DNA of 64,000 nt from Thioalkalivibrio paradoxus ARh 1 (GTDB lineage: Bacteria > Pseudomonadota > Gammaproteobacteria > Ectothiorhodospirales > Ectothiorhodospiraceae): the NCBI RefSeq assembly GCF_000227685.2, contig NZ_CP007029.1, positions 1,710,501 to 1,774,500 on the forward strand, given 5' to 3'. The notes below the pieces were generated by a model. The model searched no databases. It was not told the origin of the DNA and was given only the letters and a program-made list of their open reading frames with translations. Of this stretch, positions 1 through 64,000 are shown in pieces. The translations under genes were made by a program, and so were the position numbers. The number at the start of each line of letters is the position of its first letter. The first letter of the stretch is position 1.

Positions 1-2
1 GC

Positions 3-458
3 GCCCACAACGTCACCTGGTGGGTGATGTGGACCAGCCTGATCTGCCTGTTCTACATGGCCTATCCGCAGACCGAGCTGGCGATCCGCACGGTCGACGG
101 CGGGACGCTGACCTTCAGCTTCGGCGGCGACATCTACCTCTTCACCCTGGCCCTGTTCGTGATGGGCATTGCCTGGGGCTTCGGCAAGGCTTCGGTGTTC
201 AAGTACATCTCCGATGAGTATCCGCACAACATCGGTGTGATCTCCGGGATCGTCGGCCTGATCGGCGGGCTCGGCGGATTCCTGCTGCCGATCATGTTCG
301 GGGCTCTCGTGGACATCTTCCAGTTCAATCAGATCGTCTGGTGGCTGCTGTTCGGGGCCACCGGGGTATCGCTGATCTGGATGTGGTGGACCGAGCGCAA
401 GCCGCTGATCGCGGCGGCCGATGCCGCTGGCGTGCGCCGCCACGTATCGCGCGGGTGA
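3..458 (+). CDS. narK: NarK-type nitrate/nitrite transporter, C-terminal part (5' end outside window)
   Basis: This is the last ~150 residues of a major facilitator superfamily nitrate/nitrite transporter; the reading frame is open to the left edge. The stretch GKASVFKYISDEYPHN followed by a glycine-rich helix (GIVGLIGGLGGFLLP) is the second nitrate-signature region of the NarK family, and two further hydrophobic helices follow before a basic tail ending in TGA. It sits 57 bp upstream of a second NarK, as in organisms with paired NarK1-type (nitrate/proton) and NarK2-type (nitrate/nitrite antiport) carriers upstream of narGHJI. The NarK1-like assignment is an inference from the signature. Subtype cannot be settled without the N-terminal half. 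Confidence 0.9.
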   Translation, partial: AHNVTWWVMWTSLICLFYMAYPQTELAIRTVDGGTLTFSFGGDIYLFTLALFVMGIAWGFGKASVFKYISDEYPHNIGVISGIVGLIGGLGGFLLPIMFGALVDIFQFNQIVWWLLFGATGVSLIWMWWTERKPLIAAADAAGVRRHVSRG

Positions 459-515
459 TGACGACATCGGACAACGGTTTTTTCGCGAAACAGCGATTGA
501 CAAGGGAGCCACGCA

Positions 516-2117
516 ATGGCCGCTGACATCAAAGAATGGGATGTAGAAGACAAGGCGTTCTGGGAATCGCAGGGGCGGCGCATTGCCAACCGCAACCTGT
601 GGATCTCGATCCCGAACCTGCTGGTGGCATTCGCCGTCTGGCTCATGTGGGGCATCATCACGGTGCAGATGATCAACCTGGGGTTTCCGTTTTCCCAGGC
701 CGAACTGTTCACCCTGACCGCGATCGCCGGTCTCACCGGCGCGACGCTGCGCATCCCCGCGTCGTTCATGATCCGCGTCGCCGGCGGGCGCAACACGATC
801 TTCCTGACCTCGCTGCTGCTGATCCTACCCGCGCTCGGGGCCGGTTTCGCGCTGCAGACCCAGGACACGCCGCTCTGGGTGTTCCAGTTGCTCGCGCTGC
901 TCTCCGGCGTCGGCGGCGGAAACTTCGCCGCCTCGATGAGCAACATCAGCACCTTTTTCCCGAAGAGCCAGCAGGGGCTGGCGCTGGGTCTGAACGCGGG
1001 TCTCGGCAATTTCGGCGTGACCACGATGCAGATCCTGATCCCGGCGGTGATGACTATCGGTCTGTTCGGCGTGATCGCCGGGGATCCGATGATCCTGCTG
1101 AAGGACAGCGGCACGCTGATCGGGCGGATTCCGGCCGGAACCGAGACCTGGATTCAGAACGCCGGTTTCATCTGGGCCGCGATTTTGGTGCCGCTGGTGA
1201 TCCTGGCCTGGTTCGGCATGAACAACCTGCGGCCGATCACTCCCGAGCCCGGTCACCCCCTCGCCGCGTTCGGCAAGGTGCTGAGCCTGTACCTGATCGG
1301 TTTCGTGACCGCCGGCGTGGGGCTGTACCTGTACCTGCCCGCTCCGACCGGCCTCGGCATCCTGAACATGTGGGTCGCGATGCTGCTGATCATCGCCGCG
1401 ACGCTGTTTCTGATGCGCGTCATGCCCGGACAGATCGGTGCCAACTCGAAGCGCCAGTTCACGATCTTCAAGGACAAGCACACCTGGTCGATGACCGTGC
1501 TGTACATCCTGACCTTCGGCTCGTTCATCGGCTACTCGATGGCATTGCCGCTGTCGATCACGGTGATCTTCGGTTTCACCAGCGTGGAGATCGATGGCGT
1601 GATGCAGCGGGTTGCGCACCCCGACGCGCCGTCGGCGCTGACCTACGCCTGGATCGGGCCGTTCGTCGGCGCGCTGATCCGCCCGCTCGGCGGCTGGGTC
1701 TCCGACAAGGTCGGTGGCTCGATCGTGACCCAGATCATCGCCGGGGTGATGGTGGTCGCCTCCGCCGCGGTCGGCTACATCATGATGCTCGCGTACAACT
1801 CGCCCAACCCGGAACAGTACTTCTTCGCCTTCATCGCGCTGTTCATCGTGATCTTCGCCGCGACCGGCATCGGCAACGGTTCGACGTTCCGCACCATCGG
1901 CGTGATCTACAACCGCGAGCAGGCCGGCCCGGTGCTCGGCTGGACCTCGGCGGTCGCCGCCTACGGCGCGTTCGTCGCTCCGCTGGTCATCGGTGAACAG
2001 ATCCGGGGCGGCACGCCGGAGATGGCGATGTACGGCTTCGCGGTCTTCTACGCGCTGTGCATGGTGCTGAACTGGTGGTTCTACCTGCGCCGCAACGCGT
2101 ACGTGAAGAACCCGTGA
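516..2117 (+). CDS. narK: NarK-type nitrate/nitrite transporter (MFS, second copy)
   Basis: A 533-residue inner-membrane MFS protein with about twelve hydrophobic helices. The first nitrate-signature region is visible at about residues 135-160 (GNFAASMSNISTFFP then GLNAGLGNFG) and the second at about 450 (GIGNGSTFRTIGVI). It should move nitrate in and nitrite out for the cytoplasm-facing NarG site. The ATG at 516 follows an AGGGAG ribosome-binding site. The soluble N-terminus (WDVEDKAFWE) resembles that of the third transporter (DDPAFWQARG), so the second and third copies probably arose by duplication. Probable operon with the genes on both sides. Confidence 0.93.
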   Translation: MAADIKEWDVEDKAFWESQGRRIANRNLWISIPNLLVAFAVWLMWGIITVQMINLGFPFSQAELFTLTAIAGLTGATLRIPASFMIRVAGGRNTIFLTSLLLILPALGAGFALQTQDTPLWVFQLLALLSGVGGGNFAASMSNISTFFPKSQQGLALGLNAGLGNFGVTTMQILIPAVMTIGLFGVIAGDPMILLKDSGTLIGRIPAGTETWIQNAGFIWAAILVPLVILAWFGMNNLRPITPEPGHPLAAFGKVLSLYLIGFVTAGVGLYLYLPAPTGLGILNMWVAMLLIIAATLFLMRVMPGQIGANSKRQFTIFKDKHTWSMTVLYILTFGSFIGYSMALPLSITVIFGFTSVEIDGVMQRVAHPDAPSALTYAWIGPFVGALIRPLGGWVSDKVGGSIVTQIIAGVMVVASAAVGYIMMLAYNSPNPEQYFFAFIALFIVIFAATGIGNGSTFRTIGVIYNREQAGPVLGWTSAVAAYGAFVAPLVIGEQIRGGTPEMAMYGFAVFYALCMVLNWWFYLRRNAYVKNP

Positions 2118-2147
2118 TCCGATCTCCCTTGCGCACGGATCATCGTG

Positions 2148-3500
2148 ATGAACGCCCGAGCCATACCTCCCTGGGCCCCGGACGACCCCGCCTTCTGGCA
2201 GGCGCGGGGCAAGCTGGTCGCGCACCGGAACCTGTGGATCGCTGTGCCGAACCTGCTGGTGGCTTTCGCGGTTTGGATGCTCTGGAGCGTCGTCGTGGTG
2301 ATGCTGCCGGCGGCCGGCTTCCCGTTCTCGACCACGCAGCTGTTCCTGCTCGTGGCGATGCCGGGCCTGAGCGGTGCGCTGCTGCGCGTGGTGTACGGGC
2401 TGGCCGCGACCCGGGTCGAGGGCCGGCGCTTGACGCTGGTCACGACGCTGGTGCTGCTGCTGCCGGCGGTTGGTCTCGGCCTGGCTGTGCAGCACCCGCA
2501 GACTCCGTATCCGCTGATGTTGGTGCTGGCCGCGCTGTGTGGGCTGGGTGCCGGCAGCTTCGCTTCCAGCATGACCTCGCTGACGCTGCTGTTTCCCCGC
2601 TGGGAACTCGGCAGCGCACTGGGTCTGAACTCGGGGATGGGAAACCTCGGCGTGAGCATGGCGCAGTTCCTGGTGCCGATCGTGATCGCGTGGTCGGTAT
2701 TCGGGGCCCTGGCCGGTCCGCCGCAGGCGGTGGAGCTGCGCGGCGACTGGCATCCGCTGTGGCTGCAGAATGCGGGGTTCATCTGGGTTCCCGTGATTCT
2801 TCTGTGCGCACTGTTCGCGCGCTTCGGCATGCACGAGGTGCCGTTTCCCAAGGCGCGCGAGACGGACGCTCCGCCGGTCTACGCCCAGCGCCGCTACTGG
2901 GTGCTGTCGCTGATGTACCTCGGCACCTTCGGTTCGTTCATCGGCTTTACCGCTGCGTTTCCGCTGTTCGCCCATACGCAGTTTCCGCAGGTCGACGTGC
3001 TTCAGTACGCGTTCCTCGGCCCGCTGCTGGGTGCGCTGGCCCGGCCGCTCGGCGGCTGGCTCGCGGACCGCTACGGCGGTGGCCCGGTGACCTTCTGCGC
3101 GTTCGCGGTGATGGGAGCCTCGGTGCTGGCGTCGCTCGGCTTCCTGCCTGGGCCCGATGCGGATGGCCGGTTCTGGGGGCTGATGGCGACGTTCATGGTG
3201 CTGTTCATGGCTGCCGGCCTGGGCAGCGGGTCGATGTTCCGCATCGTGCCCGAACTGATCGAGGGCGACCAACCGGAGCCGGCACCGCGGCGTTCGATCC
3301 GGGAATCGGGGCAGGTCATCGGTCTGGTATCGGCGATCGGTGCACTGGGTGCGTTCGCGGTGCCAGTGGTGCTGGCCCTGGCGCTCGCGGCCTGGGGCGC
3401 GGTGGGGCCGGCCTTGCTGATGTTCGTGTTGTTTTACCTGGTTTGCATGGCGGCCACCTGGTGGTGTCACGTCCGTACGCGGTCGGACCCGGACTGGTGA
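2148..3500 (+). CDS. NarK-type transporter (MFS, third copy)
   Basis: A 450-residue MFS protein with the same N-terminal layout as the preceding NarK and a recognisable nitrate-signature helix (GAGSFASSMTSLTLLFP, then GLNSGMGNLG). The second signature is altered: GLGSGSMFRIVPELIE followed by a charged insert EGDQPEPAPRRSIRES, where the second copy reads GIGNGSTFRTIGVI. It is shorter than the second copy mainly in the central loop. A GTG at 2145 directly precedes the ATG at 2148, and neither has a strong ribosome-binding site. Position in the nar operon makes nitrate, nitrite or a related anion the likely cargo. The altered signature leaves specificity open. Confidence 0.85.
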   Translation: MNARAIPPWAPDDPAFWQARGKLVAHRNLWIAVPNLLVAFAVWMLWSVVVVMLPAAGFPFSTTQLFLLVAMPGLSGALLRVVYGLAATRVEGRRLTLVTTLVLLLPAVGLGLAVQHPQTPYPLMLVLAALCGLGAGSFASSMTSLTLLFPRWELGSALGLNSGMGNLGVSMAQFLVPIVIAWSVFGALAGPPQAVELRGDWHPLWLQNAGFIWVPVILLCALFARFGMHEVPFPKARETDAPPVYAQRRYWVLSLMYLGTFGSFIGFTAAFPLFAHTQFPQVDVLQYAFLGPLLGALARPLGGWLADRYGGGPVTFCAFAVMGASVLASLGFLPGPDADGRFWGLMATFMVLFMAAGLGSGSMFRIVPELIEGDQPEPAPRRSIRESGQVIGLVSAIGALGAFAVPVVLALALAAWGAVGPALLMFVLFYLVCMAATWWCHVRTRSDPDW

Positions 3501-3557
3501 GCCTCGACGAATGCGGTGGGCGCGCCGTGCCCGCCCTGGTGTAACAGGAGAGTCCGA

Positions 3558-6500
3558 ATGAGCCATTTTCTCGACCGACTGACCTTCTTCAACCGGGTCA
3601 AGGACCACTTCTCCAACGGGCACGGTGAAGTGACCCGCGAAGACCGCCGCTGGGAGGACGGGTACCGCCAGCGCTGGCAGCACGACAAGATCGTGCGCTC
3701 GACCCACGGAACCAACTGCACCGGTTCGTGCAGCTGGAAGATCTACGTGAAGAACGGGTTGGTGACCTGGGAGACCCAGCAGACCGACTACCCGCGGACC
3801 CGCCCGGATCTCCCCAACCACGAGCCACGCGGCTGCCAGCGCGGTGCGAGCTACTCCTGGTACCTCTACAGCGCGAACCGGGTGAAATACCCGCTCGTCC
3901 GCAGCCGGCTGGTGAAGCTCTGGCGCGAGGCGCGGCGCACGCTGGGTCCGGTCGAGGCCTGGGAGAGCATCGTCGAGGATTCGGCGAAGACCCGCTCCTA
4001 CAAGTCGATGCGCGGCCTCGGTGGCTTCGTGCGCGCGGAATGGGACGAGGTCAACGAGATCATCGCCGCAGCAAACGCGTACACCGCCAAAGAGTACGGC
4101 CCGGACCGCATTTACGGGTTCTCGCCAATCCCGGCGATGTCGATGGTTTCCTACGCAGCCGGTTCCCGGTACCTGTCGCTGATCGGCGGTGCCTGCGGCA
4201 GCTTCTACGACTGGTACTGCGACCTGCCGCCGTCGTCGCCGCAGACCTGGGGCGAGCAGACCGACGTGCCCGAGTCGGCGGACTGGTACAACTCGACCTT
4301 CCTGATGATGTGGGGCTCGAACGTGCCGCAGACGCGCACGCCGGACGCTCATTTCATGACCGAGGTGCGCTACAAGGGCACCAAGACGGTGGTGGTGTCG
4401 CCCGACTACGCCGAGGCGACCAAGTTCGCGGACATCTGGCTGCACCCAAAGCAGGGTACCGATGCGGCACTCGCGATGGCGATGGGTCACGTGATCCTGC
4501 GCGAGTTCCACGTCGAGCACCCGAGCGACTACTTCCGGCAGTACGCGCGCGAGAAGACCGACTTCCCGTTTCTGGTACTGCTGGACCGGCAGGACGGCCA
4601 TTACGTGAACGGCCGTTTCCTGCGGGCGTCGGATCTCGCGGACCAGGCCGGGCAGGACAACCACCCCGAATGGAAGATGCTGGCGCTGGACGAACGCAGC
4701 GGCGCGCTCGTCGTGCCGAACGGTTCGGTCGGCTTCCGCTGGGGCGAGAAGGGCGACGGTGTCGGGCGCTGGAACCTCGAGCCCAAGGACGCGGTGAGCG
4801 GCCAGGAAGTGCAGCTCGGGCTGACGCTGATCGGTTCTTCCGACGCGGTGGTCCCGGTCGCGTTCCCGTATTTTGGTGGTGCAAAACACCCGCACTTCAC
4901 CCACACGGACCACGATTCGCTGCAGGTCCGCCACGTGCCGGCGAAGAAGATCCAGCTGGCCGACGGTTCCGAGGCACTGGTCGCGACCGTATTCGACCTG
5001 AGCTGCGCGAACTACGGCATCGACCGTGGTCTCGGTGGTGAGAACGTCGCCGCGAGCTACGACGACGACGTGCCCTACACGCCGGCCTGGCAGGAGCGCA
5101 TTACTGGCGTGAAGCGCGACCAGGTGATCACGGTGGCCCGGCAGTTCGCGGAGAACGCGGACAAGACCCACGGCAAGTCGATGGTGATCATCGGCGCCGC
5201 GATGAACCACTGGTACCACATGGACATGAACTACCGCGGCATCATCAACATGCTGATGATGTGCGGCTGCGTCGGCCAGAGCGGTGGCGGCTGGTCGCAC
5301 TACGTCGGCCAGGAGAAACTGCGGCCGCAGACCGGCTGGCAGCCGCTGGCGTTCGCGCTCGACTGGCACCGCCCGCCGCGGCACATGAACAGCACCTCGT
5401 TCTTCTACATCCACTCGAGCCAGTGGCGCTACGAGAAGCTGTCGATGGCCGAGATCCTGTCGCCTACCGCGAAGCCGGAGGAGTGGACCGGAAGCCAGAT
5501 CGACTACAACGTGCGCTCGGTGCGCATGGGCTGGCTCCCGTCCGCGCCGCAGCTCTCCGCCAACCCGCTGGCCGTCTGCCGCGATGCCGAGGCTGCCGGC
5601 AAGGCGCCGGCCGATTACGCGGTGGAGCAGTTGCGCGCGGGCAAGCTGGGTTTCGCGTTCGAGGCTCCCGACGATCCGAAGAACATTCCGCGCAACCTTT
5701 TCGTCTGGCGCTCGAACCTGCTCGGCTCGTCGGGCAAGGGCCACGAGTACATGCTCAAGTACCTGCTCGGCACGACCCACGGGGTGCAGGGCAAGGATCT
5801 CGGCGGCGAGGGCCGCGAGAAGCCGGAGGAGGTGACCTGGGCCGAGAAGCCGATCGAGGGCAAGCTCGACCTGCTGGTGACGCTGGATTTCCGCATGTCC
5901 ACCACCTGCATGTACTCGGACATCGTACTGCCGACCGCGACTTGGTACGAAAAGCACGACCTGAACACCTCCGACATGCACCCGTTCATTCACCCGCTGA
6001 CCGCGGCGGTGGACCCGGCCTGGGAGTCCCGGACCGACTGGGACATCTTCAAGGGCATCGCGAAGACCTTCTCGAAGGTCTGCGAGGGCCACCTGGGCGT
6101 CGAGAAGGACCTCGTCGCGCTGCCATTGCTGCACGACACCCCGGCCGAACTCGGCCAGCCGCTCGATGTGAAGGACTGGAAACGCGGTGAGTGCGATCTG
6201 GTGCCGGGCAAGACGATGCCGGCGCTGGTGGTGGTCGAGCGTGACTTCCCGAACACGTACAAGAAGTTCACGGCGCTGGGGCCGCTGATGGTCAAGGCCG
6301 GCAACGGCGGCAAGGGCATCAACTGGAACACCGAGGAAGAGGTCGACTCGCTCGGCGACATCAACTATCGCGTGACCGAAGAGGGTATCAGTAAGGGTTT
6401 GCCCCGGATCGAGAGCGACATCGACGCGGCCGAGACGATCCTGATGCTGGCGCCGGAAACCAACGGCCATGTGGCGGTGAAGGCCTGGGACGCGCTTGGC

Positions 6501-7316
6501 CAGATCACCGGGCGCGACCACAAGCACCTGGCGTTGCCGAAGGAGCACGAGAAGATCCGCTTCCGCGACGTGGTCGCGCAGCCGCGCAAGATCATCTCCT
6601 CGCCGACCTGGTCGGGCCTGGAAGACGAGCACGTGTCCTACAACGCGGGCTACACCAATGTGCACGAACTCATCCCGTGGCGCACGCTGACCGGGCGCCA
6701 GCAGTTCTACCAGGATCACCCCTGGATGCGCGCCTTCGGCGAGCCGCTGTGTGTCTACCGACCGCCGGTGGACATGAAGACGGTCGATCCGATCATCGGC
6801 ACCAAGCCGAACGGCAACGGTGAGGTGGTGCTGAACTTCATCACTCCGCACCAGAAATGGGGCATCCACAGCACCTACACCGACAACCTGATCATGCTCA
6901 CGCTCTCGCGGGGTGGGCCGATCATCTGGATCAGCGAGGTCGACGCGGCGAAGGTCGGCATCGAGGACAACGACTGGATCGAGGCCTACAACGTGAACGG
7001 CGCGATCGCCGCCCGCGCGGTGGTCAGCCAGCGGGTGCCGGAAGGCATGTCGCTGATGTACCACGCGCAGGAAAAGATCACCAACACGCCCGGATCCGAG
7101 ACGACCCAGACGCGCGGCGGCATCCACAACTCGGTGACCCGCGCGGTGCTGAAACCCACCCACATGATCGGCGGCTACGCCCAGTTGAGCTACGGCTTCA
7201 ACTACTACGGGACCGTCGGCTCGAACCGGGACGAATTCATCATCGTCCGCAAGATGAACAAGATCGACTGGATGGAAGAACGCGCCCCAGCCGCTCAAGC
7301 CGTGGAGGCCCGCTGA
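3558..7316 (+). CDS. narG: Respiratory nitrate reductase, alpha subunit
   Basis: A 1252-residue cytoplasmic catalytic subunit of membrane-bound nitrate reductase A, which reduces nitrate to nitrite at a bis-molybdopterin guanine dinucleotide site. Visible marks are the N-terminal FS0 iron-sulfur ligand set (THGTNCTGSCSW and then GCQRGASYSW) and the segment WGSNVPQTRTPDAHF around the molybdenum-coordinating Asp region. Length matches E. coli NarG (1247). The start at 3558 (MSHFLDRLTFF) follows AGGAG at 3546-3550; an in-frame ATG at 3516 adds a proline- and arginine-rich stretch unlike the family and is rejected. narH starts one base after the stop codon. No Tat signal is seen, as expected for NarG. 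Confidence 0.98.
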   Translation: MSHFLDRLTFFNRVKDHFSNGHGEVTREDRRWEDGYRQRWQHDKIVRSTHGTNCTGSCSWKIYVKNGLVTWETQQTDYPRTRPDLPNHEPRGCQRGASYSWYLYSANRVKYPLVRSRLVKLWREARRTLGPVEAWESIVEDSAKTRSYKSMRGLGGFVRAEWDEVNEIIAAANAYTAKEYGPDRIYGFSPIPAMSMVSYAAGSRYLSLIGGACGSFYDWYCDLPPSSPQTWGEQTDVPESADWYNSTFLMMWGSNVPQTRTPDAHFMTEVRYKGTKTVVVSPDYAEATKFADIWLHPKQGTDAALAMAMGHVILREFHVEHPSDYFRQYAREKTDFPFLVLLDRQDGHYVNGRFLRASDLADQAGQDNHPEWKMLALDERSGALVVPNGSVGFRWGEKGDGVGRWNLEPKDAVSGQEVQLGLTLIGSSDAVVPVAFPYFGGAKHPHFTHTDHDSLQVRHVPAKKIQLADGSEALVATVFDLSCANYGIDRGLGGENVAASYDDDVPYTPAWQERITGVKRDQVITVARQFAENADKTHGKSMVIIGAAMNHWYHMDMNYRGIINMLMMCGCVGQSGGGWSHYVGQEKLRPQTGWQPLAFALDWHRPPRHMNSTSFFYIHSSQWRYEKLSMAEILSPTAKPEEWTGSQIDYNVRSVRMGWLPSAPQLSANPLAVCRDAEAAGKAPADYAVEQLRAGKLGFAFEAPDDPKNIPRNLFVWRSNLLGSSGKGHEYMLKYLLGTTHGVQGKDLGGEGREKPEEVTWAEKPIEGKLDLLVTLDFRMSTTCMYSDIVLPTATWYEKHDLNTSDMHPFIHPLTAAVDPAWESRTDWDIFKGIAKTFSKVCEGHLGVEKDLVALPLLHDTPAELGQPLDVKDWKRGECDLVPGKTMPALVVVERDFPNTYKKFTALGPLMVKAGNGGKGINWNTEEEVDSLGDINYRVTEEGISKGLPRIESDIDAAETILMLAPETNGHVAVKAWDALGQITGRDHKHLALPKEHEKIRFRDVVAQPRKIISSPTWSGLEDEHVSYNAGYTNVHELIPWRTLTGRQQFYQDHPWMRAFGEPLCVYRPPVDMKTVDPIIGTKPNGNGEVVLNFITPHQKWGIHSTYTDNLIMLTLSRGGPIIWISEVDAAKVGIEDNDWIEAYNVNGAIAARAVVSQRVPEGMSLMYHAQEKITNTPGSETTQTRGGIHNSVTRAVLKPTHMIGGYAQLSYGFNYYGTVGSNRDEFIIVRKMNKIDWMEERAPAAQAVEAR

Positions 7317-7317
7317 G

Positions 7318-8865
7318 ATGAAGATTCGTGCACAGATCGCAATGGTGCTGAACCTGGACAAGTGCATCGGTTGCCACACCTGTTCGGTCACCTGCAAGAA
7401 CGTCTGGACCTCGCGCGACGGCATGGAGTACGCCTGGTTCAACAACGTCGAAACCAAGCCCGGAATCGGCTACCCGAAGGAGTGGGAGAACCAGGAGCGC
7501 TGGAACGGCGGCTGGCGTCGCCGCGAGGACGGTCGTATCGAGCCGCGCATGGGCGGCAAGTGGCGCGTGCTCGCGAACATCTTCGCGAACCCGGACCTGC
7601 CCGAGATCGACGACTACTACGAGCCCTGGGACTACGACTACGCGCATCTGCAGGATGCGCCGGAGTCGAGGGCAATGCCAGTCGCTCGCCCGCGTTCGCT
7701 GGTGAGCGGGAAGCGGATGGAGAAGATCCACTGGGGGCCGAACTGGGAGGAGATCCTGGGTACCGAGTTCTCCAAACGCTCGAAGGACTACAACTTTGAA
7801 CAGGTGCAGAAGGACATCTACGGCCAGTTCGAGAACACCTTCATGATGTACCTGCCGCGCCTGTGCGAGCACTGCCTGAACCCGGCCTGCGTCGCTTCGT
7901 GCCCAAGCGGTGCGATCTACAAGCGCGAGGAAGACGGGATCGTTTTGATCGATCAGGACAAGTGCCGCGGCTGGCGCATGTGCGTGTCCGGTTGCCCATA
8001 CAAAAAGATCTACTACAACTGGAACACCGGGAAATCGGAGAAGTGCATCTTCTGCTATCCGCGCATCGAGGTGAGCCAGCCGACGGTCTGCTCGGAAACC
8101 TGCGTCGGACGCATCCGCTACCTCGGAGTTTTGCTGTACGACGCCGACAAGATCGAGGAAGCTGCCAGCGTTGCCAGCGAGCGGGATCTGTACGAGAAGC
8201 AGCTGGAGATGTTCCTGGATCCGTTCGATGAGAAGGTGCTCGCTGCCGCCCGCAAGGAAGGCATCCCCGAGTCCTGGCTCACCGCCGCCCAGCAGTCGCC
8301 GATCTACAAGATGGCAATGGAGTGGAAGATCGCGTTCCCGCTGCACCCGGAGTACCGCACGCTGCCGATGGTGTGGTACGTGCCGCCGCTGTCGCCGATC
8401 CAGTCCGCCGCCGAGTCCGGGAACATGGGTATGAACGGCATCATCCCCGACGTCGACTCGCTGCGCATCCCGGTGCGCTACCTCGCGAACATGCTGACGG
8501 CCGGTGACGAAAAGCCGGTGACGCTGGCGCTGAAACGCATGCTTGCGATGCGCGCCTACATGCGCTCGAAGACCGTGGACGGCGAGTTCAACCAGGCCGT
8601 GCTCGACGACGTCGGTCTGCGCATGGACCAGATCGAGGTGATGTACCGCTACCTTGCGATCGCGAACTACGAGGACCGTTTCGTGATCCCGAGTTCGCAC
8701 CGCGAATACGCAAGCGCGACCTACGACGCCTACGGCGAGCGCGGCGGCTGCGGCTTCAGCTTCGGCAACTCCTGTGCCGACGGCGCGACCAAGACCAGCA
8801 TCTTCGGGACCAAGCGCCTGACCGACCGGAAAGGCAAGCCGATCCGCGTGGAGGTGAAGTCATGA
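7318..8865 (+). CDS. narH: Respiratory nitrate reductase, beta subunit (iron-sulfur)
   Basis: A 515-residue electron-transfer subunit passing electrons from NarI haems to NarG. Four cysteine clusters are visible: CIGCHTCSVTC at residues 16-26, CEHCLNPACVASC near 183, CRGWRMCVSGC near 215 (the Trp in place of a Cys marks the 3Fe-4S centre) and CIFCYPRIE near 243 with a further Cys pair. The length is typical of NarH. It begins one base after narG, and its stop overlaps the narJ start (ATGA), so translation is coupled. Confidence 0.98.
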   Translation: MKIRAQIAMVLNLDKCIGCHTCSVTCKNVWTSRDGMEYAWFNNVETKPGIGYPKEWENQERWNGGWRRREDGRIEPRMGGKWRVLANIFANPDLPEIDDYYEPWDYDYAHLQDAPESRAMPVARPRSLVSGKRMEKIHWGPNWEEILGTEFSKRSKDYNFEQVQKDIYGQFENTFMMYLPRLCEHCLNPACVASCPSGAIYKREEDGIVLIDQDKCRGWRMCVSGCPYKKIYYNWNTGKSEKCIFCYPRIEVSQPTVCSETCVGRIRYLGVLLYDADKIEEAASVASERDLYEKQLEMFLDPFDEKVLAAARKEGIPESWLTAAQQSPIYKMAMEWKIAFPLHPEYRTLPMVWYVPPLSPIQSAAESGNMGMNGIIPDVDSLRIPVRYLANMLTAGDEKPVTLALKRMLAMRAYMRSKTVDGEFNQAVLDDVGLRMDQIEVMYRYLAIANYEDRFVIPSSHREYASATYDAYGERGGCGFSFGNSCADGATKTSIFGTKRLTDRKGKPIRVEVKS

Positions 8866-9602
8866 CGGACCCGGAACGGATGGAACCGATGAAAACGCTG
8901 AAGGTGATCTCCCGGCTGTTGTGTTACCCGCGAGCCGACCTGCTCGGGGCGCTGGAGGAGCTGGCGGCGGCGGTGGAAAAGGAACGGCTGCTCCCTCCGG
9001 AGCTGCGGCGGCGTATCGGCACGCTGATCGCGGAGCTGCGCATCACGGACCTCTACGTGCTGCAGGAGGACTACGTGAACCTGTTCGACCGTGGCCGGGC
9101 GGTGTCCCTGCACCTGTTCGAGCACGTGCACGGGGAGTCGCGCGACCGGGGCCAGGCGATGGTGGACCTGGTGGACCTGTACCGCCGTCACGGCTTCGAG
9201 CTGAGCGCGCGGGAACTGCCGGACTACCTGCCGCTGTTCCTGGAGTTCGCCTCCGAGCGGCCGGTGAACGAGGCCCGCGAACTGCTCGGCGACGCGGCGC
9301 CGGTGCTTGCACTGATTGGCGAACGACTGGCATTGCGGGGCAGCCGGTATGGGGTTCTGTTCGACGCGCTGCTGGCCTTTGCGGGTGCGCCCGAGAACCT
9401 CGACGAGATCCGAGAGCAGGCGGCTGCCGAGGGCCCCGACGAAACGGTGGTGAACATGGACAAGTACTGGGAAGAAGAGGCGGTGACCTTCCTCGCGCCG
9501 GGCGGCTGCGGCAGCGGGCAGGCGACTGAACAGCCGATCCACTGGGTGAAGCCGGAACCCGCCGGCACCGTGCCCGCCAAGCAATCCGTCTTCGGAGGTT
9601 GA
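8862..9602 (+). CDS. narJ: Nitrate reductase assembly chaperone NarJ
   Basis: A 246-residue helical protein of the NarJ/TorD chaperone family, needed to insert the molybdenum cofactor and mature the NarGH apoenzyme before membrane docking. Typical NarJ features are LKVISRLLCYP near the N-terminus and the LPDYLPLFLEFAS helix around residue 120. The first ATG overlaps the narH stop; internal Met codons at residues 7 and 10 are possible alternatives. The 3' end carries the ribosome-binding site GGAGG for narI. The final 50 residues are variable and rich in Gly and Pro. Confidence 0.96.
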   Translation: MTDPERMEPMKTLKVISRLLCYPRADLLGALEELAAAVEKERLLPPELRRRIGTLIAELRITDLYVLQEDYVNLFDRGRAVSLHLFEHVHGESRDRGQAMVDLVDLYRRHGFELSARELPDYLPLFLEFASERPVNEARELLGDAAPVLALIGERLALRGSRYGVLFDALLAFAGAPENLDEIREQAAAEGPDETVVNMDKYWEEEAVTFLAPGGCGSGQATEQPIHWVKPEPAGTVPAKQSVFGG

Positions 9603-9607
9603 CTACA

Positions 9608-10285
9608 ATGGATTATCTGAACGAACTCGTCTTCGGGTACTTCCCGTATCTGGCGCTCGCCGTGTTCCTGCTGGGCAGCCTGGTACGTTTCGAGCGCGAC
9701 CAGTTCACCTGGCGCAGCGGCTCGAGCCAGATGCTGCGCACGAAGAACCTGCGTCTCGCGAGCAACCTGTTCCACATCGGGATCCTGCTGCTGTTCTTCG
9801 GTCACCTGTTTGGTCTGCTGACGCCCGAGTGGGCGTACAAGGCGATCGGGATCTCGACGCCGGCCAAGCAGCTGATCGCGATCATCGCGGGCGGCATCTT
9901 CGGCCTGATGACCTTCGTGGGGCTGAGCATGCTGCTTTATCGCCGCCTGTTCGACGCCCGTATCCGGGCGACCAGCAGCGGGTCCGATCACTTCATCCTG
10001 GTCCTGCTGTACGTGCAGCTGATTCTCGGGCTTGCCACGCTTCCGCTGTCGATGACCCACCTGGACGGCGCGAACATGGTGGCGCTGGCGAACTGGGCGC
10101 AGCACATCGTGACCTTCCAGCCGGGTGCCGCCGCGTTCATCGTCGACACCCACTGGATCTTCAAGGCACACATCGTGCTCGGGCTGACGATGTTCCTGGT
10201 GTTCCCGTTCACCCGGCTGGTGCACATCTGGAGCGCCCCCGTCTGGTACCTCGGCCGCAGCTACCAGCTGGTGCGCCGCCGCTGA
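9608..10285 (+). CDS. narI: Respiratory nitrate reductase, gamma subunit (cytochrome b)
   Basis: A 225-residue integral membrane diheme cytochrome b that oxidises quinol at the periplasmic side and feeds electrons to NarH. Five transmembrane helices are visible. Haem-ligand histidines lie in FHIGILLLFFGHLFGL near residues 57-67 and in the last two helices (HWIFKAHIVLG). The ATG at 9608 lies 10 bases after GGAGG at 9594-9598 inside the narJ end and gives the exact E. coli length. A TTG at 9599 would add three residues. Confidence 0.97.
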   Translation: MDYLNELVFGYFPYLALAVFLLGSLVRFERDQFTWRSGSSQMLRTKNLRLASNLFHIGILLLFFGHLFGLLTPEWAYKAIGISTPAKQLIAIIAGGIFGLMTFVGLSMLLYRRLFDARIRATSSGSDHFILVLLYVQLILGLATLPLSMTHLDGANMVALANWAQHIVTFQPGAAAFIVDTHWIFKAHIVLGLTMFLVFPFTRLVHIWSAPVWYLGRSYQLVRRR

Positions 10286-10330
10286 GCCCTCCCGGAACTC
10301 CCTCCCTGCGAGCGAGAGAGGGGAAGCACT

Positions 10331-10354
10331 CCCTCCCCCGCAGGCGGGGGAGGG
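10331..10354. repeat. Perfect GC-rich hairpin after narI
   Basis: Inside the 209-bp gap between narI and the DsrC-like gene lies an 11-bp perfect stem (CCCTCCCCCGC with GCGGGGGAGGG) and a two-base spacer. No T run follows, so it is not a canonical intrinsic terminator. It could stabilise the nar mRNA 3' end or lower expression of the downstream gene; it may also be one copy of a dispersed palindrome. Confidence 0.6.
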
Positions 10355-10494
10355 TTGGGGAGGAGGAAGGGCACGGCACCATGCGCCCCCGAACCCAACC
10401 TCGATTTCGAATGCGGGAGGGGGGCAGAGGCGAAGGCCGAAGCTTTCACAACGACCGACAACCGATGACGCAAAGACCGACTGGAGAATACCCC

Positions 10495-10833
10495 ATGGCC
10501 ATCGAATTCAACGACACGACCATCGCCACCGACGAGGAAGGCTACCTCGTCGACCCCGATGCCTGGACCTCGGGCGTCGCGGAACACATCGCGGCGGAAG
10601 AGGGGATCGACCTCACCGACGAACACTGGGCCGTGATCCGCTTCATCCGGGGCTACTACGACGAGCACCAGATCGCGGTGGATGCCCGCTTCGTGATCAA
10701 GTTCCTCGACGAGGAGTTCGGCTACGGCGACAAGGCCCACAACCACCTGTTCGAGCTGTTCCCCTACGGCTACGTGAAGCAGGCCTGCCGGATCGCCGGC
10801 ATGCGCCGCCCGCGCGCCTGGAGCACCGGCTGA
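10495..10833 (+). CDS. DsrC/TusE-family sulfur-relay-like protein lacking the penultimate Cys
   Basis: A 112-residue protein with the whole DsrC fold signature: IRFIRGYYDEHQIAVDAR, LDEEFGYGDKAHNHLFELFP and the C-terminal arm YGYVKQACRIAGMRRPRAW. DsrC proteins carry two redox cysteines in this arm, and TusE carries the penultimate one. Here Cys98 (the CysB position) is kept, but the CysA position 11 residues later is Trp109, and the protein runs on to end STG. It therefore cannot form the CysA-CysB trisulfide used in dissimilatory sulfite reduction, nor accept persulfide like TusE. Family relatives without CysA have been proposed to be regulatory. It lies downstream of narGHJI and has its own ribosome-binding site (GGAGA). 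The start at 10495 is the only one matching the family. Confidence 0.92.
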   Translation: MAIEFNDTTIATDEEGYLVDPDAWTSGVAEHIAAEEGIDLTDEHWAVIRFIRGYYDEHQIAVDARFVIKFLDEEFGYGDKAHNHLFELFPYGYVKQACRIAGMRRPRAWSTG

Positions 10834-10863
10834 ACGGCACCGAACCCGCAAGGGGCGGAAGGG

Positions 10864-10981
10864 GCGTAGGGCGGAAAAGGCCGAAAGGCCGTCATCCGCC
10901 GTGCGGCGCCGCGGGAATCCCGGCCGGTGTGCCTACCCCGAAGCTGAAAGGCGGATGACGCTGCGCTTTTCCGCCCTACAG
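10864..10981. repeat. Inverted-repeat element (MITE-like), family 1, full copy
   Basis: The gap between the DsrC-like gene and the parvulin gene holds an element of about 118 bp whose ends are inverted copies: GTAGGGCGGAAAAG on the left and CTTTTCCGCCCTAC on the right, with inner arms CGTCATCCGCC and GGCGGATGACG. It has no coding capacity. Half copies of the right arm occur at 36729, 49869, 49932 and 53109, three of them inside coding sequence. Confidence 0.75.
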
Positions 10982-11036
10982 CGGCTTGAACCGACGGCGA
11001 TGGTTTGGACCCGCTGGACAGACAAGAGACGATGCA

Positions 11037-11810
11037 ATGACGATATCCGTGAACGGCGTGGAGATCCCCGAGCAGGCGATCCACCGCGAGATGCAGTATC
11101 ACCCCGCCCCGTCGGCCGATGTCGCCCAGTACGAAGCGGCCCGCGCGCTGGTGATCCGTGAACTGCTGCTGCAGGAAGCCCGCCGCAGCGAACTGAACCC
11201 GCCCCTCGATGCGACCGATCCGGAGGAAGGCCTGATCCAGGCATTGATGGCCTGGGCAGTCCAGGTCCCGAAGGCCGATAACGCGGCCTGCCGGCGCTAC
11301 TACGACACGCACCGGGAGCGCTTCCGCAGCCCCGTCGTGCACCACGTGTCACATCTCCTGCTCCCGGCGGCCCCGGACGATCACGAAGCCCGACGGGAAG
11401 CGATCGCGAGGGCTGAAGAACTGCTGGCCGAGATCGGCGATGATCCCGGCGCATTCACCGCGGCGGCGATGACGCACTCCGCCTGCCCGTCGCGCGACGC
11501 GGGCGGCGATCTGGGCCCGATCGGCCGGGGCCAGACCGTGCCCGAGTTCGAGAAAGCGCTGGAGCGCATGGAGCCCGGCAAGATCGCATCACGCCCGCTC
11601 GAGACCCGCTACGGCGTGCACCTGGTCTACCTGCGGGGCCGGGAGGGCGGCGAACAACTGCCGTTCGAAGCCGTTCAGGCCCAAGTGGCGGAGTACATGG
11701 AACAGCATGTGCTGCGCCGCGCGGTTGCCCAGTACCTGCAGCGCCTGGTCGGCGACGCCCGCATCGAGGGCCTGGACCTGGACGGCGCCGACACCCCGCT
11801 GGTGCAATAG
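11037..11810 (+). CDS. Parvulin-type peptidyl-prolyl isomerase (PpiC/NifM-like)
   Basis: A 257-residue protein with an N-terminal helical region and a C-terminal rotamase domain at about residues 100-205 (VHHVSHLLLPA; GDLGPIGRGQTVPEFEKAL; ETRYGVHLVYL). It should catalyse cis-trans isomerisation of prolyl bonds. No signal peptide is visible, so it is probably cytoplasmic, like the parvulins often found next to nitrate reductase genes where a role in maturation is suspected but unproven. The start MTISVNGVEIPE at 11037 matches the family; the longer frame from 10986 reads through repeat-flank sequence. Confidence 0.9.
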   Translation: MTISVNGVEIPEQAIHREMQYHPAPSADVAQYEAARALVIRELLLQEARRSELNPPLDATDPEEGLIQALMAWAVQVPKADNAACRRYYDTHRERFRSPVVHHVSHLLLPAAPDDHEARREAIARAEELLAEIGDDPGAFTAAAMTHSACPSRDAGGDLGPIGRGQTVPEFEKALERMEPGKIASRPLETRYGVHLVYLRGREGGEQLPFEAVQAQVAEYMEQHVLRRAVAQYLQRLVGDARIEGLDLDGADTPLVQ

Positions 11811-11837
11811 CCAAGCCTTGGCACTGCGACAATGCCG

Positions 11838-11862
11838 CCACGGAAGAACACGGAAATCACGG
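11838..11862. repeat. Short dispersed repeat, family 4
   Basis: The sequence CCACGGAAGAACACGGAAAT, between the parvulin and methyltransferase genes, recurs at the left end of the inverted repeat at 40254-40330 (CCACGGAAGAACACGG). It has no coding role that I can see. Confidence 0.5.
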
Positions 11863-11921
11863 AAAAATGAAAGGGATCAAACCCCGTTTTCGTGCGAATG
11901 ACGGCCAGGCCAGGAACTCCG

Positions 11922-12566
11922 ATGGAACCCAAAGAGCACTGGGAAAAAGTCTACGCTTCGAAAAGCGAAACCGAGGTCAGCTGGTTTCAGGAACATGCCC
12001 GGCTGTCCCTGCAGATCCTCCGGGACGCCGGGGTGCCCAGGGATGCTGCGATCATCGACGTTGGGGCAGGAGCTTCGCACTTCGTCGACGACTGCCTGCG
12101 CGAGGGCTACCGCGACCTCACCGTGCTGGACGTGTCCAAAGCGGCGCTGGCCTCGGCCCGCGCACGGCTCGGGAAGCGGGCGGCGGACGTACACTGGCTG
12201 GAGGCCAACGTACTCGCTGCCGATCTGCCCGCGGATGCCTACGACGTCTGGCACGACCGGGCGGTATTCCACTTCCTGACCGACTCCTCGGGTCGCCACG
12301 CCTACGTGCAACAGGTGCTGCGCGCGGTGAAACCGGGCGGTCTGGTCATCGTCGCAACCTTTGCCGAGGACGGACCGACCCTGTGCAGCGGACTGCCCGT
12401 GATGCGCTACAGCCCGTCGGCGCTTCACGCCGAGTTCGGTGCCGCATTCACGCTTCTCGGCCACCAACGCGAGGCGCACCAGACACCGGCTGGAAAAGAG
12501 CAGCCGTTCGTCTACTGTCTGTGCCGCATCGATGGCGGTGCGGGCAAGGTGAGTCCGGAGGACTGA
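11922..12566 (+). CDS. Class I SAM-dependent methyltransferase
   Basis: A 214-residue Rossmann-fold methyltransferase. Motif I is IIDVGAGASHFVDDCL at about residues 44-59; the acidic end of strand 2 is LTVLDVSKAAL, motif II is YDVWHDRAVFHFLTD near residue 107, and motif III is KPGGLVIVATF. The N-terminus HWEKVYASKSETEVSWFQ is typical of a widespread uncharacterised group related to thiopurine/tellurite methyltransferases. The substrate is unknown. The start at 11922 follows AGGAAC; upstream in-frame Met codons lie in repeat-flank sequence. It is 111 bp after the parvulin gene. Confidence 0.87.
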   Translation: MEPKEHWEKVYASKSETEVSWFQEHARLSLQILRDAGVPRDAAIIDVGAGASHFVDDCLREGYRDLTVLDVSKAALASARARLGKRAADVHWLEANVLAADLPADAYDVWHDRAVFHFLTDSSGRHAYVQQVLRAVKPGGLVIVATFAEDGPTLCSGLPVMRYSPSALHAEFGAAFTLLGHQREAHQTPAGKEQPFVYCLCRIDGGAGKVSPED

Positions 12567-12655
12567 CGTAGCGCCAGGCACGCCGGCGTTCCTCGGTCAG
12601 ACACCGGCGCCGATTCCCGGACGGATGGTCGCTGTGCCGACTGAGCAGATAGACG

Positions 12656-13912
12656 TCACGAGCCAGTGCCGGCTTCGGAGCGGCCTGGCATCCGGTCCCA
12701 GTCGATGGTGACCGCGTTCACGGACTGGCAGGGCAGAAATCCCGCTTTTTCCAGCCGCTTCATCCATGCGGGACGCCCGCCATGGGCCGCCAGCAGCTTT
12801 TGAAGATTGCGGCGAAACTCCGGTTCGCGTTCGGCGGCCTGCAGGGCCTCGGCGAGGTCCTGCAGGCGTTGAAGGGCCTCGTCGTAGGCGGCACCGGAGC
12901 GGCGCTCCAGGAGGGTGTCGATCTCGTCCCAGACACCATCCGCCTGTTGGGCGACGGTCGAGAGATAGCGTGCGCGTTCTGCCTGGCGCTTGGCCTCCTC
13001 GGCGGCACGCGCTTCGCGTTCGCGTTCCAGGCGCAGGCTGCGTGCCGCTTCCACGCCGGCCTCGATCTCGGCCAGCGTTCGTCGATCCGAGCCGGGGAGC
13101 ATCGGGTGCTGCTTGCGCTGCCAGGCGAGGAACTCGCCGTGTAGCCTACGTTCCGCCGCCAGCGGCTGGCCCAGCAGCATCAGCCGCAGCGGAGCCCGCA
13201 GGGCGTCGGCAGTCTGCGTGGCCAGCCAGGCGTCGACATCCAATTCTGCCGCTTGCGGCGACGGCAGCTCGGGACTTGCCACAGCGGCTGCGGCAACCAG
13301 GTCTGGATCGAGCAGAAGAAACTCGGCCAGTGCCTGTTGTGCCGGGGTGAGCGCGCCCAGACCCGCCGGCCGTGGCGGTTCCGGCTCCTCCGCGTCGAAC
13401 TCGCCCTCGCTGACGCGCGCAAGCCACCCGAGATAGAGCGGGCGGGTGTCTCCGCGCAACAGTTCCTCGCGCAGGGGCAGCAGGCGCGCCATCCAGCCGG
13501 GACCATCGTCGTCGATCCAGAACCGCTGCCGGGAACGGGATTCGTCGTTGAACCACCAGTCCAGAATCCAGTGTTCGGCGCAGTCCAGTGCCCGAAAAGG
13601 GGACGGATATCCAGAGAGGTCGTCTCTCGGTGTCAGCGCTGCATAGTCCGCGAGCATTCCGTCGTCGAAACACGACCGGGGCAGGCGCAGCAGCAGCCGG
13701 CAGGTGCCCCAGTTGGCCGAATAGACGTGCGCATCGAAGTAGTGCTGCATCAAGGCCAGAGGATCGGCCTTCAGGTCACCCCAATGGTATTCGTTGACGA
13801 ACCCTCCAGGCGTAATCCGGGCCCGGGAGGAGTAGCGGCGCAGTTCGGTCTGCTCACGCGGGCTCAACGGACGGTCGACCGCCGAAAACTCGTAATACTG
13901 ATACTCACTCAT
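12656..13912 (-). CDS. Conserved hypothetical protein, 418 aa
   Basis: I do not know the function. The N-terminus MSEYQYYEFSAVDRPLSPRE, the stretch FVNEYHWGDLKADPLALM and a tryptophan-rich middle (HWILDWWFNDES) are features of a protein family annotated only as hypothetical in many Proteobacteria. Residues ~290-390 are strongly charged and helical (EREREARAAEEAKRQAERAR), probably a coiled coil. There is no signal peptide or membrane segment. The start at 13912 is chosen because the family begins there; the open frame extends 94 codons further without similarity. The C-terminal tail (LPCQSVNAVTIDWDRMP) resembles the tail of the Uma2 fragment at 42150 in protein and DNA. Confidence 0.75.
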   Translation of the reverse strand: MSEYQYYEFSAVDRPLSPREQTELRRYSSRARITPGGFVNEYHWGDLKADPLALMQHYFDAHVYSANWGTCRLLLRLPRSCFDDGMLADYAALTPRDDLSGYPSPFRALDCAEHWILDWWFNDESRSRQRFWIDDDGPGWMARLLPLREELLRGDTRPLYLGWLARVSEGEFDAEEPEPPRPAGLGALTPAQQALAEFLLLDPDLVAAAAVASPELPSPQAAELDVDAWLATQTADALRAPLRLMLLGQPLAAERRLHGEFLAWQRKQHPMLPGSDRRTLAEIEAGVEAARSLRLEREREARAAEEAKRQAERARYLSTVAQQADGVWDEIDTLLERRSGAAYDEALQRLQDLAEALQAAEREPEFRRNLQKLLAAHGGRPAWMKRLEKAGFLPCQSVNAVTIDWDRMPGRSEAGTGS

Positions 13913-14392
13913 GGTACGGATGCACTTTCCTGTCCTGACGGCGATCCCCTCGTGCCAGCACGGCAACGGACTCAAGGGTAGCCGAACAGCCACAGGTCGT
14001 TTGCCATGCGGCACCAGCGCACAGCACGGTGCCGACGCGGTGCTGCCCGCGTTCCGGTGGTTGGGCAAAAGTCCGGTACTCGCACCACTGCTGCCCGTCG
14101 GCTTCGTGTGCAGAGTGCGCATCTGCTCGGCCCCCGGTTGGCTGGCCGATCCTGCTCGCGACCCGCAGAAACTGACGTGGCGGGGGGCATCCAAGTCAGC
14201 GGTGTCGACCGGAGCTACGGCGTGTGCGCATCCGGTGTGGACTTCCGTGCGACGCTAGGCGGGAGGGGATGGGTGTCCCGTGGCCTCTGCCAGGATGTGT
14301 ATTTCGTACCTTTATCGTACCGAATCGTACTTGACGGTCACTCCGGCGTTGCTAGACTCGTGTCATCGGTCACGGTTCTGGCGAGGTGGATC
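13913..14392. other. 480-bp intergenic region between divergent genes
   Basis: No gene is evident here. The right end carries a candidate promoter with three TCGTAC repeats for the TIR-NACHT gene (described separately). The left part should contain the promoter of the minus-strand hypothetical gene, but I cannot pick one out. Confidence 0.5.
14304..14358 (+). promoter_or_regulatory. Candidate sigma-70 promoter with three phased TCGTAC repeats
   Basis: TTGACG at 14331-14336 and TAGACT at 14353-14358 are separated by 16 bp and lie 35 bp upstream of the ATG of the TIR-NACHT gene. Directly upstream, TCGTAC occurs three times (14304, 14315, 14325) at 11- and 10-bp spacing, so all three face the same side of the helix and abut the -35 box. 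This arrangement suggests a regulator binding site. Function is inferred. Confidence 0.5.
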
Positions 14393-17300
14393 ATGGATGT
14401 TCTCGATGCGGATGATGTGCGCGGCTACCTCGATGATCTGCGGGAACACCTGACGCCGCTGCGTTTCGAGCGCCTGCACCGGATCGCCGGCCTGCTGGGT
14501 CAGGATCGCCATGTGGCGGTCGCCGATGTACTTGCGAAACTCTATCCCGATACCCCGCACGAGAACGCGAGCACCGATCTGCGCAAGCTGCGGGCCGCAC
14601 TGGACGAGGCGGCTGCGGAAGTCGGCGTGAATTTCTCCTGCAAGGTGTCCTCCGAACGGCGCGGCGGGGCGGTAAACCGACGGCTTTGGTTCGAGGGTAC
14701 GCCCCGGCTGGCAGAGCGGGCGCAGCGCTTCTCACATGCCGAGACCGGCGAGTTGAATCACCTGCCCGCGACGCTGAGGCAACGCGGGCGGGTCCTGGGT
14801 CCAACGATTGCCCTGGATGAATACCGCGATGGTAAACCGGTGGCGCGCTGGTTTCTGAGCTACGCCCGCGACGACAACACGATGAAGGAGCGCTTACTGA
14901 AACTACTTCAGAAGCGGCTCGCGTGTTCGCGTAGGTTCGCTTTCGAGTCCTGGCACGACGGCGACATCGTATTGGGCGACGACTGGCACGAGAGCATCGA
15001 ACAAGTGCTCGATCAGTGCCACTTCGGTCTTCTGCTGCTGAGCCACGCGTTTCTGTCCAGCGATTTCATCCGTGACGTGGAACTGCCCCGGTTCGTGAAC
15101 ACGGACGGCGGGATTGGCGAGGAAAAGCGCGCAGTGCCCGTCTGCCTGGAAAAAATGAATTTCGGTCGAGTCGATCTGCACGGGCTCGGACAGAAGCAGA
15201 TATTCCGCGACCAGGACGACAAGTCCTTCAAGGAACGCAAAGGGCATTTGCAGGAAGCGTGGGTTGACCAACTGGTTGATCGTATCGAGACCATGTTGGA
15301 GCGGTACGGGGTCGCCTTCCCCGGTGGCTCGGAGCCCATCGTGCAACGTGTCGGCCGGTTAAGCCGCAGCGCTGGTTTGCATCGAGCGATTCACCGTTTC
15401 CCAACGGCTGATCTCATGGGTCTGCGCGACATGCAGGATGCGGAATCCGTGCTACTGGAGACCGCGCAGGCACAAGTTGCGGGGCTGGAGAAAGACTCCA
15501 TTGACCCTTCCGATTCTCCTGGCGTCGATGCACTCGAATACCTGCTCGACTGGCTGCACGATGCCGATGCCCCGCCGTTGTTCGCACTTCTCGCCGAGTA
15601 CGGGATGGGCAAGACGATCACCTGCCAGCGCCTGGTACGCGCGCTGGAGGACGAACGCCGGAACGACCCCCAGCTCCCGGTGCCGATCTATCTCGATCTG
15701 CGCAACCTCACCGGGCTCAACCAGGGCGTTCCGATGCTCGAAGCGATCGTGAACGAATGCATCCGCCGGGGCTGGCAGCACGATATCGACGGCCCGGCGA
15801 TGGATTTCGTACAGGTACGCAGCCTGGCCCGCGATGGGGCACTCGTGATCTTCGACGGGCTGGACGAGGCACTGGTGCACCTGAGCGAGAGCGACGGCCA
15901 GGTTTTCACCCGCGAACTGCTGAAGGTGCTTTCCTTTCCGACGGAGCAGGGCCCCGGTGCCCGGAAGCCGCGTCTGCTGATCTCCTGCCGCACGCACTAC
16001 TTCCGCACGCTGCGCGAGCAGAAGAATCACTTCACCGGCCAGGAACGTGGCGAGGTCCGCGCGAACGACTACCGCGCGCTGGTGCTGCTGCCGTTCACCG
16101 AGGAACAGGTCGCCGAATATCTTGCCCGGGCGCTGCCCGGTGCCGATGTGCACCAGCTCCAGGGGTTGATTGCGTCGGTGCATAACCTCACCGAACTCAC
16201 GCGCCGCCCGTACACCCTGCGCCTGGTTGCCGAGTTCATCCCCGAGATCGAGAACTGGCGCGCACAGGGGAAGCGTGTTTACGGGGTAACGCTGTACCGG
16301 CGCATGGTGCAGCGCTGGCTGGAGCGCGACAGCGGCAAGCATGTGCTGAAGCCCGCGCACAAGATGCGGCTGATGCCGCACCTCGCCGCCACGCTCGCAC
16401 GCGAGGGCCAGCGGCTGCTGCCGGTAGCGCGCCTGGAGTCCTGGTTCACGCGCTTTCTGGCCGACGAGCCGGACCTGAAGGAACGCTACGCCGGAGTCGA
16501 CCGCGACAAGCTCGAGGAAGACCTGCGCACCGCGACCTTCCTGGTGCGCCAGGACGGTTCCGGCGAGGACGACGGCGCGTTCCGTTTCGCGCACAGCTCG
16601 ATGCACGAATTCTTTCTGGCCGACTACCTGTTCCAGGCCCTGCGGGCGGACGACCCCGAAGCCTGGGCGATGCCGATGCCCAGCCGCGAGACCCTCGACT
16701 TCCTCGGGCAGATGCTGGCCGAGACCGACGACGCGCAGCTTCTGCAGCGCATCTCCGGGTGGCGCCGCACCTACCGCGAGCACACCAGCGAGATTCTGCT
16801 GGCCTATGCGCTGCTGGCACGTGAACGCGGCTGGCCCGAGCCGGTGCTGCGTGGCATGGATCTGCGTGGCGCACGCCTGCACGGCTGGTCGATCGGCGTG
16901 GGGCAGGGCGAGCCGCTCGACCTCGCGGAGGCCGACTTCACCGGCGCGGACCTGCGCGAGAGCCGCTGGCAGCGGGTGAACCTGCGCGGGGCCTGTTTTA
17001 GAGATGCCGATCTGGCGGGCAGCGAGTGGGTATCGGTGGCGGCGGAGGCTGCGGTGTTCGAGAACGCTGACCTCACGGGCAGCCGCTGGCGGGACGCGGA
17101 TCTGTCGGACTGCCGGTTCGAAGATGCCGAGACCTACCGGATGCAGTGGATGCACTGCCGTTCGCCGGGGGTGAAGGGGCTGGCCGATGACGGCGTGATC
17201 GCCGTGCTGAATATCCCGGCGGAGAGGCCGTTACCTGCGCTGCGTTCAACGCAGCCGCAAAGCGACCTGGGAGTCGTCGGGTTTTCCGCCTGCGTGTTTT

Positions 17301-18989
17301 CGCCGGACGGCACTCGGCTGGTATCGGCGGGGAGGGACGGGACGCTGCGGGTATGGGATGCGGCGAGCGGGGAGAGTCTGCGCACATTGCGCGGGCACGA
17401 GGGTGGGGTGCTGTTCTGCGCGGTTTCGCCGGACGGTGCTCGGCTGGTGTCGGCGGGGGATGACGGGACGCTGCGGGTGTGGGATGCGGCGAGCGGGGAG
17501 AGTCTGCGCACATTGCGCGGGCACGAGGGTAGGGTGCTGTTCTGCGCGGTTTCGCCGGACGGTGCTCGGCTGGTGTCGGCGGGGGTGGACGGCACGCTGC
17601 GGCTATGGGATGCCGCGAGCGGGGAGAGTCTGCGCACATTGCGCGGGCACGAGGGTGGAGTGTCGTCCTGCGCGTTTTCGCCGGACGGCACTCGGCTGGT
17701 GTCGGCGGGGCTGTACGGCAGGCTGCGGGTGTGGGATGCGGCGAGCGGGGAGAATCTGCGCACATTGCGCGGGCACAAATGTTGGGTTGCGTCCTGCGCG
17801 TTTTCGCCGGACGGCGCTTGGCTGGTGTCGGCGGGGTGGGACGGCACGCTGCGGGTGTGGGATGCGGCGAGCGGGGAGAGTCTGCGCACATTGCGCGGGC
17901 ACGAGGGTGGGGTGCGGTCCTGCACGTTTTCGCCGGACGGCGCTTGGCTGGTGTCGGCGGGGGAGGGACGGCACGCTGCGGGTATGGGATGCGGCGAGCG
18001 GGGAGAGTCTGCGCACATTGCGCGGGCACAAAGGTTGGGTTGCGTCCTGCGCGTTTTCGCCGGACGGCGCTCGGCTGGTATCGGCGGGGATGGACGGCAC
18101 GCTGCGGGTCTGGGATACGGCGAGCGGGGAGAATCTGCACACATTGCGCGGGCACGAGGACTGGGTGCGGTCCTGCGCGTTTTCGCCGGACGGCGCTCGG
18201 CTGGTATCGGCGGGGGATGACGGGACGCTGCGGGTCTGGGATACGGCGAGCGGGGAGAATCTGCACACATTGCGCGGGCACGAGGACTGGGTGCTGTCCT
18301 GCGCGTTTTCGCCGGACGGCGCTCGGCTGGTATCGGCGGGGTGGGACGGCACGCTGCGGGTATGGGATGCGGCGAGCGGGGAGAGTCTGCGCACATTGCG
18401 CGGGCACGAGGGTGGGGTGCTGTCCTGCGCGTTTTCGCCGGACGGCGCTCGGCTGGTATCGGCGGGGAGGGACGGGACACTGCGGGTATGGGATGCGGCG
18501 AGCGGGGAGAGTCTGCGCACATTGCGCGGGCACGAGGGTTGGGTGCAGTCCTGCGCGTTTTCGCCGGACGGTGGGCGGCTGGTATCGGCGGGGGGGGACG
18601 GCACGCTGCGGGTATGGGATGCGGCGAGCGGGGAGAGTCTGCGCACATTGCGTGGACACGAGGGTAGAGTGTCGTCCTGCACGGTTTCGCCGGATGGCGC
18701 TCGGCTGGTGTCGGCGGGGGGTGACGGGATGCTGCGGGTGTGGGATGCGGCGAGCGGGGCCTGCCTGCGCGTCAGCGCGATTGCGCCGCGCGGGCACGTG
18801 GTCTGGGAGCCCGACACTCAGCGGATCATTGAGGCCGGCGGCGATTTCTGGCGCTGGTTTTCGTGGACAGGCATCGACCCCAAGAGCGGACAGATCACCC
18901 GCTACCCCGCCGAATACCGCGGCCCGCTTCCGCAACCCCGCGAGGACTTCTACACCAACGCCCAGGCCCCGCGTTTCGGCCCGTGGTAG
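14393..18989 (+). CDS. TIR-NACHT-pentapeptide-WD40 STAND protein (frameshifted in the WD40 region)
   Basis: The predicted full protein is about 1531 residues. In order it has an N-terminal helical domain (1-140); a TIR domain (~150-310, WFLSYARDD at 153, candidate catalytic Glu in RDVELPRF); a NACHT NTPase (Walker A AEYGMGKT with Lys407, Walker B LVIFDGLDEA with Asp488); pentapeptide repeats (~820-920); and twelve 42-residue WD40 repeats from ~955. TIR domains often cleave NAD+ or make cyclic nucleotide signals, and STAND NTPases act as ligand-triggered switches, so a cell-suicide or antiphage sensor is plausible. One extra G in the run at 17959-17963 shifts the frame in repeat 6: the first frame stops at 18220 (1275 residues, six repeats), while the other frame carries repeats 7-12 and a conserved tail to 18989. 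This may be a real null, slippage variation or an assembly error in the repeat tract. Confidence 0.85.
17282..18772 (+). repeat. Twelve near-identical 126-bp tandem repeats encoding WD40 units
   Basis: Twelve copies of a 126-bp unit with core TCGCCGGACGGCGCTCGG and GATGCGGCGAGCGGGGAG. Most bases are identical between copies; differences cluster at a few codons: the two after RGHE/RGHK (GG, GR, GW, CW, DW), one two residues on (L, S, A, R, Q), and the codon after SAG (R, D, V, L, W, M, G). This pattern indicates recent amplification or ongoing homogenisation with variation kept at probable surface positions. Confidence 0.9.
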
Positions 18990-19071
18990 CCCCACGCCCG
19001 GCACCGGTGTGCTGGGTGCTTGGCCTTGGGTCTGTTGCTGGGGTGTCGCTGCGTGCGACACTGGTACACCG

Positions 19072-20418
19072 TTACCGTGAGCTGCTGTCGACCGAGCGCA
19101 CAAGTGCGTGTTCGATCTCCTCGGCCCAGGGGACGCTCTCACCTCGGCACAGGCGTGCCTCGCGGATCAGCCGGAGGTTGCGGGCCGTGGTTTCCGGCTC
19201 CCAGGATTCCCGAATCGCGGCGAGCGCATCCGCGAGCGCGGCCTGCGCCGCGTCTTCGTCCTTGGCCAGCACGGCGAGTTCGAGCCGGGTGGCGTGATCC
19301 CAGTAGTCGGGTTTGCCCGCGGCGATGCGCCGCTCGACGGCGTAGGCGACGACCGGGAGCAACCGCTCGCGGCGTGGATCCGGCGGCTCGCATAGCTCCA
19401 TCAGCGTGACCGCGTTGATCCCCGGGTAGGCATCCCGCCAGTCGGCCTCGAAACCATTCAGGTAGGCCTCGATCGCCTTGTTCAGCTGGCCCCGCGCGAG
19501 AAAGGTATCGCCGTCCTTCAATGCCCGTTCCCAGCGATCCTTGTACACGCGTCCGAGGATGCCGTAGGTCTCGCTGCTGGGCCCGCGCCAGGCGATCAGG
19601 TCGAGCAGCACGCGCTCGGCCTCGTCGCCGCAGCCGGCGCGGTTGAGTGCCAGCCCGAGCTGTTCCTGAACGAGCACGGTGGCGGCCAGCGGCGGCGCCA
19701 TCTTCGGTACCAGCGCGATCATGTCCTTCCAGGCCTTCACCGCCCGATACGACAGGAACAGATCGATCACCACCCCCGACTCGGCATCGGCCAGAACGCC
19801 GAGCTGGTTCTCCACGGCGCGCACGGCTTCGACGTCTTCTTTGCGCGCGGCGGCCAGGCGTTGCTTCAGCGTCTCGGAGTAGGCGATCCGTTTCCGGAAC
19901 ACATCCGTTTTCAGGCGCTGGATGTCGGGGAAGCCCTCGACCAGTTGGAACACCGGGCTGTCGGTTGCCCCGTGGCGGGCCTCGCGCAGCCGCTCGACCA
20001 GGGTGGCATGGATCGCCGCCGTATCGACCGGGATGCCGTCCGGACCCAGCCGGTACGGGATGGCGCGCAGCGGAGCGACGTCGAACGGGAGTTGCCCGGT
20101 GTCCTCGGCATAGAGAGTCACCGTGCTCGCCGGGCGCACCGCGTGCCGCAGACCCAGCTCGTAGAACACGTTCGCGTTGGCGGTGGTCAGGTCCGCCACC
20201 GCGTACTCGCACAGAATCAGCCGCTCGAACATCGGCTTGTGGATGATGCCCCCGGTCATTTCCTCGTCCGCGCGTAGCGGGTCAAGCCCGGCTTGTGCGA
20301 TCGCGGGCACGATCAGAGCGCGGTAGATGGCATCGAAGTCCACCACGGTGCCGCCGACCATAGGTTTCTTGCCGAAGGGCATCAGGACGAAGCAGAGGGG
20401 AAGCTGAGCGGCGGGCAT
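19072..20418 (-). CDS. TRAFs-binding-type (DUF4071-like) TPR protein with a TIR-like N-terminal domain
   Basis: A 448-residue cytoplasmic protein. The N-terminal ~120 residues (LCFVLMPFGKKP; EEMTGGIIHKPMFERLILCE; VADLTTANANVFYELGLRHA) resemble nucleoside-deoxyribosyltransferase/TIR-like folds found at the head of conflict-system proteins. From ~150 on it is helical, with TPR-like pairs around residues 280-350 (TYGILGRVYKDRWERAL; LARGQLNKAIEAYLNGFE) typical of the MAP3K TRAFs-binding-type family. The enzymatic role is unknown; NAD+ or nucleotide cleavage is possible by analogy. It lies 76 bp downstream of the cell-wall hydrolase gene on the same strand and may be the last gene of that operon. 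Confidence 0.72.
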   Translation of the reverse strand: MPAAQLPLCFVLMPFGKKPMVGGTVVDFDAIYRALIVPAIAQAGLDPLRADEEMTGGIIHKPMFERLILCEYAVADLTTANANVFYELGLRHAVRPASTVTLYAEDTGQLPFDVAPLRAIPYRLGPDGIPVDTAAIHATLVERLREARHGATDSPVFQLVEGFPDIQRLKTDVFRKRIAYSETLKQRLAAARKEDVEAVRAVENQLGVLADAESGVVIDLFLSYRAVKAWKDMIALVPKMAPPLAATVLVQEQLGLALNRAGCGDEAERVLLDLIAWRGPSSETYGILGRVYKDRWERALKDGDTFLARGQLNKAIEAYLNGFEADWRDAYPGINAVTLMELCEPPDPRRERLLPVVAYAVERRIAAGKPDYWDHATRLELAVLAKDEDAAQAALADALAAIRESWEPETTARNLRLIREARLCRGESVPWAEEIEHALVRSVDSSSR

Positions 20419-20494
20419 GATGCGGTTTCTCGGTCAGAGTGGGGTGGTGTAAGGCAGCGTGGAGCATCTGCTCAAGCGGCGATGGGCCATAGGA

Positions 20495-22264
20495 TCAGCT
20501 CATGCTGGAAAGGTAGCGCTCGGCAATACGCGCGATTCGGGTGCCGCGATCGTCGGTGTGCCCGGAGTCCACGCGGGCCTTGTCGCCGTTGACCACTTCG
20601 CGAGCATTGTAGAAGTCCACGACGTCGTCGTTGACGTACCTCGGCAGCTTGTGCGCCGGCCTGAAAGTTCCGTCGCGCATGCCCTGGACCAGAATGCGGG
20701 CCGCGATGCTTGGATCCTGGTAGGTGAGGTCTGGCCTGGAGAGTAGGTCGATTCCCAGCCTTTTCGACCAGAACCTGTAGTTGTGTCGGCCGGTGATCTG
20801 CACATAGCCCCTCCCACGAAAGCGGAAGCCGTCCCCTTTCTGTGTATTGTCGAGATCCTTACGCCCCTCGTAGCGCTTTTGATCAGGAGTGGGTCCCCAG
20901 ATCTCAACCATGAACTTCCCGCACTGCGATTCGTGCTCAGAGGTCGCCAGCACGTAGGCAATCTGTGTTCGCGTATTCACTCCGCTGGCCAGGCACTCGG
21001 CCAGGATCACGGGGATGGACTCTTCAGCGAATCTGCGAAGTCCCGCGTCGACACTGCCGACGCAACCTGCCGCCAGGGCATGAATCGTGGAACCGTCCAG
21101 CCATATTAGCTCCTCGGGGACTGGCAAGGCTTCAATGGAGGGGGGCGCGAGCTCCTCGGATACCGCCGCTCCGGCGAGGCCCGGGATCAGCACCACGTCG
21201 CCTGGCGCGAGGAGGCGCGCACTGGCCTCGTCAAAAGGCTGACCATGGGATTGAAGCAACTCGTGCCAGCGGGCTCCGTTGCCCAAGTGACGGGCGGCAA
21301 GAGCGTAGAGCGTATCTCCAGGCTCCACGACCCAGCGGCGGTGCTCCGGAGGCTTGGTCGAGCGCCGGAGCGGCTTATCGCCGATCTCGATCCGATTCTT
21401 CTCTAGGTCGAACACAAGCGGCAACTCCAGAGCAGCCGCTGCCGCCGCTGCTCGCACATAGCCGTGGGACATCATCAATTCGGCCACCTCGCTCTCGGGC
21501 GCCTCGTCTGGGACCACCGTCTCGCCATCGAGAAACACGCAGTTCAAGAACAGCGGCATCGTGTGTCCGGAAGGCAGCAGGGCCAGAGTGTCGCGGGAGG
21601 CGTTGAGGAGTTGCCAGCCTACATCCTGGACCAGGCTTTCCACCTTCAGGAACGCCTCTTCGTCAGCATGAAGCGAGCCCTTCAATGCCACACCCAGTAT
21701 TTTTGCATCCAGATCCGCACCCAGCGATTCGTCCGGGACGACCCCGTCGATGAAAGCGCGTACCAGCTCGCGAAAGCGTTCGCCCACCTGTTCGGTGGGC
21801 AGCCGTGGTTCCCAGGGCAGGACCATGGGGTCCCACTTTCCCGATTGCGCTACACCGAGATTGCGCTGGACCTCACCATGGCCGAGCACCGTGCGTGATG
21901 TGACGGGAATCTCGTAGGCCACGCAGAGATCTGCCGCGGCCTGGGCCATGGTGCGCCACTGCCGTTCGGTCATTGGAAATCGTCCCGGATCGAACGGGCG
22001 TTCCCGCGCCCCCGCCATACAGCAAACCGTCAGGCCGATCGATCCGGTGTTGAGCCGCGCGGTATGCGCGGCGTATTTCCCATCGGTAGTGGACTGGTTG
22101 TCTGCGATGCTGTGTTTGCCCCGTACCAGGTTCCCGTCACCCTCAACCAAGATGTGGTAGTGCTTGCGATCAAGAGCGGAGGCTTGGTAGGTGCCGGCTG
22201 TCCAGTGACAGACGATGCGGCGCATCTGCACTTTGGGCATCCAGGTCTTGGGAATCTCGGACAT
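20495..22264 (-). CDS. Modular cell-wall hydrolase: amidase_2, LysM, GH19-like lysozyme
   Basis: 589 residues. Residues 15-180 are an N-acetylmuramoyl-L-alanine amidase domain: VCHWTAG with zinc ligand His20, AAHTARLNTGSIG, and VLGHGEVQRNLG followed by GKWDP. A ~150-residue linker region follows, then a LysM (WVVEPGDTLYALAARHLG near 325-370) and a GH19/endolysin-like domain from ~430 (ATSEHESQCGKF and FRGRGYVQITGRHNY). It could cut both peptide and glycan bonds of peptidoglycan. No signal peptide is visible, so export or lysis is needed for access. The ATG at 22264 has a strong AGGAGGTG site; an ATG at 22306 overlaps the upstream stop (ATGA) and would add 14 residues. It is the third gene after TIR and nSTAND genes and is probably their effector. 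Confidence 0.85.
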   Translation of the reverse strand: MSEIPKTWMPKVQMRRIVCHWTAGTYQASALDRKHYHILVEGDGNLVRGKHSIADNQSTTDGKYAAHTARLNTGSIGLTVCCMAGARERPFDPGRFPMTERQWRTMAQAAADLCVAYEIPVTSRTVLGHGEVQRNLGVAQSGKWDPMVLPWEPRLPTEQVGERFRELVRAFIDGVVPDESLGADLDAKILGVALKGSLHADEEAFLKVESLVQDVGWQLLNASRDTLALLPSGHTMPLFLNCVFLDGETVVPDEAPESEVAELMMSHGYVRAAAAAAALELPLVFDLEKNRIEIGDKPLRRSTKPPEHRRWVVEPGDTLYALAARHLGNGARWHELLQSHGQPFDEASARLLAPGDVVLIPGLAGAAVSEELAPPSIEALPVPEELIWLDGSTIHALAAGCVGSVDAGLRRFAEESIPVILAECLASGVNTRTQIAYVLATSEHESQCGKFMVEIWGPTPDQKRYEGRKDLDNTQKGDGFRFRGRGYVQITGRHNYRFWSKRLGIDLLSRPDLTYQDPSIAARILVQGMRDGTFRPAHKLPRYVNDDVVDFYNAREVVNGDKARVDSGHTDDRGTRIARIAERYLSSMS

Positions 22265-22302
22265 GATTGCACCTCCTGGTGGGTTTCCTTTTTTGATGCC
22301 AG

Positions 22303-24471
22303 TCATTCAGAGCGCAACTGGATGGCGTCGCCCGCAGCGAACCAGATCTCGAAATGTCGCGGGCGGATCGCGGTTGAGTCGCCGTAGCGGCGGCTCAGAT
22401 CGTTGAGCCGGAGCTGCGGTTCGGCAAGAATCTCATTGGTGATCGCCAGCAGCTGATCGCCCTCGTTGCCGCATTCCTCAGCCCGGAAGCACCGCAGTTC
22501 ACTGCGCCGCGGCGCGGCGTTCACTAATTCAATTCCAGGTGCTTGGATGCGTGAACCATCCTTCAAGCCCCGTTCTTCGAGTTGCCGTTCGAGTCCCTGG
22601 GCAGGTACGCGTTGCGCATCCTCGGCGATATGAACGAATACCCGCAGTGGAAAATCTTCTGCAGCCTGCGCGGGAACCTCTAAGGCAATAGCCTGATCTG
22701 GAGCTGTATCCCGAGGAAGTAGTATCCTCTCCTCGTGGCCGGGGGGAGGATACGGTCTCGTTCCCGATTCGCCTTGCCACAACCGCTCACGTGCCAGTTC
22801 GCGTTGAAAACCCTCCGCCTCCGAGGAGGCCTGCTGTACTTGTGATTGCTGCCACCACCCCCAGCCCAGCAATCCCATAATGACGGGAAGGATGATCAGA
22901 GCGGCGGTGACGTTCTGCAATCTTCGCCGGCTGCGTTCGACGGCTTGGATACGCTTGCTTTCGCGCATGCTTGCAGCCAGAAGCTTTTGTACCCGCTCCC
23001 AGCCGCCGCCGTAGCGCTGTGCCCAGGCGGGGTTGCGACGTTCAAGCCACGCCGCACGCTCCTCGGTGGTACCTGGGCCAAGGACATTCGCGCGGTCGCG
23101 TTCGAAGCTGTCGGCCTGAACCAGCAGGGCACGCCAGATCAACCCACTGCGGAACTCCCGGATCAGCCAGCCCTTCTCGGGATCGGCGATTCGTTGCCAA
23201 CACCGGATCAGCGCCTCGTGGCTGATATCCATCCGATCCTGGGCCTCCAGGGGAGCTTCACCGTAGGGCCTCAGGAACGATACGCCATCCTTGCGAAAGG
23301 CTTCGAGTACGCAGCGGAGCGTGCCCTCCGTCGCTCCTGTCACGGCGAGTAGCTCGGACAGACTGCAGGGCCGCCGGATGGCGTGGCCATCGGCGTTGAT
23401 TTCCGTGAGCGCTCGAAACAGATCTTCGATCAGGCGAGGTGAATCGCCGCCACGGATGCAAGTCTCCTGCGCAACCGCCATGACCTCGTCGGCGTGATCC
23501 GACAGGAGGCCATTGAGGCCGTGCTTCCCCTGGTAGTGCTCGCTCTCCAGACGCCAGCGAGGAGAGGTTGATTCAGCCCCATCGAGTTCCGGCTGCGGGT
23601 CGGCGGGTGCGGGCCTGTCTGTGCTGACAAACCTCTGATGCAGGCGCATCAGCCCGTGCTGGATCAAAGGCAGTTGGTCCTGATCTCCTCCGGAATCGGC
23701 GATGAGGCGATTCGCCAATTCCCGGCTCACCCAGCCTGAGTAGAGCTTTGCCGGCTCGCGGATCGCGCGCAACAAGTCCGCGTGTTCCATCCGTGGTAAC
23801 AGGTACTGGTTGGCATTGACCGTTTCCGCAAGGCCGCGGTATCGCGCGCAGGCACCCAGGAATTCCGAGCGCATTGTGAGAACCGTGTAGAAACCGGTCG
23901 GTGGGTTCTGTGCCAGGCCCACCAGCAGATCCGCGAGCAAACGGGCCTGCTCGTCACCATGGCGACGGGCGTGTTCGAACAACTCCTCGAACTGGTCGAC
24001 CAACAAACAGAAGGGGCGATCGGCATCCGCTTCCAGGAACTCCGCGAGATCCGCCACGGCGCCGGCCCCAAAATTCAGCATTCTCCGGATCGCGACGACC
24101 CGTTCCTCGAAATCATCGCCCGAATTCGGGATGTCAGGGGTGGCCGCCAGGACCTTGGCGAGGTTCCACAAGGGCGCGTGACCCGGGAGCATGATGCCGA
24201 CGTGCCAGACAGCACCTCCGCGGGCACTGTCCTGCTCCAGCCAGGGGAGGACACCGGCGCGGATCAGGGAACTCTTCCCGCAGCCCGAATCCCCGTGCAC
24301 GACGACGAAGCGATTGTGGATCAGGCGGTTCACGACCGCATCGACCATGCGCTCACGACCGAAGAAAATGAGCCACTCGTGTCCCTCGAACGGTCTTAAC
24401 CCGGGATAAGGGCGCGGGGGGCGGTCGGTACCGAAGGGGGTACCCGCCGGCTCCGTGGTACGGCCACTCAT
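22303..24471 (-). CDS. nSTAND-type NTPase with C-terminal transmembrane segment and tail domain
   Basis: 722 residues. The N-terminus has the nSTAND1 signature PYPGLRPFEGHEWLIFFGRE; Walker A is HGDSGCGKSSLIRAG at 59-73 and Walker B is CLLVDQFEELFEH at 155-167. Sensor-like helices follow (LLTMRSEFLG-type motif, here VLTMRSEFLG; DQDQLPLIQHGLMRLH). A single hydrophobic segment lies at about 518-540 (VTAALIILPVIMGLLGWGWW). Beyond it come ~180 residues with a compact repeat-like domain (LRVFVHIAEDAQR; GLERQLEERGL; LNDLSRRYGDSTAIRPRHFEIWF), which would be extracytoplasmic. The start overlaps the TIR gene stop by 4 bp. The role is inferred: a membrane-anchored switch between a TIR protein and a peptidoglycan hydrolase. 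Confidence 0.85.
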   Translation of the reverse strand: MSGRTTEPAGTPFGTDRPPRPYPGLRPFEGHEWLIFFGRERMVDAVVNRLIHNRFVVVHGDSGCGKSSLIRAGVLPWLEQDSARGGAVWHVGIMLPGHAPLWNLAKVLAATPDIPNSGDDFEERVVAIRRMLNFGAGAVADLAEFLEADADRPFCLLVDQFEELFEHARRHGDEQARLLADLLVGLAQNPPTGFYTVLTMRSEFLGACARYRGLAETVNANQYLLPRMEHADLLRAIREPAKLYSGWVSRELANRLIADSGGDQDQLPLIQHGLMRLHQRFVSTDRPAPADPQPELDGAESTSPRWRLESEHYQGKHGLNGLLSDHADEVMAVAQETCIRGGDSPRLIEDLFRALTEINADGHAIRRPCSLSELLAVTGATEGTLRCVLEAFRKDGVSFLRPYGEAPLEAQDRMDISHEALIRCWQRIADPEKGWLIREFRSGLIWRALLVQADSFERDRANVLGPGTTEERAAWLERRNPAWAQRYGGGWERVQKLLAASMRESKRIQAVERSRRRLQNVTAALIILPVIMGLLGWGWWQQSQVQQASSEAEGFQRELARERLWQGESGTRPYPPPGHEERILLPRDTAPDQAIALEVPAQAAEDFPLRVFVHIAEDAQRVPAQGLERQLEERGLKDGSRIQAPGIELVNAAPRRSELRCFRAEECGNEGDQLLAITNEILAEPQLRLNDLSRRYGDSTAIRPRHFEIWFAAGDAIQLRSE

Positions 24472-25628
24472 TCGTCGTGTCTCAGTTGTGCACTGTGGCC
24501 AGCAAGCCACTGCCGGACGGCAGGCGTCCAGGGGTCGTCGGTTGCATCCAGCCAATCGGCCTGGACATTGCGTGCGGTGGCCCGACGCACCGGTGTCACG
24601 ATGCCATCTCCGACGGTGTTCAGAAGGCCGCAGGGGAGGGGACGGCTGGAACGCGCGCGCGCCGATTGCCGGTCATGCTTGCCGATCACGATGAGATCGG
24701 TGTCGACGGCGCGGGCGTCGTCGGTCCCCAGAAGCAACACAGCATCGCTCTCAGCCATGATCTCCACGCGGCGTTCGCGGGCCTCCTGGCGCTTCACGGG
24801 ATCTTTTTCAACGGTGTCAGGTTCACCGGGCACAATCGCGAATCCCTCCTGCGTCAGCGCGATCGCTGTGTCCTCCCATCTGCGGGCCTGGTCGACGCGG
24901 CCATGCAGGTACAACACCTGTCCATCGGTGTGAGCCAGTCGTTCCGCCCCGGCCCGAGCCCTGAGCTGTTCCTCGAGCACGCGCTGCATATCGTCAAGTT
25001 TGAGGTGAAGACGCCCGACGATATCGAGTAGCGCTTCGTCGAAATCCTGGCCGAAGGGGCGGGGGCCGGGGAGTACGGACCAGCCGAGCGGCCGGGCAGG
25101 AATCTTGCCACTGGTGTGGAATCGGAACCCCTTGAGCCGATGTCCACGCTGATCGGAAAAAGCGTCGGGCCACACCTCCTCGGTGGGCAGGATCTGCACG
25201 ATGACGACGCGCCCCTCGATGGGCAAACCCGTGGCGGTCTGGCGCTTGCACCACCATTCCCTTTCGTCCTCGCACCATGGGGACGCCAGGTAGTCGGGTG
25301 ACATCAATACGAGCAGCAAGGCCGAGGCCTCGATTTCCCGGCGTAGCTGATCGGTGAGGGGCGCCAGGGGGTCCACGCCATGCCCCGGGCGGTGCTCCTG
25401 GTCGAGGAAGATCCGCAGCGGCTCCCGGTACCTGCGATCGACCTTGAGTTCCCGCCCCAACTCAGCGGCGAAAGCCACCGACCAGGATTGCAGATAGGAT
25501 TGGCCGTTGCCATCGTCGCCATGGCTGTAGCTGACAAAGATGTCGTGCGAGAAAGGCGGACCGACGTAGCTCACCGGAGTCCCGCTTCGTGCCGTCGGTT
25601 TGCCACGAGTGGGGATGCGAAAAGCCAC
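24468..25628 (-). CDS. TIR-domain protein
   Basis: 386 residues. An N-terminal TIR domain spans ~25-200: HDIFVSYSHGDD at 29-39, LRIFLDQEHR at 71-80, and LVLMSPDYLASPWCEDEREW at 107-125 with a Glu in the expected NADase position (120 or 122). The C-terminal half (~240-386) looks like a second, divergent alpha/beta domain (VLYLHGRVDQARRWED; EIMAESDAVLLLGTDD), perhaps another TIR-like fold. The GTG at 25574 (VSYVGPPF) is an alternative start closer to family relatives. It is the first gene of the operon, overlapping the nSTAND gene by 4 bp. NAD+ hydrolysis or signal synthesis is expected from the family but not shown. Confidence 0.85.
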   Translation of the reverse strand: MAFRIPTRGKPTARSGTPVSYVGPPFSHDIFVSYSHGDDGNGQSYLQSWSVAFAAELGRELKVDRRYREPLRIFLDQEHRPGHGVDPLAPLTDQLRREIEASALLLVLMSPDYLASPWCEDEREWWCKRQTATGLPIEGRVVIVQILPTEEVWPDAFSDQRGHRLKGFRFHTSGKIPARPLGWSVLPGPRPFGQDFDEALLDIVGRLHLKLDDMQRVLEEQLRARAGAERLAHTDGQVLYLHGRVDQARRWEDTAIALTQEGFAIVPGEPDTVEKDPVKRQEARERRVEIMAESDAVLLLGTDDARAVDTDLIVIGKHDRQSARARSSRPLPCGLLNTVGDGIVTPVRRATARNVQADWLDATDDPWTPAVRQWLAGHSAQLRHDE

Positions 25629-25985
25629 CGCTGCCGATCCGCCACGGATAGCAACGAATCCTTCACCTCGTCGGTGGGGTTACCGTACATCCTGCGTCTC
25701 CTCATCGTCCGGGAGCCGCGATCCTGTGTTGACGCGCCCAGGGTCCGGTTCCCCGCGGCGCTAACCCTTTTCGGGAATCCGCGCCTGTCACCCCTGTATC
25801 AAGAGAGTAGACCAAGCGTTGCCAAAACCAAGCGGGGCAGTATGGTACGGGGCACTGGGCAGGTCGTTAGCCATTGCTGGTCGGGGAACAAGTTCCCGCT
25901 CTGCTCCCCTTGGGGGAGATGCGGGGCAGGCATGGGGGTGAATCCTTCGCGGCGAAAGGCTTCGTTCCTCGCGATGACGAATGAA
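25629..25985. other. Intergenic region upstream of the TIR operon
   Basis: About 357 bp without a gene. The right end contains a half copy of the family 2 dispersed repeat. The promoter for the TIR operon should be here, but I see no convincing -35/-10 pair. Confidence 0.4.
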
Positions 25986-25999
25986 TCAGCGCTTCCCCA
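25953..25999. repeat. Dispersed repeat family 2, right half copy
   Basis: GGCTTCGTTCCTCGCGATGAC followed by a flank containing AATCAGCGCTTCCCCA matches the right end of the element at 40759-40895. No left inverted partner is seen. It overlaps the 3' end of the DUF4062 pseudogene and supplies its TGA stop. Confidence 0.7.
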
Positions 26000-26959
26000 C
26001 TTGAACATGCACATTCTCGGTTCCGGCGAGGTCGCGAATCAGCTCCAGCGGCACGCGCAGACGGTCGGAGTGCTGCACCAGCAGATCCGCCAGGGCATCA
26101 AGCTGGTCGAGCAGCACCACCACCGGCCCTTCCTGTGCAAGGACTCGCACACACAAGCCGCTGGGCTGCCGGGCAACTCCAGGTAGTCTGCGAGAGCCAT
26201 GTCGTCGGCCAGTTGTTGCGGCAGATAGTCCGCCTTGATACCGAGCACCGGAATCGATTGCTGTTCGAGGAGAGCGCCGAGGCGCGCGAGCAGTGCCGAC
26301 TTGCCGCAGCCCGGCTCACCCAGCAGCAGGTGCACCGAAGGAGTTGCTTCCCCGATCTGTTGAAGCAGATCGTCGAGTTCGGGCCGCTGCAGCCAGCGGT
26401 CTCGGGGCAGGGTCGTGGGCCAGGAAAGCAGATCCCGAGAAGCACGCCGGAACCGCTCTCGCAGATCGGGCGCCGAAAGTCGGTTGCGACGGCGCTGCTT
26501 GTCGAGTTCACGGTTCACCCCGCTTTTGAGATGATCGATGAACCCGGTGAGGTCCTCGAACTGGGCCGGACGCACCGCGAGCCGAACCTCTCGGTGAAAA
26601 TCCTCCAACGCCCCCAACGGCTCCGGATCCTGAGTATCCGAGAGTTGGCCATTGGGGATGGCGGTACGGAACAGCGCGACCACGGGGATACCTGCGGACC
26701 GGGCGCGACGAAACTCCAGGTGGGTGATCGACAGCCCCTCCGGGTTGTTGTCCTCCGGTCGAAATCCGTAGCGGTGCCCCAGGATCAGCACGACGACATC
26801 GCACTCGGCAACGTCCTCCAGGCAGCTATGCCGCACAGTCTCGCTGGCTGCCGTGTAGCTGTGCACCGGTTGGTGCCCGGCTGCGACGAGCCAGTCCATC
26901 ACGGCCCGGCGTTCGGCTTCCAGGTCGAGCTTCGTTGAGGAGATGTAGATCCTGGCCAT
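25986..26959 (-). pseudogene. DUF4062 plus P-loop NTPase gene, frameshifted and truncated
   Basis: The N-terminus (RIYISSTKLDLEAERRAV; VVVLILGHRYGFRPEDN; SITHLEFRRARSAGIPVVAL) is a DUF4062 TIR-like domain, followed near residue 215 by a Walker A (LLLGEPGCGKSALLARLG). At about 26145-26155 a TG dinucleotide tract shifts the frame. One frame runs into low-quality sequence ending at 26039; the other restores a Walker B (PVVVLLDQLDALADLLVQ) and ends at a TGA at 25986. Family members continue for hundreds more residues, so the gene is cut, and a dispersed repeat forms its 3' end. It was probably a STAND-type conflict sensor. Confidence 0.75.
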
Positions 26960-27254
26960 GGGTTCCGTCTGCGGCAGGCTGGCAATGCACGAATTCGCAA
27001 CTTCCTTCCGAGATATTACCCGTAGCCGTCAGTGACACCAATTGCGTCTCGCCCCATGGCCAAAGCCCGTTCGTACCGCTAGACGACTGTTTCCTGATTT
27101 TTAGCCTATAGTCTTCGGTGCGCTACCGGCGGTTCGTTTATCGGGAACTCCGGCAAGGTGCAGCAGGCAGCCGACAATTGTTGGTGCAAGGCTATCGAGT
27201 AGCCTCACTCCACCACAATCGACTGCAAGTCGATTATCACCAGGAGGGCCTGTC

Positions 27255-28856
27255 ATGAGAATTGAAGCTCCCTACTACCCGATCATCTACGTTCGCGGCT
27301 ACGCCGCCAGCATGAACGAAATTGAGGACACCGTCGCCACGCCGTACATGGGCTTCAACCTCGGTTCCACCAAGATCCGTCAGGATTACGAGAGCCGAAT
27401 CACGCCGTTTATCTTCGAGTCGCCGTTGATTCGGTTGATGAAAGACGAGTCGTACATCGACGCCTACCGGGATGGCGACTTTATCCAGGAACCCGAGCGG
27501 GTTCCTCCCAGGAGCGTGTGGATATTCCGGTACTACGAACCCGTGTCCGAAGATCTCGGCGATGGAACGCGTCGAGAGATCCCGCATTTTGCCGCCGAAC
27601 TGCGAAAGTTCATCCTCCGTATCCGGGACCAGGTATGCGGGGATGATGAGAATGATCGGAGGAAATTCAAGGTCTATCTGGTTGCACATTCCATGGGTGG
27701 CCTCATTTGTCGTTGTTATCTGCAGAACATCTGCCGGAACGGGGTCCGCGACGCCTATCCCAAGCTGAAGGGTGCGGCGCTCACCCGGCTCAACAAGGAG
27801 CATGAACTGGGTGCGCAGCCGGCCGATCCACTGGTCGACAAGGTGTTCACCTATGCGACGCCACACAATGGCATCGACATGGCCGGCATCAACGTGCCCA
27901 ATCTCGGCTCGTTCGATCGGCTGCACGTCCGGAATTTCAACCGTGATGCAATGCGCAAGTACCTTGCGCTCTCGAATGGCGGCGATCGTGTCGATTCCCT
28001 TGAAGGAACGTTTCCCACCGATCGCTTCTTCTGCTTCGTTGGCACGAACTACCGTGACTATGGTGCCTTCTTCGGCATGTCAAAACGGGGGACGGGGGCG
28101 ATGAGCGACGGCCTGGTGATGATTCGTAACGCGACGGTAAGCGGTGCGCCGCGCGCCTTCGCGCACCGTAGCCATAGCGGGCACTATGGCATCGTGAATT
28201 CAGAGGAAGGCTATCAGAATCTTCGCAGGTTTCTGTTCGGCGACGTACGCGCGGACGTCACCATGCTGATCGATGAAATCACCCTTCCGCCACGCCTTGA
28301 GAAAGCCGTCGGTGACAATCGGCAGCGAATCAAGGCCGCCTACAACATCGAGGCGGCAGCCGCGGTGCGAGGGCTGAACGTGTTTGTCAACGAACGGCGG
28401 GTGTCCCAGGAGTCGGCGATTCGACGGCCCTACGAACAGCTTGTGCACGAAAACAAGCCAGTCTACCTGTTCAGCGGTTATCTCTCGAAGCGCGCGAAGA
28501 CCGAGGATACCGGTGATACCGCGCTGGCTTTCGCCATCGACATTGGCGTTCAGGTGCCGGTTTACGAGCTGGATCGCCGTTTCTGGATGAATGGTCACTT
28601 TGAGGGTGGCTACCTGTTTCGCGACAAGATTACGATCCACGTCCGGCCACGCGCCGATGGGACCACTTTTCGCTACGGCCTTGAATCTTCCTCCGGACCG
28701 TCTGCGGCACCGCGGATGCTGACGCCGATCGAAAATGAGAATGGACGAATCGTTCTCGAGATTCCGATCGGATTTGCCGAAAACGCCGCTGCGAAGCCGA
28801 AGCCCGGGATGCGCGGCCGTCTGCGAATCACCGCGTCGCCGTGGAACGGGGACTAA
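27255..28856 (+). CDS. PGAP1-like alpha/beta-hydrolase (esterase/lipase)
   Basis: 533 residues. The N-terminus YYPIIYVRGYAASMNE forms the first strand and oxyanion region; VYLVAHSMGGLICRCYLQ holds the nucleophile Ser146; VFTYATPHNGIDMAG is the conserved segment after the nucleophile in PGAP1/LCAT-like lipases; and the His is likely in HRSHSGHYGIVNSEEG near 305. Residues ~340-533 form an extra mainly beta domain of unknown role. No signal peptide is present, so it acts in the cytoplasm or on the inner membrane leaflet. A good AGGAGGG site precedes the ATG. It lies 177 bp upstream of the CHAT-hydrolase gene, so membrane-lipid or acyl-ester cleavage in a conflict system is a reasonable guess. 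Confidence 0.8.
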   Translation: MRIEAPYYPIIYVRGYAASMNEIEDTVATPYMGFNLGSTKIRQDYESRITPFIFESPLIRLMKDESYIDAYRDGDFIQEPERVPPRSVWIFRYYEPVSEDLGDGTRREIPHFAAELRKFILRIRDQVCGDDENDRRKFKVYLVAHSMGGLICRCYLQNICRNGVRDAYPKLKGAALTRLNKEHELGAQPADPLVDKVFTYATPHNGIDMAGINVPNLGSFDRLHVRNFNRDAMRKYLALSNGGDRVDSLEGTFPTDRFFCFVGTNYRDYGAFFGMSKRGTGAMSDGLVMIRNATVSGAPRAFAHRSHSGHYGIVNSEEGYQNLRRFLFGDVRADVTMLIDEITLPPRLEKAVGDNRQRIKAAYNIEAAAAVRGLNVFVNERRVSQESAIRRPYEQLVHENKPVYLFSGYLSKRAKTEDTGDTALAFAIDIGVQVPVYELDRRFWMNGHFEGGYLFRDKITIHVRPRADGTTFRYGLESSSGPSAAPRMLTPIENENGRIVLEIPIGFAENAAAKPKPGMRGRLRITASPWNGD

Positions 28857-29033
28857 AGTGCAGGAGGCCGTAGTCTGCATGCGCCAGCGGTAGAAAGTGA
28901 CTGACGGCATTCGCCACCGTGGCGGTGGAGCGGGGAATAGCGTGTGCCCTGTCTTGGCTTTGGAATGACGAGGACGCTGCCGAGCGTTCTGCTATAAGTA
29001 GGTTTGAAAGCACAAGGCCAGGGAGGGGATGCG

Positions 29034-32000
29034 ATGCCGCAAACAACCATCACGCTGACTTTCACCACTCAGCCTGCCGCGAGCCGTGGACTGGCCCGTT
29101 CCGACCGGGCTTCCGAGTCCGAACGCGAATCCATCAACGAGTGCTCGGCGGGGCTGTTCGAGATCGATTCGATCGAGAACTTCGACGTCGGCGCGGCGCG
29201 AGCCGGCGGGGAGGTGGTCAGCAGGGACCTGAAACCCGACGACATCGTGCGAGTCGAGCTCGACGACGGCGGCGAACTGTGGCTGACGGCGGAGCGGCTG
29301 CAGGAGCTTGCCGGGCAGGCGGACGGCGAACTGGTGCTCGGTTCCGAAACCCCGCTGGCACGGGGCGGCGCGCCTTCGCGCGGGATTCGGCGTTGGCTGC
29401 GGCGCCTGTCGATTGTGCGGCTGCGCTGGAAGGACGAACTGAAGGATGCAGCGGCCACGCAGGCGGTGCTGGCGGGGATCCGGAAGATCGAGGGGCAGTT
29501 GCACGACGGGCGTACGGGCCTTCATCGCTGTGTATTCCCGGGTGAGGCGGATGCCCCGTTGTTCGATGCGGTTCGAGGGGTGGTTGCGCGTTCCGACACG
29601 CCGATCCTGATTCTGCTGCACGGTACGGCCTCGTCGACGCTCGGGAGTTTCAGCGGGCTCTGGGGCGGGAAGAGCAGCACGGTAGGGAAGGCACGGGAAC
29701 GCTGGAACGCCTGGCGGGAGAAGGTGAACGCCCTGTACGGCGGCAATGTGTTCGCGCTGGAGCATTGCAGTCTGAGCGAGAGCCCGATTCTGAATGCCTG
29801 CACGGTGCTGGAACACCTGGCGCCGGATCAGCCGCTGCACCTGGTCTCGCATTCGCGCGGCGGGCTGGTCGGGGAACTGCTCTGCCGGGGTCGGATCGGG
29901 AACCGGGCGCAGCCGGTCACGCAGGAGGACATCGACCGCTACCTCTCCGCGTACCGGAACGAGGACGGGAGTCTCCCGGCGGACACCGATTCCGTCGCGG
30001 CGCGCGAGCGCATTCGCGAGGAACTGGAGCGGCTGAACCTTCTGCTCACCGAGAAACGCCCGCGGGTGGAGCGGTTCGCGCGGGTCGGCTGCCCGGCGCG
30101 TGGAACCACCTTGGCCGCGAGCCGGCTGGACGTTTATCTGAGCCTGGTGCTTTCGGGCGTGCAGCTCGCCGGCACGAAATTCCTCGGCCCGAAGGCGGGT
30201 GCGTTCATCGGTGCGCTGAAGAGCCTGCTGATCGCGATCGCGCGCAAGCGCTTCGACGACGGTCTGTTGCCGGGCATCAAGGCGATGGTGCCGGATGGCG
30301 GCATGGCCCGGTTCATCAACGATCCCGAATTGATCGTCGATGGCGATCTCGCGGTGATCGCCGGCAACGCGGACGTGGGCGCCGGGCTGCGCCAGACCTT
30401 GCTGGTCGCGCTGACCAATCTCTACTACTGGCAGGGCAACGACTGGGTGGTCGAAACTGACGCGATGGTCGGCGGCCACCCGCGCGCGTTGCACCCGGTG
30501 CGGTTCCTCGATCGTGGGGATCGCGACCAGCCGGTCAATCACTTCTCCTACTTCGCGAACGACCGGACCTGCGAGGCGATCTTGCGGGTGCTGGAGGGCA
30601 CGCACCGCGCGCATCCCGAATTCACCTCGCTCGCGCACGAGCCGGTGAAGACCAAGAGCCGGGGCGAGCGCGCGGCGCCGCGAAACTGCATCACCGTGAT
30701 GCTGCCAGGCCTTCCGGGCAGTCATCTGCGCGCGGACGATAACCGGGTGTGGCTGCATCTGGGGAACATCGCGCTGGGCCGTCTGCACCGGCTCGACATT
30801 ACCAAGCCCGCCAAGGTGGTCGAGCCGGCCGGCTGGTTCAAGAGCCGCTACGCTGCGCTGCAGGCGGAGCTGGAGAGCCGGGGCCACCGGGTGGTGGCGT
30901 TCGACTACGACTGGCGCCTCTCGCTCGCGGACAACAGCCGCCGACTCGCCAAGACGCTCGGTGCGCTGTCGGTGGAAGCGCGGCGCGAGGGCCTGCCGCT
31001 GCGCATCCTCGCGCATTCGATGGGCGGCTGGGTGGCGTTGCACTGGCTTTCCACCGAGACCGAAGGCCTGTGGGACCGGCTCTGTGTTGAACACGACATG
31101 CGGCTGGTCATGGCCGGCACGCCGCTGCAGGGCACCTTTGACACCGTGCAGTTGCTGACCGCGCGGCACCCGCTGCTGCGCATGCTCGCGGCAGTGGACC
31201 TGAAACGCAATCGCTACGCACTCGCGGATCAGTTCCGTCATTACCCGGGCCTGCTCGAAACTCTGCCGTCACCGGCGGGCGGGGCCGGCGGACCGAATTT
31301 CTTCGACGACCGCGGCTGGGCGGCGATTGCGGAGGCGCTGAAGCGCAACCGCTGGACATCGCCGGAGCAGAGCGCACTGCAACAGGCCTTCGCGGTGCGT
31401 AGCCGGGTGGCCGTGGAGGCTCCGCCGCGTAATGCGAGCCGCGTGATCTATCTCGCGGGTCAGGATGAAAGAACCCCCAACGGCGTTGACGTCTCGCGGG
31501 GGCGGCTCGCCTTTGCGCAGACCGCCGAGGGCGATGGCCTGACGACCTGGGCCAGCATCCCGGAGTGGCTGAAGGACGGGCACTGCTGGTACCTGCCAGG
31601 CGTGAAGCACGGTGACCTGCTGCGCGTTGGCAGTGCTTTCCCGGCGATCCGCGAACTGGTCGAGACCGGTAGCACCGGCCTGTTGCAGCAACGTCCACCC
31701 GCGGTGCTGCCGGGGAGAGTGGCGCGCGGGGCTCCCGCGGACGCGGTCGGCGTTTCGGAGGAAGAAATCGAGACGCCGTTTCTGTTCCCCACCGAAGACG
31801 AACTCGAGGCCGCCGCACTGCACGGAACGGCCTGGACCGCCGGTGCCGAGCGGGAAACCGTGGCGCCGTGCCATGTGCGCATCCGACACGGGAATCTGCT
31901 GTACGCCGACGTACCGGTGATGGTCGGGCACTACGAGCACGAAGGCATCACCGGTTCTGAGGATGTGCTGGACCAGCAACTGGATGGCCGCTTGCGTGCG

Positions 32001-34685
32001 TTGCACCGGGCGGGTTTGTACCCGGGGCCGCTGAATTCGGTGGAAATTCTGACGAAGCCCGGCGACGGCCGCACCGACGGCGCGGTGGTCGTCGGGCTGG
32101 GGCCGCTGGGCGGGCTGACCGCGCCGCTGTTGCGGCGGACCCTGCGTCATGCGCTGATCCGCTTCGCGCGGCAGCACGGCGAGTGTCAGCGCTATTGCCG
32201 GCATGATAGCGAGCTGAAGCTTGCGTCGCTGGTAATCGGCTCGGGCGCCGACGGCATCCCGCGCGAAGCCGCGGTGAATGCCTTGCTGGAGGCGGTTGTT
32301 TCCGCGAACCGGCAGTTGGCTGAGCTCGGTGCACCGTTGGTGCAGCAGCTCGATATTGTCGAAATGCTGGACGATGCGGCGATCGCCACCGCCCATGCCT
32401 GTGCCCGAGCGCGCAAATACCTGGAAGGGCCGCTGAGCTTCGACTTCTCGATCCAGCCGATGCCCGGTGGCCGTCAACGGACCGTTTGTGCCGACCCCGA
32501 CCCATGGTGGCGGCGCATTCAGATCACCGTCACCGAGGACGACAACGGGCAGGAGGTGCTGGACTTTGCGCCGCTCACCGAGCGCGCCGGGATCGACGTG
32601 ACGCCGCATACCGTGCAGAGCGCAATGCTCGACAGCTTGCTGGCCGAGGCGACCGCCGACACCGGGAGCGACTCGGGGCTGTCCACCGCGTTGTTCGAAC
32701 TGCTGGTTCCCCGTGCCTTCAAGGCCCAGATCGAGGCGCAGGGCGGAATGGTGCTGCTGGTCGACGATGCTACCGCGCGCTTTCCCTGGGAGTTGCTGAA
32801 CGATCGGCGCAGCCGCGAGACCGAGCCGCTCGCCTGCCGGATCGGGCTGGTGCGCCAGCTTTACCAGCGGTCTGACGGACCGGTGCCAACCGCGCGCAAC
32901 CGCAAGGCACTGGTGGTCGGCGATACCCAGGCCGGCGGTTCGTTCGCCGAGCTGCCCGGCGCGCAGCAGGAGGCGAAGGCGGTGGCCGGTCTGCTCGAAC
33001 GCCACGGCTTCGATGCCGGCCGGCCGCTGATCCGTGCCACAGCCGGTGAGGTAATCCGCACCTGGACGGTCGACGATTACCAGATCATGCACCTGGCCGG
33101 CCATGGGGTGCTCGACCACGCGATGGGTACCTCGCGCAGCGGCCAGGAAGTCCGCAGTACCGGGCTGATACTGAACGAGCGCAGCGTGCTGGGTCCGCTG
33201 GAGATCGCGGCCCGTGACCGCATGCCTGAGATCGTTTTCGTCAATTGCTGCCATCTCGGGGCGAACCGGGAACCACCGCCCGGCGGCCCGCGCAACGAAC
33301 TGGCGGCCAATCTGGGGACACAGTTCATCCGTGCCGGGGTCCGGTGCGTGGTGGCGGCGGGGTGGGAGGTCGACGATGCGGCGGCGGAACTGTTTGCCAG
33401 GACGTTCTACGAACAGATGCTATCCGGGGAGACGTTCGGGCAGGCTGTGCTCAAGGCACGCCGGGCCACCTTCGACGCGTATCGACATTCCGACACCTGG
33501 GCTGCGTATCAGTGCTACGGCGACCAGTCCTTCCGCCTCGTCGAGCGCCACGATGATGCTGCGTCTGGCGGCAATCGGGACTACTACAGCCCGCGAGAGG
33601 TCGAGGTCGAGGCCGCGAACATCCGCGCCGATCTGTTTCAGGCGAGAGGCGCGTCCTGGGAAAGGCTAGAGGAGCGCCTCGAAGAGATCGAAAAAGCCTT
33701 GAAAGATCATTCTCATCTGAAGACCGGGGCTTCCTGCACGGCCGTCGCCCTGGCCTGGTACGAGTTCGGGGTATTCGACAAGGCGATTCACTGGAGCAAA
33801 GCGGCACTGGCGTGCAACGACTCCGGCGCATCGCTGCGGGCCATGGAATGCCGGGCGAATGCGTTGGCCCGGCTCGCCGAACAGATGGCCATGAGCGTAG
33901 GTTGCGATGCTGACATTCGCGGTTCTGGTACAGGGGGCGACGAAATTGGAGCGGAAGCCGTGGCGGACGACAGCCCCATCACGGACGAGCGACGCGCAGC
34001 GGTTTTCGCCGATGCGGAGTCAAAGGCCAGGGCGGCTGTCGAACAGGCGCAGGAACTCCGGAAGTTCGCCGATACCCCGGAACGCATCCAGATCGAGGCC
34101 AGCGCCCATAAACACCTCGGAAACGTTCTTTGGTTGAAGGACGACTGCGAGAGTCCCGGCTCCGGGCGTGAGCGCCGCGTGGCTCCGAAACAGGTGCGGG
34201 AACCGCTGACCCGTGCCTACGCGTGTTATCGCGAAGCCGTCGAACTGGCGTATTCGGTCAGTGGCCGACTCAGCGGTTACCCGTTGCTGAATGCCGCCGG
34301 GCTGTGGCTTTTTCTCGCCCAGCACGGCGGGCGATCCAAAGAGGTCGTCGATCTGCTGCAGCCGCGTGATTCCGTATTGGACGAACTCGACCGCCTTGGG
34401 CGCCAGTTTGAATCGGCGCCCCGCGCCGAGGGTCCGGAGCGTTTCTGGGATCGCACCGACCGCATCAATCTCGATCTCTACCGTGGGCTGCTGACCGGGA
34501 ATCTGCACGAGCCCGCCGAGCCGCCGCTTTGGAGGAATCTCGCGGAACGCTACCAGGAAGAGTTTCGGCTTGCCTCGAATCGCGAACGCGATTCGGTGAT
34601 CAAGCAGAGCCGGCTGTTGGCCAGGATGCTGGGGAACAAACCACCGGCGCTGAAGGAGTTGCTCGACGCAATCAGCAAGCCGTGA
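29034..34685 (+). CDS. Giant protein: two alpha/beta-hydrolase domains, CHAT protease, helical tail
   Basis: 1883 residues. Residues 1-120 are a small beta-rich N-domain. A first hydrolase follows (ILILLHGTASSTLGSF ~190; LHLVSHSRGGLVGELL with Ser274) and a second LCAT-like hydrolase (NCITVMLPGLPGSHLRAD ~555; RILAHSMGGWVALHW with Ser662). After a linker (~900-1180) comes a CHAT caspase-like domain (~1200-1500: PLLVDDATARFPWELLNDR-type strand, His1357 in HLAGHGVLDH, Cys1406 in FVNCCHLGAN), ending AAYQCYGDQSFRL. The remaining ~380 residues are TPR-like helices. A GGAGGGG site fixes the start. The likely role is a cytoplasmic sensor-protease able to cleave a partner or free its own lipase domains, by analogy with CHAT-gasdermin systems; this is an inference. 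Confidence 0.85.
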   Translation: MPQTTITLTFTTQPAASRGLARSDRASESERESINECSAGLFEIDSIENFDVGAARAGGEVVSRDLKPDDIVRVELDDGGELWLTAERLQELAGQADGELVLGSETPLARGGAPSRGIRRWLRRLSIVRLRWKDELKDAAATQAVLAGIRKIEGQLHDGRTGLHRCVFPGEADAPLFDAVRGVVARSDTPILILLHGTASSTLGSFSGLWGGKSSTVGKARERWNAWREKVNALYGGNVFALEHCSLSESPILNACTVLEHLAPDQPLHLVSHSRGGLVGELLCRGRIGNRAQPVTQEDIDRYLSAYRNEDGSLPADTDSVAARERIREELERLNLLLTEKRPRVERFARVGCPARGTTLAASRLDVYLSLVLSGVQLAGTKFLGPKAGAFIGALKSLLIAIARKRFDDGLLPGIKAMVPDGGMARFINDPELIVDGDLAVIAGNADVGAGLRQTLLVALTNLYYWQGNDWVVETDAMVGGHPRALHPVRFLDRGDRDQPVNHFSYFANDRTCEAILRVLEGTHRAHPEFTSLAHEPVKTKSRGERAAPRNCITVMLPGLPGSHLRADDNRVWLHLGNIALGRLHRLDITKPAKVVEPAGWFKSRYAALQAELESRGHRVVAFDYDWRLSLADNSRRLAKTLGALSVEARREGLPLRILAHSMGGWVALHWLSTETEGLWDRLCVEHDMRLVMAGTPLQGTFDTVQLLTARHPLLRMLAAVDLKRNRYALADQFRHYPGLLETLPSPAGGAGGPNFFDDRGWAAIAEALKRNRWTSPEQSALQQAFAVRSRVAVEAPPRNASRVIYLAGQDERTPNGVDVSRGRLAFAQTAEGDGLTTWASIPEWLKDGHCWYLPGVKHGDLLRVGSAFPAIRELVETGSTGLLQQRPPAVLPGRVARGAPADAVGVSEEEIETPFLFPTEDELEAAALHGTAWTAGAERETVAPCHVRIRHGNLLYADVPVMVGHYEHEGITGSEDVLDQQLDGRLRALHRAGLYPGPLNSVEILTKPGDGRTDGAVVVGLGPLGGLTAPLLRRTLRHALIRFARQHGECQRYCRHDSELKLASLVIGSGADGIPREAAVNALLEAVVSANRQLAELGAPLVQQLDIVEMLDDAAIATAHACARARKYLEGPLSFDFSIQPMPGGRQRTVCADPDPWWRRIQITVTEDDNGQEVLDFAPLTERAGIDVTPHTVQSAMLDSLLAEATADTGSDSGLSTALFELLVPRAFKAQIEAQGGMVLLVDDATARFPWELLNDRRSRETEPLACRIGLVRQLYQRSDGPVPTARNRKALVVGDTQAGGSFAELPGAQQEAKAVAGLLERHGFDAGRPLIRATAGEVIRTWTVDDYQIMHLAGHGVLDHAMGTSRSGQEVRSTGLILNERSVLGPLEIAARDRMPEIVFVNCCHLGANREPPPGGPRNELAANLGTQFIRAGVRCVVAAGWEVDDAAAELFARTFYEQMLSGETFGQAVLKARRATFDAYRHSDTWAAYQCYGDQSFRLVERHDDAASGGNRDYYSPREVEVEAANIRADLFQARGASWERLEERLEEIEKALKDHSHLKTGASCTAVALAWYEFGVFDKAIHWSKAALACNDSGASLRAMECRANALARLAEQMAMSVGCDADIRGSGTGGDEIGAEAVADDSPITDERRAAVFADAESKARAAVEQAQELRKFADTPERIQIEASAHKHLGNVLWLKDDCESPGSGRERRVAPKQVREPLTRAYACYREAVELAYSVSGRLSGYPLLNAAGLWLFLAQHGGRSKEVVDLLQPRDSVLDELDRLGRQFESAPRAEGPERFWDRTDRINLDLYRGLLTGNLHEPAEPPLWRNLAERYQEEFRLASNRERDSVIKQSRLLARMLGNKPPALKELLDAISKP

Positions 34686-34935
34686 CGTTGGCCGAACCCA
34701 TGAACCGCCATCCGCCATCAGGTGTCACGGCAGGCGCGGAGGAGCTTCTGCGACTGCATGAAGTCTGCGAGCCGCCTATCGCAGCCAACGTAGTCGCTCG
34801 CGACCCGGTCTGACTTGCTGATCAACCGGGCACTTGTTGTTCCACCGATGGCCGAAGGCCGGATCGTCATTCGGATGTGATTTAGACGTCGGATTGATTC
34901 ATACTCAACGGCGATCCTTTTCTCTGGAGACCGTG

Positions 34936-35364
34936 ATGGGAGCTTCCAACGCCCAGGCTTTCCTCGACCAGTTGCCGATTCCCGAGCGGGCCTTCAGCGA
35001 TCCGGCCGACTACATCCGGCTGGTGCGGACCGGGATCCCGGGAGAAGTGGTGCGTCAGGCGGTGCAGTTGCTCGGCCATCGCGAGATGTTCGTGCGGCTG
35101 CTGCACACGAGTTCAGCCAACCTGAGCCGGTTCTATCGGCGCAAGGCGCTCGACCCGGTGGCCAGCGAGGAAGTGCTCGACGCGCTCCGGCTGTTTGCCG
35201 AAGCCGAGCGTGTTTGGGGTGACCTGGACACCGCCGGAGCCTGGCTGGACACCCCGATCCCCGCCTTGGCAGGCGAACGTCCGCTGGATGTGTTCGATAC
35301 CTTCGAGGGTCGGCAATGGGTGCGTGAAGTCCTGCGCAAGATCGAGTTCGGCGAGTTCAGTTGA
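34936..35364 (+). CDS. Xre/MbcA/ParS-type antitoxin of the RES toxin
   Basis: 142 residues. This is the Xre-like antitoxin with the C-terminal toxin-binding domain (DUF2384): a helical N-terminus (DYIRLVRTGIPGEVVRQAVQ) and ALRLFAEAERVWGDLDTAGA with WLDTPIPALAGERPLDVFD. It should bind DNA to repress the pair and block the RES toxin active site. The ATG at 34936 follows CTGGAGA. The stop overlaps the toxin start (TGATG). Confidence 0.9.
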   Translation: MGASNAQAFLDQLPIPERAFSDPADYIRLVRTGIPGEVVRQAVQLLGHREMFVRLLHTSSANLSRFYRRKALDPVASEEVLDALRLFAEAERVWGDLDTAGAWLDTPIPALAGERPLDVFDTFEGRQWVREVLRKIEFGEFS

Positions 35365-35855
35365 TGCGGCTGTACCGCATCTGTCCCGAGCGCTACCTCG
35401 AAGACTACAGCGGCCGCGGCGCGAGCTACCGGGACGGTGCCCGCTGGAACAGCGCTGGCCACCCCGTGCTCTACTTTGCCTGCTCGGCTGCCACCGCGCT
35501 GCTGGAACTGGCGAACTACCTGCCATCCCCGCGCTTGGTTCCCGCCGACTACCGGCTGGGGGTGTACCAGCTGCCCGACGAGATTGCACAGGAAACCCTT
35601 GCGCGCGCAGCGCTACCGCCCGACTGGGCGGCCTATCCGTATCCGGAGGCGACCCGGCGCAAGGGCGACGCCTGGCTGAAAGCGGGCAAGCACCTGATCC
35701 TGCTCGTGCCGAGCGCCGCGGTTCCCGGCGGTCTCGACGATATCGCCGTGTTCAATCCTGCACATCCGCAATCGGCCAGGATTCGGCTGAACAAGGCCTA
35801 CACCGACCTGTACAACGCGCGCACGTTCCGGGGAATCGGGGCCGAGGAGAAGTAG
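35364..35855 (+). CDS. RES-domain toxin
   Basis: 163 residues. RES-family toxins deplete NAD+ (phosphorolysis or hydrolysis in characterised members). The conserved motifs are visible: LYRICPER with Arg near residue 5, SYRDGARWNSAGHPVLYFAC, the Glu in ATALLELANYLP near 50, and a Ser in LLVPSAAVPGG near 120. Overlap with the antitoxin indicates coupled translation. Confidence 0.92.
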   Translation: MRLYRICPERYLEDYSGRGASYRDGARWNSAGHPVLYFACSAATALLELANYLPSPRLVPADYRLGVYQLPDEIAQETLARAALPPDWAAYPYPEATRRKGDAWLKAGKHLILLVPSAAVPGGLDDIAVFNPAHPQSARIRLNKAYTDLYNARTFRGIGAEEK

Positions 35856-35936
35856 ACGCGTCGCTGGACAGCCCACCTTGGTACGGGGTCGGTTTCCCGT
35901 CTACCATGAAGCACGAAGCGATTCCGGAGTCGAGCG

Positions 35937-36533
35937 ATGGTCGAGGCGGCACCGAAAACCCGGTTGAGCGTCGACGAGTATCTTGCCGGAGAACTCGTCA
36001 GTGAGACTCGCCACGAGTACCTGGGGGGTGAGGTGTACGCGATGGTCGGCGCGAGCGATCGGCACGGGCTGATCGCGGGCAACCTGTTTGCGGCGCTGCG
36101 TCCCCGGCTGCGCGGGACTCCCTGCCAACTGTTCATGGCCGACATGAAATTGCGGGTGCGGGTCGCAGGAGACACCGCGTTCTACTACCCGGACCTGCTG
36201 CTGTCCTGTGACCCGGAAGACCGCGAGACCTACTACCGTACCCGGCCCTGCCTGGTGGTCGAAGTGCTGTCCGAGACGACCGAGCGCATCGACCGGCGCG
36301 AGAAGCTGTACGCCTACACTGCCATCCCGACGCTGCAGGAATACCTGCTGCTGTCGCAGGACCGGGTCGAGGCCGAACTGCGTCGCCGCGCAGGCGACGG
36401 CTGGGAGGTACACCGGATCACCGAGGGTCACGTTTCGCTGACCTGCCTTGGGCTCGAAGTGCCGCTGTCCATCATCTACGAGGACGTTCCGCTACCCGGA
36501 TCGGGCCTACCGTCCGCATCGCCTTCCCGGTAG
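35937..36533 (+). CDS. Uma2-family putative PD-(D/E)xK endonuclease
   Basis: 198 residues. Uma2/DUF820 proteins have a restriction-endonuclease-like fold; the acidic core is in YYPDLLLSCD and LVVEVLSETTER, with the N-terminal helix LSVDEYLAGELVSETRHEYL. Their physiological role is not established. The gene lies 81 bp after the RES toxin. Its 3' end has a near-identical counterpart at 42431-42520, a fragment of another Uma2 gene. Confidence 0.88.
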   Translation: MVEAAPKTRLSVDEYLAGELVSETRHEYLGGEVYAMVGASDRHGLIAGNLFAALRPRLRGTPCQLFMADMKLRVRVAGDTAFYYPDLLLSCDPEDRETYYRTRPCLVVEVLSETTERIDRREKLYAYTAIPTLQEYLLLSQDRVEAELRRRAGDGWEVHRITEGHVSLTCLGLEVPLSIIYEDVPLPGSGLPSASPSR

Positions 36534-36540
36534 GAGGCAC

Positions 36541-36652
36541 GCCGTCCCGGCGACCTGGCGCCGGAAAGCCCATCGGCCAGGGGCTGGTCTCCTTCATCCG
36601 CGCCCGTGGAAACAGAACGACTTTGACCACCGGCGGCGCAAACCTGCTGATT
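36541..36652. repeat. Dispersed repeat family 3 (plus orientation)
   Basis: Most of the 318-bp gap between Uma2 and the SNF2 gene is repeat sequence. About 100 bp around GGCGCCGGAAAGCCCATCGG and ACTTTGACCACCGGCGG matches, in reverse orientation, 46930-47040 (GGCGCCGGAAAACCCATCG, ATTCTGACCTCCGGCGG). The repeat has no clear coding potential. Confidence 0.55.
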
Positions 36653-36728
36653 GGGTGCGCCAATCGGCGCTGCGCAAGCGCCAACCGTCATTCCTGCCCC
36701 GGAGCCCGATCCTGCCCCGGCGCCCGAT

Positions 36729-36760
36729 GGCGGATGACGCTGCGCTCTGCCGTCCGACGC
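36729..36760. repeat. Family 1 repeat, degenerate half copy
   Basis: GGCGGATGACGCTGCGCTCT corresponds to the right arm of the element at 10864-10981, with several mismatches beyond. It lies upstream of the SNF2 gene. Confidence 0.5.
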
Positions 36761-36851
36761 AACGGCTGCGGGCGGGTACAATGCTGGCCTTTGGTCGAAC
36801 AGGGTTGCAAGTCCTGCGCATCCTCCTTCCGTCGCCCATCCCGGAGTCTTC

Positions 36852-39800
36852 ATGTCCAGCCCGATGCCCCCGTCAACCGCCGCTCCGCACCCCGAGCCAG
36901 TCTCCGCTGTCGATCCGCTGCGCCTCGATACCGAGGAGATCGAGGTTTTGGCACTGCCGGAAGTGATCCGGGCCGCGTTGCGCCACAGCAGCGATCGGCG
37001 CGTGACGGCGCTGGACCGCACCGACGAAAGCCTCTGGGCCCAGGTCGAAGACGAGCAGAGCGGCGAGAAGCTCGAGCTGGAGATCGTGGTCCGCGACGAT
37101 GGCAGTCTGGGGAGCCTTTGTGGCTGCCAGGGGGCGGGACCGGACGATACCGGGTTCGGCGCACCCTGCGTACACGCGATCGCGGCCTTGTTCGCCTACA
37201 CGCAGGGCCAGGACCAGGGCGAATCCGGAAAGCTGGCCGACGCGGCGCAGGAGGCACGGGCGGAGCGGATCGCGAAAGCGCGTTCCGAGGTGCGCGTGCA
37301 ACCGTTGACCGAATCCGCCGGGGAGACAGGGAAGGGCCTCTGGTCGGCGCGCTCGATCCAGTCCAGCACCCATTTCCCGACCCGCTACCGGGTGCATATC
37401 CGCTCGCTGGAGCGGCGTGCGAATCACTGCACCTGCCCGGATTTCGCGACCAACCAGCTCGGCACCTGCAAGCACATCGAGGCCGTGCTGCACCGCATTC
37501 GCAAGCGCCCCGATTACGACACGCTGAAGGCGTTGCCGTTGGCCAGGCCCTACGTGCATCTGGACTGGGAATGCGACAATCCGGCGGTGCTGCGGCTGCA
37601 CCGGGCCGCCGGGATGGCCGCCGATCTCGAAGCCTTGCTGGACGAACACTTCGACGCCGGCGGCGCGTTTTCGCGACGGGTTCCCGACGATTTCCTGCGT
37701 TTCGCCGAGCGCGTTCGTGATCGCGACGATATCGATCTCGGCGACGACGCGCTGACGCATGCGCGGCGCCTGGCGGAAGACGCGGCGCGGGCGGTGCGCG
37801 CGGCGGAAATCCGCGAGCGTATCGACACCGGCGGCGGCCATCTTCCCGGGATCCGCGCGCGGCTGCATCCGTACCAGGCCGAAGGGGTTGCTTTTCTGGC
37901 CGGCCGCGGCCGTGCGCTGCTGGCTGATGATATGGGCCTCGGCAAGACCTTGCAGGCGATCGCTTCGGCGTACTGGATGCGTCAGCACGACGGCGTGGAA
38001 CGGGTGCTGGTGGTTTGCCCCGCGTCGCTGAAATTGCAGTGGGCGCGCGAGATCGAGAAATTTACCGGTCTGGAAGTGCAGGTGGTGCAGGGGCCGGTGG
38101 ACACGCGCGGCGCGCAGTACCGCAACCCGAGCCCGTTCCATGTGGTGAACTACGAACTGGTGATGCGTGACCTGCCGGTGATTAACGACACGCTCCGCCC
38201 CGATCTGCTGATCCTCGACGAGGCGCAGCGGATCAAGAACTGGCGCACCAAGATCGCGAGCGCGGTCAAGCGGGTCCAGTCGCGTTACGCCTTAGTGCTC
38301 ACCGGCACGCCGCTGGAGAACCGGCTCGAGGATCTGTACAGCCTGATGCAGGTGATCGATTCGCGCGTGCTCGGCCCGCTGTGGCGCTACCTGGTCGACT
38401 TCCACGTGACCGACGACCGCGGCAAGGTGCTGGGATACCGCAACCTGTCCGAGCTGCGCCGCCGGCTGCGTCCGGTGATGCTGCGCCGCGACCGTTCGCT
38501 GGTGCGCGACCAGTTGCCGGAGCGCATCGTGCAGCGCATCGACGTGCCGATGTCGGGTGAGCAGGAAGGCATTCACGAAGCCGCACTGAAGGCCGCCGGC
38601 CAGCTTGCGCAGATCATGCGCCGCCGGCCGCTGACGCCTTCCGAACAGAACCGGATGCTGTCGGCGCTGCAACAGGCGCGCATGGCCTGCGACGCCGCCG
38701 GACTGGTCGACAAGGAGACCGAGGGGTCGCCGAAGCTCGACGAACTCGAAACCCTGCTCGACGAGCTCTGTCGCTCGGCCGGGCTGAAGGCCGTGGTCTT
38801 TTCGCAGTGGGAGCGGATGACCGAGATGGCCGAGCAACGCGTCCGGCGGCTGGGGTTGGGCTCGGTGCGCCTGCACGGCGGCGTGCCCACGCAGAAGCGT
38901 GGCGCGCTGATGGACCGCTTCCGCGACGACGATGCGGTCCAGGTGTTCCTGTCCACCGATGCCGGCGGGGTCGGCCTGAACCTGCAGAACGCGGCCGTGT
39001 TGATCAACCTGGACATCCCCTGGAATCCCGCCGTGCTGGACCAGCGCATCGCGCGTGTGCACCGGCTCGGGCAGAAACAGAAGGTGCAGGCGATCCTGCT
39101 GGTTGCGCCGGGTTCCTACGAGGAGCGCGTGCTCGGGCTGGTCGAGGGCAAGCGGCAGCTGTTCGACAACGTGGTGGACCCGGAGGCGACCGAGGAGGTG
39201 GTCAGCGTGTCGCGGCGGCTGGCGGAAATTCTGGCGTCGGATCTCGTGGCGATGGACACGCAGCCCGGCGACGCCGCGGCTACTGGATCGGATTCCGACG
39301 CTGGTGCCGAGACGCCGAAAGCGATTTCGCCGGAACTGGAGCCAGGGGCCGAAGTGGCGGCCGAGACAGCGGCGGATGTCTCCCTGCCGGCAACGGCGGC
39401 GGAACCGGAGACTGCGGCCACCGGGCAGCCGGACCGCGACGCTGCAGTGCGCGACTGCATTGTCGCGATGCAGCGCGAGTTCGGAGCGCGCATCGAGCGC
39501 ATTCTCGGCCAGCGTGGCCAGGCCGACGGCGGGACTCAGGCGGGTCTGGTATTGGTGCTGGACCATGTCGACGAGCAGGACGACCAGGCGGTCGCGGGGC
39601 TGAGCGGCGATATCCCGGTTGCATTGATCGATCGCCGTACCCTGTCCAGCCTGCACCGGCTCGGCGCCGCGTCGCCGCTGGCCGGGGCCGAACCCGTGTA
39701 CACGCCGGAGGAAGCGAAGCCGACGCGGCCCACGACCCATCCGCTCGCGCGCAAGACCACCGAGAACCTCGCGGCGGCGCGACTCCTGCTCCAGCAGGGT

Positions 39801-40100
39801 TCCGCGGGTCCCGCGCTGGACCTGTTGCTCGGCGCGCTACTGGCCGCGGCCGCGCTGCGCACCGGTCGCAACGACGCGCCGACTCCGCAGCAGGCCGGCG
39901 TGTGGCTCTACGGCGAAGCGCTGCCGTCGGGCCAGATCGACCCTGCGGACGCTGCGGTACTGATGCAGGCTCTTGCACTCGCCCAGGCCGGAGACAGCGT
40001 GCCGGAAGCATTGCTCGGCGGCATGCTGAACGCTGCCGACACGTTCATCCGGGCCAGCTTGCCCGATAATCCGGCAAAGCAGGACATCGAGAACTCCTGA
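36852..40100 (+). CDS. SNF2-family helicase/ATPase with two SWIM zinc motifs
   Basis: 1082 residues. Two CxC...CxH SWIM-type motifs lie in the N-terminal third (LCGCQ...PCVHA ~93-111 and CTCPDF...TCKHIEA ~193-213). The ATPase core follows: motif I ADDMGLGKTLQAIAS ~358, motif II LLILDEAQRIKN ~453, motif III LTGTPLENRLEDL, then the C-terminal lobe (VFLSTDAGGVGLNLQNA; DQRIARVHRLGQKQ). After ~790 there is an acidic, alanine-rich linker and a small helical C-domain. It is a DNA-translocating ATPase; SWIM-SNF2 proteins are widespread and their role is mostly unknown, with some in defence loci. The neighbours here are accessory genes. Confidence 0.92.
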   Translation: MSSPMPPSTAAPHPEPVSAVDPLRLDTEEIEVLALPEVIRAALRHSSDRRVTALDRTDESLWAQVEDEQSGEKLELEIVVRDDGSLGSLCGCQGAGPDDTGFGAPCVHAIAALFAYTQGQDQGESGKLADAAQEARAERIAKARSEVRVQPLTESAGETGKGLWSARSIQSSTHFPTRYRVHIRSLERRANHCTCPDFATNQLGTCKHIEAVLHRIRKRPDYDTLKALPLARPYVHLDWECDNPAVLRLHRAAGMAADLEALLDEHFDAGGAFSRRVPDDFLRFAERVRDRDDIDLGDDALTHARRLAEDAARAVRAAEIRERIDTGGGHLPGIRARLHPYQAEGVAFLAGRGRALLADDMGLGKTLQAIASAYWMRQHDGVERVLVVCPASLKLQWAREIEKFTGLEVQVVQGPVDTRGAQYRNPSPFHVVNYELVMRDLPVINDTLRPDLLILDEAQRIKNWRTKIASAVKRVQSRYALVLTGTPLENRLEDLYSLMQVIDSRVLGPLWRYLVDFHVTDDRGKVLGYRNLSELRRRLRPVMLRRDRSLVRDQLPERIVQRIDVPMSGEQEGIHEAALKAAGQLAQIMRRRPLTPSEQNRMLSALQQARMACDAAGLVDKETEGSPKLDELETLLDELCRSAGLKAVVFSQWERMTEMAEQRVRRLGLGSVRLHGGVPTQKRGALMDRFRDDDAVQVFLSTDAGGVGLNLQNAAVLINLDIPWNPAVLDQRIARVHRLGQKQKVQAILLVAPGSYEERVLGLVEGKRQLFDNVVDPEATEEVVSVSRRLAEILASDLVAMDTQPGDAAATGSDSDAGAETPKAISPELEPGAEVAAETAADVSLPATAAEPETAATGQPDRDAAVRDCIVAMQREFGARIERILGQRGQADGGTQAGLVLVLDHVDEQDDQAVAGLSGDIPVALIDRRTLSSLHRLGAASPLAGAEPVYTPEEAKPTRPTTHPLARKTTENLAAARLLLQQGSAGPALDLLLGALLAAAALRTGRNDAPTPQQAGVWLYGEALPSGQIDPADAAVLMQALALAQAGDSVPEALLGGMLNAADTFIRASLPDNPAKQDIENS

Positions 40101-40398
40101 GCGTTGTCGCGAGGCTCGGGTTCAAGAACCGGGTCAAGCCAGCGGTCGCGTGAAACCACCGCCGTGCAGGATGAACAGGCTGCCAGGCAAGCGAAGCACG
40201 GACGCACACTAACTGCCATGGCGCCGAGCCACCCCGAACGATGAAAAGCTTTAGCCACGGAAGAACACGGACGGGCGCGGAAAAAGGCGGATCCGGTTCA
40301 CCTTCCGTGATTTCCGTGTGCATCCGTGGCAAACAACGCCTTTCGGCCCTTGTCCGTGCCTTCCGCGTCCTTCCGCGGCAGCAGTTTTGCGGCGGTTT
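40101..40398. other. Intergenic region after the SNF2 gene
   Basis: About 298 bp without a gene. Its middle is the family 4 inverted repeat (listed separately). I see no other structure. Confidence 0.4.
40254..40330. repeat. Family 4 inverted repeat
   Basis: Left arm GCCACGGAAGAACACGG and right arm CCGTGATTTCCGTGTG...CCGTGGC form an imperfect inverted repeat of about 77 bp between the convergent SNF2 and MNT genes. The left arm recurs at 11838. Confidence 0.55.
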
Positions 40399-40722
40399 TC
40401 AGGCCCGTTCGTACAGCGCGATCCCCACGCGAGCAATGTGTTCCAGCAGGTCTGGATTGTCGATCATGTGCCTGAGCGAAAGATCCACTTTCCAGGGCAA
40501 CAGGAGCTCGTCGATTTCATCGCTGATCCGCAGCAGATCGGTGAGGCCCAGTTGCTCGCCTTCCAGGCACAGGTCGATGTCGGAGCCGTTGCGATGAGTA
40601 CCCTTGGCACGCGAGCCGTAGAGTACGGCGCGCTCGATCTCCGGCCAGCCGACGAAAACACCGCGCAGACGTTCGACGACCCGGAGAGGAAGGCCATGCC
40701 GCAGTTCGTTCGAACCGCTCAT
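40399..40722 (-). CDS. Minimal nucleotidyltransferase (MNT antitoxin-type)
   Basis: 107 residues. The nucleotidyltransferase motif [20 protein letters not shown] carries the GS and DxD residues needed for metal-dependent NMP transfer. In HEPN/MNT pairs this protein modifies and silences the HEPN RNase. Its likely partner is the HEPN gene upstream on the same strand at 40882. The pair is separated by a dispersed repeat instead of the usual tight overlap. Confidence 0.88.
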
Positions 40723-40758
40723 GCGCCAGACTCTAGGGAGACGCTGAAGAAAGGTCCT

Positions 40759-40895
40759 GTCATTGCGAGCGAAGCGTGGAAATCCAGGGGAGCGGCAACG
40801 AAATCATGACTTTATGGATCGCCACGTCCCGCCACGCTGCGCTCGCGGCTGAAGGCTTCGCTCCTCGCGATGACGGATTAATCAGCATTTCCCCA
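40759..40895. repeat. Family 2 inverted-repeat element (MITE-like), full copy
   Basis: Left end GTCATTGCGAGCGAAGCGTGG and right end GCTTCGCTCCTCGCGATGAC are imperfect inverted copies about 115 bp apart, with a flank GGATTAATCAGCATTTCCCC shared with the copy at 25953. It is non-coding except that its right flank forms the 3' end of the HEPN gene. It separates the HEPN and MNT genes. Confidence 0.75.
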
Positions 40896-41298
40896 GCGAT
40901 TCCATGCGTTCCAGGAACTGCTGAAACAACCCCCGGTAGCGATCCTGAACGCGTGTCGCGATGGCAGCGGCCACTTGCTCGTTATAGGTGTGCGTGGTCT
41001 GGTTGCGGCTCTGGATCATCTCCATCCAGCCTTCACCGTCTTCGATCAGGCCCTTGCTGAAGGCTTCCCGGGCGGCGTCCCGCGAGCCGGTAATCGCAGG
41101 GTTCCCCTGGTAGGCGAAGTAATCCTTCATCACGTTCGAGGCGAGTTCGTGCGTGAACTCGAAAGACTGGATCAGTCCTTGCCGTTCCAATTCGGATAGT
41201 TCCCGCGACTGCGCCAGGTCCACTGCGGCATTCAACTGCGCGAGCGCCCTGCGGTAGTTCGCGAGGCGCTGCTTCCAGCGGACATCGGGTTCGAGCAT
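40882..41298 (-). CDS. HEPN protein (HI0074-type nucleotidyltransferase substrate-binding)
   Basis: 138 residues, all helical. RWKQRLANYRRALAQLNAAV, QSFEFTHELASNVMKDYFAY and MIQSRNQTTHTYNEQVA match the HI0074 family; the RNxxxH-like motif (RNQTTH) is the HEPN RNase signature. It is the partner of the MNT gene. The start at 41298 has AAGGA upstream; 41319 is an alternative. The last residues (GKC) and the stop codon are encoded by repeat sequence, so the native C-terminus has been replaced. Confidence 0.85.
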   Translation of the reverse strand: MLEPDVRWKQRLANYRRALAQLNAAVDLAQSRELSELERQGLIQSFEFTHELASNVMKDYFAYQGNPAITGSRDAAREAFSKGLIEDGEGWMEMIQSRNQTTHTYNEQVAAAIATRVQDRYRGLFQQFLERMESLGKC

Positions 41299-41435
41299 CG
41301 CGGTATCCTTGATCTGCATCCGATTTTCGCGTTGCCGCTCATGGCGGCGGGGAATAAAGGGCTGCTGGGGCGAGGGTGCCACGGGGGAAAGTGGTTGGCA
41401 ATCGCCGAACAGGGAGTTTCGCATTTGGGTGTCCT

Positions 41436-41601
41436 GCGCGTACCCGGGCCGTTGTGCTGCTACCTGGCCGACTTCCACGTGACCAATTACTGCGGCAAGG
41501 TGCTGGCCTACCGCAACCGGTGCGAACTGTGCCGCCGGCTGCTCTCGGTGACAGCGTCCCGGAAGCATTGCTTGGTGACATGCCGAGCGCTGCCGACACG
41601 T
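41436..41601 (+). pseudogene. Two joined fragments of the SNF2 helicase gene
   Basis: 41436-41545 matches 38367-38475 of the SNF2 gene (both contain CGACTTCCACGTGACC and GCGGCAAGGTGCTGG; translated YLADFHVTNYCGKVLAYRN against YLVDFHVTDDRGKVLGYRN). 41549-41601 matches 39990-40042 near the gene's 3' end (CCGGAAGCATTGCT). So a second SNF2 copy once stood here and lost its ~1.5-kb middle. No functional product is expected. Confidence 0.75.
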
Positions 41602-41690
41602 GGTCGAAACCCGCCTGTCCGGTTCGGGAACGGAGGCCGTGGCCGGATCCAGAGTGGCGACCGAGGTCGCCACGATCGGGGCGCGCAGGC

Positions 41691-41721
41691 TTGCGAACGG
41701 TGCAGCAATCGGGCCTATAAT
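41691..41721 (+). promoter_or_regulatory. Candidate promoter of the FmdB-like gene
   Basis: A perfect TATAAT lies at 41716-41721, 42 bp upstream of the ATG, with TTGCGA at 41691-41696. The 19-bp spacer is longer than ideal. The -10 match is the main support. Confidence 0.45.
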
Positions 41722-41762
41722 TGCCGTGTATAAGAAAACGCCGATACACGAGGAAACATCCA

Positions 41763-42026
41763 ATGCCGACCTACGACTATCGTTGCGACACCAATGGGCG
41801 CGTGCTGGAAGTCAGCCACCGAATGAGCGAGAAGCTCTCCACCTGGGGCGAACTGTGTGCGCGTGCCGGAGTCGATCGTGGCGAGACTCCGGCGGAGGCC
41901 CCGGTCCAGCGTCTCGCCACCGGCGGCAATGTCATCCGTAGCAGCAGCCAGGGCAGCGGCGGCGCCCCGGCCTCCGCATGCAGCACCGGAACCGGCTGTC
42001 CCACCGGGTTCTGCGGTCTGAATTGA
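41763..42026 (+). CDS. FmdB-like zinc ribbon protein
   Basis: 87 residues. The start MPTYDYRCDTNGRVLEV is typical of FmdB-family zinc ribbon proteins, with a GGNVI motif in the middle and a C-terminal cysteine cluster (ACSTGTGCPTGFCGLN). The regular CxxC...CxxC ribbon is reduced: only one Cys lies near the N-terminus. Function is unknown, and a regulatory role is only a family label. GAGGA precedes the ATG at the right distance. Confidence 0.82.
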   Translation: MPTYDYRCDTNGRVLEVSHRMSEKLSTWGELCARAGVDRGETPAEAPVQRLATGGNVIRSSSQGSGGAPASACSTGTGCPTGFCGLN

Positions 42027-42149
42027 GGCGGTTTCTGCCAAACCGGATACCGGTTGGACCGTCCGTTGTCCCGCTGGGGCAATTCGCAATCCTGTGCGCG
42101 CAGGGGCGGAAACTCGGCGGCACCGGTAGCGAGGCTTCTGCGGGGAACG

Positions 42150-42426
42150 TCAGGGGTCCGCGTCGGTTTCGCCGCGATGCGGCACCCGGTCCCAGTCGAT
42201 GGTGACGATCCCGACCGACCGGCAGGGCAGGGTGCCGGCGAGTTCGGAAATTTCGGGGCGCCCGTAGGCCCTGTCGGCCAGGCGATATACCGTCACCGTG
42301 CGGTCGGCCGGGTGCACGAACCAGCATTCGGGCACACCGGCGCGTTCGTAGGCGCTGAGCTTCACGGTCTGGTCGTGCGCGGCGGTGGCCGGGGAGAGCA
42401 CTTCGATCACCCAGTCGGGCGCGCCA
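42150..42426 (-). pseudogene. Uma2-family gene fragment (C-terminal part)
   Basis: The translated strand reads APDWVIEVLSPATAAHDQ, then LSAYERAGVPECWFVHPADR and a tail LPCRSVGIVTIDWDRVP: the C-terminal half of a Uma2 protein including the core Glu of VIEVLS. The N-terminal half is missing. Upstream of 42426 the sequence switches abruptly to the tail of a different Uma2 gene in the opposite orientation. Confidence 0.75.
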
Positions 42427-42430
42427 CGGC

Positions 42431-42520
42431 TCGCTGACCTGCCTTGGACTTGAAGTGCCGCTGGACACCATTTACGAGGACGTTCCGCTACCCGCCGGAT
42501 CGGACACGACCAGCGAGTAG
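42431..42520 (+). pseudogene. Uma2-family gene fragment (last 29 codons)
   Basis: Starting TCGCTGACCTGCCTTGG, this reads SLTCLGLEVPLDTIYEDVPL and ends in TAG at 42518. It is nearly identical to 36435-36507 in the intact Uma2 gene. It lies head-on against the minus-strand Uma2 fragment and marks a rearrangement junction. Confidence 0.7.
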
Positions 42521-42710
42521 CCGCCTACGTCCGACAGGCTGTTGCCTGTGACCCGGATCAAGGCGAGCTCTCTGAAAACGGCCACCGCTTCGAGTCCGGG
42601 TTGGCAGAACGCATGCAGAAACCGCTGGGTTCCTGAGCCGATGGAAAGGACGGCCGGCAATGGGCGTGCTCTCGTTCCGACCGATACATGCGAGCCGCCC
42701 CGGAGTCTGT

Positions 42711-44460
42711 TCAGCTTCGTTGCGTTTCGGTGGAGATGCGGTAGCCCATTGCCCGGTATCCCCGCTGACGCTTGTCCCACATCCGCAGCAGGGCCGGGTG
42801 GCCGGTGTCGACAAAGTCGAGAATTTGCACGTTGGCTTTGGTGGCGTGTTCCCGATGCAAGCGACCGGCGTACTGCTGCAACGTACCCCTCCACGAGACA
42901 GGCATCGCAAGAATCAGTGTGTCGCGGGGAGGATGATCGAATCCTCCTCCCACGAGCTTTCCGGTCGCAAGCAGGATACGCGGAGCGTCGGGTGGCAAGG
43001 TGTTCATGTCGGCGATGACGGCGGCCCGCTGCTTTCTCGACATTCGGCCGTGCAACACAAACGGCGCCGGTTCATGGCCATCCAGCGCGGTGACGATGGC
43101 GTCGAGATGTTTGGTTCGCTCGGTAAGCACCAGGACCTTGCGACCTTGCCTATAGGCCGCCGTGGCTTGCGTGGCGACGGCCTGGGTCCGTGCCTGATCG
43201 TTGGCAAGGTGCTGGAATACGTCCTGTATCCTGGCGTCCGGAGGCAAGTCGATACCTGAAAACCGTTCGCACGGAACCACTTCCAGATCGTGTGGTGCAC
43301 TGGATGGCCGGGCTGCGGTGTGTCGGATCGGTCCGCATTGCATGAAGATGATAGGGTGCATGCCGTCGCGCCGGATTGGCGTGGCGGTAAGGCCGAGCAC
43401 GAACTTCGCCTTGGCGCGTTTCAGAAGGGATTCGAAAGACTTGGCAACAACGTGATGGCATTCGTCGACAATGATGTGGCCATAGTCCTCGACGATGGGG
43501 TCGACCTCGTGCTGGCGGGATAGCGACTGCATCACGGCGATATCGATCTTGCCCGTAGGCCTCGATTTACCGCCACCGATGGTGCCGATGACGCCTGTGC
43601 CGATGTCGAGGAAAGCCTGGAGTTGCTCCTGCCATGCATCCGTTGTCACGCGGTGCTCTCTGCAGTGGCAAGGCGATCAGATTCCCAAAGCCACCATTGG
43701 GCATCGTGTCCTGGCTTGGAAACATGCGATCGTAGGACGTCAGTTCGAGCTGCCGGGTTCGGGAGCAGGTATAGCTGACAATGGCCGAACCCAGCTGGCG
43801 TGCATCGCGGGCGGGCACGCGACCCGAGAAGAAGATCCACACGTGGGCGCCACGTCCGGAGCGGGATATTTCGAGCGCTCCCGGAATACCCAACTCGTGG
43901 CACGATTCCATGAAAGCGCGGGCGTCGTCTCGCCAATCTTCCTGATCGAAATCGACCGCCAGGAAATAGCAGCTATCGTCCTCCAGCAGCGGATAGACAC
44001 CGACCGTATGTGCGCCGGAAAGATGCTTGTAAATGACATCGTCGGACAATGGAATCAAATCGCGGTTGCCGCAGTCACCGCACTTGATCGTGGGTTTTCG
44101 GCAGATCACGGCCTGCGGTTCGCTCAGGCTGCCAATGATCCGTGGCCCCTGGGTCGGTTTGCTGCGCGAATGTTTTCTTCTGGTGAATCGATCGTTGGCG
44201 CAGGCTGGCGCGTAGCCGGATCGGTCAGGGGTCTTGCCCTCCCAGCGAACCGGGTAGACGTCGGTGCGGCCCCGAAACAGTTTGCGAAACAGGGCGATTT
44301 TCTCGGCGGCCGACAGCCGTATTGGTTCAGGCTCGCGGATCGTGGGACTCGGCTCCGTGCTCTGACGCCATTCGATACCATGCGATTCCAGCAACGCAGT
44401 CAGCCGGGCGTTTTCGGCCTTCAATGCGGATAACTCAGAATGCTCGGACTTTGGAGACAT
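42711..44460 (-). pseudogene. TOTE-type primase-helicase gene with internal deletion
   Basis: The N-terminal part (44460 to ~43645) has a leading coiled coil and the archaeo-eukaryotic primase domain of TOTE conflict proteins: LSAAEKIALFRKLFRGRTDV, CYFLAVDFDQEDW with the metal-binding acidic residues, GRGAHVWIFF, and MPNGGFGNLIALPLQ. At about 43640-43650 the frame changes and the sequence jumps into the middle of a superfamily II helicase (AWQEQLQAFLDIG, HIIVDECHHV, GLTATPIRRDG, QYAGRLHRE) running to 42711. The missing part includes the helicase Walker A motif. The gene should be inactive unless the two halves act separately. Confidence 0.8.
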
Positions 44461-44924
44461 CGCGTTCCGACGAGGATTCGGGGGAATACAGCATGTTCGT
44501 GCGGCCCCCTGTGATCATATTTCGATCTGTAAAGGAGTGTCGGGTCGAAAACCGGCGTACTCGACGCCAGACACCATATCGGCCTTTGTCAGCAGCAGGC
44601 GCATGATGACTCATGTTATGAATGCGGCATTCCGCCAGCCCGTTCTTGCTGCCGCCAGCGGGTATCCGTCGGCGGAAATCCGGCATGGCCTGTATCAGAC
44701 ACCGAATTGGACAGTCAGTGAGTCGTGGCGTTCAGGAGGTCCCGAAGGTCGTCGTCGCCGGCTGCCGGCGGTGCGAGAACTGCCCGGCTGGGTCTTCTTT
44801 TCTTCCGTACGGAAACGGCGGCCGTCGCGGCGTGTGCAGGCACAAGTCAGCCGTGCGTAAAGGTCGGGGCTCCGAGGTCGGGCCGCCGGGCGCCAAAAGC
44901 GGCCAGGCTCATTGGCATTCACCG
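44461..44924. other. 464-bp region without a recognisable gene
   Basis: This lies between the TOTE pseudogene start and the SH3-domain gene stop. Open frames here have no recognisable content. The base composition is lower in GC near 44500-44600, where the TOTE promoter would be. I see no repeat. Confidence 0.4.
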
Positions 44925-45857
44925 TTACCCCTGGTGCGTCCAGAAGCCGAACTCTCGAAACTGGCCGCCACGCCACCAGGCATGCGGCCCGTTGAACCAC
45001 CGGCGGTTGGTCACCCCGGCTTGCGTTTGCAACGGCCGCTCGACGCTTCCGGCATGGCGCGCCGCGCTGTGGTTGCCATGCTCGGGAACCACCACGGAAA
45101 TATGACCCGAGCGATTGAGATCATGACGCTGTGCGACGATGAGCCCCAGCCTCCCGCCATTGGCGTTCTCCTGAACCTCATCAAGGGAAAAGCTCCGCTG
45201 CCAGCCGAAATTCGATCCATGCTCGTTCAGCCAGTCGAACAGGCTATTCGCCCGGACCTCGGTTACCGTCTGGCCGTAGATTGGTCGTACCGTTTCTCCG
45301 CGAGCGAGGCGGAGGATTGCCGAGACGTTCCACCAGACGCGGGGCAGGTAGCAGCCCGCGAGGTAGCACAGGTCGTGTGCGTACACGTTGCAATAGGTTG
45401 TGCTTGGGTTTTTCCACCAGCGCCGGTGCTGCTCAGTCCGATCGACGGCCAGCCACTCGACGATGGAGACAATGGCGCTCACGCGCGCGGAAACGTCGCC
45501 CTCGGGTGGCGAGGGTCTTTCGGACTCGCCCAACGGAAACGCCCAGTGCCCGTGGAATGCCCGGGTAACGTCGGCTCGGCCTTCAGCGAGATGGGCGGCA
45601 GGAAGATCCGGGGCCGACAGCGGGCTTGAGGGAGCGGGTTCCGCCACAGGGGCCAGGAATCGGTATGCCACGAATCCCTCGACTGGGCGTCCTTCGATCT
45701 CGACCCAGACCTTCCACCAGCCGGCATCGTCGGCATCGTCCAGTTTGGTGACGCGTGTTCCCTGCGGCAGAACCGCAATGCGATTGCTTGGGGTCACCTG
45801 GGTACTCGACCGGAGGTTCAGTCCGGGGGGAACGACTTCGAATGCGTTGCTTGCCAT
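44925..45857 (-). CDS. SH3-domain protein with putative cysteine amidase/peptidase domain
   Basis: 310 residues. Residues 5-70 are a bacterial SH3 domain (LNLRSSTQ; VLPQGTRVTKLD; GWWKVWVEIEG; GFVAYRFLAP). After a proline-rich linker, residues 125-290 look like an NlpC/CHAP-type enzyme: a candidate Cys156 in TTYCNVYAHDLCYLAG and His252 in RSGHISVVVPEH. Peptidoglycan or another amide-bond substrate is suggested. There is no signal peptide. The ATG at 45857 follows AAGGA; the longer frame upstream is repeat sequence. Confidence 0.7.
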   Translation of the reverse strand: MASNAFEVVPPGLNLRSSTQVTPSNRIAVLPQGTRVTKLDDADDAGWWKVWVEIEGRPVEGFVAYRFLAPVAEPAPSSPLSAPDLPAAHLAEGRADVTRAFHGHWAFPLGESERPSPPEGDVSARVSAIVSIVEWLAVDRTEQHRRWWKNPSTTYCNVYAHDLCYLAGCYLPRVWWNVSAILRLARGETVRPIYGQTVTEVRANSLFDWLNEHGSNFGWQRSFSLDEVQENANGGRLGLIVAQRHDLNRSGHISVVVPEHGNHSAARHAGSVERPLQTQAGVTNRRWFNGPHAWWRGGQFREFGFWTHQG

Positions 45858-45883
45858 GGTCGCTTCCTTTTCATGCGTGGACG

Positions 45884-46014
45884 TGTCATTCCTTGAGGGC
45901 GAGATCCCCGCAGCACTGACGACATGGATCGCCGTGTCCCGCCACCCGCCACCTGCCACGCTGCGCTCGCGGCTGAAGGCTACGCTCCTCGCGATGACGG
46001 ACTGGTCAGCACCT
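45884..46014. repeat. Family 2 dispersed repeat, third copy
   Basis: Sequence from ATGGATCGCCGTGTCCCGCC through GGCTACGCTCCTCGCGATGAC matches the element at 40759-40895; the left end (GTCATTCCTTGAG) is degenerate. It occupies part of the 339-bp gap between the SH3 gene and the MazF gene. The rest of that gap (46015-46196) holds nothing I recognise. Confidence 0.6.
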
Positions 46015-46196
46015 TCCTCGCCGTGCATCCGGTCGGACTGACGTCATCGACTATAGTCAGCCTGAAGTCCAACGCAAGGACACGATCCCCCCTTCACAAT
46101 GACGCGGTGTCAACGGAGCGCGCCCGGACTCGTTCTGAGTGCAGCGGACCCAGATGCCAATGCGGGGGCTGCTTGGCGCCGTCGACGTGTGATCGG

Positions 46197-46568
46197 TCAC
46201 GAGGCCCGGAAGGAATGGTCCAGGAATCGGCCCGCGCCGATCAGCGGGAGCAGCCGCATCAGAACTTCTTCGAGCAGTTGCTCGCTGCCGCGCGCGACTC
46301 GTTCTATCTTGCGGGCCTTCCAGTCCAGGGTGTGCACGAGGTTGGCGGCCACGACCGAGGGTTGGTCGAGGTGGTCAATGGGGACTTCGGTGGGTGCTCC
46401 GCGGATACTGGTGCTGATCGGGCAGCAGATCAGCAACCCCGTGTTGCGATTGTATTCCTTGCTCGACAGGACGAGGGCGGGGCGGTACTCGCCGATCTCC
46501 CGCCCCTTGGGTGGCTCGAAGTCCAGGAAGACGATGTCGCTCCGGTCTGGAATGTAGCGCGGAGCCAC
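46197..46568 (-). CDS. MazF/PemK-type endoribonuclease toxin
   Basis: 123 residues from the GTG at 46568. YIPDRSDIVFLDFEPPKGRE, RPALVLSSKEYN, LLICCPISTSIRG and LDWKARKIERV are the MazF-family strands, including the catalytic Arg/Thr-Ser regions. It cleaves mRNA at short motifs in characterised members. The family begins at (V)APRYIPD, and the GTG lies one base after the antitoxin stop, hence this start; the open frame from 46616 overlaps the antitoxin. Confidence 0.88.
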   Translation of the reverse strand: MAPRYIPDRSDIVFLDFEPPKGREIGEYRPALVLSSKEYNRNTGLLICCPISTSIRGAPTEVPIDHLDQPSVVAANLVHTLDWKARKIERVARGSEQLLEEVLMRLLPLIGAGRFLDHSFRAS

Positions 46569-46569
46569 C

Positions 46570-46845
46570 TCAGGTGCCCGATTCCCGGTCCAGTAGCGCA
46601 GGGAGTTCGTCTGCATGGGCCGTGTGGGGTGTCAGGCTCGACACCAGTTCCTCTTCGCTGAACCGGAGATGGCGCCTGCCACTGGCTTTCCGCACCAGGA
46701 GCCCTTCGTCCGTCACTTCAATCGTGACCCGATCGCCGCGAGTCAGGTTCGACAGGGCGCTCACCGGGCGCGTGATACGAATGCCCAAGCTGTTACCCCA
46801 AGGCTGAACGGTGCCCTCAAAGCGGGCCTTGGTCGACTCACTCAT
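46570..46845 (-). CDS. MazE-type antitoxin (AbrB/SpoVT fold)
   Basis: 91 residues. The swapped-hairpin DNA-binding N-domain reads VQPWGNSLGIRITRPV and LTRGDRVTIEVTDEGLLV, and the acidic C-terminus (FSEEELVSSLTPHTAHADEL) would wrap the toxin. It is translationally coupled to MazF. Confidence 0.9.
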   Translation of the reverse strand: MSESTKARFEGTVQPWGNSLGIRITRPVSALSNLTRGDRVTIEVTDEGLLVRKASGRRHLRFSEEELVSSLTPHTAHADELPALLDRESGT

Positions 46846-47162
46846 GGCGTTCTCGTGACTACGTGGTAGTTACATCCAAGTATAGGTGCCAGGCTGGTCG
46901 AGTCAACGGGTACGCCGGTAAAGCCGATCTTGATGATCACGAAAGCTCCGCCGGAGGTCAGAATCGTGTTGTTTCGAGGGTGCGCATGCAAGAGGCCATC
47001 TCTTGGTCGATGGGTTTTCCGGCGCCCGATCGGCGAGGGGGCTCGCCTCCCCAGAGGGCCATGTGCGCGAGAGGGCGTCCTGGGACTTTCGTGGTGGCCA
47101 GGCGGCCTATTGCAACACGGGCGACCGGTGGCAGATACGGCGCGATCAGGCAACAGAACGCA
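46846..47162. other. Intergenic region between MazE and menI
   Basis: About 317 bp without a gene. It includes the family 3 repeat in its middle. The first ~80 bp should hold the MazEF promoter. Confidence 0.4.
46930..47040. repeat. Dispersed repeat family 3 (minus orientation)
   Basis: Read on the minus strand, GGCGCCGGAAAACCCATCG ... ATTCTGACCTCCGGCGG matches the copy at 36541-36652. It lies in the gap between MazE and menI. Confidence 0.55.
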
Positions 47163-47585
47163 TCAGCGTCGTTCGCGCACGGCGACGGTGATGCGGGCGA
47201 CGCAGACGAGTTCCTGCTGCTCGTTTTCGAGGCGGATGTCCCAGACCTGAATGCTGCGGCCGATCTGCAGCGGGCGGGCGCAGCCGGTGACCACGCCCGA
47301 GCGCACGGCCTTCAGGTGGTTGGCGTTGACCTCCACGCCCATGCAGACGCAGCCGGGATCGGCGGCGAGGTTGGCGGCGATGCTGCCGAGGGTCTCCGCG
47401 AGCGCCACCGAGGCGCCGCCGTGCAGGAACCCGAACGGCTGGCGGGTGCGCTCGTCGACGGGAAGCGTGCCGTACAGCGCGTCGTCGTCGATCGCGGTCA
47501 CACGGATGCCCAGCGCGTCCATCAGGGTGTTGCGGTTGGCCTGGTTGAGCGCGTCCAGGTCCACGGGGCGTTTCCAGATCGGCAT
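47163..47585 (-). CDS. menI: 1,4-dihydroxy-2-naphthoyl-CoA hydrolase (hotdog thioesterase)
   Basis: 140 residues. It is a PaaI/YdiI-type hotdog thioesterase with PFGFLHGGASVALAETLGS (active-site helix with the conserved Glu) and VEVNANHLKAVRSG. Position as the last gene of a complete men operon supports DHNA-CoA hydrolysis, the step between MenB and MenA. It lies 11 bp after menE. Confidence 0.88.
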   Translation of the reverse strand: MPIWKRPVDLDALNQANRNTLMDALGIRVTAIDDDALYGTLPVDERTRQPFGFLHGGASVALAETLGSIAANLAADPGCVCMGVEVNANHLKAVRSGVVTGCARPLQIGRSIQVWDIRLENEQQELVCVARITVAVRERR

Positions 47586-47596
47586 CGGAGTCTCCG

Positions 47597-48958
47597 TCAG
47601 GGTTCGGGTTGCGCCGCCAGCCGGAGCAGGTCCGCGCGGCGGATCTTCATGCCGTCGTTGCGGGGCAGGGAACGGAACGCCACGGGCAGCAGCCAGGGGT
47701 TCAGCCGCGACCGCAGCCAGTCGCGCAGCGCATCCTCGCGGATCTCGCCGATGCAGTCCAGGAACGCGACCGGGCGCTGCCCGAATTCATCGTCCGGGCG
47801 GGGCACGACGACGGCCTCGGCAATCGCTGGATGCTCGCGCAACACGGCTTCGATCGCCTCGGGTTGCACGTTCTCGCCGCCGCTGATGAATCGGTTGTCG
47901 AGCCGACCGATCACCCGGAAGCCACAGGTGTTCCATTCGCCGAGGTCGCGGGTGTGGAACCAGCCGTCGGGGTCGGTGGCTGGCACCAGCGTGCCGCGGT
48001 CCAGGTATCCGAGGCACAATGTGCCGCCGCGCACGAGGATCTCGCCGTCACTCGCGATTCGGCATTCGCGGTGAGGCAGCCGATGCACCCGTCCGTCCGG
48101 ATCCTCGGCGATGACCGCCGAAGCCATCTCCGTGAGGCCGTAGCTGAGCCAGACCGGCAGGCCGCGTTCCAGCGCCGCGTTGCGTACCGAGGCGCGCACC
48201 GGCCCTCCACCCAGCAGCAGGCAGCGCAGGCGCGGCAGCGGGTCCGGCGCGGCGAGCAGACGGCGAAGCTGCGTCTCGACCACCGAGACATGGGTAGCTC
48301 CCATCGTGCGCAGGAAGTCCGCATCTTCCGCCCGTCCCCCGAGCACGATGGCCGCACCGTGCAGCAGGCAGCGAAACAGGATCGCGAGCCCGCCGACATG
48401 GAACCATGGCAGCGCCAGCAGGTATCGGTCTCCGGGGCCGAGGGGGATCGCGGCTGCGAAGCCCTCTGCGCTGAGGACATGGTGGCGCGAGTTGTGCACG
48501 GCCAATTTGGGCTCGCCGGTGGAGCCGGAGGTCAGCATGCCGGTCAGCGGCGCAGGTGCCGGGAGTTCCCCGGTTTGCGGGCCGTTTCTGTCTGCTTCGG
48601 CAGACGCGTTGGGCTGTCCCCGTGCCGCATCGGCATGGGCGTCCGCGCAATGCGCGATGCCCTGGCGCTCGATCAGCCGCGAGAGCGCCTGCGCCGGCAG
48701 CGCCGGGTTGACCGGCAGCACGTTGAAGCCGGCCCGCAGCAGCGCGAAAAACTCGATCAGACTCGATGCAGCCGGCGTTGCCCGATGCATCACCCAGTTC
48801 CCGGAATCGCCCCGCGCGGCCAGGCTCCGGGCGCGCGCATCGACCAGCCGGTCGAGTTCACGGAACGAGAGCCGGACGTCGGGTCCAAGCAGGGCGGGTG
48901 CGTCTGTGAAGGCTCGGGCGGCTGCACGGACCAGGCAGGGATCGGTCGCGGAGGTCAC
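47597..48958 (-). CDS. menE: 2-succinylbenzoate-CoA ligase
   Basis: 453 residues. ANL-superfamily ligase motifs are TGMLTSGSTGEPKLAVH (P-loop A3), GLPVWLSYGLTEMAS (A5), GEILVRGGTLCLGYL, DGWFHTRDLGEW (A7) and GRLDNRFISGGENVQP (A8), with NDGMKIRRADLL at the C-terminus carrying the catalytic Lys region. It activates o-succinylbenzoate with ATP and CoA. The GTG at 48958 overlaps the menC stop by 4 bp (GTGA); the longer open frame is menC sequence in another frame. Confidence 0.93.
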   Translation of the reverse strand: MTSATDPCLVRAAARAFTDAPALLGPDVRLSFRELDRLVDARARSLAARGDSGNWVMHRATPAASSLIEFFALLRAGFNVLPVNPALPAQALSRLIERQGIAHCADAHADAARGQPNASAEADRNGPQTGELPAPAPLTGMLTSGSTGEPKLAVHNSRHHVLSAEGFAAAIPLGPGDRYLLALPWFHVGGLAILFRCLLHGAAIVLGGRAEDADFLRTMGATHVSVVETQLRRLLAAPDPLPRLRCLLLGGGPVRASVRNAALERGLPVWLSYGLTEMASAVIAEDPDGRVHRLPHRECRIASDGEILVRGGTLCLGYLDRGTLVPATDPDGWFHTRDLGEWNTCGFRVIGRLDNRFISGGENVQPEAIEAVLREHPAIAEAVVVPRPDDEFGQRPVAFLDCIGEIREDALRDWLRSRLNPWLLPVAFRSLPRNDGMKIRRADLLRLAAQPEP

Positions 48959-50250
48959 CACAGCCGCCCCAGGTGTTCGAGCTGATCGCGGCTGAGCACC
49001 GGAAGCGGTCGGTTCCGATGCAGAAACCTCGGTGGTTGCAGGAGCACCGCGGAGAACGGGCGCAAGGTGTCCAGCCCTTGCGGTCCTTCCAGGGACCACA
49101 GCGCCGCGAGCTGGGCGTAGAGGTCGAGACTGAGGTTGGACTCGTAGGCGCCGCTCAGCACCGGCCGGATCCCCCGTACCTGCGCCTGCCTGACCAACGC
49201 CTGGGTCCGGTACAGCCCCGTCAGCATCGGTTTCAGGACGACGGCGCGCAGTCCTGGGGTATCCAGGTCAGGCTGCGATTGTTCGCGCAGGGTCTCGTCC
49301 CAGGCGAACGGGATCGGGATGCGTTCGTGCCACCCGCTGTAGGACCGGCCCGGGCGCAGCGGTTCTTCCACGTATTCGATCCGTTCCGGGTCAAGGCCGG
49401 CGCAGACGGCGGCGGCCTGTTCCAGCGACCAGGCACGGTTGGCGTCGAGGCGTATCCGTGCGGTGGGGGGCATGGCATCAAGGATTTGCCGCAATCGCTG
49501 TCGATCCTCGGCGGGATCCCGTTGGCCTACCTTCAGCTTCACACAGCTGCAGTCGGAAAGGGCCGCAGGGTCGATTGGTTCCTCCGCGGTAACCAGCAGG
49601 CAGAGCGCGGGCCGGGGCGCGGCGGGCAGTGGTACGGTCAGTTGCAGCAGGCCGCTTTCGAGGCCGAAGCGCACGGCGGGGCTGAGATCGTGGGGAATGC
49701 GCTCCCCGATTGCCTCCATGATCACGGTGGCTTTGGCTGCCTGCGATGTCGCGTCTTCGGGGTCGTGGGTGGGTTGCGCCGCTTCCGGGCCTTGCCGGGC
49801 GGGGGTTTGCTGCCCGCGCTGGCTTATGTGCGCACCGGGCGCTGAGTCTGCGCATGCGTCGGTGGAACGGCGGATGACGCTTCGCTTTTCCGCCCTACGG
49901 TTTGCTGCAGTGGTCGGCGCCTCGGGGGAATGGCGGATGACGCTTTGCTTTTCCGCCCTACGGGGGTTGGGAACGGGCGTCGGGTGGAATGCAGCGGTGG
50001 CCTCGTGCAGGTCGTGACTGGCGAAGAAACGGCGGCATTCGGCGATGCAGGTCTCCAGCGATTCGCGGCTGAAGCCGGGGAGGGGGGCGATCTCGGACCA
50101 GACGCCCCGGTTCGGTTCCCGCCTCCATTCCAGCAGAAGCCCGGTGCGGTGTTGGAGGACGTGCCCGGCAAGGCGCAGCGGGTGGTCCAGCGGCAGCCGG
50201 TAGCGCCACAGGTCGACGCCCGCGACTGCGCCGGGCAGCGCCTCGCTCAC
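48955..50250 (-). CDS. menC: o-Succinylbenzoate synthase (enolase superfamily)
   Basis: 431 residues. Catalytic elements are VKLKVG (KxK), RLDANRAW (Asp), IEYVEEPL (Glu), FAWDETLR (Asp) and VVLKPML (Lys). It dehydrates SHCHC to o-succinylbenzoate. It is longer than most MenC proteins because residues ~96-127 ([13 protein letters not shown] and [12 protein letters not shown]) are translated copies of the family 1 dispersed repeat, inserted in frame before the barrel. The GTG start at 50250 overlaps the menB stop (GTGA). Confidence 0.93.
49869..49963. repeat. Two half copies of the family 1 repeat inside menC
   Basis: GGCGGATGACGCTTCGCTTT at 49869 and GGCGGATGACGCTTTGCTTT at 49932, each continuing TTCCGCCCTACGG, are direct copies 63 bp apart. 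They match the right arm of the element at 10864-10981. Both read through in the menC frame as RRAEK(R/Q)SVIR. Confidence 0.85.
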
Positions 50251-51104
50251 GGCTGGCGCTTGAACTTGCCGAAGTCCGGACGGCGCTTTTCCAGGTAGGC
50301 GTTGCGTCCTTCCTGGCCTTCCTCGGTCATGTAGAACAGCATTGTCGCATTGCCTGCCAGTTCCTGGATGCCGGCCTGGCCGTCGGTGCCGGCGTTGAAC
50401 GCCGATTTCAGCATGCGCAGCGCGGTGGGCGAGTGCTCGAGGATCTGCCGGCACCACGCGACGGTCTCGTGTTCCAGCTGCGCCAGCGGAACGACCTTGT
50501 TCACCAGCCCCATGTCCAGCGCCTCCCGGGCGTCGTACTGCCGGCACAGGAACCAGATCTCCCGGGCCTTCTTCTGGCCGACCACGTCGGCGAGGTAGCT
50601 GGCCCCGAAGCCGCCGTCGAACGAGCCGACCTTGGGCCCGGTCTGGCCGAAGCGCGCGTTGTCGGCGGCGATGGTCAGGTCGCAGACGATGTGCAGCACA
50701 TGGCCGCCGCCGATCGCGTAGCCGGCGACCATCGCGATCACCGGCTTGGGGCAGGAGCGGATCTCGCGCTGCAGGTCGAGCACGTTCAGGTGGTGCATGC
50801 CGTCTTCGTCGCGGTAGCCGGAATCGCCGCGCACCCGCTGGTCGCCGCCGGAGCAGAACGCGAGATCGCCCTGCCCGGTCAGCACGATCACGCCGATGCC
50901 TTCGTCGTAGCGAGCATCGGCCAGGGCCTGCCGCATCTCCTTCACCGTCAGCGGGCGGAACGCGTTGCGGACTTCCGGGCGGTGGATCGTGATCTTCGCG
51001 ATCCCTTCTGCCTTGTGGTAGCGGATGTCCCGAAAGGGCGCGGAGTGATCCTGCCAGTCCAGCGCCGGGAGAATCGAACTGAGTTGGGGGGCTGCGGTGC
51101 TCAT
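50247..51104 (-). CDS. menB: 1,4-Dihydroxy-2-naphthoyl-CoA synthase
   Basis: 285 residues of the crotonase fold. Diagnostic MenB segments are [49 protein letters not shown] (with the conserved Asp/Gly loop) and [13 protein letters not shown]. It ring-closes o-succinylbenzoyl-CoA. The ATG at 51104 overlaps the menH stop (ATGA); a Met 8 codons upstream lies inside menH. Confidence 0.97.
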
Positions 51105-51916
51105 CAAGGGACGTGCTCGACCGTGCACAGGCGGTGAATGACCGCCGCGACCCGTTCCGGCGCCGCGGCGTGGCAGTTATGCCCGAGGCCGCCGAGTTTG
51201 ACAAGAGTCAGCGCGGGCAACATTCGCGCGATCCGTTCTCCGACAGCGCAGAACTTCGGATCCTCAGTGCCGGCGATGTACGCGACTGGCATTGGCAGCC
51301 GTGGCAGGTCCGGCCAACGGTCGGTTTGTCGGGAGAGGCTGGTCGCGCGCAGCACTTGGGCCAGGGCCTGCGGGGCATGCCGGGCACGTCGGGCGATGAA
51401 CGCGTCGCGCTGCGCGTCGGTCAGGGACGCGAACACCGGTTGCCGGTACCAGTCGGCCAGCACCGTCGGCCAGGGCCCGTTTTCGAAGCGGCGTGCCCAG
51501 TCCTCGTCCCGCCGTGCACGTTCCTGCCGCTCGGCGGGCGTGGCAAGACCGGGATGGGCGCTTTCCAGAATCAGAGCGCTGATCCGTTCGGGATGGCGGC
51601 AGGCCAGATCCAGCGCAAGCCGCCCGCCCAGCGAATACCCGGCGAGCGCGAAGCGGCGCGGCAGCAGCGGCTCGAGCGAACGCCATAGTCGTCTGGAATA
51701 GGCATCGAAACCATCGACCGGGCCGGCCGAGTCCGGCGGCTGGCCGTCGTGTCCGGGCAGGTCGGGCATCAGGCAATGGAGCGTCGGTGCCAAATGCCGG
51801 GCCGTGTCGAGCCAGTCCGAACCAGTGCCCATGAAGCCATGCAGCAGCAGGACCGCCGGCCGGTCTTCGGCATTCGGCGCAGGAGTCACCTTGGGTCTCA
51901 CCGCTCTGTGTATCAT
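51104..51916 (-). CDS. menH: SHCHC synthase (alpha/beta-hydrolase)
   Basis: 270 residues. [14 protein letters not shown] is the oxyanion-hole strand, [17 protein letters not shown] holds the nucleophile Ser, and [12 protein letters not shown] holds the His. It eliminates pyruvate from SEPHCHC. The start overlaps the menD stop (ATGA). Confidence 0.93.
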
Positions 51917-53748
51917 TGCACTGCGCCGAGACGCTGGAACAGCGACCGCAGCAGTTCGGCGCTGCGGCCAGCCGGGAACCGCAGCTCGATCAGGGTGCAG
52001 CCCGCGCGGGTGCAGGCCTCCCGGTAGGCGCTGCGCAACTCGGGGGCCGATTCCGGCGCTGCGTAGCGCAGGCCGAACTGCCCGGCGACCTGCCGGAAGT
52101 CCATCCCGTGCGGGAGCTGGAACAACGGCTCGAACCACGCAGCTTCGTCGCGTGCCGGCAGCAGGTGGAAGATTCCGCCGCCGTCGTTGTTCAGCACCAC
52201 GATCACCAGCGGCACCGTGCTGCGCGCTGCGAGTGCGAGGCTGTTCAGATCGTGCAGCAGCGACAGATCGCCGAGCAGCAATGTCAGCCCCGGCGGGTGA
52301 CGGCGGACATAGCCGCAGGCTGTGGCGACCAGGCCGTCGATGCCGCTTGCGCCCCGGTTGGTCACGCAGGGGTTGCCGTGACCGGGCTGTGCGAACCAGT
52401 CGAGCAGGCGGATGCCGAGGCTGTTGCCCGCCATCAGCGCCATGTCCCGCGGGATTGCCTCGCTCAGCATGCGCGCAGCGGCGAGTTCCGAGAACTCCTC
52501 GCGGATCGTGTCGTCGACGATGGCCTGCAGCTCCCGCGCGCGGTGAGGCAGCCCCAGATCGACCGGCAGTGGCAGTTCCAGGCGCTGGCAGAGGTCCGGG
52601 ATGTCTGCCTGAATCGCGATGGCCCGATGGGTCGGATCGAGCCCGGCGGAGTGCCGGCTCACCAGCCAGCGGGTGCCTGGGAATTCCGCCAGCCACTGGT
52701 TCAGGCGCTTGCCGGTCAGGCGCCCGCCGAACTGGAGGATCTGGTGGGCCGATCCGAACGCCTGCCGGCCCCAGGGGCTGGCCAGCAGCAGGTCGGCCCC
52801 GCCGATCACGCAGGGATGTGCGGCCAGCCGGAGCTGGCTGCCGATGTCCGCGAGGACGGGCGTATCGTGGCGCTCTGCCAGGGCGAGCACCGCCTGTGCC
52901 TCGTCCGGATCGAGGTGCCCGGCGACGAGCAGGACCGGGCCCGACAAGACCGGCAGCGCCGGGGTTGGGGGCCGGGCGGGAAGCGGGGGCCCGGGTCGTA
53001 TGGCATCGTCGCGGTCCAAGAAACGGACACGGTCGGTTCCGAAACCCTGTTTCCCGTGGCCGTTCGCGCTTGGATCGAGCAACCCGCCGTCGGCGGCGTC
53101 GGGGAACCGGCGGCTGACGCTTCGCTCTTCCGCCCCACCGGTTTCGGGGGGTGGCGCGTGGTCGCGATGCTCGAGCTCGGTTGTTCCGTACAGCGGCTCG
53201 CGGAACGGGGCGTTGATATGGACGGGACCCGCATCGGGTCCGTGCAAGCCGGCGAGTGCGGCGTCGAGTGCCTCGCGCAGCCGGTCGGCCGACCAGCCCG
53301 GGTCCGGGGCGGGCAGGCGGAGTTCGCCACGCAGATTGGTGCCGAACAGGCCGCGCTGCCGGATCGCCTGGTTTGCGCCACAGTCCAGCAATTCATCGGG
53401 GCGGTCCGCGGTCAGCGCGATCAGCGGCGCATGGGTTTCGAAGGCCTCGATGATCGCCGGGTGCAGGTTGGCCACCGCGGTACCCGAAGTCGTGATCACT
53501 GCGACCGGGCGGCGCCCGGACCGGGTCAGGCCGAGCGCGAAAAACCCCAGACCGCGTTCGTCGAAGTGGGTGTGAAGCTGCAGCCCGCCTTGTGCCTGCC
53601 GGAAGTGGGCGGCCGCCAGCGCCAGCGGCGCGCTGCGGCTGCCGGGGGCGATGCAGAAGTCACGAACACCGTGGCCATGATGCAGATGATCGACCAGCAC
53701 GAACGACCAAGCCTCGTTGAGGTGGCCGAAGCCGGATGCCTTCAGCAT
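51913..53748 (-). CDS. menD: SEPHCHC synthase (thiamine diphosphate-dependent)
   Basis: 611 residues. The N-terminal Pyr domain has FCIAPGSRSAPLALAA, FDERGLGFFALGL and VITTSGTAVANLHPAI; the C-terminal PP domain has LLLGDLSLLHDLNSL and VVLNNDGGGIFHLLP, the GDxS/NNxGG diphosphate motif. It joins isochorismate and 2-oxoglutarate. It is ~40-50 residues longer than typical because the stretch around residues 203-260 (GGAEERSVSRRF onward) is a repeat-derived and low-complexity insertion between domains. It overlaps menF by 7 bp. Confidence 0.95.
   Translation of the reverse strand: MLKASGFGHLNEAWSFVLVDHLHHGHGVRDFCIAPGSRSAPLALAAAHFRQAQGGLQLHTHFDERGLGFFALGLTRSGRRPVAVITTSGTAVANLHPAIIEAFETHAPLIALTADRPDELLDCGANQAIRQRGLFGTNLRGELRLPAPDPGWSADRLREALDAALAGLHGPDAGPVHINAPFREPLYGTTELEHRDHAPPPETGGAEERSVSRRFPDAADGGLLDPSANGHGKQGFGTDRVRFLDRDDAIRPGPPLPARPPTPALPVLSGPVLLVAGHLDPDEAQAVLALAERHDTPVLADIGSQLRLAAHPCVIGGADLLLASPWGRQAFGSAHQILQFGGRLTGKRLNQWLAEFPGTRWLVSRHSAGLDPTHRAIAIQADIPDLCQRLELPLPVDLGLPHRARELQAIVDDTIREEFSELAAARMLSEAIPRDMALMAGNSLGIRLLDWFAQPGHGNPCVTNRGASGIDGLVATACGYVRRHPPGLTLLLGDLSLLHDLNSLALAARSTVPLVIVVLNNDGGGIFHLLPARDEAAWFEPLFQLPHGMDFRQVAGQFGLRYAAPESAPELRSAYREACTRAGCTLIELRFPAGRSAELLRSLFQRLGAVQ
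53109..53140. repeat. Half copy of the family 1 repeat inside menD
   Basis: GGCGGCTGACGCTTCGCTCT then TCCGCCCCACCGG is a diverged copy of the repeat arm seen at 49869 and 10950. It is read in frame as GGAEERSVSRR. Confidence 0.65.
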
Positions 53749-55133
53749 TCCAGCACGGAGAGGAACGATTCGATCTTCGCCTCGAGTTCGTTCCATTCTT
53801 CGTCGGGATCGGAACCGGCAACGATGCCGACGCCGGAATAGCACAGGATCCGCTGATGGTTCAGCAGCACGGAGCGGATCGCGACCGTGAACTCGGATTC
53901 CTGGGGCGAGACGACTCCCACCGCGCCGCTGTACCAGCCCCGTTGTGCCGTTTCCTCCCGGTGGATCAAGGCCTGCGCTGCGCCGCGTGGGAAGCCGCAG
54001 ACGGCAGGGGTCGGATGCAGCGCGTCGAGCAGCGGTGGGTCGAACACGCCAGGCTTCAGGGTGGCGCGGATCGGCAGGTGGCGGTGCTGGATGCGGTCCA
54101 GCTTGAATACCCCCGCCTGTACCGGACTGTCGACGTCGGTCACCCAGGGGTCGATCTGGCCGCGCACGAAGCGGGTGACGAGGTCGTGTTCCTGCACCAA
54201 TTTCGGGTCGCGGTGCAGTCGGGCCTCCAGCGCGGCATCCTCCTCGCGCGTCTGCCCGATACGGACCGTGCCGGCGAGGGACTCGGTTCGGAATTCGCGG
54301 TGGCACCGCCGGTACAGGCGTTCGGGCGAGCACCCCATGAACAGGTCTGGCCCGCGTTCCATCGCGAAGCAGAAGCTTCCCGGATTCACATCGCGCCAGC
54401 GCCGGAGTACCTCGAAGGGGGCGAGCGGTGCGGCGAGCCCGAGTTCGACCCGCCGTGCCAGCACCGCCTTGTGGAGCTTCCCGGAAGCGATCTCGTTCAG
54501 CACCGCCTGGATATGGCGCTGGCATCCGGCGAAATCGAGGTCGTCATGGCGCGATGTCACGCGCGCGGGAGACGGATCCGTGCCCACTCGGTCGCGAAAG
54601 CGCAGCCGGGAAAGCGCAGCAATCAGTTGTGTCTTGCGGCGAATGAACTCCTGGCGGGACTCGGCCCACAGGTGCACGGACAGACGGTATTCGCCGTGTC
54701 GCTGAACGCACGCGATTGCGGGCAGCACCAGGCTCGCGCCGGGAAAGGCGGCCCATTCGTCGTGGCCGCTGCGCCCGTCGAACGAGAGCCCGCCCAGAAA
54801 CATCGTGTCCCGGTCCCCGAGGATCGAATAGCAGCGCTCGAGCAGGCGGCCGTACTCGTGCCCGGACTGCGCGGTGAGCTCCACTGCCACACCGAGGCCG
54901 GCGATCGCCAACGTCCGCTCCCGATTCTGCCAGAACGTGCGGGCGCCCTCCGGGTTGGCCTGCAGCCACGCCAGCAGATCCAGCGCTGGAATGCGCTCGC
55001 TCAGGTGGAGCAGATGTCCCGTGCGAAACGGCCAATGGGTGATGCGCTGCAGCAGCCGCGCCACCGCGATCTCGTGGCCGGAATATGGCGCCGGTGGCTT
55101 CGGAGGTGGGGCTTCGACCGCTGTTCGACCCAT
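53742..55133 (-). CDS. menF: Isochorismate synthase
   Basis: 463 residues from the ATG at 55133. Chorismate-binding enzyme motifs: KLHKAVLARRVEL, FCFAMERGPDLFMGCSPERL, FRTESLAGTVRIG, LHPTPAVCGFPRGAA and GWYSGAVGVVSP, which include the Lys, Glu and His active-site positions. It converts chorismate to isochorismate. The open frame extends to 55316, with a GTG near residue 43 of that frame as another candidate; none has a strong ribosome-binding site. First gene of the men operon. Confidence 0.93.
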   Translation of the reverse strand: MGRTAVEAPPPKPPAPYSGHEIAVARLLQRITHWPFRTGHLLHLSERIPALDLLAWLQANPEGARTFWQNRERTLAIAGLGVAVELTAQSGHEYGRLLERCYSILGDRDTMFLGGLSFDGRSGHDEWAAFPGASLVLPAIACVQRHGEYRLSVHLWAESRQEFIRRKTQLIAALSRLRFRDRVGTDPSPARVTSRHDDLDFAGCQRHIQAVLNEIASGKLHKAVLARRVELGLAAPLAPFEVLRRWRDVNPGSFCFAMERGPDLFMGCSPERLYRRCHREFRTESLAGTVRIGQTREEDAALEARLHRDPKLVQEHDLVTRFVRGQIDPWVTDVDSPVQAGVFKLDRIQHRHLPIRATLKPGVFDPPLLDALHPTPAVCGFPRGAAQALIHREETAQRGWYSGAVGVVSPQESEFTVAIRSVLLNHQRILCYSGVGIVAGSDPDEEWNELEAKIESFLSVLEC

Positions 55134-55448
55134 CGTTCCGGCAGCAACGGGAGCGGCACCCTCGCTATGGGCATCACGATCCTCCTGCACCGTGGAATGG
55201 TCATCGCAGGTCGGTTGTCGGTGGGGAGGGGATGTCAAATCGAGATTCCCTGGAAACGGTGTCGGACGCGTCCGGGACGGGTGCCGTATACCAAGGTAGC
55301 GGGCATCGCGCCGCACGGCAATGCCGTGCGGCGACGATTTCAGGCGCGGACCCGCGATCGGGCTGGAGGAGGGCTCCGCCGGCCGATTGCAAGGGTCGCC
55401 TGCAGAAACCGAAACCTGCCCGCGGCCCGGATTCTCAGGGTTGGTTGT

Positions 55449-55637
55449 TCAGATCAGGGCAGCACCGATACCGACCAGGGTTCCGATGACCGCTCCCAGC
55501 ATGCCGCAAAGGACCGAACGCAGCGTCAGCCAACGGGTGCGGGCCCCCAGCGAACAAGCGATGTAAAACGCCAGGAATCCCAGAATGGCAAGGGCGAGAA
55601 CTTCTCGCGAGAGCACTGCATCGATCATCGAATCCAC
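55449..55637 (-). CDS. Small two-helix membrane protein
   Basis: 62 residues with two predicted transmembrane helices: VLALAILGFLAFYIACSLGA, then SVLCGMLGAVIGTLVGIGAA. AAGGAG lies five bases before the GTG at 55637; the ATG at 55628 is an alternative. It sits between norD and menF. I do not recognise the family; a NO-reductase-associated role is possible only by position. Confidence 0.6.
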   Translation of the reverse strand: MDSMIDAVLSREVLALAILGFLAFYIACSLGARTRWLTLRSVLCGMLGAVIGTLVGIGAALI

Positions 55638-55857
55638 GTCTTCTCCTTTTTGGGTTCGTGGGGTCATAGGGGACAGCTGCCGCAAATGCGGACATGGACG
55701 TTTCCTCGGCGGCCCGGTCGATCAGCATCGCACGTCGTGGCCACCAGTTGCCTGTTGATCTTACGCGCCTTCCGAAGGGAAGCGTGGCATGGCAGGCAGC
55801 CGTTTCCCCGGGAAATCGGTTCCTGTGGGATCGACACCCCGGGTGAGATGCGGAGAC

Positions 55858-57792
55858 TCATGGCTGGATCAGTTGCCGGTAGATTGCCGGAAGTGCGGCT
55901 GGAAGGGCGGCCGGGCGCCGCACGATCGCGAAGGCGCCGCGGCCGAACAGGCGCGGCAGGTACTGCTGCGCTTCCTGATCGACGGTGACGCCGAACACGA
56001 CCAGCCCGACGCGCCGGGCTTCGCTCACGGCACGGTGACTGTCCTCGATGCCGTAGCGACCCTCGTAGTGGTCCATGTCGTTGGGCTTGCCGTCGGTCAG
56101 CATCAACAGCAGGCGGTGGCGCGCGGGTTGGCGCTGCAGCTCGGCACTCACGTGCCGGATCGCCGGTCCCATCCGGGTGTAGTGGCCCGGTTTCAGGGCT
56201 TGCACGCGGCGTTCCACGGGGGGACCGAGGCGTTCGTCGAAGCGCTTGACCGCGCGCACCCAGACCTGCTGGCGGCGCTGCGACGTGAACGTGTATACCG
56301 CGAAATCGTCGCCACAGGCGGCGAGGCCGTGGACCAGGGCCAGCAGTGCTTCCTTCTCGACGTCGATCACGCGCCGGTCTTCGACCCAAGCCTCGGTGGA
56401 TAACGAGACATCGACGAGGATCGCCACCGCGAGATCGCGCGACTGCTCGTGATGAGAGAGGTAGATGCGGTCCGATCCGGCACCACCCGCGGCAATATCG
56501 CAATGCGAGCGGACGACGGCATCGGTATCCAGGTCCGGTCCGTCCAGTTGCGCGCGCAACAGTTCGCGCCGTGGTCGCAGCACCTCGAACTGCTGGCGGA
56601 CGCGACGAATCCGGCGTCGCGTCGCGGCATCGGGTTGCCAGTCCTCGCCCTCCTCGTCGGAGGGTTCGGCGATCACCACGCAATGGTCGGGCAGGTATTG
56701 TTTCTTGCGGTAATGCCATTCCGGGTAAGTGTGAACACCGCGCAGCGGTTGCTCGTCGATCGCCTGGGGCGCGAGGTCGAGGTCGATGCGCAGCCGGTTC
56801 GATGCCTCGCGGCGATGGCCGGTGACGGTGAGCTGCTCGAGTTGATCCGCTGCCTTGCGCGCACTGTCGGGGTCGTCGTCCTCGACCGGGCGGTTCACGT
56901 TCACCATTTCGGCCCAGGCGAGCATCTTCTCGAAGCGGTTCAGCAGCAACGGGTCGTCGCGCTCGGTCTGATCGAGGCGTCGGCGTTCGGCGCGCCGCTT
57001 CGTGCCCTCGTGTTCGGATTCCGTGCTGTCCGCGGCGCGTTCGTCGGCATCGGCGTCCCTGGGCGCGGACGGATCCCGCTGCCAGACTTCGGCCCAAAGC
57101 GGCACCGGCAACGGTGGGCGATACCCCTTCGGGGCCAGCCAGCCGGGCAGGCGGGCTTGCGGCGAGCGAATGCATTCCAGCAGCGTGGCCGTCGGTTCAT
57201 CCATTGGCTCGTCGGCGCCCAGAAGGGCGCGGATCACAGTTTCGATGGCCGCTTCCAGCGGCGGCAACGGTCGTCGTGGACGTAGTTGCAGCAGTGCGTC
57301 ACAAAGGCGCCGGTGCCGCTGCACCAGACCGGGCAGGCTTGCGCAGGCGGCCTGGCTGGCCTGTGCGGAGTCTCGAAGCAGCCGGAGGTCGCGTTGCAGC
57401 GGATCGCTTGGGACATCCGTTTCCGGATGGTGGGCGAGGAACACCGCGAGCCAGAAATAGGCGTCGCGGTTGAGCCCCGGCTCCGGGAACCAGTCGATCA
57501 CCGGAGGCAGCAACAGGTTTTCCTCGTCGCGGCGCGCCAGCATGAGTTGTTCGTCGTCGAGCCCGAGGCGCTGGCGCCAGGTCAACCGGTGCCCGGAAAC
57601 TCGAGGAGGCACGGCATCGACGCCCAGACCGGGTGCGCCACCGGCCGCCCGAAAGCACACACCCAGCGTGGTCCTCAGCGCATCGAGCGGCACCGCCGCT
57701 TCGGGGTAGCGCGGGTAGCTGGCGGCATCGCTGGCCCAGCGATGCCAGCGGCGCCCGATGATCTCCTCGAATTCGAGCCAGTGCAGCCCCAT
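55858..57792 (-). CDS. norD: Nitric oxide reductase activation protein NorD
   Basis: 644 residues. The C-terminal von Willebrand factor A domain has the MIDAS motif VDVSLSTE near residue 455, the second Thr region in GHYTRMGPAIRH, and LMLTDGKPNDMDHYEGRYG near 570. A charged linker lies at 240-290. With NorQ it activates cNOR, probably by metal-centre insertion. It starts 5 bp after norQ. Confidence 0.96.
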   Translation of the reverse strand: MGLHWLEFEEIIGRRWHRWASDAASYPRYPEAAVPLDALRTTLGVCFRAAGGAPGLGVDAVPPRVSGHRLTWRQRLGLDDEQLMLARRDEENLLLPPVIDWFPEPGLNRDAYFWLAVFLAHHPETDVPSDPLQRDLRLLRDSAQASQAACASLPGLVQRHRRLCDALLQLRPRRPLPPLEAAIETVIRALLGADEPMDEPTATLLECIRSPQARLPGWLAPKGYRPPLPVPLWAEVWQRDPSAPRDADADERAADSTESEHEGTKRRAERRRLDQTERDDPLLLNRFEKMLAWAEMVNVNRPVEDDDPDSARKAADQLEQLTVTGHRREASNRLRIDLDLAPQAIDEQPLRGVHTYPEWHYRKKQYLPDHCVVIAEPSDEEGEDWQPDAATRRRIRRVRQQFEVLRPRRELLRAQLDGPDLDTDAVVRSHCDIAAGGAGSDRIYLSHHEQSRDLAVAILVDVSLSTEAWVEDRRVIDVEKEALLALVHGLAACGDDFAVYTFTSQRRQQVWVRAVKRFDERLGPPVERRVQALKPGHYTRMGPAIRHVSAELQRQPARHRLLLMLTDGKPNDMDHYEGRYGIEDSHRAVSEARRVGLVVFGVTVDQEAQQYLPRLFGRGAFAIVRRPAALPAALPAIYRQLIQP

Positions 57793-57797
57793 GATCG

Positions 57798-58616
57798 TCA
57801 GCTGAAGGTCATTCGAATTAGTTCCCGCAACGCGGCGCGGATGTCGGGATCGTCGCTCAGCGGCTCCACCAGGGTGTACTGGGCGGCCTCGTCGATCGGC
57901 ATGCCGGCCTGCACCAGCGTCGCGCAGTAGATCAGCAACCGCGTGGATACGCCCTCGTCCAGATCACGGCCCTTCAGCGCGCGCAAGCGCCCGGCGAGGT
58001 TGACCAGCGCAGCGCAGCGTTCGCCGGAGAGCCCGCTCTCCGCGGCCAGGACCTCGGCCTCGACAGCGGGTGGCGGGAAGTCGAACTCGATACTGACGAA
58101 GCGCTGGCGCGTGCTCGGCTTCAGGTTCTTCAGTACGTGCTGATAGCCGGGGTTGTAGGAAACCACCAGCATGAACCCGGGCGGCGCGTGCAGTTGTTCG
58201 CCGGTACGTTCCAGCGGCAGGAGCCGACGGTCGTCGGTCAACGGGTGAATGACGACCGTCACGTCGCGCCGGGCCTCGACCACTTCGTCGAGGTAACAGA
58301 TTCCACCCTCGCGTACCGCGCGCGTCAGCGGGCCGTCCGACCACCGGGTCTCGCCGCCCTGCAGCAGGTGGCGCCCGGTCAGATCGGCCGCGGTCAGGTC
58401 GTCGTGGCAGGCGACCGTGTGCAGCGGACGGCCCAGCCGGGCCGCCATATGAGCCACGAAGCGGGTCTTGCCGCAGCCGGTCGGACCTTTCAGCAACAGT
58501 GGCAACCGGTGCCGGAACGCGAGTTCGAACAGTTCGCACTCGCGCCCGACCGGGCGGTAATAGGGCCAGTCCGGATCGGCATCCGGGGTTGCCCGAGTCG
58601 CGATGCGGGTGACCAC
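57798..58616 (-). CDS. norQ: Nitric oxide reductase activation AAA+ ATPase NorQ
   Basis: 272 residues of the MoxR group. Walker A is LLKGPTGCGKTRFVAHMA, Walker B is GGICYLDEVVEAR, and sensor 1 is LVVSYNPGYQH. It partners with NorD. It lies 9 bp downstream of norB. Confidence 0.97.
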   Translation of the reverse strand: MVTRIATRATPDADPDWPYYRPVGRECELFELAFRHRLPLLLKGPTGCGKTRFVAHMAARLGRPLHTVACHDDLTAADLTGRHLLQGGETRWSDGPLTRAVREGGICYLDEVVEARRDVTVVIHPLTDDRRLLPLERTGEQLHAPPGFMLVVSYNPGYQHVLKNLKPSTRQRFVSIEFDFPPPAVEAEVLAAESGLSGERCAALVNLAGRLRALKGRDLDEGVSTRLLIYCATLVQAGMPIDEAAQYTLVEPLSDDPDIRAALRELIRMTFS

Positions 58617-58625
58617 GCCGGCGGC

Positions 58626-59972
58626 TCAGGGGCTCGCCGGGGCGTGGGCCGCGCTGGCGGATGCTTGCGAGCGCGATGGACCGAACACCGCATACAGGAA
58701 CAGGATCACGCCGATCACGACCGCAATGCCGGCGCCAAGGCGGAACACGTAGAACAGATGCAGATGCTCCTGAACCTCCATGAAGTTCATGCCCATCACC
58801 CGCTGCAGGTGCGTCTGCACCACGCCCGCGAAGGTCAGCGCGAAGGTCATGAACGCCATCGCCGAGGTCATGATCCAGAAGCTCCACATGTTCAGCACCT
58901 GGTTGTAGGGCTGCTGGCCGCGCAGATGCGGCATCGCGTAGCTGATGATCGCCAGGTTCAGCATCACGTAGGCGCCGAAGAAGGCGAGATGACCGTGCGC
59001 GGCGGTGATCTGGGTGCCGTGGGTGTAGTAGTTGATGAACGACAGCGTATGCATGAAGCCCCAGACGCCGGCGCCGAAGAAGGCCATCACCGCGCAGCCC
59101 AGGGTCCACAGGATCGCCGCCCGGTTCGGATGGTTGCGCTGGCCGCGCCAGAACATGTAGAACGCGAAGACCACCATCGCGAAGAACGGCAGCACCTCGA
59201 GCGCCGAGAAGAAGCCGCCGATCGGCTGCCAGTAGCCCGGGGTGCCAATCCAGTAATAATGGTGACCGGTGCCAAGAAGGCCGGTGAACAGCGCCAGGCC
59301 GACGATCACGTACAGCCACTTCTCGATCACCTCGCGGTCGACGCCGGTCATCTTGATCAGCAGGAAGCCGAGCAGCGAGGCTATGATCAGTTCCCACACG
59401 CCTTCAACCCAGATGTGCACGATGTACCACCAGTACATCTTGTCCAGCGACATGTTGTCCGGGGTGTAGAACGCGAACAGCCAGAAGATCGCGGCCAGCC
59501 AGAGACCCAGCAGCAATACCAGCGAGATCGCGGTCTTGCGGCCTTTCAGCACTGTGAAGCTGGCGTTGTAGAGGAACATCAGGAACGAGACGGTGAGCAG
59601 CACCTTCACCCAGACCGGCTGCTCCAGGTAATGCCGGCCCTCGTGGATGCCGAACTGATAGCCGATCAGCGCCGCGGCGCCGGCAAACACGAAGATCCCG
59701 AGCTGGATATAGGCCAGTGTCGGGTTGTGAATCTCGTTCTCGGTCTCTTCAGGGAGCAGGTAATAGGTCGCGCCGAAGAAGCCGATCAGCAGCCATACGA
59801 TCAGCAGGTTGGTGTGGCTCATGCGCATGATGTGGAACGGCATGGCCTCGGACAGGAATTCCGGCATCACGTAGACCAGTCCGGCCATTACGCCGAACAG
59901 CACCTGGGCGGCGAACAGCACCATGGCCATCACGAAGAACGGGTAGGCAACCCTTTGTGTCTGATATTTCAT
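58626..59972 (-). CDS. norB: Nitric oxide reductase large subunit (cNOR)
   Basis: 448 residues and twelve transmembrane helices. Haem and FeB ligands are visible in MRMSHTNLLIVWLLIGFFG, HIWVEGVWELI, GTGHHYYWIG and HTLSFINYYTHGTQITAAHGH, with the NorB-specific Glu residues. It reduces two NO to N2O with electrons from NorC. The ATG at 59972 lies 10 bases after GGAGG; the ATG at 59981 is too close to it. Confidence 0.98.
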   Translation of the reverse strand: MKYQTQRVAYPFFVMAMVLFAAQVLFGVMAGLVYVMPEFLSEAMPFHIMRMSHTNLLIVWLLIGFFGATYYLLPEETENEIHNPTLAYIQLGIFVFAGAAALIGYQFGIHEGRHYLEQPVWVKVLLTVSFLMFLYNASFTVLKGRKTAISLVLLLGLWLAAIFWLFAFYTPDNMSLDKMYWWYIVHIWVEGVWELIIASLLGFLLIKMTGVDREVIEKWLYVIVGLALFTGLLGTGHHYYWIGTPGYWQPIGGFFSALEVLPFFAMVVFAFYMFWRGQRNHPNRAAILWTLGCAVMAFFGAGVWGFMHTLSFINYYTHGTQITAAHGHLAFFGAYVMLNLAIISYAMPHLRGQQPYNQVLNMWSFWIMTSAMAFMTFALTFAGVVQTHLQRVMGMNFMEVQEHLHLFYVFRLGAGIAVVIGVILFLYAVFGPSRSQASASAAHAPASP

Positions 59973-59987
59973 CGCTTCCATTCCTCC

Positions 59988-60440
59988 TCAACCGGCCACG
60001 TTCGGCGGCCAGCCCTGGGTGTTGATCCGGCTCATCCACTCGAAGAAATCGACCAAGGCATCGAGTTCGGCGTCGGTGAGGTTGAAGTTGGGCATCTGCC
60101 GGCGACCGGGGACGCCAGTCGGCTGGATCTGCATCCAGGTCTTGATACCGGCGCGTGCGCCCTCGGGCGACTCCAATCCGCCGTAACGAATCCAGACATT
60201 GCCCAGTTCGGGGGCGAAATAGGCGCCTTCGCCGAGCAGCGTGTGGCAGTTGATGCAGGAATGCTCCTCCCACACCGCCTTGCCGTGCTTGACCGAGTCG
60301 GTCAGACCCGCGTGATCGGTCGACTGGGTGACGATGTACCAATGACTGTGCGCGGTCAGCGCGACGAAAATCACGAAAAAGAACAGCGAGCCGCCGAAAA
60401 AGATATTTCGCGCCGCAGTCCTCGAAAGCCCCTCCATCAT
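59988..60440 (-). CDS. norC: Nitric oxide reductase cytochrome c subunit
   Basis: 150 residues. One N-terminal membrane anchor (IFFGGSLFFFVIFVALTA) is followed by a periplasmic cytochrome c with haem motif CINCH near residue 62 and the distal Met in GRRQMPNFNLTDAEL. It passes electrons to NorB. AGGGGGA precedes the start. An FNR-type dyad lies 105 bp upstream of the ATG. Confidence 0.97.
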   Translation of the reverse strand: MMEGLSRTAARNIFFGGSLFFFVIFVALTAHSHWYIVTQSTDHAGLTDSVKHGKAVWEEHSCINCHTLLGEGAYFAPELGNVWIRYGGLESPEGARAGIKTWMQIQPTGVPGRRQMPNFNLTDAELDALVDFFEWMSRINTQGWPPNVAG

Positions 60441-60544
60441 GACGAATTCCCCCTGGTATACGGCCTTGGACGAAAGCCTGGGCCACGCATCCGCGATGCG
60501 GTCGGACCGGGCGCGAAAGTAGCAAGGGGCAGCGTGTGCCGGCC

Positions 60545-60558
60545 TTGATCAAGGTCAA
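60545..60558 (-). promoter_or_regulatory. FNR/DNR-type binding site upstream of norCBQD
   Basis: TTGATCAAGGTCAA fits TTGAT-N4-(A/G)TCAA, the half-sites bound by FNR, DNR or NNR regulators. It lies 105 bp upstream of norC. Which regulator binds it is not known. Confidence 0.7.
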
Positions 60559-60705
60559 GAGGGGGAAGGCGAAGCCCGGGCACGGATGTTCAGAAACGGC
60601 GGATCATGTGAGGCAGCGCGAGCCAGGGACGCGGCAGCATGCGCCGCTTCCGGTACCGAACGGGCTACTACGTCCCGGTCAGCATCGAGCCGGCAGCGAA
60701 GCCGA

Positions 60706-61275
60706 TCAATGGTCCGATGGATGCCCGTTCGGCTGGTGCTGGCGCTGTCGGCGCAGGGTGTCTCCGCCAAGGTTGCGCAGCACCTCGAGGTCGATCTCCT
60801 CGAAGCGCAGCAGGCGCCCACCGAATTCACCGGAGAAAGCCTCCGCGGCCTGGCGGGTCGAAAACGACGCCAGCGTCGGACCCATCGCCCCCATCCGCGC
60901 CTGCCCTGCCACGTACCAGGCTTCTAGCGCATCGACAAACCCTTCCGGGCCGGGTCCGGGTTCCTGCCAATCCCTCCCGTCCATATCCTGCACGTAGATT
61001 TCGCGCACCCGCGCCGCGGTTTCGGGTTGCAACAGATATGCGAACAGATCGGAGGTCGAACAGAACATCAGCGGACGCTCGCGCCGATGCTCGTGTGCCT
61101 GCCCCTTCGGGCCGGGGTATTCGAGGATGGTCATGCCGCAGACATGGCAGAAGTCGCCGCGGCTGATCTCGACGGCTAGCCGTGGCCCGGCCTGCTGCGG
61201 TTCGCCGGTGCAGCCCGCGGCACCGAGGAAGACCAGTCCCACTGCCTGCACCGCCCGGCGACGATAAGGATTCAT
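60706..61275 (-). CDS. nosL: NosL copper chaperone lipoprotein
   Basis: 189 residues. A lipoprotein signal ends at GAAGC with Cys22, and FCHVCGMTILEYPGPKGQ holds the CxxCGM copper-binding motif. NosL delivers Cu(I) to the CuZ site of NosZ. The start at 61275 follows GGAGA. It lies 60 bp downstream of nosZ, after a terminator-like hairpin. Confidence 0.94.
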   Translation of the reverse strand: MNPYRRRAVQAVGLVFLGAAGCTGEPQQAGPRLAVEISRGDFCHVCGMTILEYPGPKGQAHEHRRERPLMFCSTSDLFAYLLQPETAARVREIYVQDMDGRDWQEPGPGPEGFVDALEAWYVAGQARMGAMGPTLASFSTRQAAEAFSGEFGGRLLRFEEIDLEVLRNLGGDTLRRQRQHQPNGHPSDH

Positions 61276-61293
61276 GATCGACTCTCCATCGTG

Positions 61294-61319
61294 AAAAAGG
61301 CCCCCGGCCGCAGCCGGGG
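61294..61319 (-). terminator. Terminator-like hairpin between nosZ and nosL
   Basis: Read on the minus strand, CCCCGGC-TGCG-GCCGGGG followed by GCCTTTTT forms a 7-bp GC stem with a 4-base loop and a five-T run, 16 bases after the nosZ stop. It may end most nosZ transcripts and leave nosL to read-through. Confidence 0.7.
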
Positions 61320-61334
61320 ACATTCCGGCGTGAG

Positions 61335-63230
61335 TCAGGCCGCTTCAACCAGCATGCGCCCGGACATCTCCATGTGCAGCGCATGGCAGAACCAGCTGCA
61401 GTAGTACCAGTGAACCCCGGGCTTGTTCGCGACGAACGTGATCGACGCGGTCTGCTGTGGGCTGATCTCCATGTTCACGCCGTGGTTCACCAGCGCGAAA
61501 CCGTGTGCGACGTCCTCAATGCGATCGAGGTTGGTCACCGTCACCGTGACCTCGCTGCCCTGTTTCACGCGGAACTCGGTCAGGCCGAAGTTCGGCGCCA
61601 GGCTGGTCATGTAGACGCGGACCTTGTTGCCGTTGTAGATGACCTTGTTGTCGCGTTCGAGGTCCACCCCGTCATCGCGCGCCTGTTCCGCCGCGTCGGC
61701 GAAGAACGGGTCGTCACGCGACCAGACGCGCGCGGGCCGCACCAGGTCCGCTCGCACCATCACCACATCGTGCGGTTCGGGGAACGCCGGGCCGTCGTGA
61801 ACCAGTCGCATCTCCTCGCCGGAGATGTCGATCAACTGCTCGTTCTCGGGGCGCAGAGGCCCGACCGGGATGAAACGGTCCTTCGAGAACTTGTTCAGCG
61901 CAACCAGCCACTTGCCGTCGGCTTCGACGGTCTCGGCCATGCTCGCCATGATGTGCCCGATCTGGTAGTGGATATCCAGCTTCTGCCGGATGTAGTTCAC
62001 CTGCTCGCCGCGCGCGGCACGGAGTGCATCGGCGATGTTCCACTTCACCACCTGGCTGTCGAGGAACACCGAGGTGTAGGCGTTCCCGCGGCCGTCGAAG
62101 GTCGTATGCAACGGCCCGAGACCGATCTCAGGCTCGGCGAGCACGGTGTCGCGCGGGTCGCCGAGCTTGCCCGCGAACCAGTCGTCGATCTTCGCCCATT
62201 CCATGATCGTCACCGTCGGCGAGAGCTTGCCGGCCGCGATCACGTACTGCTTGTCGGGGCTCGAATTCAGGCCGTGCGGGCTGCGCGGCACGGGAACGTA
62301 CAGGGTGTACGGGCTGCCGCCCTCGGCGGCGCCGCGGCCATCGACCACCGGCACCGGGGAATCGCCGATGGTCGTGTAATTGCCTTCGGCCACGGCCTGT
62401 TCGATCGCGGGTACGTTGAAGAATACCGCCCAGTCGCGCTCGGGGCCCATCATCTCGGCCAGCGTGACGCCACGATCCGAGTTGTAGCAGGTCGCGCCAA
62501 GGTACTTGCCGGTGTAGTCGGTGACCAGGTTGTCCATGTTGCCATCGACCCAGACCTGCCACTTCACTTCCATGGTTTCGGCGTCGAGCGCGGTCATCAA
62601 TGTCCAGTAGTGTTCCGGCTCGTCGAGGTGGCGGCCGTCGTTCGGCAGCGGAATGATCATCTCGCCGCTGCAGAACAGGTACTCGGTCTTCGGCCAGCGC
62701 TGGGGGTTGATGCCGTGGATCGCGGCAACGTTGGGAATCTCGGTGACCTTGTCCGGCTTCATGATGTCCAGCCGGATCCGGGCCACGCGGGTGTTCAGCT
62801 TGTCGTTGGTGAACGCGTACTTGCCGTCGTAGGTGCCGTTCTCGTAGCTCAGGTGCACGTGGTGGGTGTCACCGTTGGTGTGCGGGCTGTGATTCAGCAC
62901 GCGCTTGCTCTCGTTGGTCATGCCCCAGCCGGTCGCGCTCTCGTGGTTGAATACCGGGATGCGCATCAATTCGCGCTGCGAGGGAATGCCGAGAATGCGG
63001 ATCTCGCCCGAATGGCCTCCACTCCAGAAGCCGTAATAGGTGTCGAGTTCGCCGGGGGGAACATGGTGGTCGAGCCCCGCGTTGCGTCCGCGTGTTCGGG
63101 CCTCCGCGGTCCCGAACCCGAGCAGACCCGAGGTCAGTCCTGCCCCTGCCGCACCCGCCAGAGCGGTGGCGCCGAGAAAACCGCGGCGGCTCACACCGCC
63201 CTTGCGGTCCCGATCTTCGTGGTCGTTCAT
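61335..63230 (-). CDS. nosZ: Nitrous oxide reductase (Tat-exported)
   Basis: 631 residues. The Tat signal has SRRGFLGATALAG at 17-29; the beta-propeller contains the CuZ histidine segments (HTNGDTHHVHLSYENG; GLGPLHTTFDGRGNA; MASMAETVEADG; VMVRADL). The C-terminal cupredoxin carries CuA in WYYCSWFCHALHMEMSG. It reduces N2O to N2 in the periplasm. The Tat signal places it in the clade I type. AGGAGGAG precedes the ATG at 63230. Confidence 0.98.
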   Translation of the reverse strand: MNDHEDRDRKGGVSRRGFLGATALAGAAGAGLTSGLLGFGTAEARTRGRNAGLDHHVPPGELDTYYGFWSGGHSGEIRILGIPSQRELMRIPVFNHESATGWGMTNESKRVLNHSPHTNGDTHHVHLSYENGTYDGKYAFTNDKLNTRVARIRLDIMKPDKVTEIPNVAAIHGINPQRWPKTEYLFCSGEMIIPLPNDGRHLDEPEHYWTLMTALDAETMEVKWQVWVDGNMDNLVTDYTGKYLGATCYNSDRGVTLAEMMGPERDWAVFFNVPAIEQAVAEGNYTTIGDSPVPVVDGRGAAEGGSPYTLYVPVPRSPHGLNSSPDKQYVIAAGKLSPTVTIMEWAKIDDWFAGKLGDPRDTVLAEPEIGLGPLHTTFDGRGNAYTSVFLDSQVVKWNIADALRAARGEQVNYIRQKLDIHYQIGHIMASMAETVEADGKWLVALNKFSKDRFIPVGPLRPENEQLIDISGEEMRLVHDGPAFPEPHDVVMVRADLVRPARVWSRDDPFFADAAEQARDDGVDLERDNKVIYNGNKVRVYMTSLAPNFGLTEFRVKQGSEVTVTVTNLDRIEDVAHGFALVNHGVNMEISPQQTASITFVANKPGVHWYYCSWFCHALHMEMSGRMLVEAA

Positions 63231-63364
63231 CGTCTCCTCCTGGTGCGCTTGTCGCGCCATTATTGGTATGAACCGTGACCCGAACCCGTGACGGAGCGCC
63301 TTCCGGAACCCCAGCGCGGCCGGACCCACAGCACCACGCTACGCCGAAGACGCGTCGGTCATCC

Positions 63365-63378
63365 TTGACCTTGGTCAA
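63365..63378 (-). promoter_or_regulatory. FNR/DNR-type binding site upstream of nosZ
   Basis: TTGACCTTGGTCAA is a near-perfect dyad of the TTGAC-N4-GTCAA type, 135 bp upstream of nosZ. It resembles the site upstream of norC, suggesting co-regulation of nor and nos. Confidence 0.65.
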
Positions 63379-63425
63379 ATGCCATTATCGGATGTGCGCT
63401 TTTGGGTGCAGCGGCGCCGGGGTAC

Positions 63426-64000
63426 TCAGGCACCCTGGCGACGGAAGAGCCAGAGCGCCAATGCAAGCGGCAGCGCGGCCCAGAGAAGCAGGACCCCGGC
63501 GAGCAGCGCGGGATTGAACAGTCCGGGCGCGGCGATGTCGGTCAGTCCCGAGTGGACCCGGGCGCCCTCGAAGCCGGCGAGGTTCGCCATGCGGAAAACG
63601 TCGGTCGGATTCAGCAGCAGCAGGTACGGGAAGACGTCCTGCCCAACCTGCCCGCCGGTCGAGACCAGCAGGCCCAGCAGCGCGAGGTCGAAGATCAGCA
63701 CGAACACGAACCAGACGACGAGCGCGAGGCCGGCGGCGCGGGTCTTCTCGCGGACGGTCACGCTGATCAGATGGGCGAACGAAACGAACACCAGTCCAAG
63801 CAGGATCGCCGAGAGGATGAAGTAGCTGAACGCCTGCCACAGCTCCACCGGATCGACGTCCTGGGCAAGTACGGTAATGAACAGGCCGGCGAGCCCGAAA
63901 CCGATTGCGGTCGAGGTCGCGATGATCAGTGCATGACCCAGGTATTTTCCGGCCAGCAACGTGCCGCGGCTCATCGGGTAGGTGAGAAGCAGCAGCAGCG
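63426..64000 (-). CDS. nosY: NosY permease of the Nos ABC transporter, C-terminal part (5' end outside window)
   Basis: The frame is open to the right edge. YPMSRGTLLAGKYLGHAL and five to six hydrophobic helices are typical of NosY, the membrane part of NosDFY, which supplies sulfur or otherwise assembles CuZ. It stops 195 bp upstream of nosZ, so nosDFY is probably upstream of nosZ here instead of the common nosZDFYL order. Confidence 0.9.
   Translation of the reverse strand, partial: LLLLLTYPMSRGTLLAGKYLGHALIIATSTAIGFGLAGLFITVLAQDVDPVELWQAFSYFILSAILLGLVFVSFAHLISVTVREKTRAAGLALVVWFVFVLIFDLALLGLLVSTGGQVGQDVFPYLLLLNPTDVFRMANLAGFEGARVHSGLTDIAAPGLFNPALLAGVLLLWAALPLALALWLFRRQGA

Follow-up and report, generated by a model that had tools for sequence, protein, structure and literature searches.

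A single gene of Thioalkalivibrio paradoxus ARh 1 encodes an 1883-residue protein that joins two apparently intact lipase-like hydrolases to a caspase-like CHAT protease, with conserved candidate cleavage sites in the linkers between the parts, and which may thus be a self-cutting, membrane-attacking effector switched on by immune signals. The gene lies in the stretch of DNA analysed here (“the window”, 64,000 nucleotides, positions 1,710,501 to 1,774,500 of the forward strand of contig NZ_CP007029.1, assembly GCF_000227685.2), which is part of a 3.76 Mb one-contig genome. An earlier note, made from the sequence alone, had described a CHAT protease with an apparent His1357/Cys1406 dyad, preceded by two Ser-nucleophile hydrolase regions (Ser274 and Ser662) and followed by a TPR-like tail, and this observation is confirmed, with all four residues lying where the note placed them. 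The note had not recorded the macro/leucine-aminopeptidase-N (LAP-N)-like domain, the TPR-S/ASK1-like character of the tail, or the Arg sites at the junctions.

Domain architecture

The open reading frame is intact from its ATG to its stop codon, and a purine-rich stretch (AGGGAGGGG) lies a few bases upstream of the ATG. Pfam searching identifies CHAT (PF12770; residues 1218-1497, E 4.3e-32, 112.1 bits against a cut-off of 24), DUF7379 (192-287, E 2.6e-24, 86.7 bits against 33) and LCAT (616-708, E 3.2e-7, 30.4 bits against 21), while TPR-S (1581-1755, E 1.2e-4, 23.0 bits against 27.6) and M17_N (17.0 bits against 23.4) fall below their cut-offs in this protein. Among relatives, CHAT is found in 45 of 45 members scanned, TPR-S at E≤0.001 in 42 of 45, M17_N at E≤0.001 in 9 of 45 (one relative, L037, passes the M17_N cut-off with 29.8 bits), and Peptidase_C25, the gingipain family, in 11 of 45. 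The protein has no match in PADLOC (database of 2023), and so none to a Thoeris effector model there, and no match in NCBIfam.

Two AlphaFold2 models were made from alignments of 46 and 45 rows, covering residues 1-935 (pLDDT 83.0, pTM 0.84) and 936-1883 (pLDDT 86.4, pTM 0.73). Structural alignment with VIA-align, which tested mainly residues 547-930 of the first model and residues 8-196 and 218-568 of the second, matches the predicted hydrolase 2 to lysosomal (group XV) phospholipase A2 (4x97_A, Z 28.1, rmsd 2.8, 305 residues aligned) and to LCAT (Z up to 25.0), at 18-20% identity; the best Foldseek E-value is 2.0e-10. The Ser-Asp-His order agrees with that of PLA2G15, although the mapping of the Asp and His rests on a weak alignment stretch (-3.3 bits), and lipase activity was not assayed. 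For hydrolase 1 the model shows a strand-Ser-helix order (Ser274 between strand 267-273 and helix 276-286, then Asp470 and His503), but as this part was neither folded nor searched alone, these observations leave its α/β-hydrolase fold undecided, the assignment resting on Pfam, residue conservation and secondary-structure order.

In the second half, the region of about 943-1131 matches leucine aminopeptidase (7y1s, Z 17.5) and macroH2A (Z 16.8), indicating a macro/M17_N fold in the model, for which no ligand, ADP-ribose included, was examined. The CHAT region matches separase (Z 22.0) and Csx29 (Z 20.6); its peptidase activity was not measured. The tail matches the ASK1 central regulatory region (5ulm_B, Z 20.0, rmsd 3.4, 262 residues) in a single row, and taken with a TPR-S score that is below the cut-off in the query but significant in most relatives, this does not settle whether the protein is a TPR-S member in the strict sense. 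The N-terminal region is beta-rich according to the secondary structure of the model.

Table 1. Positions of the gene, its parts and its neighbours, numbered from the first letter of the window.
Positions	Strand	Feature	Residues
29034..34685	+	Whole gene: beta-rich N-region, hydrolase 1, hydrolase 2, macro/LAP-N-like, CHAT, TPR-S-like	1-1883
29034..29438	+	N-terminal beta-rich region, with candidate sites Arg56-Ala57 and Arg116-Gly117	1-135
29439..30593	+	Hydrolase 1 (DUF7379); Ser274, Asp470, His503	136-520
30660..30665	+	Candidate cleavage site Ser542-Arg543-Gly544 between the hydrolases	codons of 543 and 544
30681..31688	+	Hydrolase 2 (LCAT/PLA2G15-like); Ser662, Asp834, His859	550-885
31725..31730	+	Candidate cleavage site Ala897-Arg898-Gly899 between the lipases and the regulatory half	codons of 898 and 899
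31860..32426	+	Macro/leucine-aminopeptidase-N-like domain	943-1131
32490..33551	+	CHAT protease region; His1357, Cys1406	1153-1506
33588..34682	+	TPR tail, TPR-S-like	1519-1883
14006..18220	+	NNH6-TIR-pentapeptide-WD40 protein (possible sensor or signal producer)	
19072..20418	-	Protein with TIR-like N-terminus and MAP3K_TRAF_bd/TPR-S domain	
20495..22306		Amidase	
22303..24555	-	nSTAND1 NTPase	
24468..25628	-	TIR protein (possible signal producer)	
26039..26959	-	Short DUF4062-AAA protein	
27255..28856		Lipase-like gene	
34834..35855		Xre/RES pair	

Distribution of the family

Of 398 genomes of the phylum searched with the protein, 50 have some match and four (own included) have a near full-length one. 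In the genus, three of 30 genomes (own included; several of the genomes are incomplete) carry the full-length gene and one more shows broken fragments. In plasmids 28 records match, one of them over at least 80% of the query in one place, and no relative was found in a collection of viral contigs. A search of genome contigs with the single sequence gave nothing, but a search with an alignment gave at least 575 related stretches, of which the best 80 were kept. The nearest named relative is a Thioalkalivibrio MAG (57% identity).

Short variants (L numbers here denote relatives of the gene, and loci, in our collection) show that the modules are shuffled: L037 has LCAT, M17_N and CHAT; L038 has M17_N (weak), CHAT and TPR-S; L039 has LCAT with a trypsin; and L157 has DUF7379 in a frame that also gave a CHAT-region match, without a Pfam scan of its own. 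Of 299 genomes searched with DUF7379, 12 pass the cut-off, and the five with a match above 40 bits all have it in a frame of 1134-2025 residues that also matches the CHAT region of the query.

Conservation of the catalytic residues

The loss of the Asp and His triad residues from both hydrolases, or CHAT residues not placed as a dyad, had been set out in advance as the findings that would overturn the observation, and this condition was not fulfilled. In an alignment of 89 near full-length proteins (the query plus 88, of which 57 remain at under 60% identity), Ser274, Asp470, His503, Asp834, His859, His1357 and Cys1406 are present in 89 of 89, and Ser662 is Ser in 87 of 89 (Ala in L057 and Cys in L095). 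Most of these sequences were collected with CHAT-region motifs and come from the best 80 stretches described above, which favours CHAT conservation and full length, and the side-chain geometry of the triads and dyad was not measured. Asp1448 is also present in 89 of 89 and was considered as a sign of Arg preference, but we do not rely on it, since its match to a separase residue was not examined. Against a 95%-identical orthologue (in genome G407), dN/dS is 0.216 for the whole protein, 0.171 for hydrolase 1, 0.187 for hydrolase 2, 0.048 for CHAT (resting on about 8 changes) and 0.366 for the TPR region, so that both hydrolases and CHAT are under purifying selection.

Conserved Arg sites in the linkers

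Arg stands at position 56 in 87 of 89 sequences, at 116 in 79 and at 898 in 87, the last in a segment (897-911) where the model pLDDT is under 50. Arg followed by Gly, Ala, Ser or Thr occurs at 56 in 59 of 89, in 108-120 in 78, in the 521-553 linker in 87 (not at one fixed alignment column), at 898 in 84, in both linkers flanking hydrolase 2 in 82, and in all four places together in 46; if Asp is allowed after Arg, the four counts are 83, 88, 87 and 86, and all four together are found in 78. In the window protein the sites are Ala55-Arg56-Ala57, Ser115-Arg116-Gly117 and the two inter-module sites of Table 1, and cutting there would give an N-region, hydrolase 1, hydrolase 2 and a macro-CHAT-TPR part. 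Arg in P1 is usual for gingipain R, separase and metacaspases.

In the 57 sequences under 60% identity, the motif [AST]R[GAS] is present in 33-36 of 57 in each of four linkers, against shuffle means of 7-16.5 (300 shuffles, largest 15-26). Six of seven control segments are within one standard deviation of shuffles or below, but one (1140-1195, 32 against 15.8) is enriched too. The four linker segments were chosen after the conserved Arg had been seen, so the test is post hoc; the motif is also above shuffle over the whole protein (625 against 473), with structural hot spots near 270 and 350. With Arg followed by Gly, Ala, Ser or Thr, the excess in 521-553 is modest (56 of 57 against a shuffle mean of 44.5 and maximum of 52). 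Fifteen alignment columns hold Arg in 79 or more of 89, most of them inside domains, so a conserved Arg alone is not rare. As for exceptions, L057 lacks both Ser662 and Arg898, L056 has Lys at 898, and L115 has Pro at 56.

Gene context

The genes near the fusion gene in the window are listed in Table 1. The NNH6-TIR-pentapeptide-WD40 protein was recognised by Pfam (NNH6 and WD40), pentapeptide models and the PADLOC ThsB TIR model (2.2e-9, at 282-389), and the protein with a TIR-like N-terminus by Pfam and a PADLOC TIR effector model (2e-5). The TIR protein (Pfam TIR_2) has homologues beside family members in L117 and L060, and the nSTAND1 protein (Pfam E 3.7e-71) in four loci (L117, L081, L088 and L033), the two standing side by side downstream of the gene in L117. 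The DUF4062-AAA protein was identified by Pfam, and DUF4062 is reported as a TIR-like NADase family (PMC13174449). Respiratory nitrate reductase genes and MFS transporters lie further upstream and metabolic genes downstream. The lipase-like gene was considered as a constant partner and rejected, as the orthologous locus in G407 lacks window segment 27157-28939 and no homologue was found in the flanks of the loci examined at that stage. The gene order shared with G407 is weak evidence for joint function, since the two genomes are close.

Of 84 loci with flanks (62 of them with over 3 kb on both sides), a caspase lies within 1.5 kb in 18, a TIR gene in 15, an L114-type gene (TIR-like N-terminus plus TPR) in 16 and an M15-type peptidase in 15; between 1.5 and 4.5 kb the counts are 0, 4, 0 and 0, and one caspase lies beyond. 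None of seven partner types is within 3 kb in 39 of 84. A TIR or TIR-like gene lies within 3 kb in 29 (22 of the 62 with long flanks), and this, together with the TIR, TIR-like and DUF4062 genes of the window, does not decide whether a producer of NAD-derived signals belongs to the system. These association counts rest on models built from the same loci. Pfam analysis of same-strand neighbours (78 downstream and 74 upstream, picked from 146 and 146, with the longest upstream ones left out) names Peptidase_C14 (9 of 74 upstream), TPR-S (7), TIR_2 (4 upstream, 12 of 78 downstream) and nSTAND1 (3 downstream).

On a quick tree of 86 rows (85 labelled; three members, L003-L005, were left out), the caspase, TIR and L114-type labels need at least 11, 14 and 12 changes, and M15 needs 3, although loci with short flanks count as absent, which can inflate these numbers. 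L043 and L055 carry a C-terminal TIR_2/ThsB_TIR match on the same chain and L050 the same tail by sequence; as the three form one clade, they count as one fusion.

Possible function

We tentatively propose that the protein is a self-processing immune or cell-death effector, a “protease-lipase polyprotein”. In this view the chain at rest holds two lipases silent. On infection or stress, partner proteins that differ between genomes (TIR, TIR-like, DUF4062 or STAND proteins) would produce a signal, probably an NAD-derived nucleotide, which the TPR-S-like tail and/or the macro-like domain would sense, activating the CHAT Cys-His dyad. TPR-S domains are sensors of NAD-derived signals, TIR signals are described as activating macro-containing and caspase-like effectors in type II and IV Thoeris (PMC12847820), and Csx29 is switched on through its TPR domain (PMC10028731). 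CHAT would then cut after Arg in the conserved linkers (Arg56 or Arg116, Arg543 and Arg898), removing the N-region and freeing hydrolase 1 and hydrolase 2, which would attack the membrane lipids of the cell itself and stop the invader; where a caspase gene is adjacent, CHAT may also cut and activate it. What our data demonstrate is the architecture, the catalytic residues, the conservation of the linker Arg sites, the recurrent gene context and the TIR fusion in one clade of relatives, while the identity of the signal, its sensing, activation, cleavage, the lipid substrate, lipase toxicity and a role in defence are all inferred, no experiment having been carried out.

The interpretation in the earlier note, a self-processing lipase that damages membranes when triggered, is partly supported. 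Three apparently intact active sites do stand on one chain, and self-processing is better motivated than the note could know, because of the conserved Arg-small candidate sites in the linkers around the lipases, but no cleavage, lipase activity, toxicity or phage defence has been shown. The comparison drawn there with CHAT proteases that activate gasdermins is loose: no gasdermin appears among the window proteins scanned with Pfam or among the neighbour families examined, which are only part of the whole, and the question of a gasdermin partner is left undecided. The closer context is that of TIR/NAD-linked conflict systems with TPR-S and caspases, and the macro-like domain adds a possible sensing layer.

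A more specific version, which is not excluded but which we consider unlikely on present evidence, is an immune polyprotein in which a TIR-made NAD metabolite binds the TPR-S-like tail or macro-like domain, CHAT cuts its own chain at the conserved Arg sites, and two separate lipases are released at once; in the clade with a fused TIR domain, signal maker, sensor, protease and membrane-attacking enzymes would all be on one polypeptide. If the proposal is true, it would show proteolytic release of lipases as an alternative to gasdermin pores for immune killing by caspase-fold proteases, link TIR signalling to membrane destruction on one chain, and provide a compact system in which signal, cut sites and effectors are accessible to point mutation (Arg56, Arg116, Arg543, Arg898, Ser274, Ser662 and Cys1406).

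Alternative explanations

The best surviving alternative, though itself doubtful, is that CHAT acts mainly in trans on separate partners (an adjacent caspase, an M15 peptidase or cell proteins), while the fused lipases are parallel effectors freed from inhibition by shape change and the linker Arg residues are structural. A SAVED-CHAT to caspase cascade is known, and besides the proximity of caspase genes, associated caspases carry [AST]R[GAS] just after the catalytic Cys in 16 of 19, against 5 of 13 scorable control caspases. The motif is enriched in caspases (z 4.2) and M15 proteins (z 3.1), but not in the six other partner sets tried. However, the caspase control is weak: 16 of 29 control loci did not show the Cys motif, one control (L138) itself lies within about 2 kb of a family member (in genome G019), and the associated caspases are related to each other. 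Furthermore, 66 of 84 loci have no caspase within 3 kb.

It is less likely that the protein is regulated by allostery alone, with a ligand or partner opening the lipases and CHAT serving to shut them off or destroy the complex, as a timer. Shut-off by proteolysis could use the same sites, and Csx29 shows allosteric control of CHAT through its TPRs (PMC10028731), but the sites at 543 and 898 lie between modules and not inside the catalytic cores, so cutting would separate the modules rather than destroy them. A metabolic or housekeeping lipase-protease unrelated to immunity, as the nitrate reductase and metabolic genes flanking the island might suggest, is improbable given the sporadic distribution within the genus, the presence on plasmids, the recurrent TIR, caspase and STAND neighbours and the TIR fusion. 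Least likely is an exported antibacterial lipase similar to Tle4, which is among the fold matches of hydrolase 2 (Z 21.2), since there is no hydrophobic stretch typical of a signal peptide or membrane helix (highest 19-residue mean 1.44), no secretion gene among the ten further window proteins scanned (not every window ORF was scanned), and the upstream genes scanned are not those of a T6SS.

Comparison with known systems

Pairs of caspase-superfamily and α/β-hydrolase domains are already known in bacterial conflict systems (Kaur et al. 2020, PMC7159879), and α/β-hydrolases have been listed as likely membrane-lipid effectors (PMC8195603). We found no description of the fused architecture or of its linker sites in a literature search confined to the best-ranked papers and with most subscription journals outside its scope.

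TPR-S/NAD-derived-signal systems (Burroughs and Aravind 2020) share with the present case a TPR-S-like tail, TIR and TIR-like partner genes and an ASK1-like TPR fold; the arrangements in that paper were not compared with the lipase-lipase-macro-CHAT one. In type IV Thoeris a TIR signal is thought to switch on a caspase-fold protease (PMC12847820), whereas here CHAT is fused to lipases; the class of the type IV protease was not compared by sequence. Type II Thoeris, with its TIR plus TM-macro effector (PMC12847820), likewise has a macro-fold domain near TIR genes, but the present protein has no TM part and its domain matches by sequence the aminopeptidase-N branch of the fold, ligand residues not having been examined. 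Craspase/Csx29 also combines TPR and CHAT, with allosteric activation in Csx29 (PMC10028731), but the TPR lies before CHAT in Csx29 and after it here, where lipases are also fused. Hydrolase 2 shares its predicted fold and Ser-Asp-His order with group XV phospholipase A2 and LCAT, but it is fused to a protease and no export signal was seen. Finally, in comparison with the ternary conflict systems of Kaur et al., no MoxR or vWA family is among the neighbour families examined, which are only part of the whole, and the two hydrolases and the CHAT protease here form one chain, together with a macro-like and a TPR-S-like part.

Variation at the locus and in related loci

The WD40 array consists of 11.7 near-identical 126-bp repeats and runs past the stop of the TIR-WD40 ORF (18220), suggesting a frame break or a variable end. 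In the locus of genome G407, which carries the close orthologue of the protease-lipase gene and is otherwise collinear, the 1.8 kb segment holding the lipase-like gene is absent, while about 2.4 kb of extra sequence is found at a point inside the stretch of the nSTAND1 gene. The DUF4062-AAA gene is short (306 aa) with an odd Cys/Trp-rich end, and may be truncated; the G407 version is of similar length (326-residue stop-to-stop frame). Synonymous divergence from G407 varies along the protease-lipase gene (0.196 in hydrolase 1 and 0.026 in CHAT), which suggests recombination.

Features of the window and of related loci (L numbers)
Source	Coordinates	Feature
Window	17289-18759	WD40 repeat array
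Window	about 22741-22766	Point of extra sequence in G407
Window	26039-26959	DUF4062-AAA gene
Window	27157-28939	Segment absent from G407
Window	27255-28856	Lipase-like gene
Window	29034-34685	Protease-lipase gene
L077 (Azotobacter chroococcum DSM 2286)	1937-7432 and 9560-15208	Two family members
L057 (Thiothrix sp. UBA5583)	8821-14193	Relative
L039	8839-11361	Lipase-trypsin-like fusion

Among related loci, the two family members of L077 lie in tandem in one locus. The relative in L057 has lost both the Ser662 nucleophile (Ala) and Arg898 (Asn), a possible joint decay of lipase 2 and its release site. Caspases next to the family (L059 and relatives) carry [AST]R[GAS] right after the catalytic Cys in 16 of 19, against 5 of 13 scorable controls. 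In L039, the same LCAT-type lipase is fused to a trypsin-like peptidase instead of CHAT.
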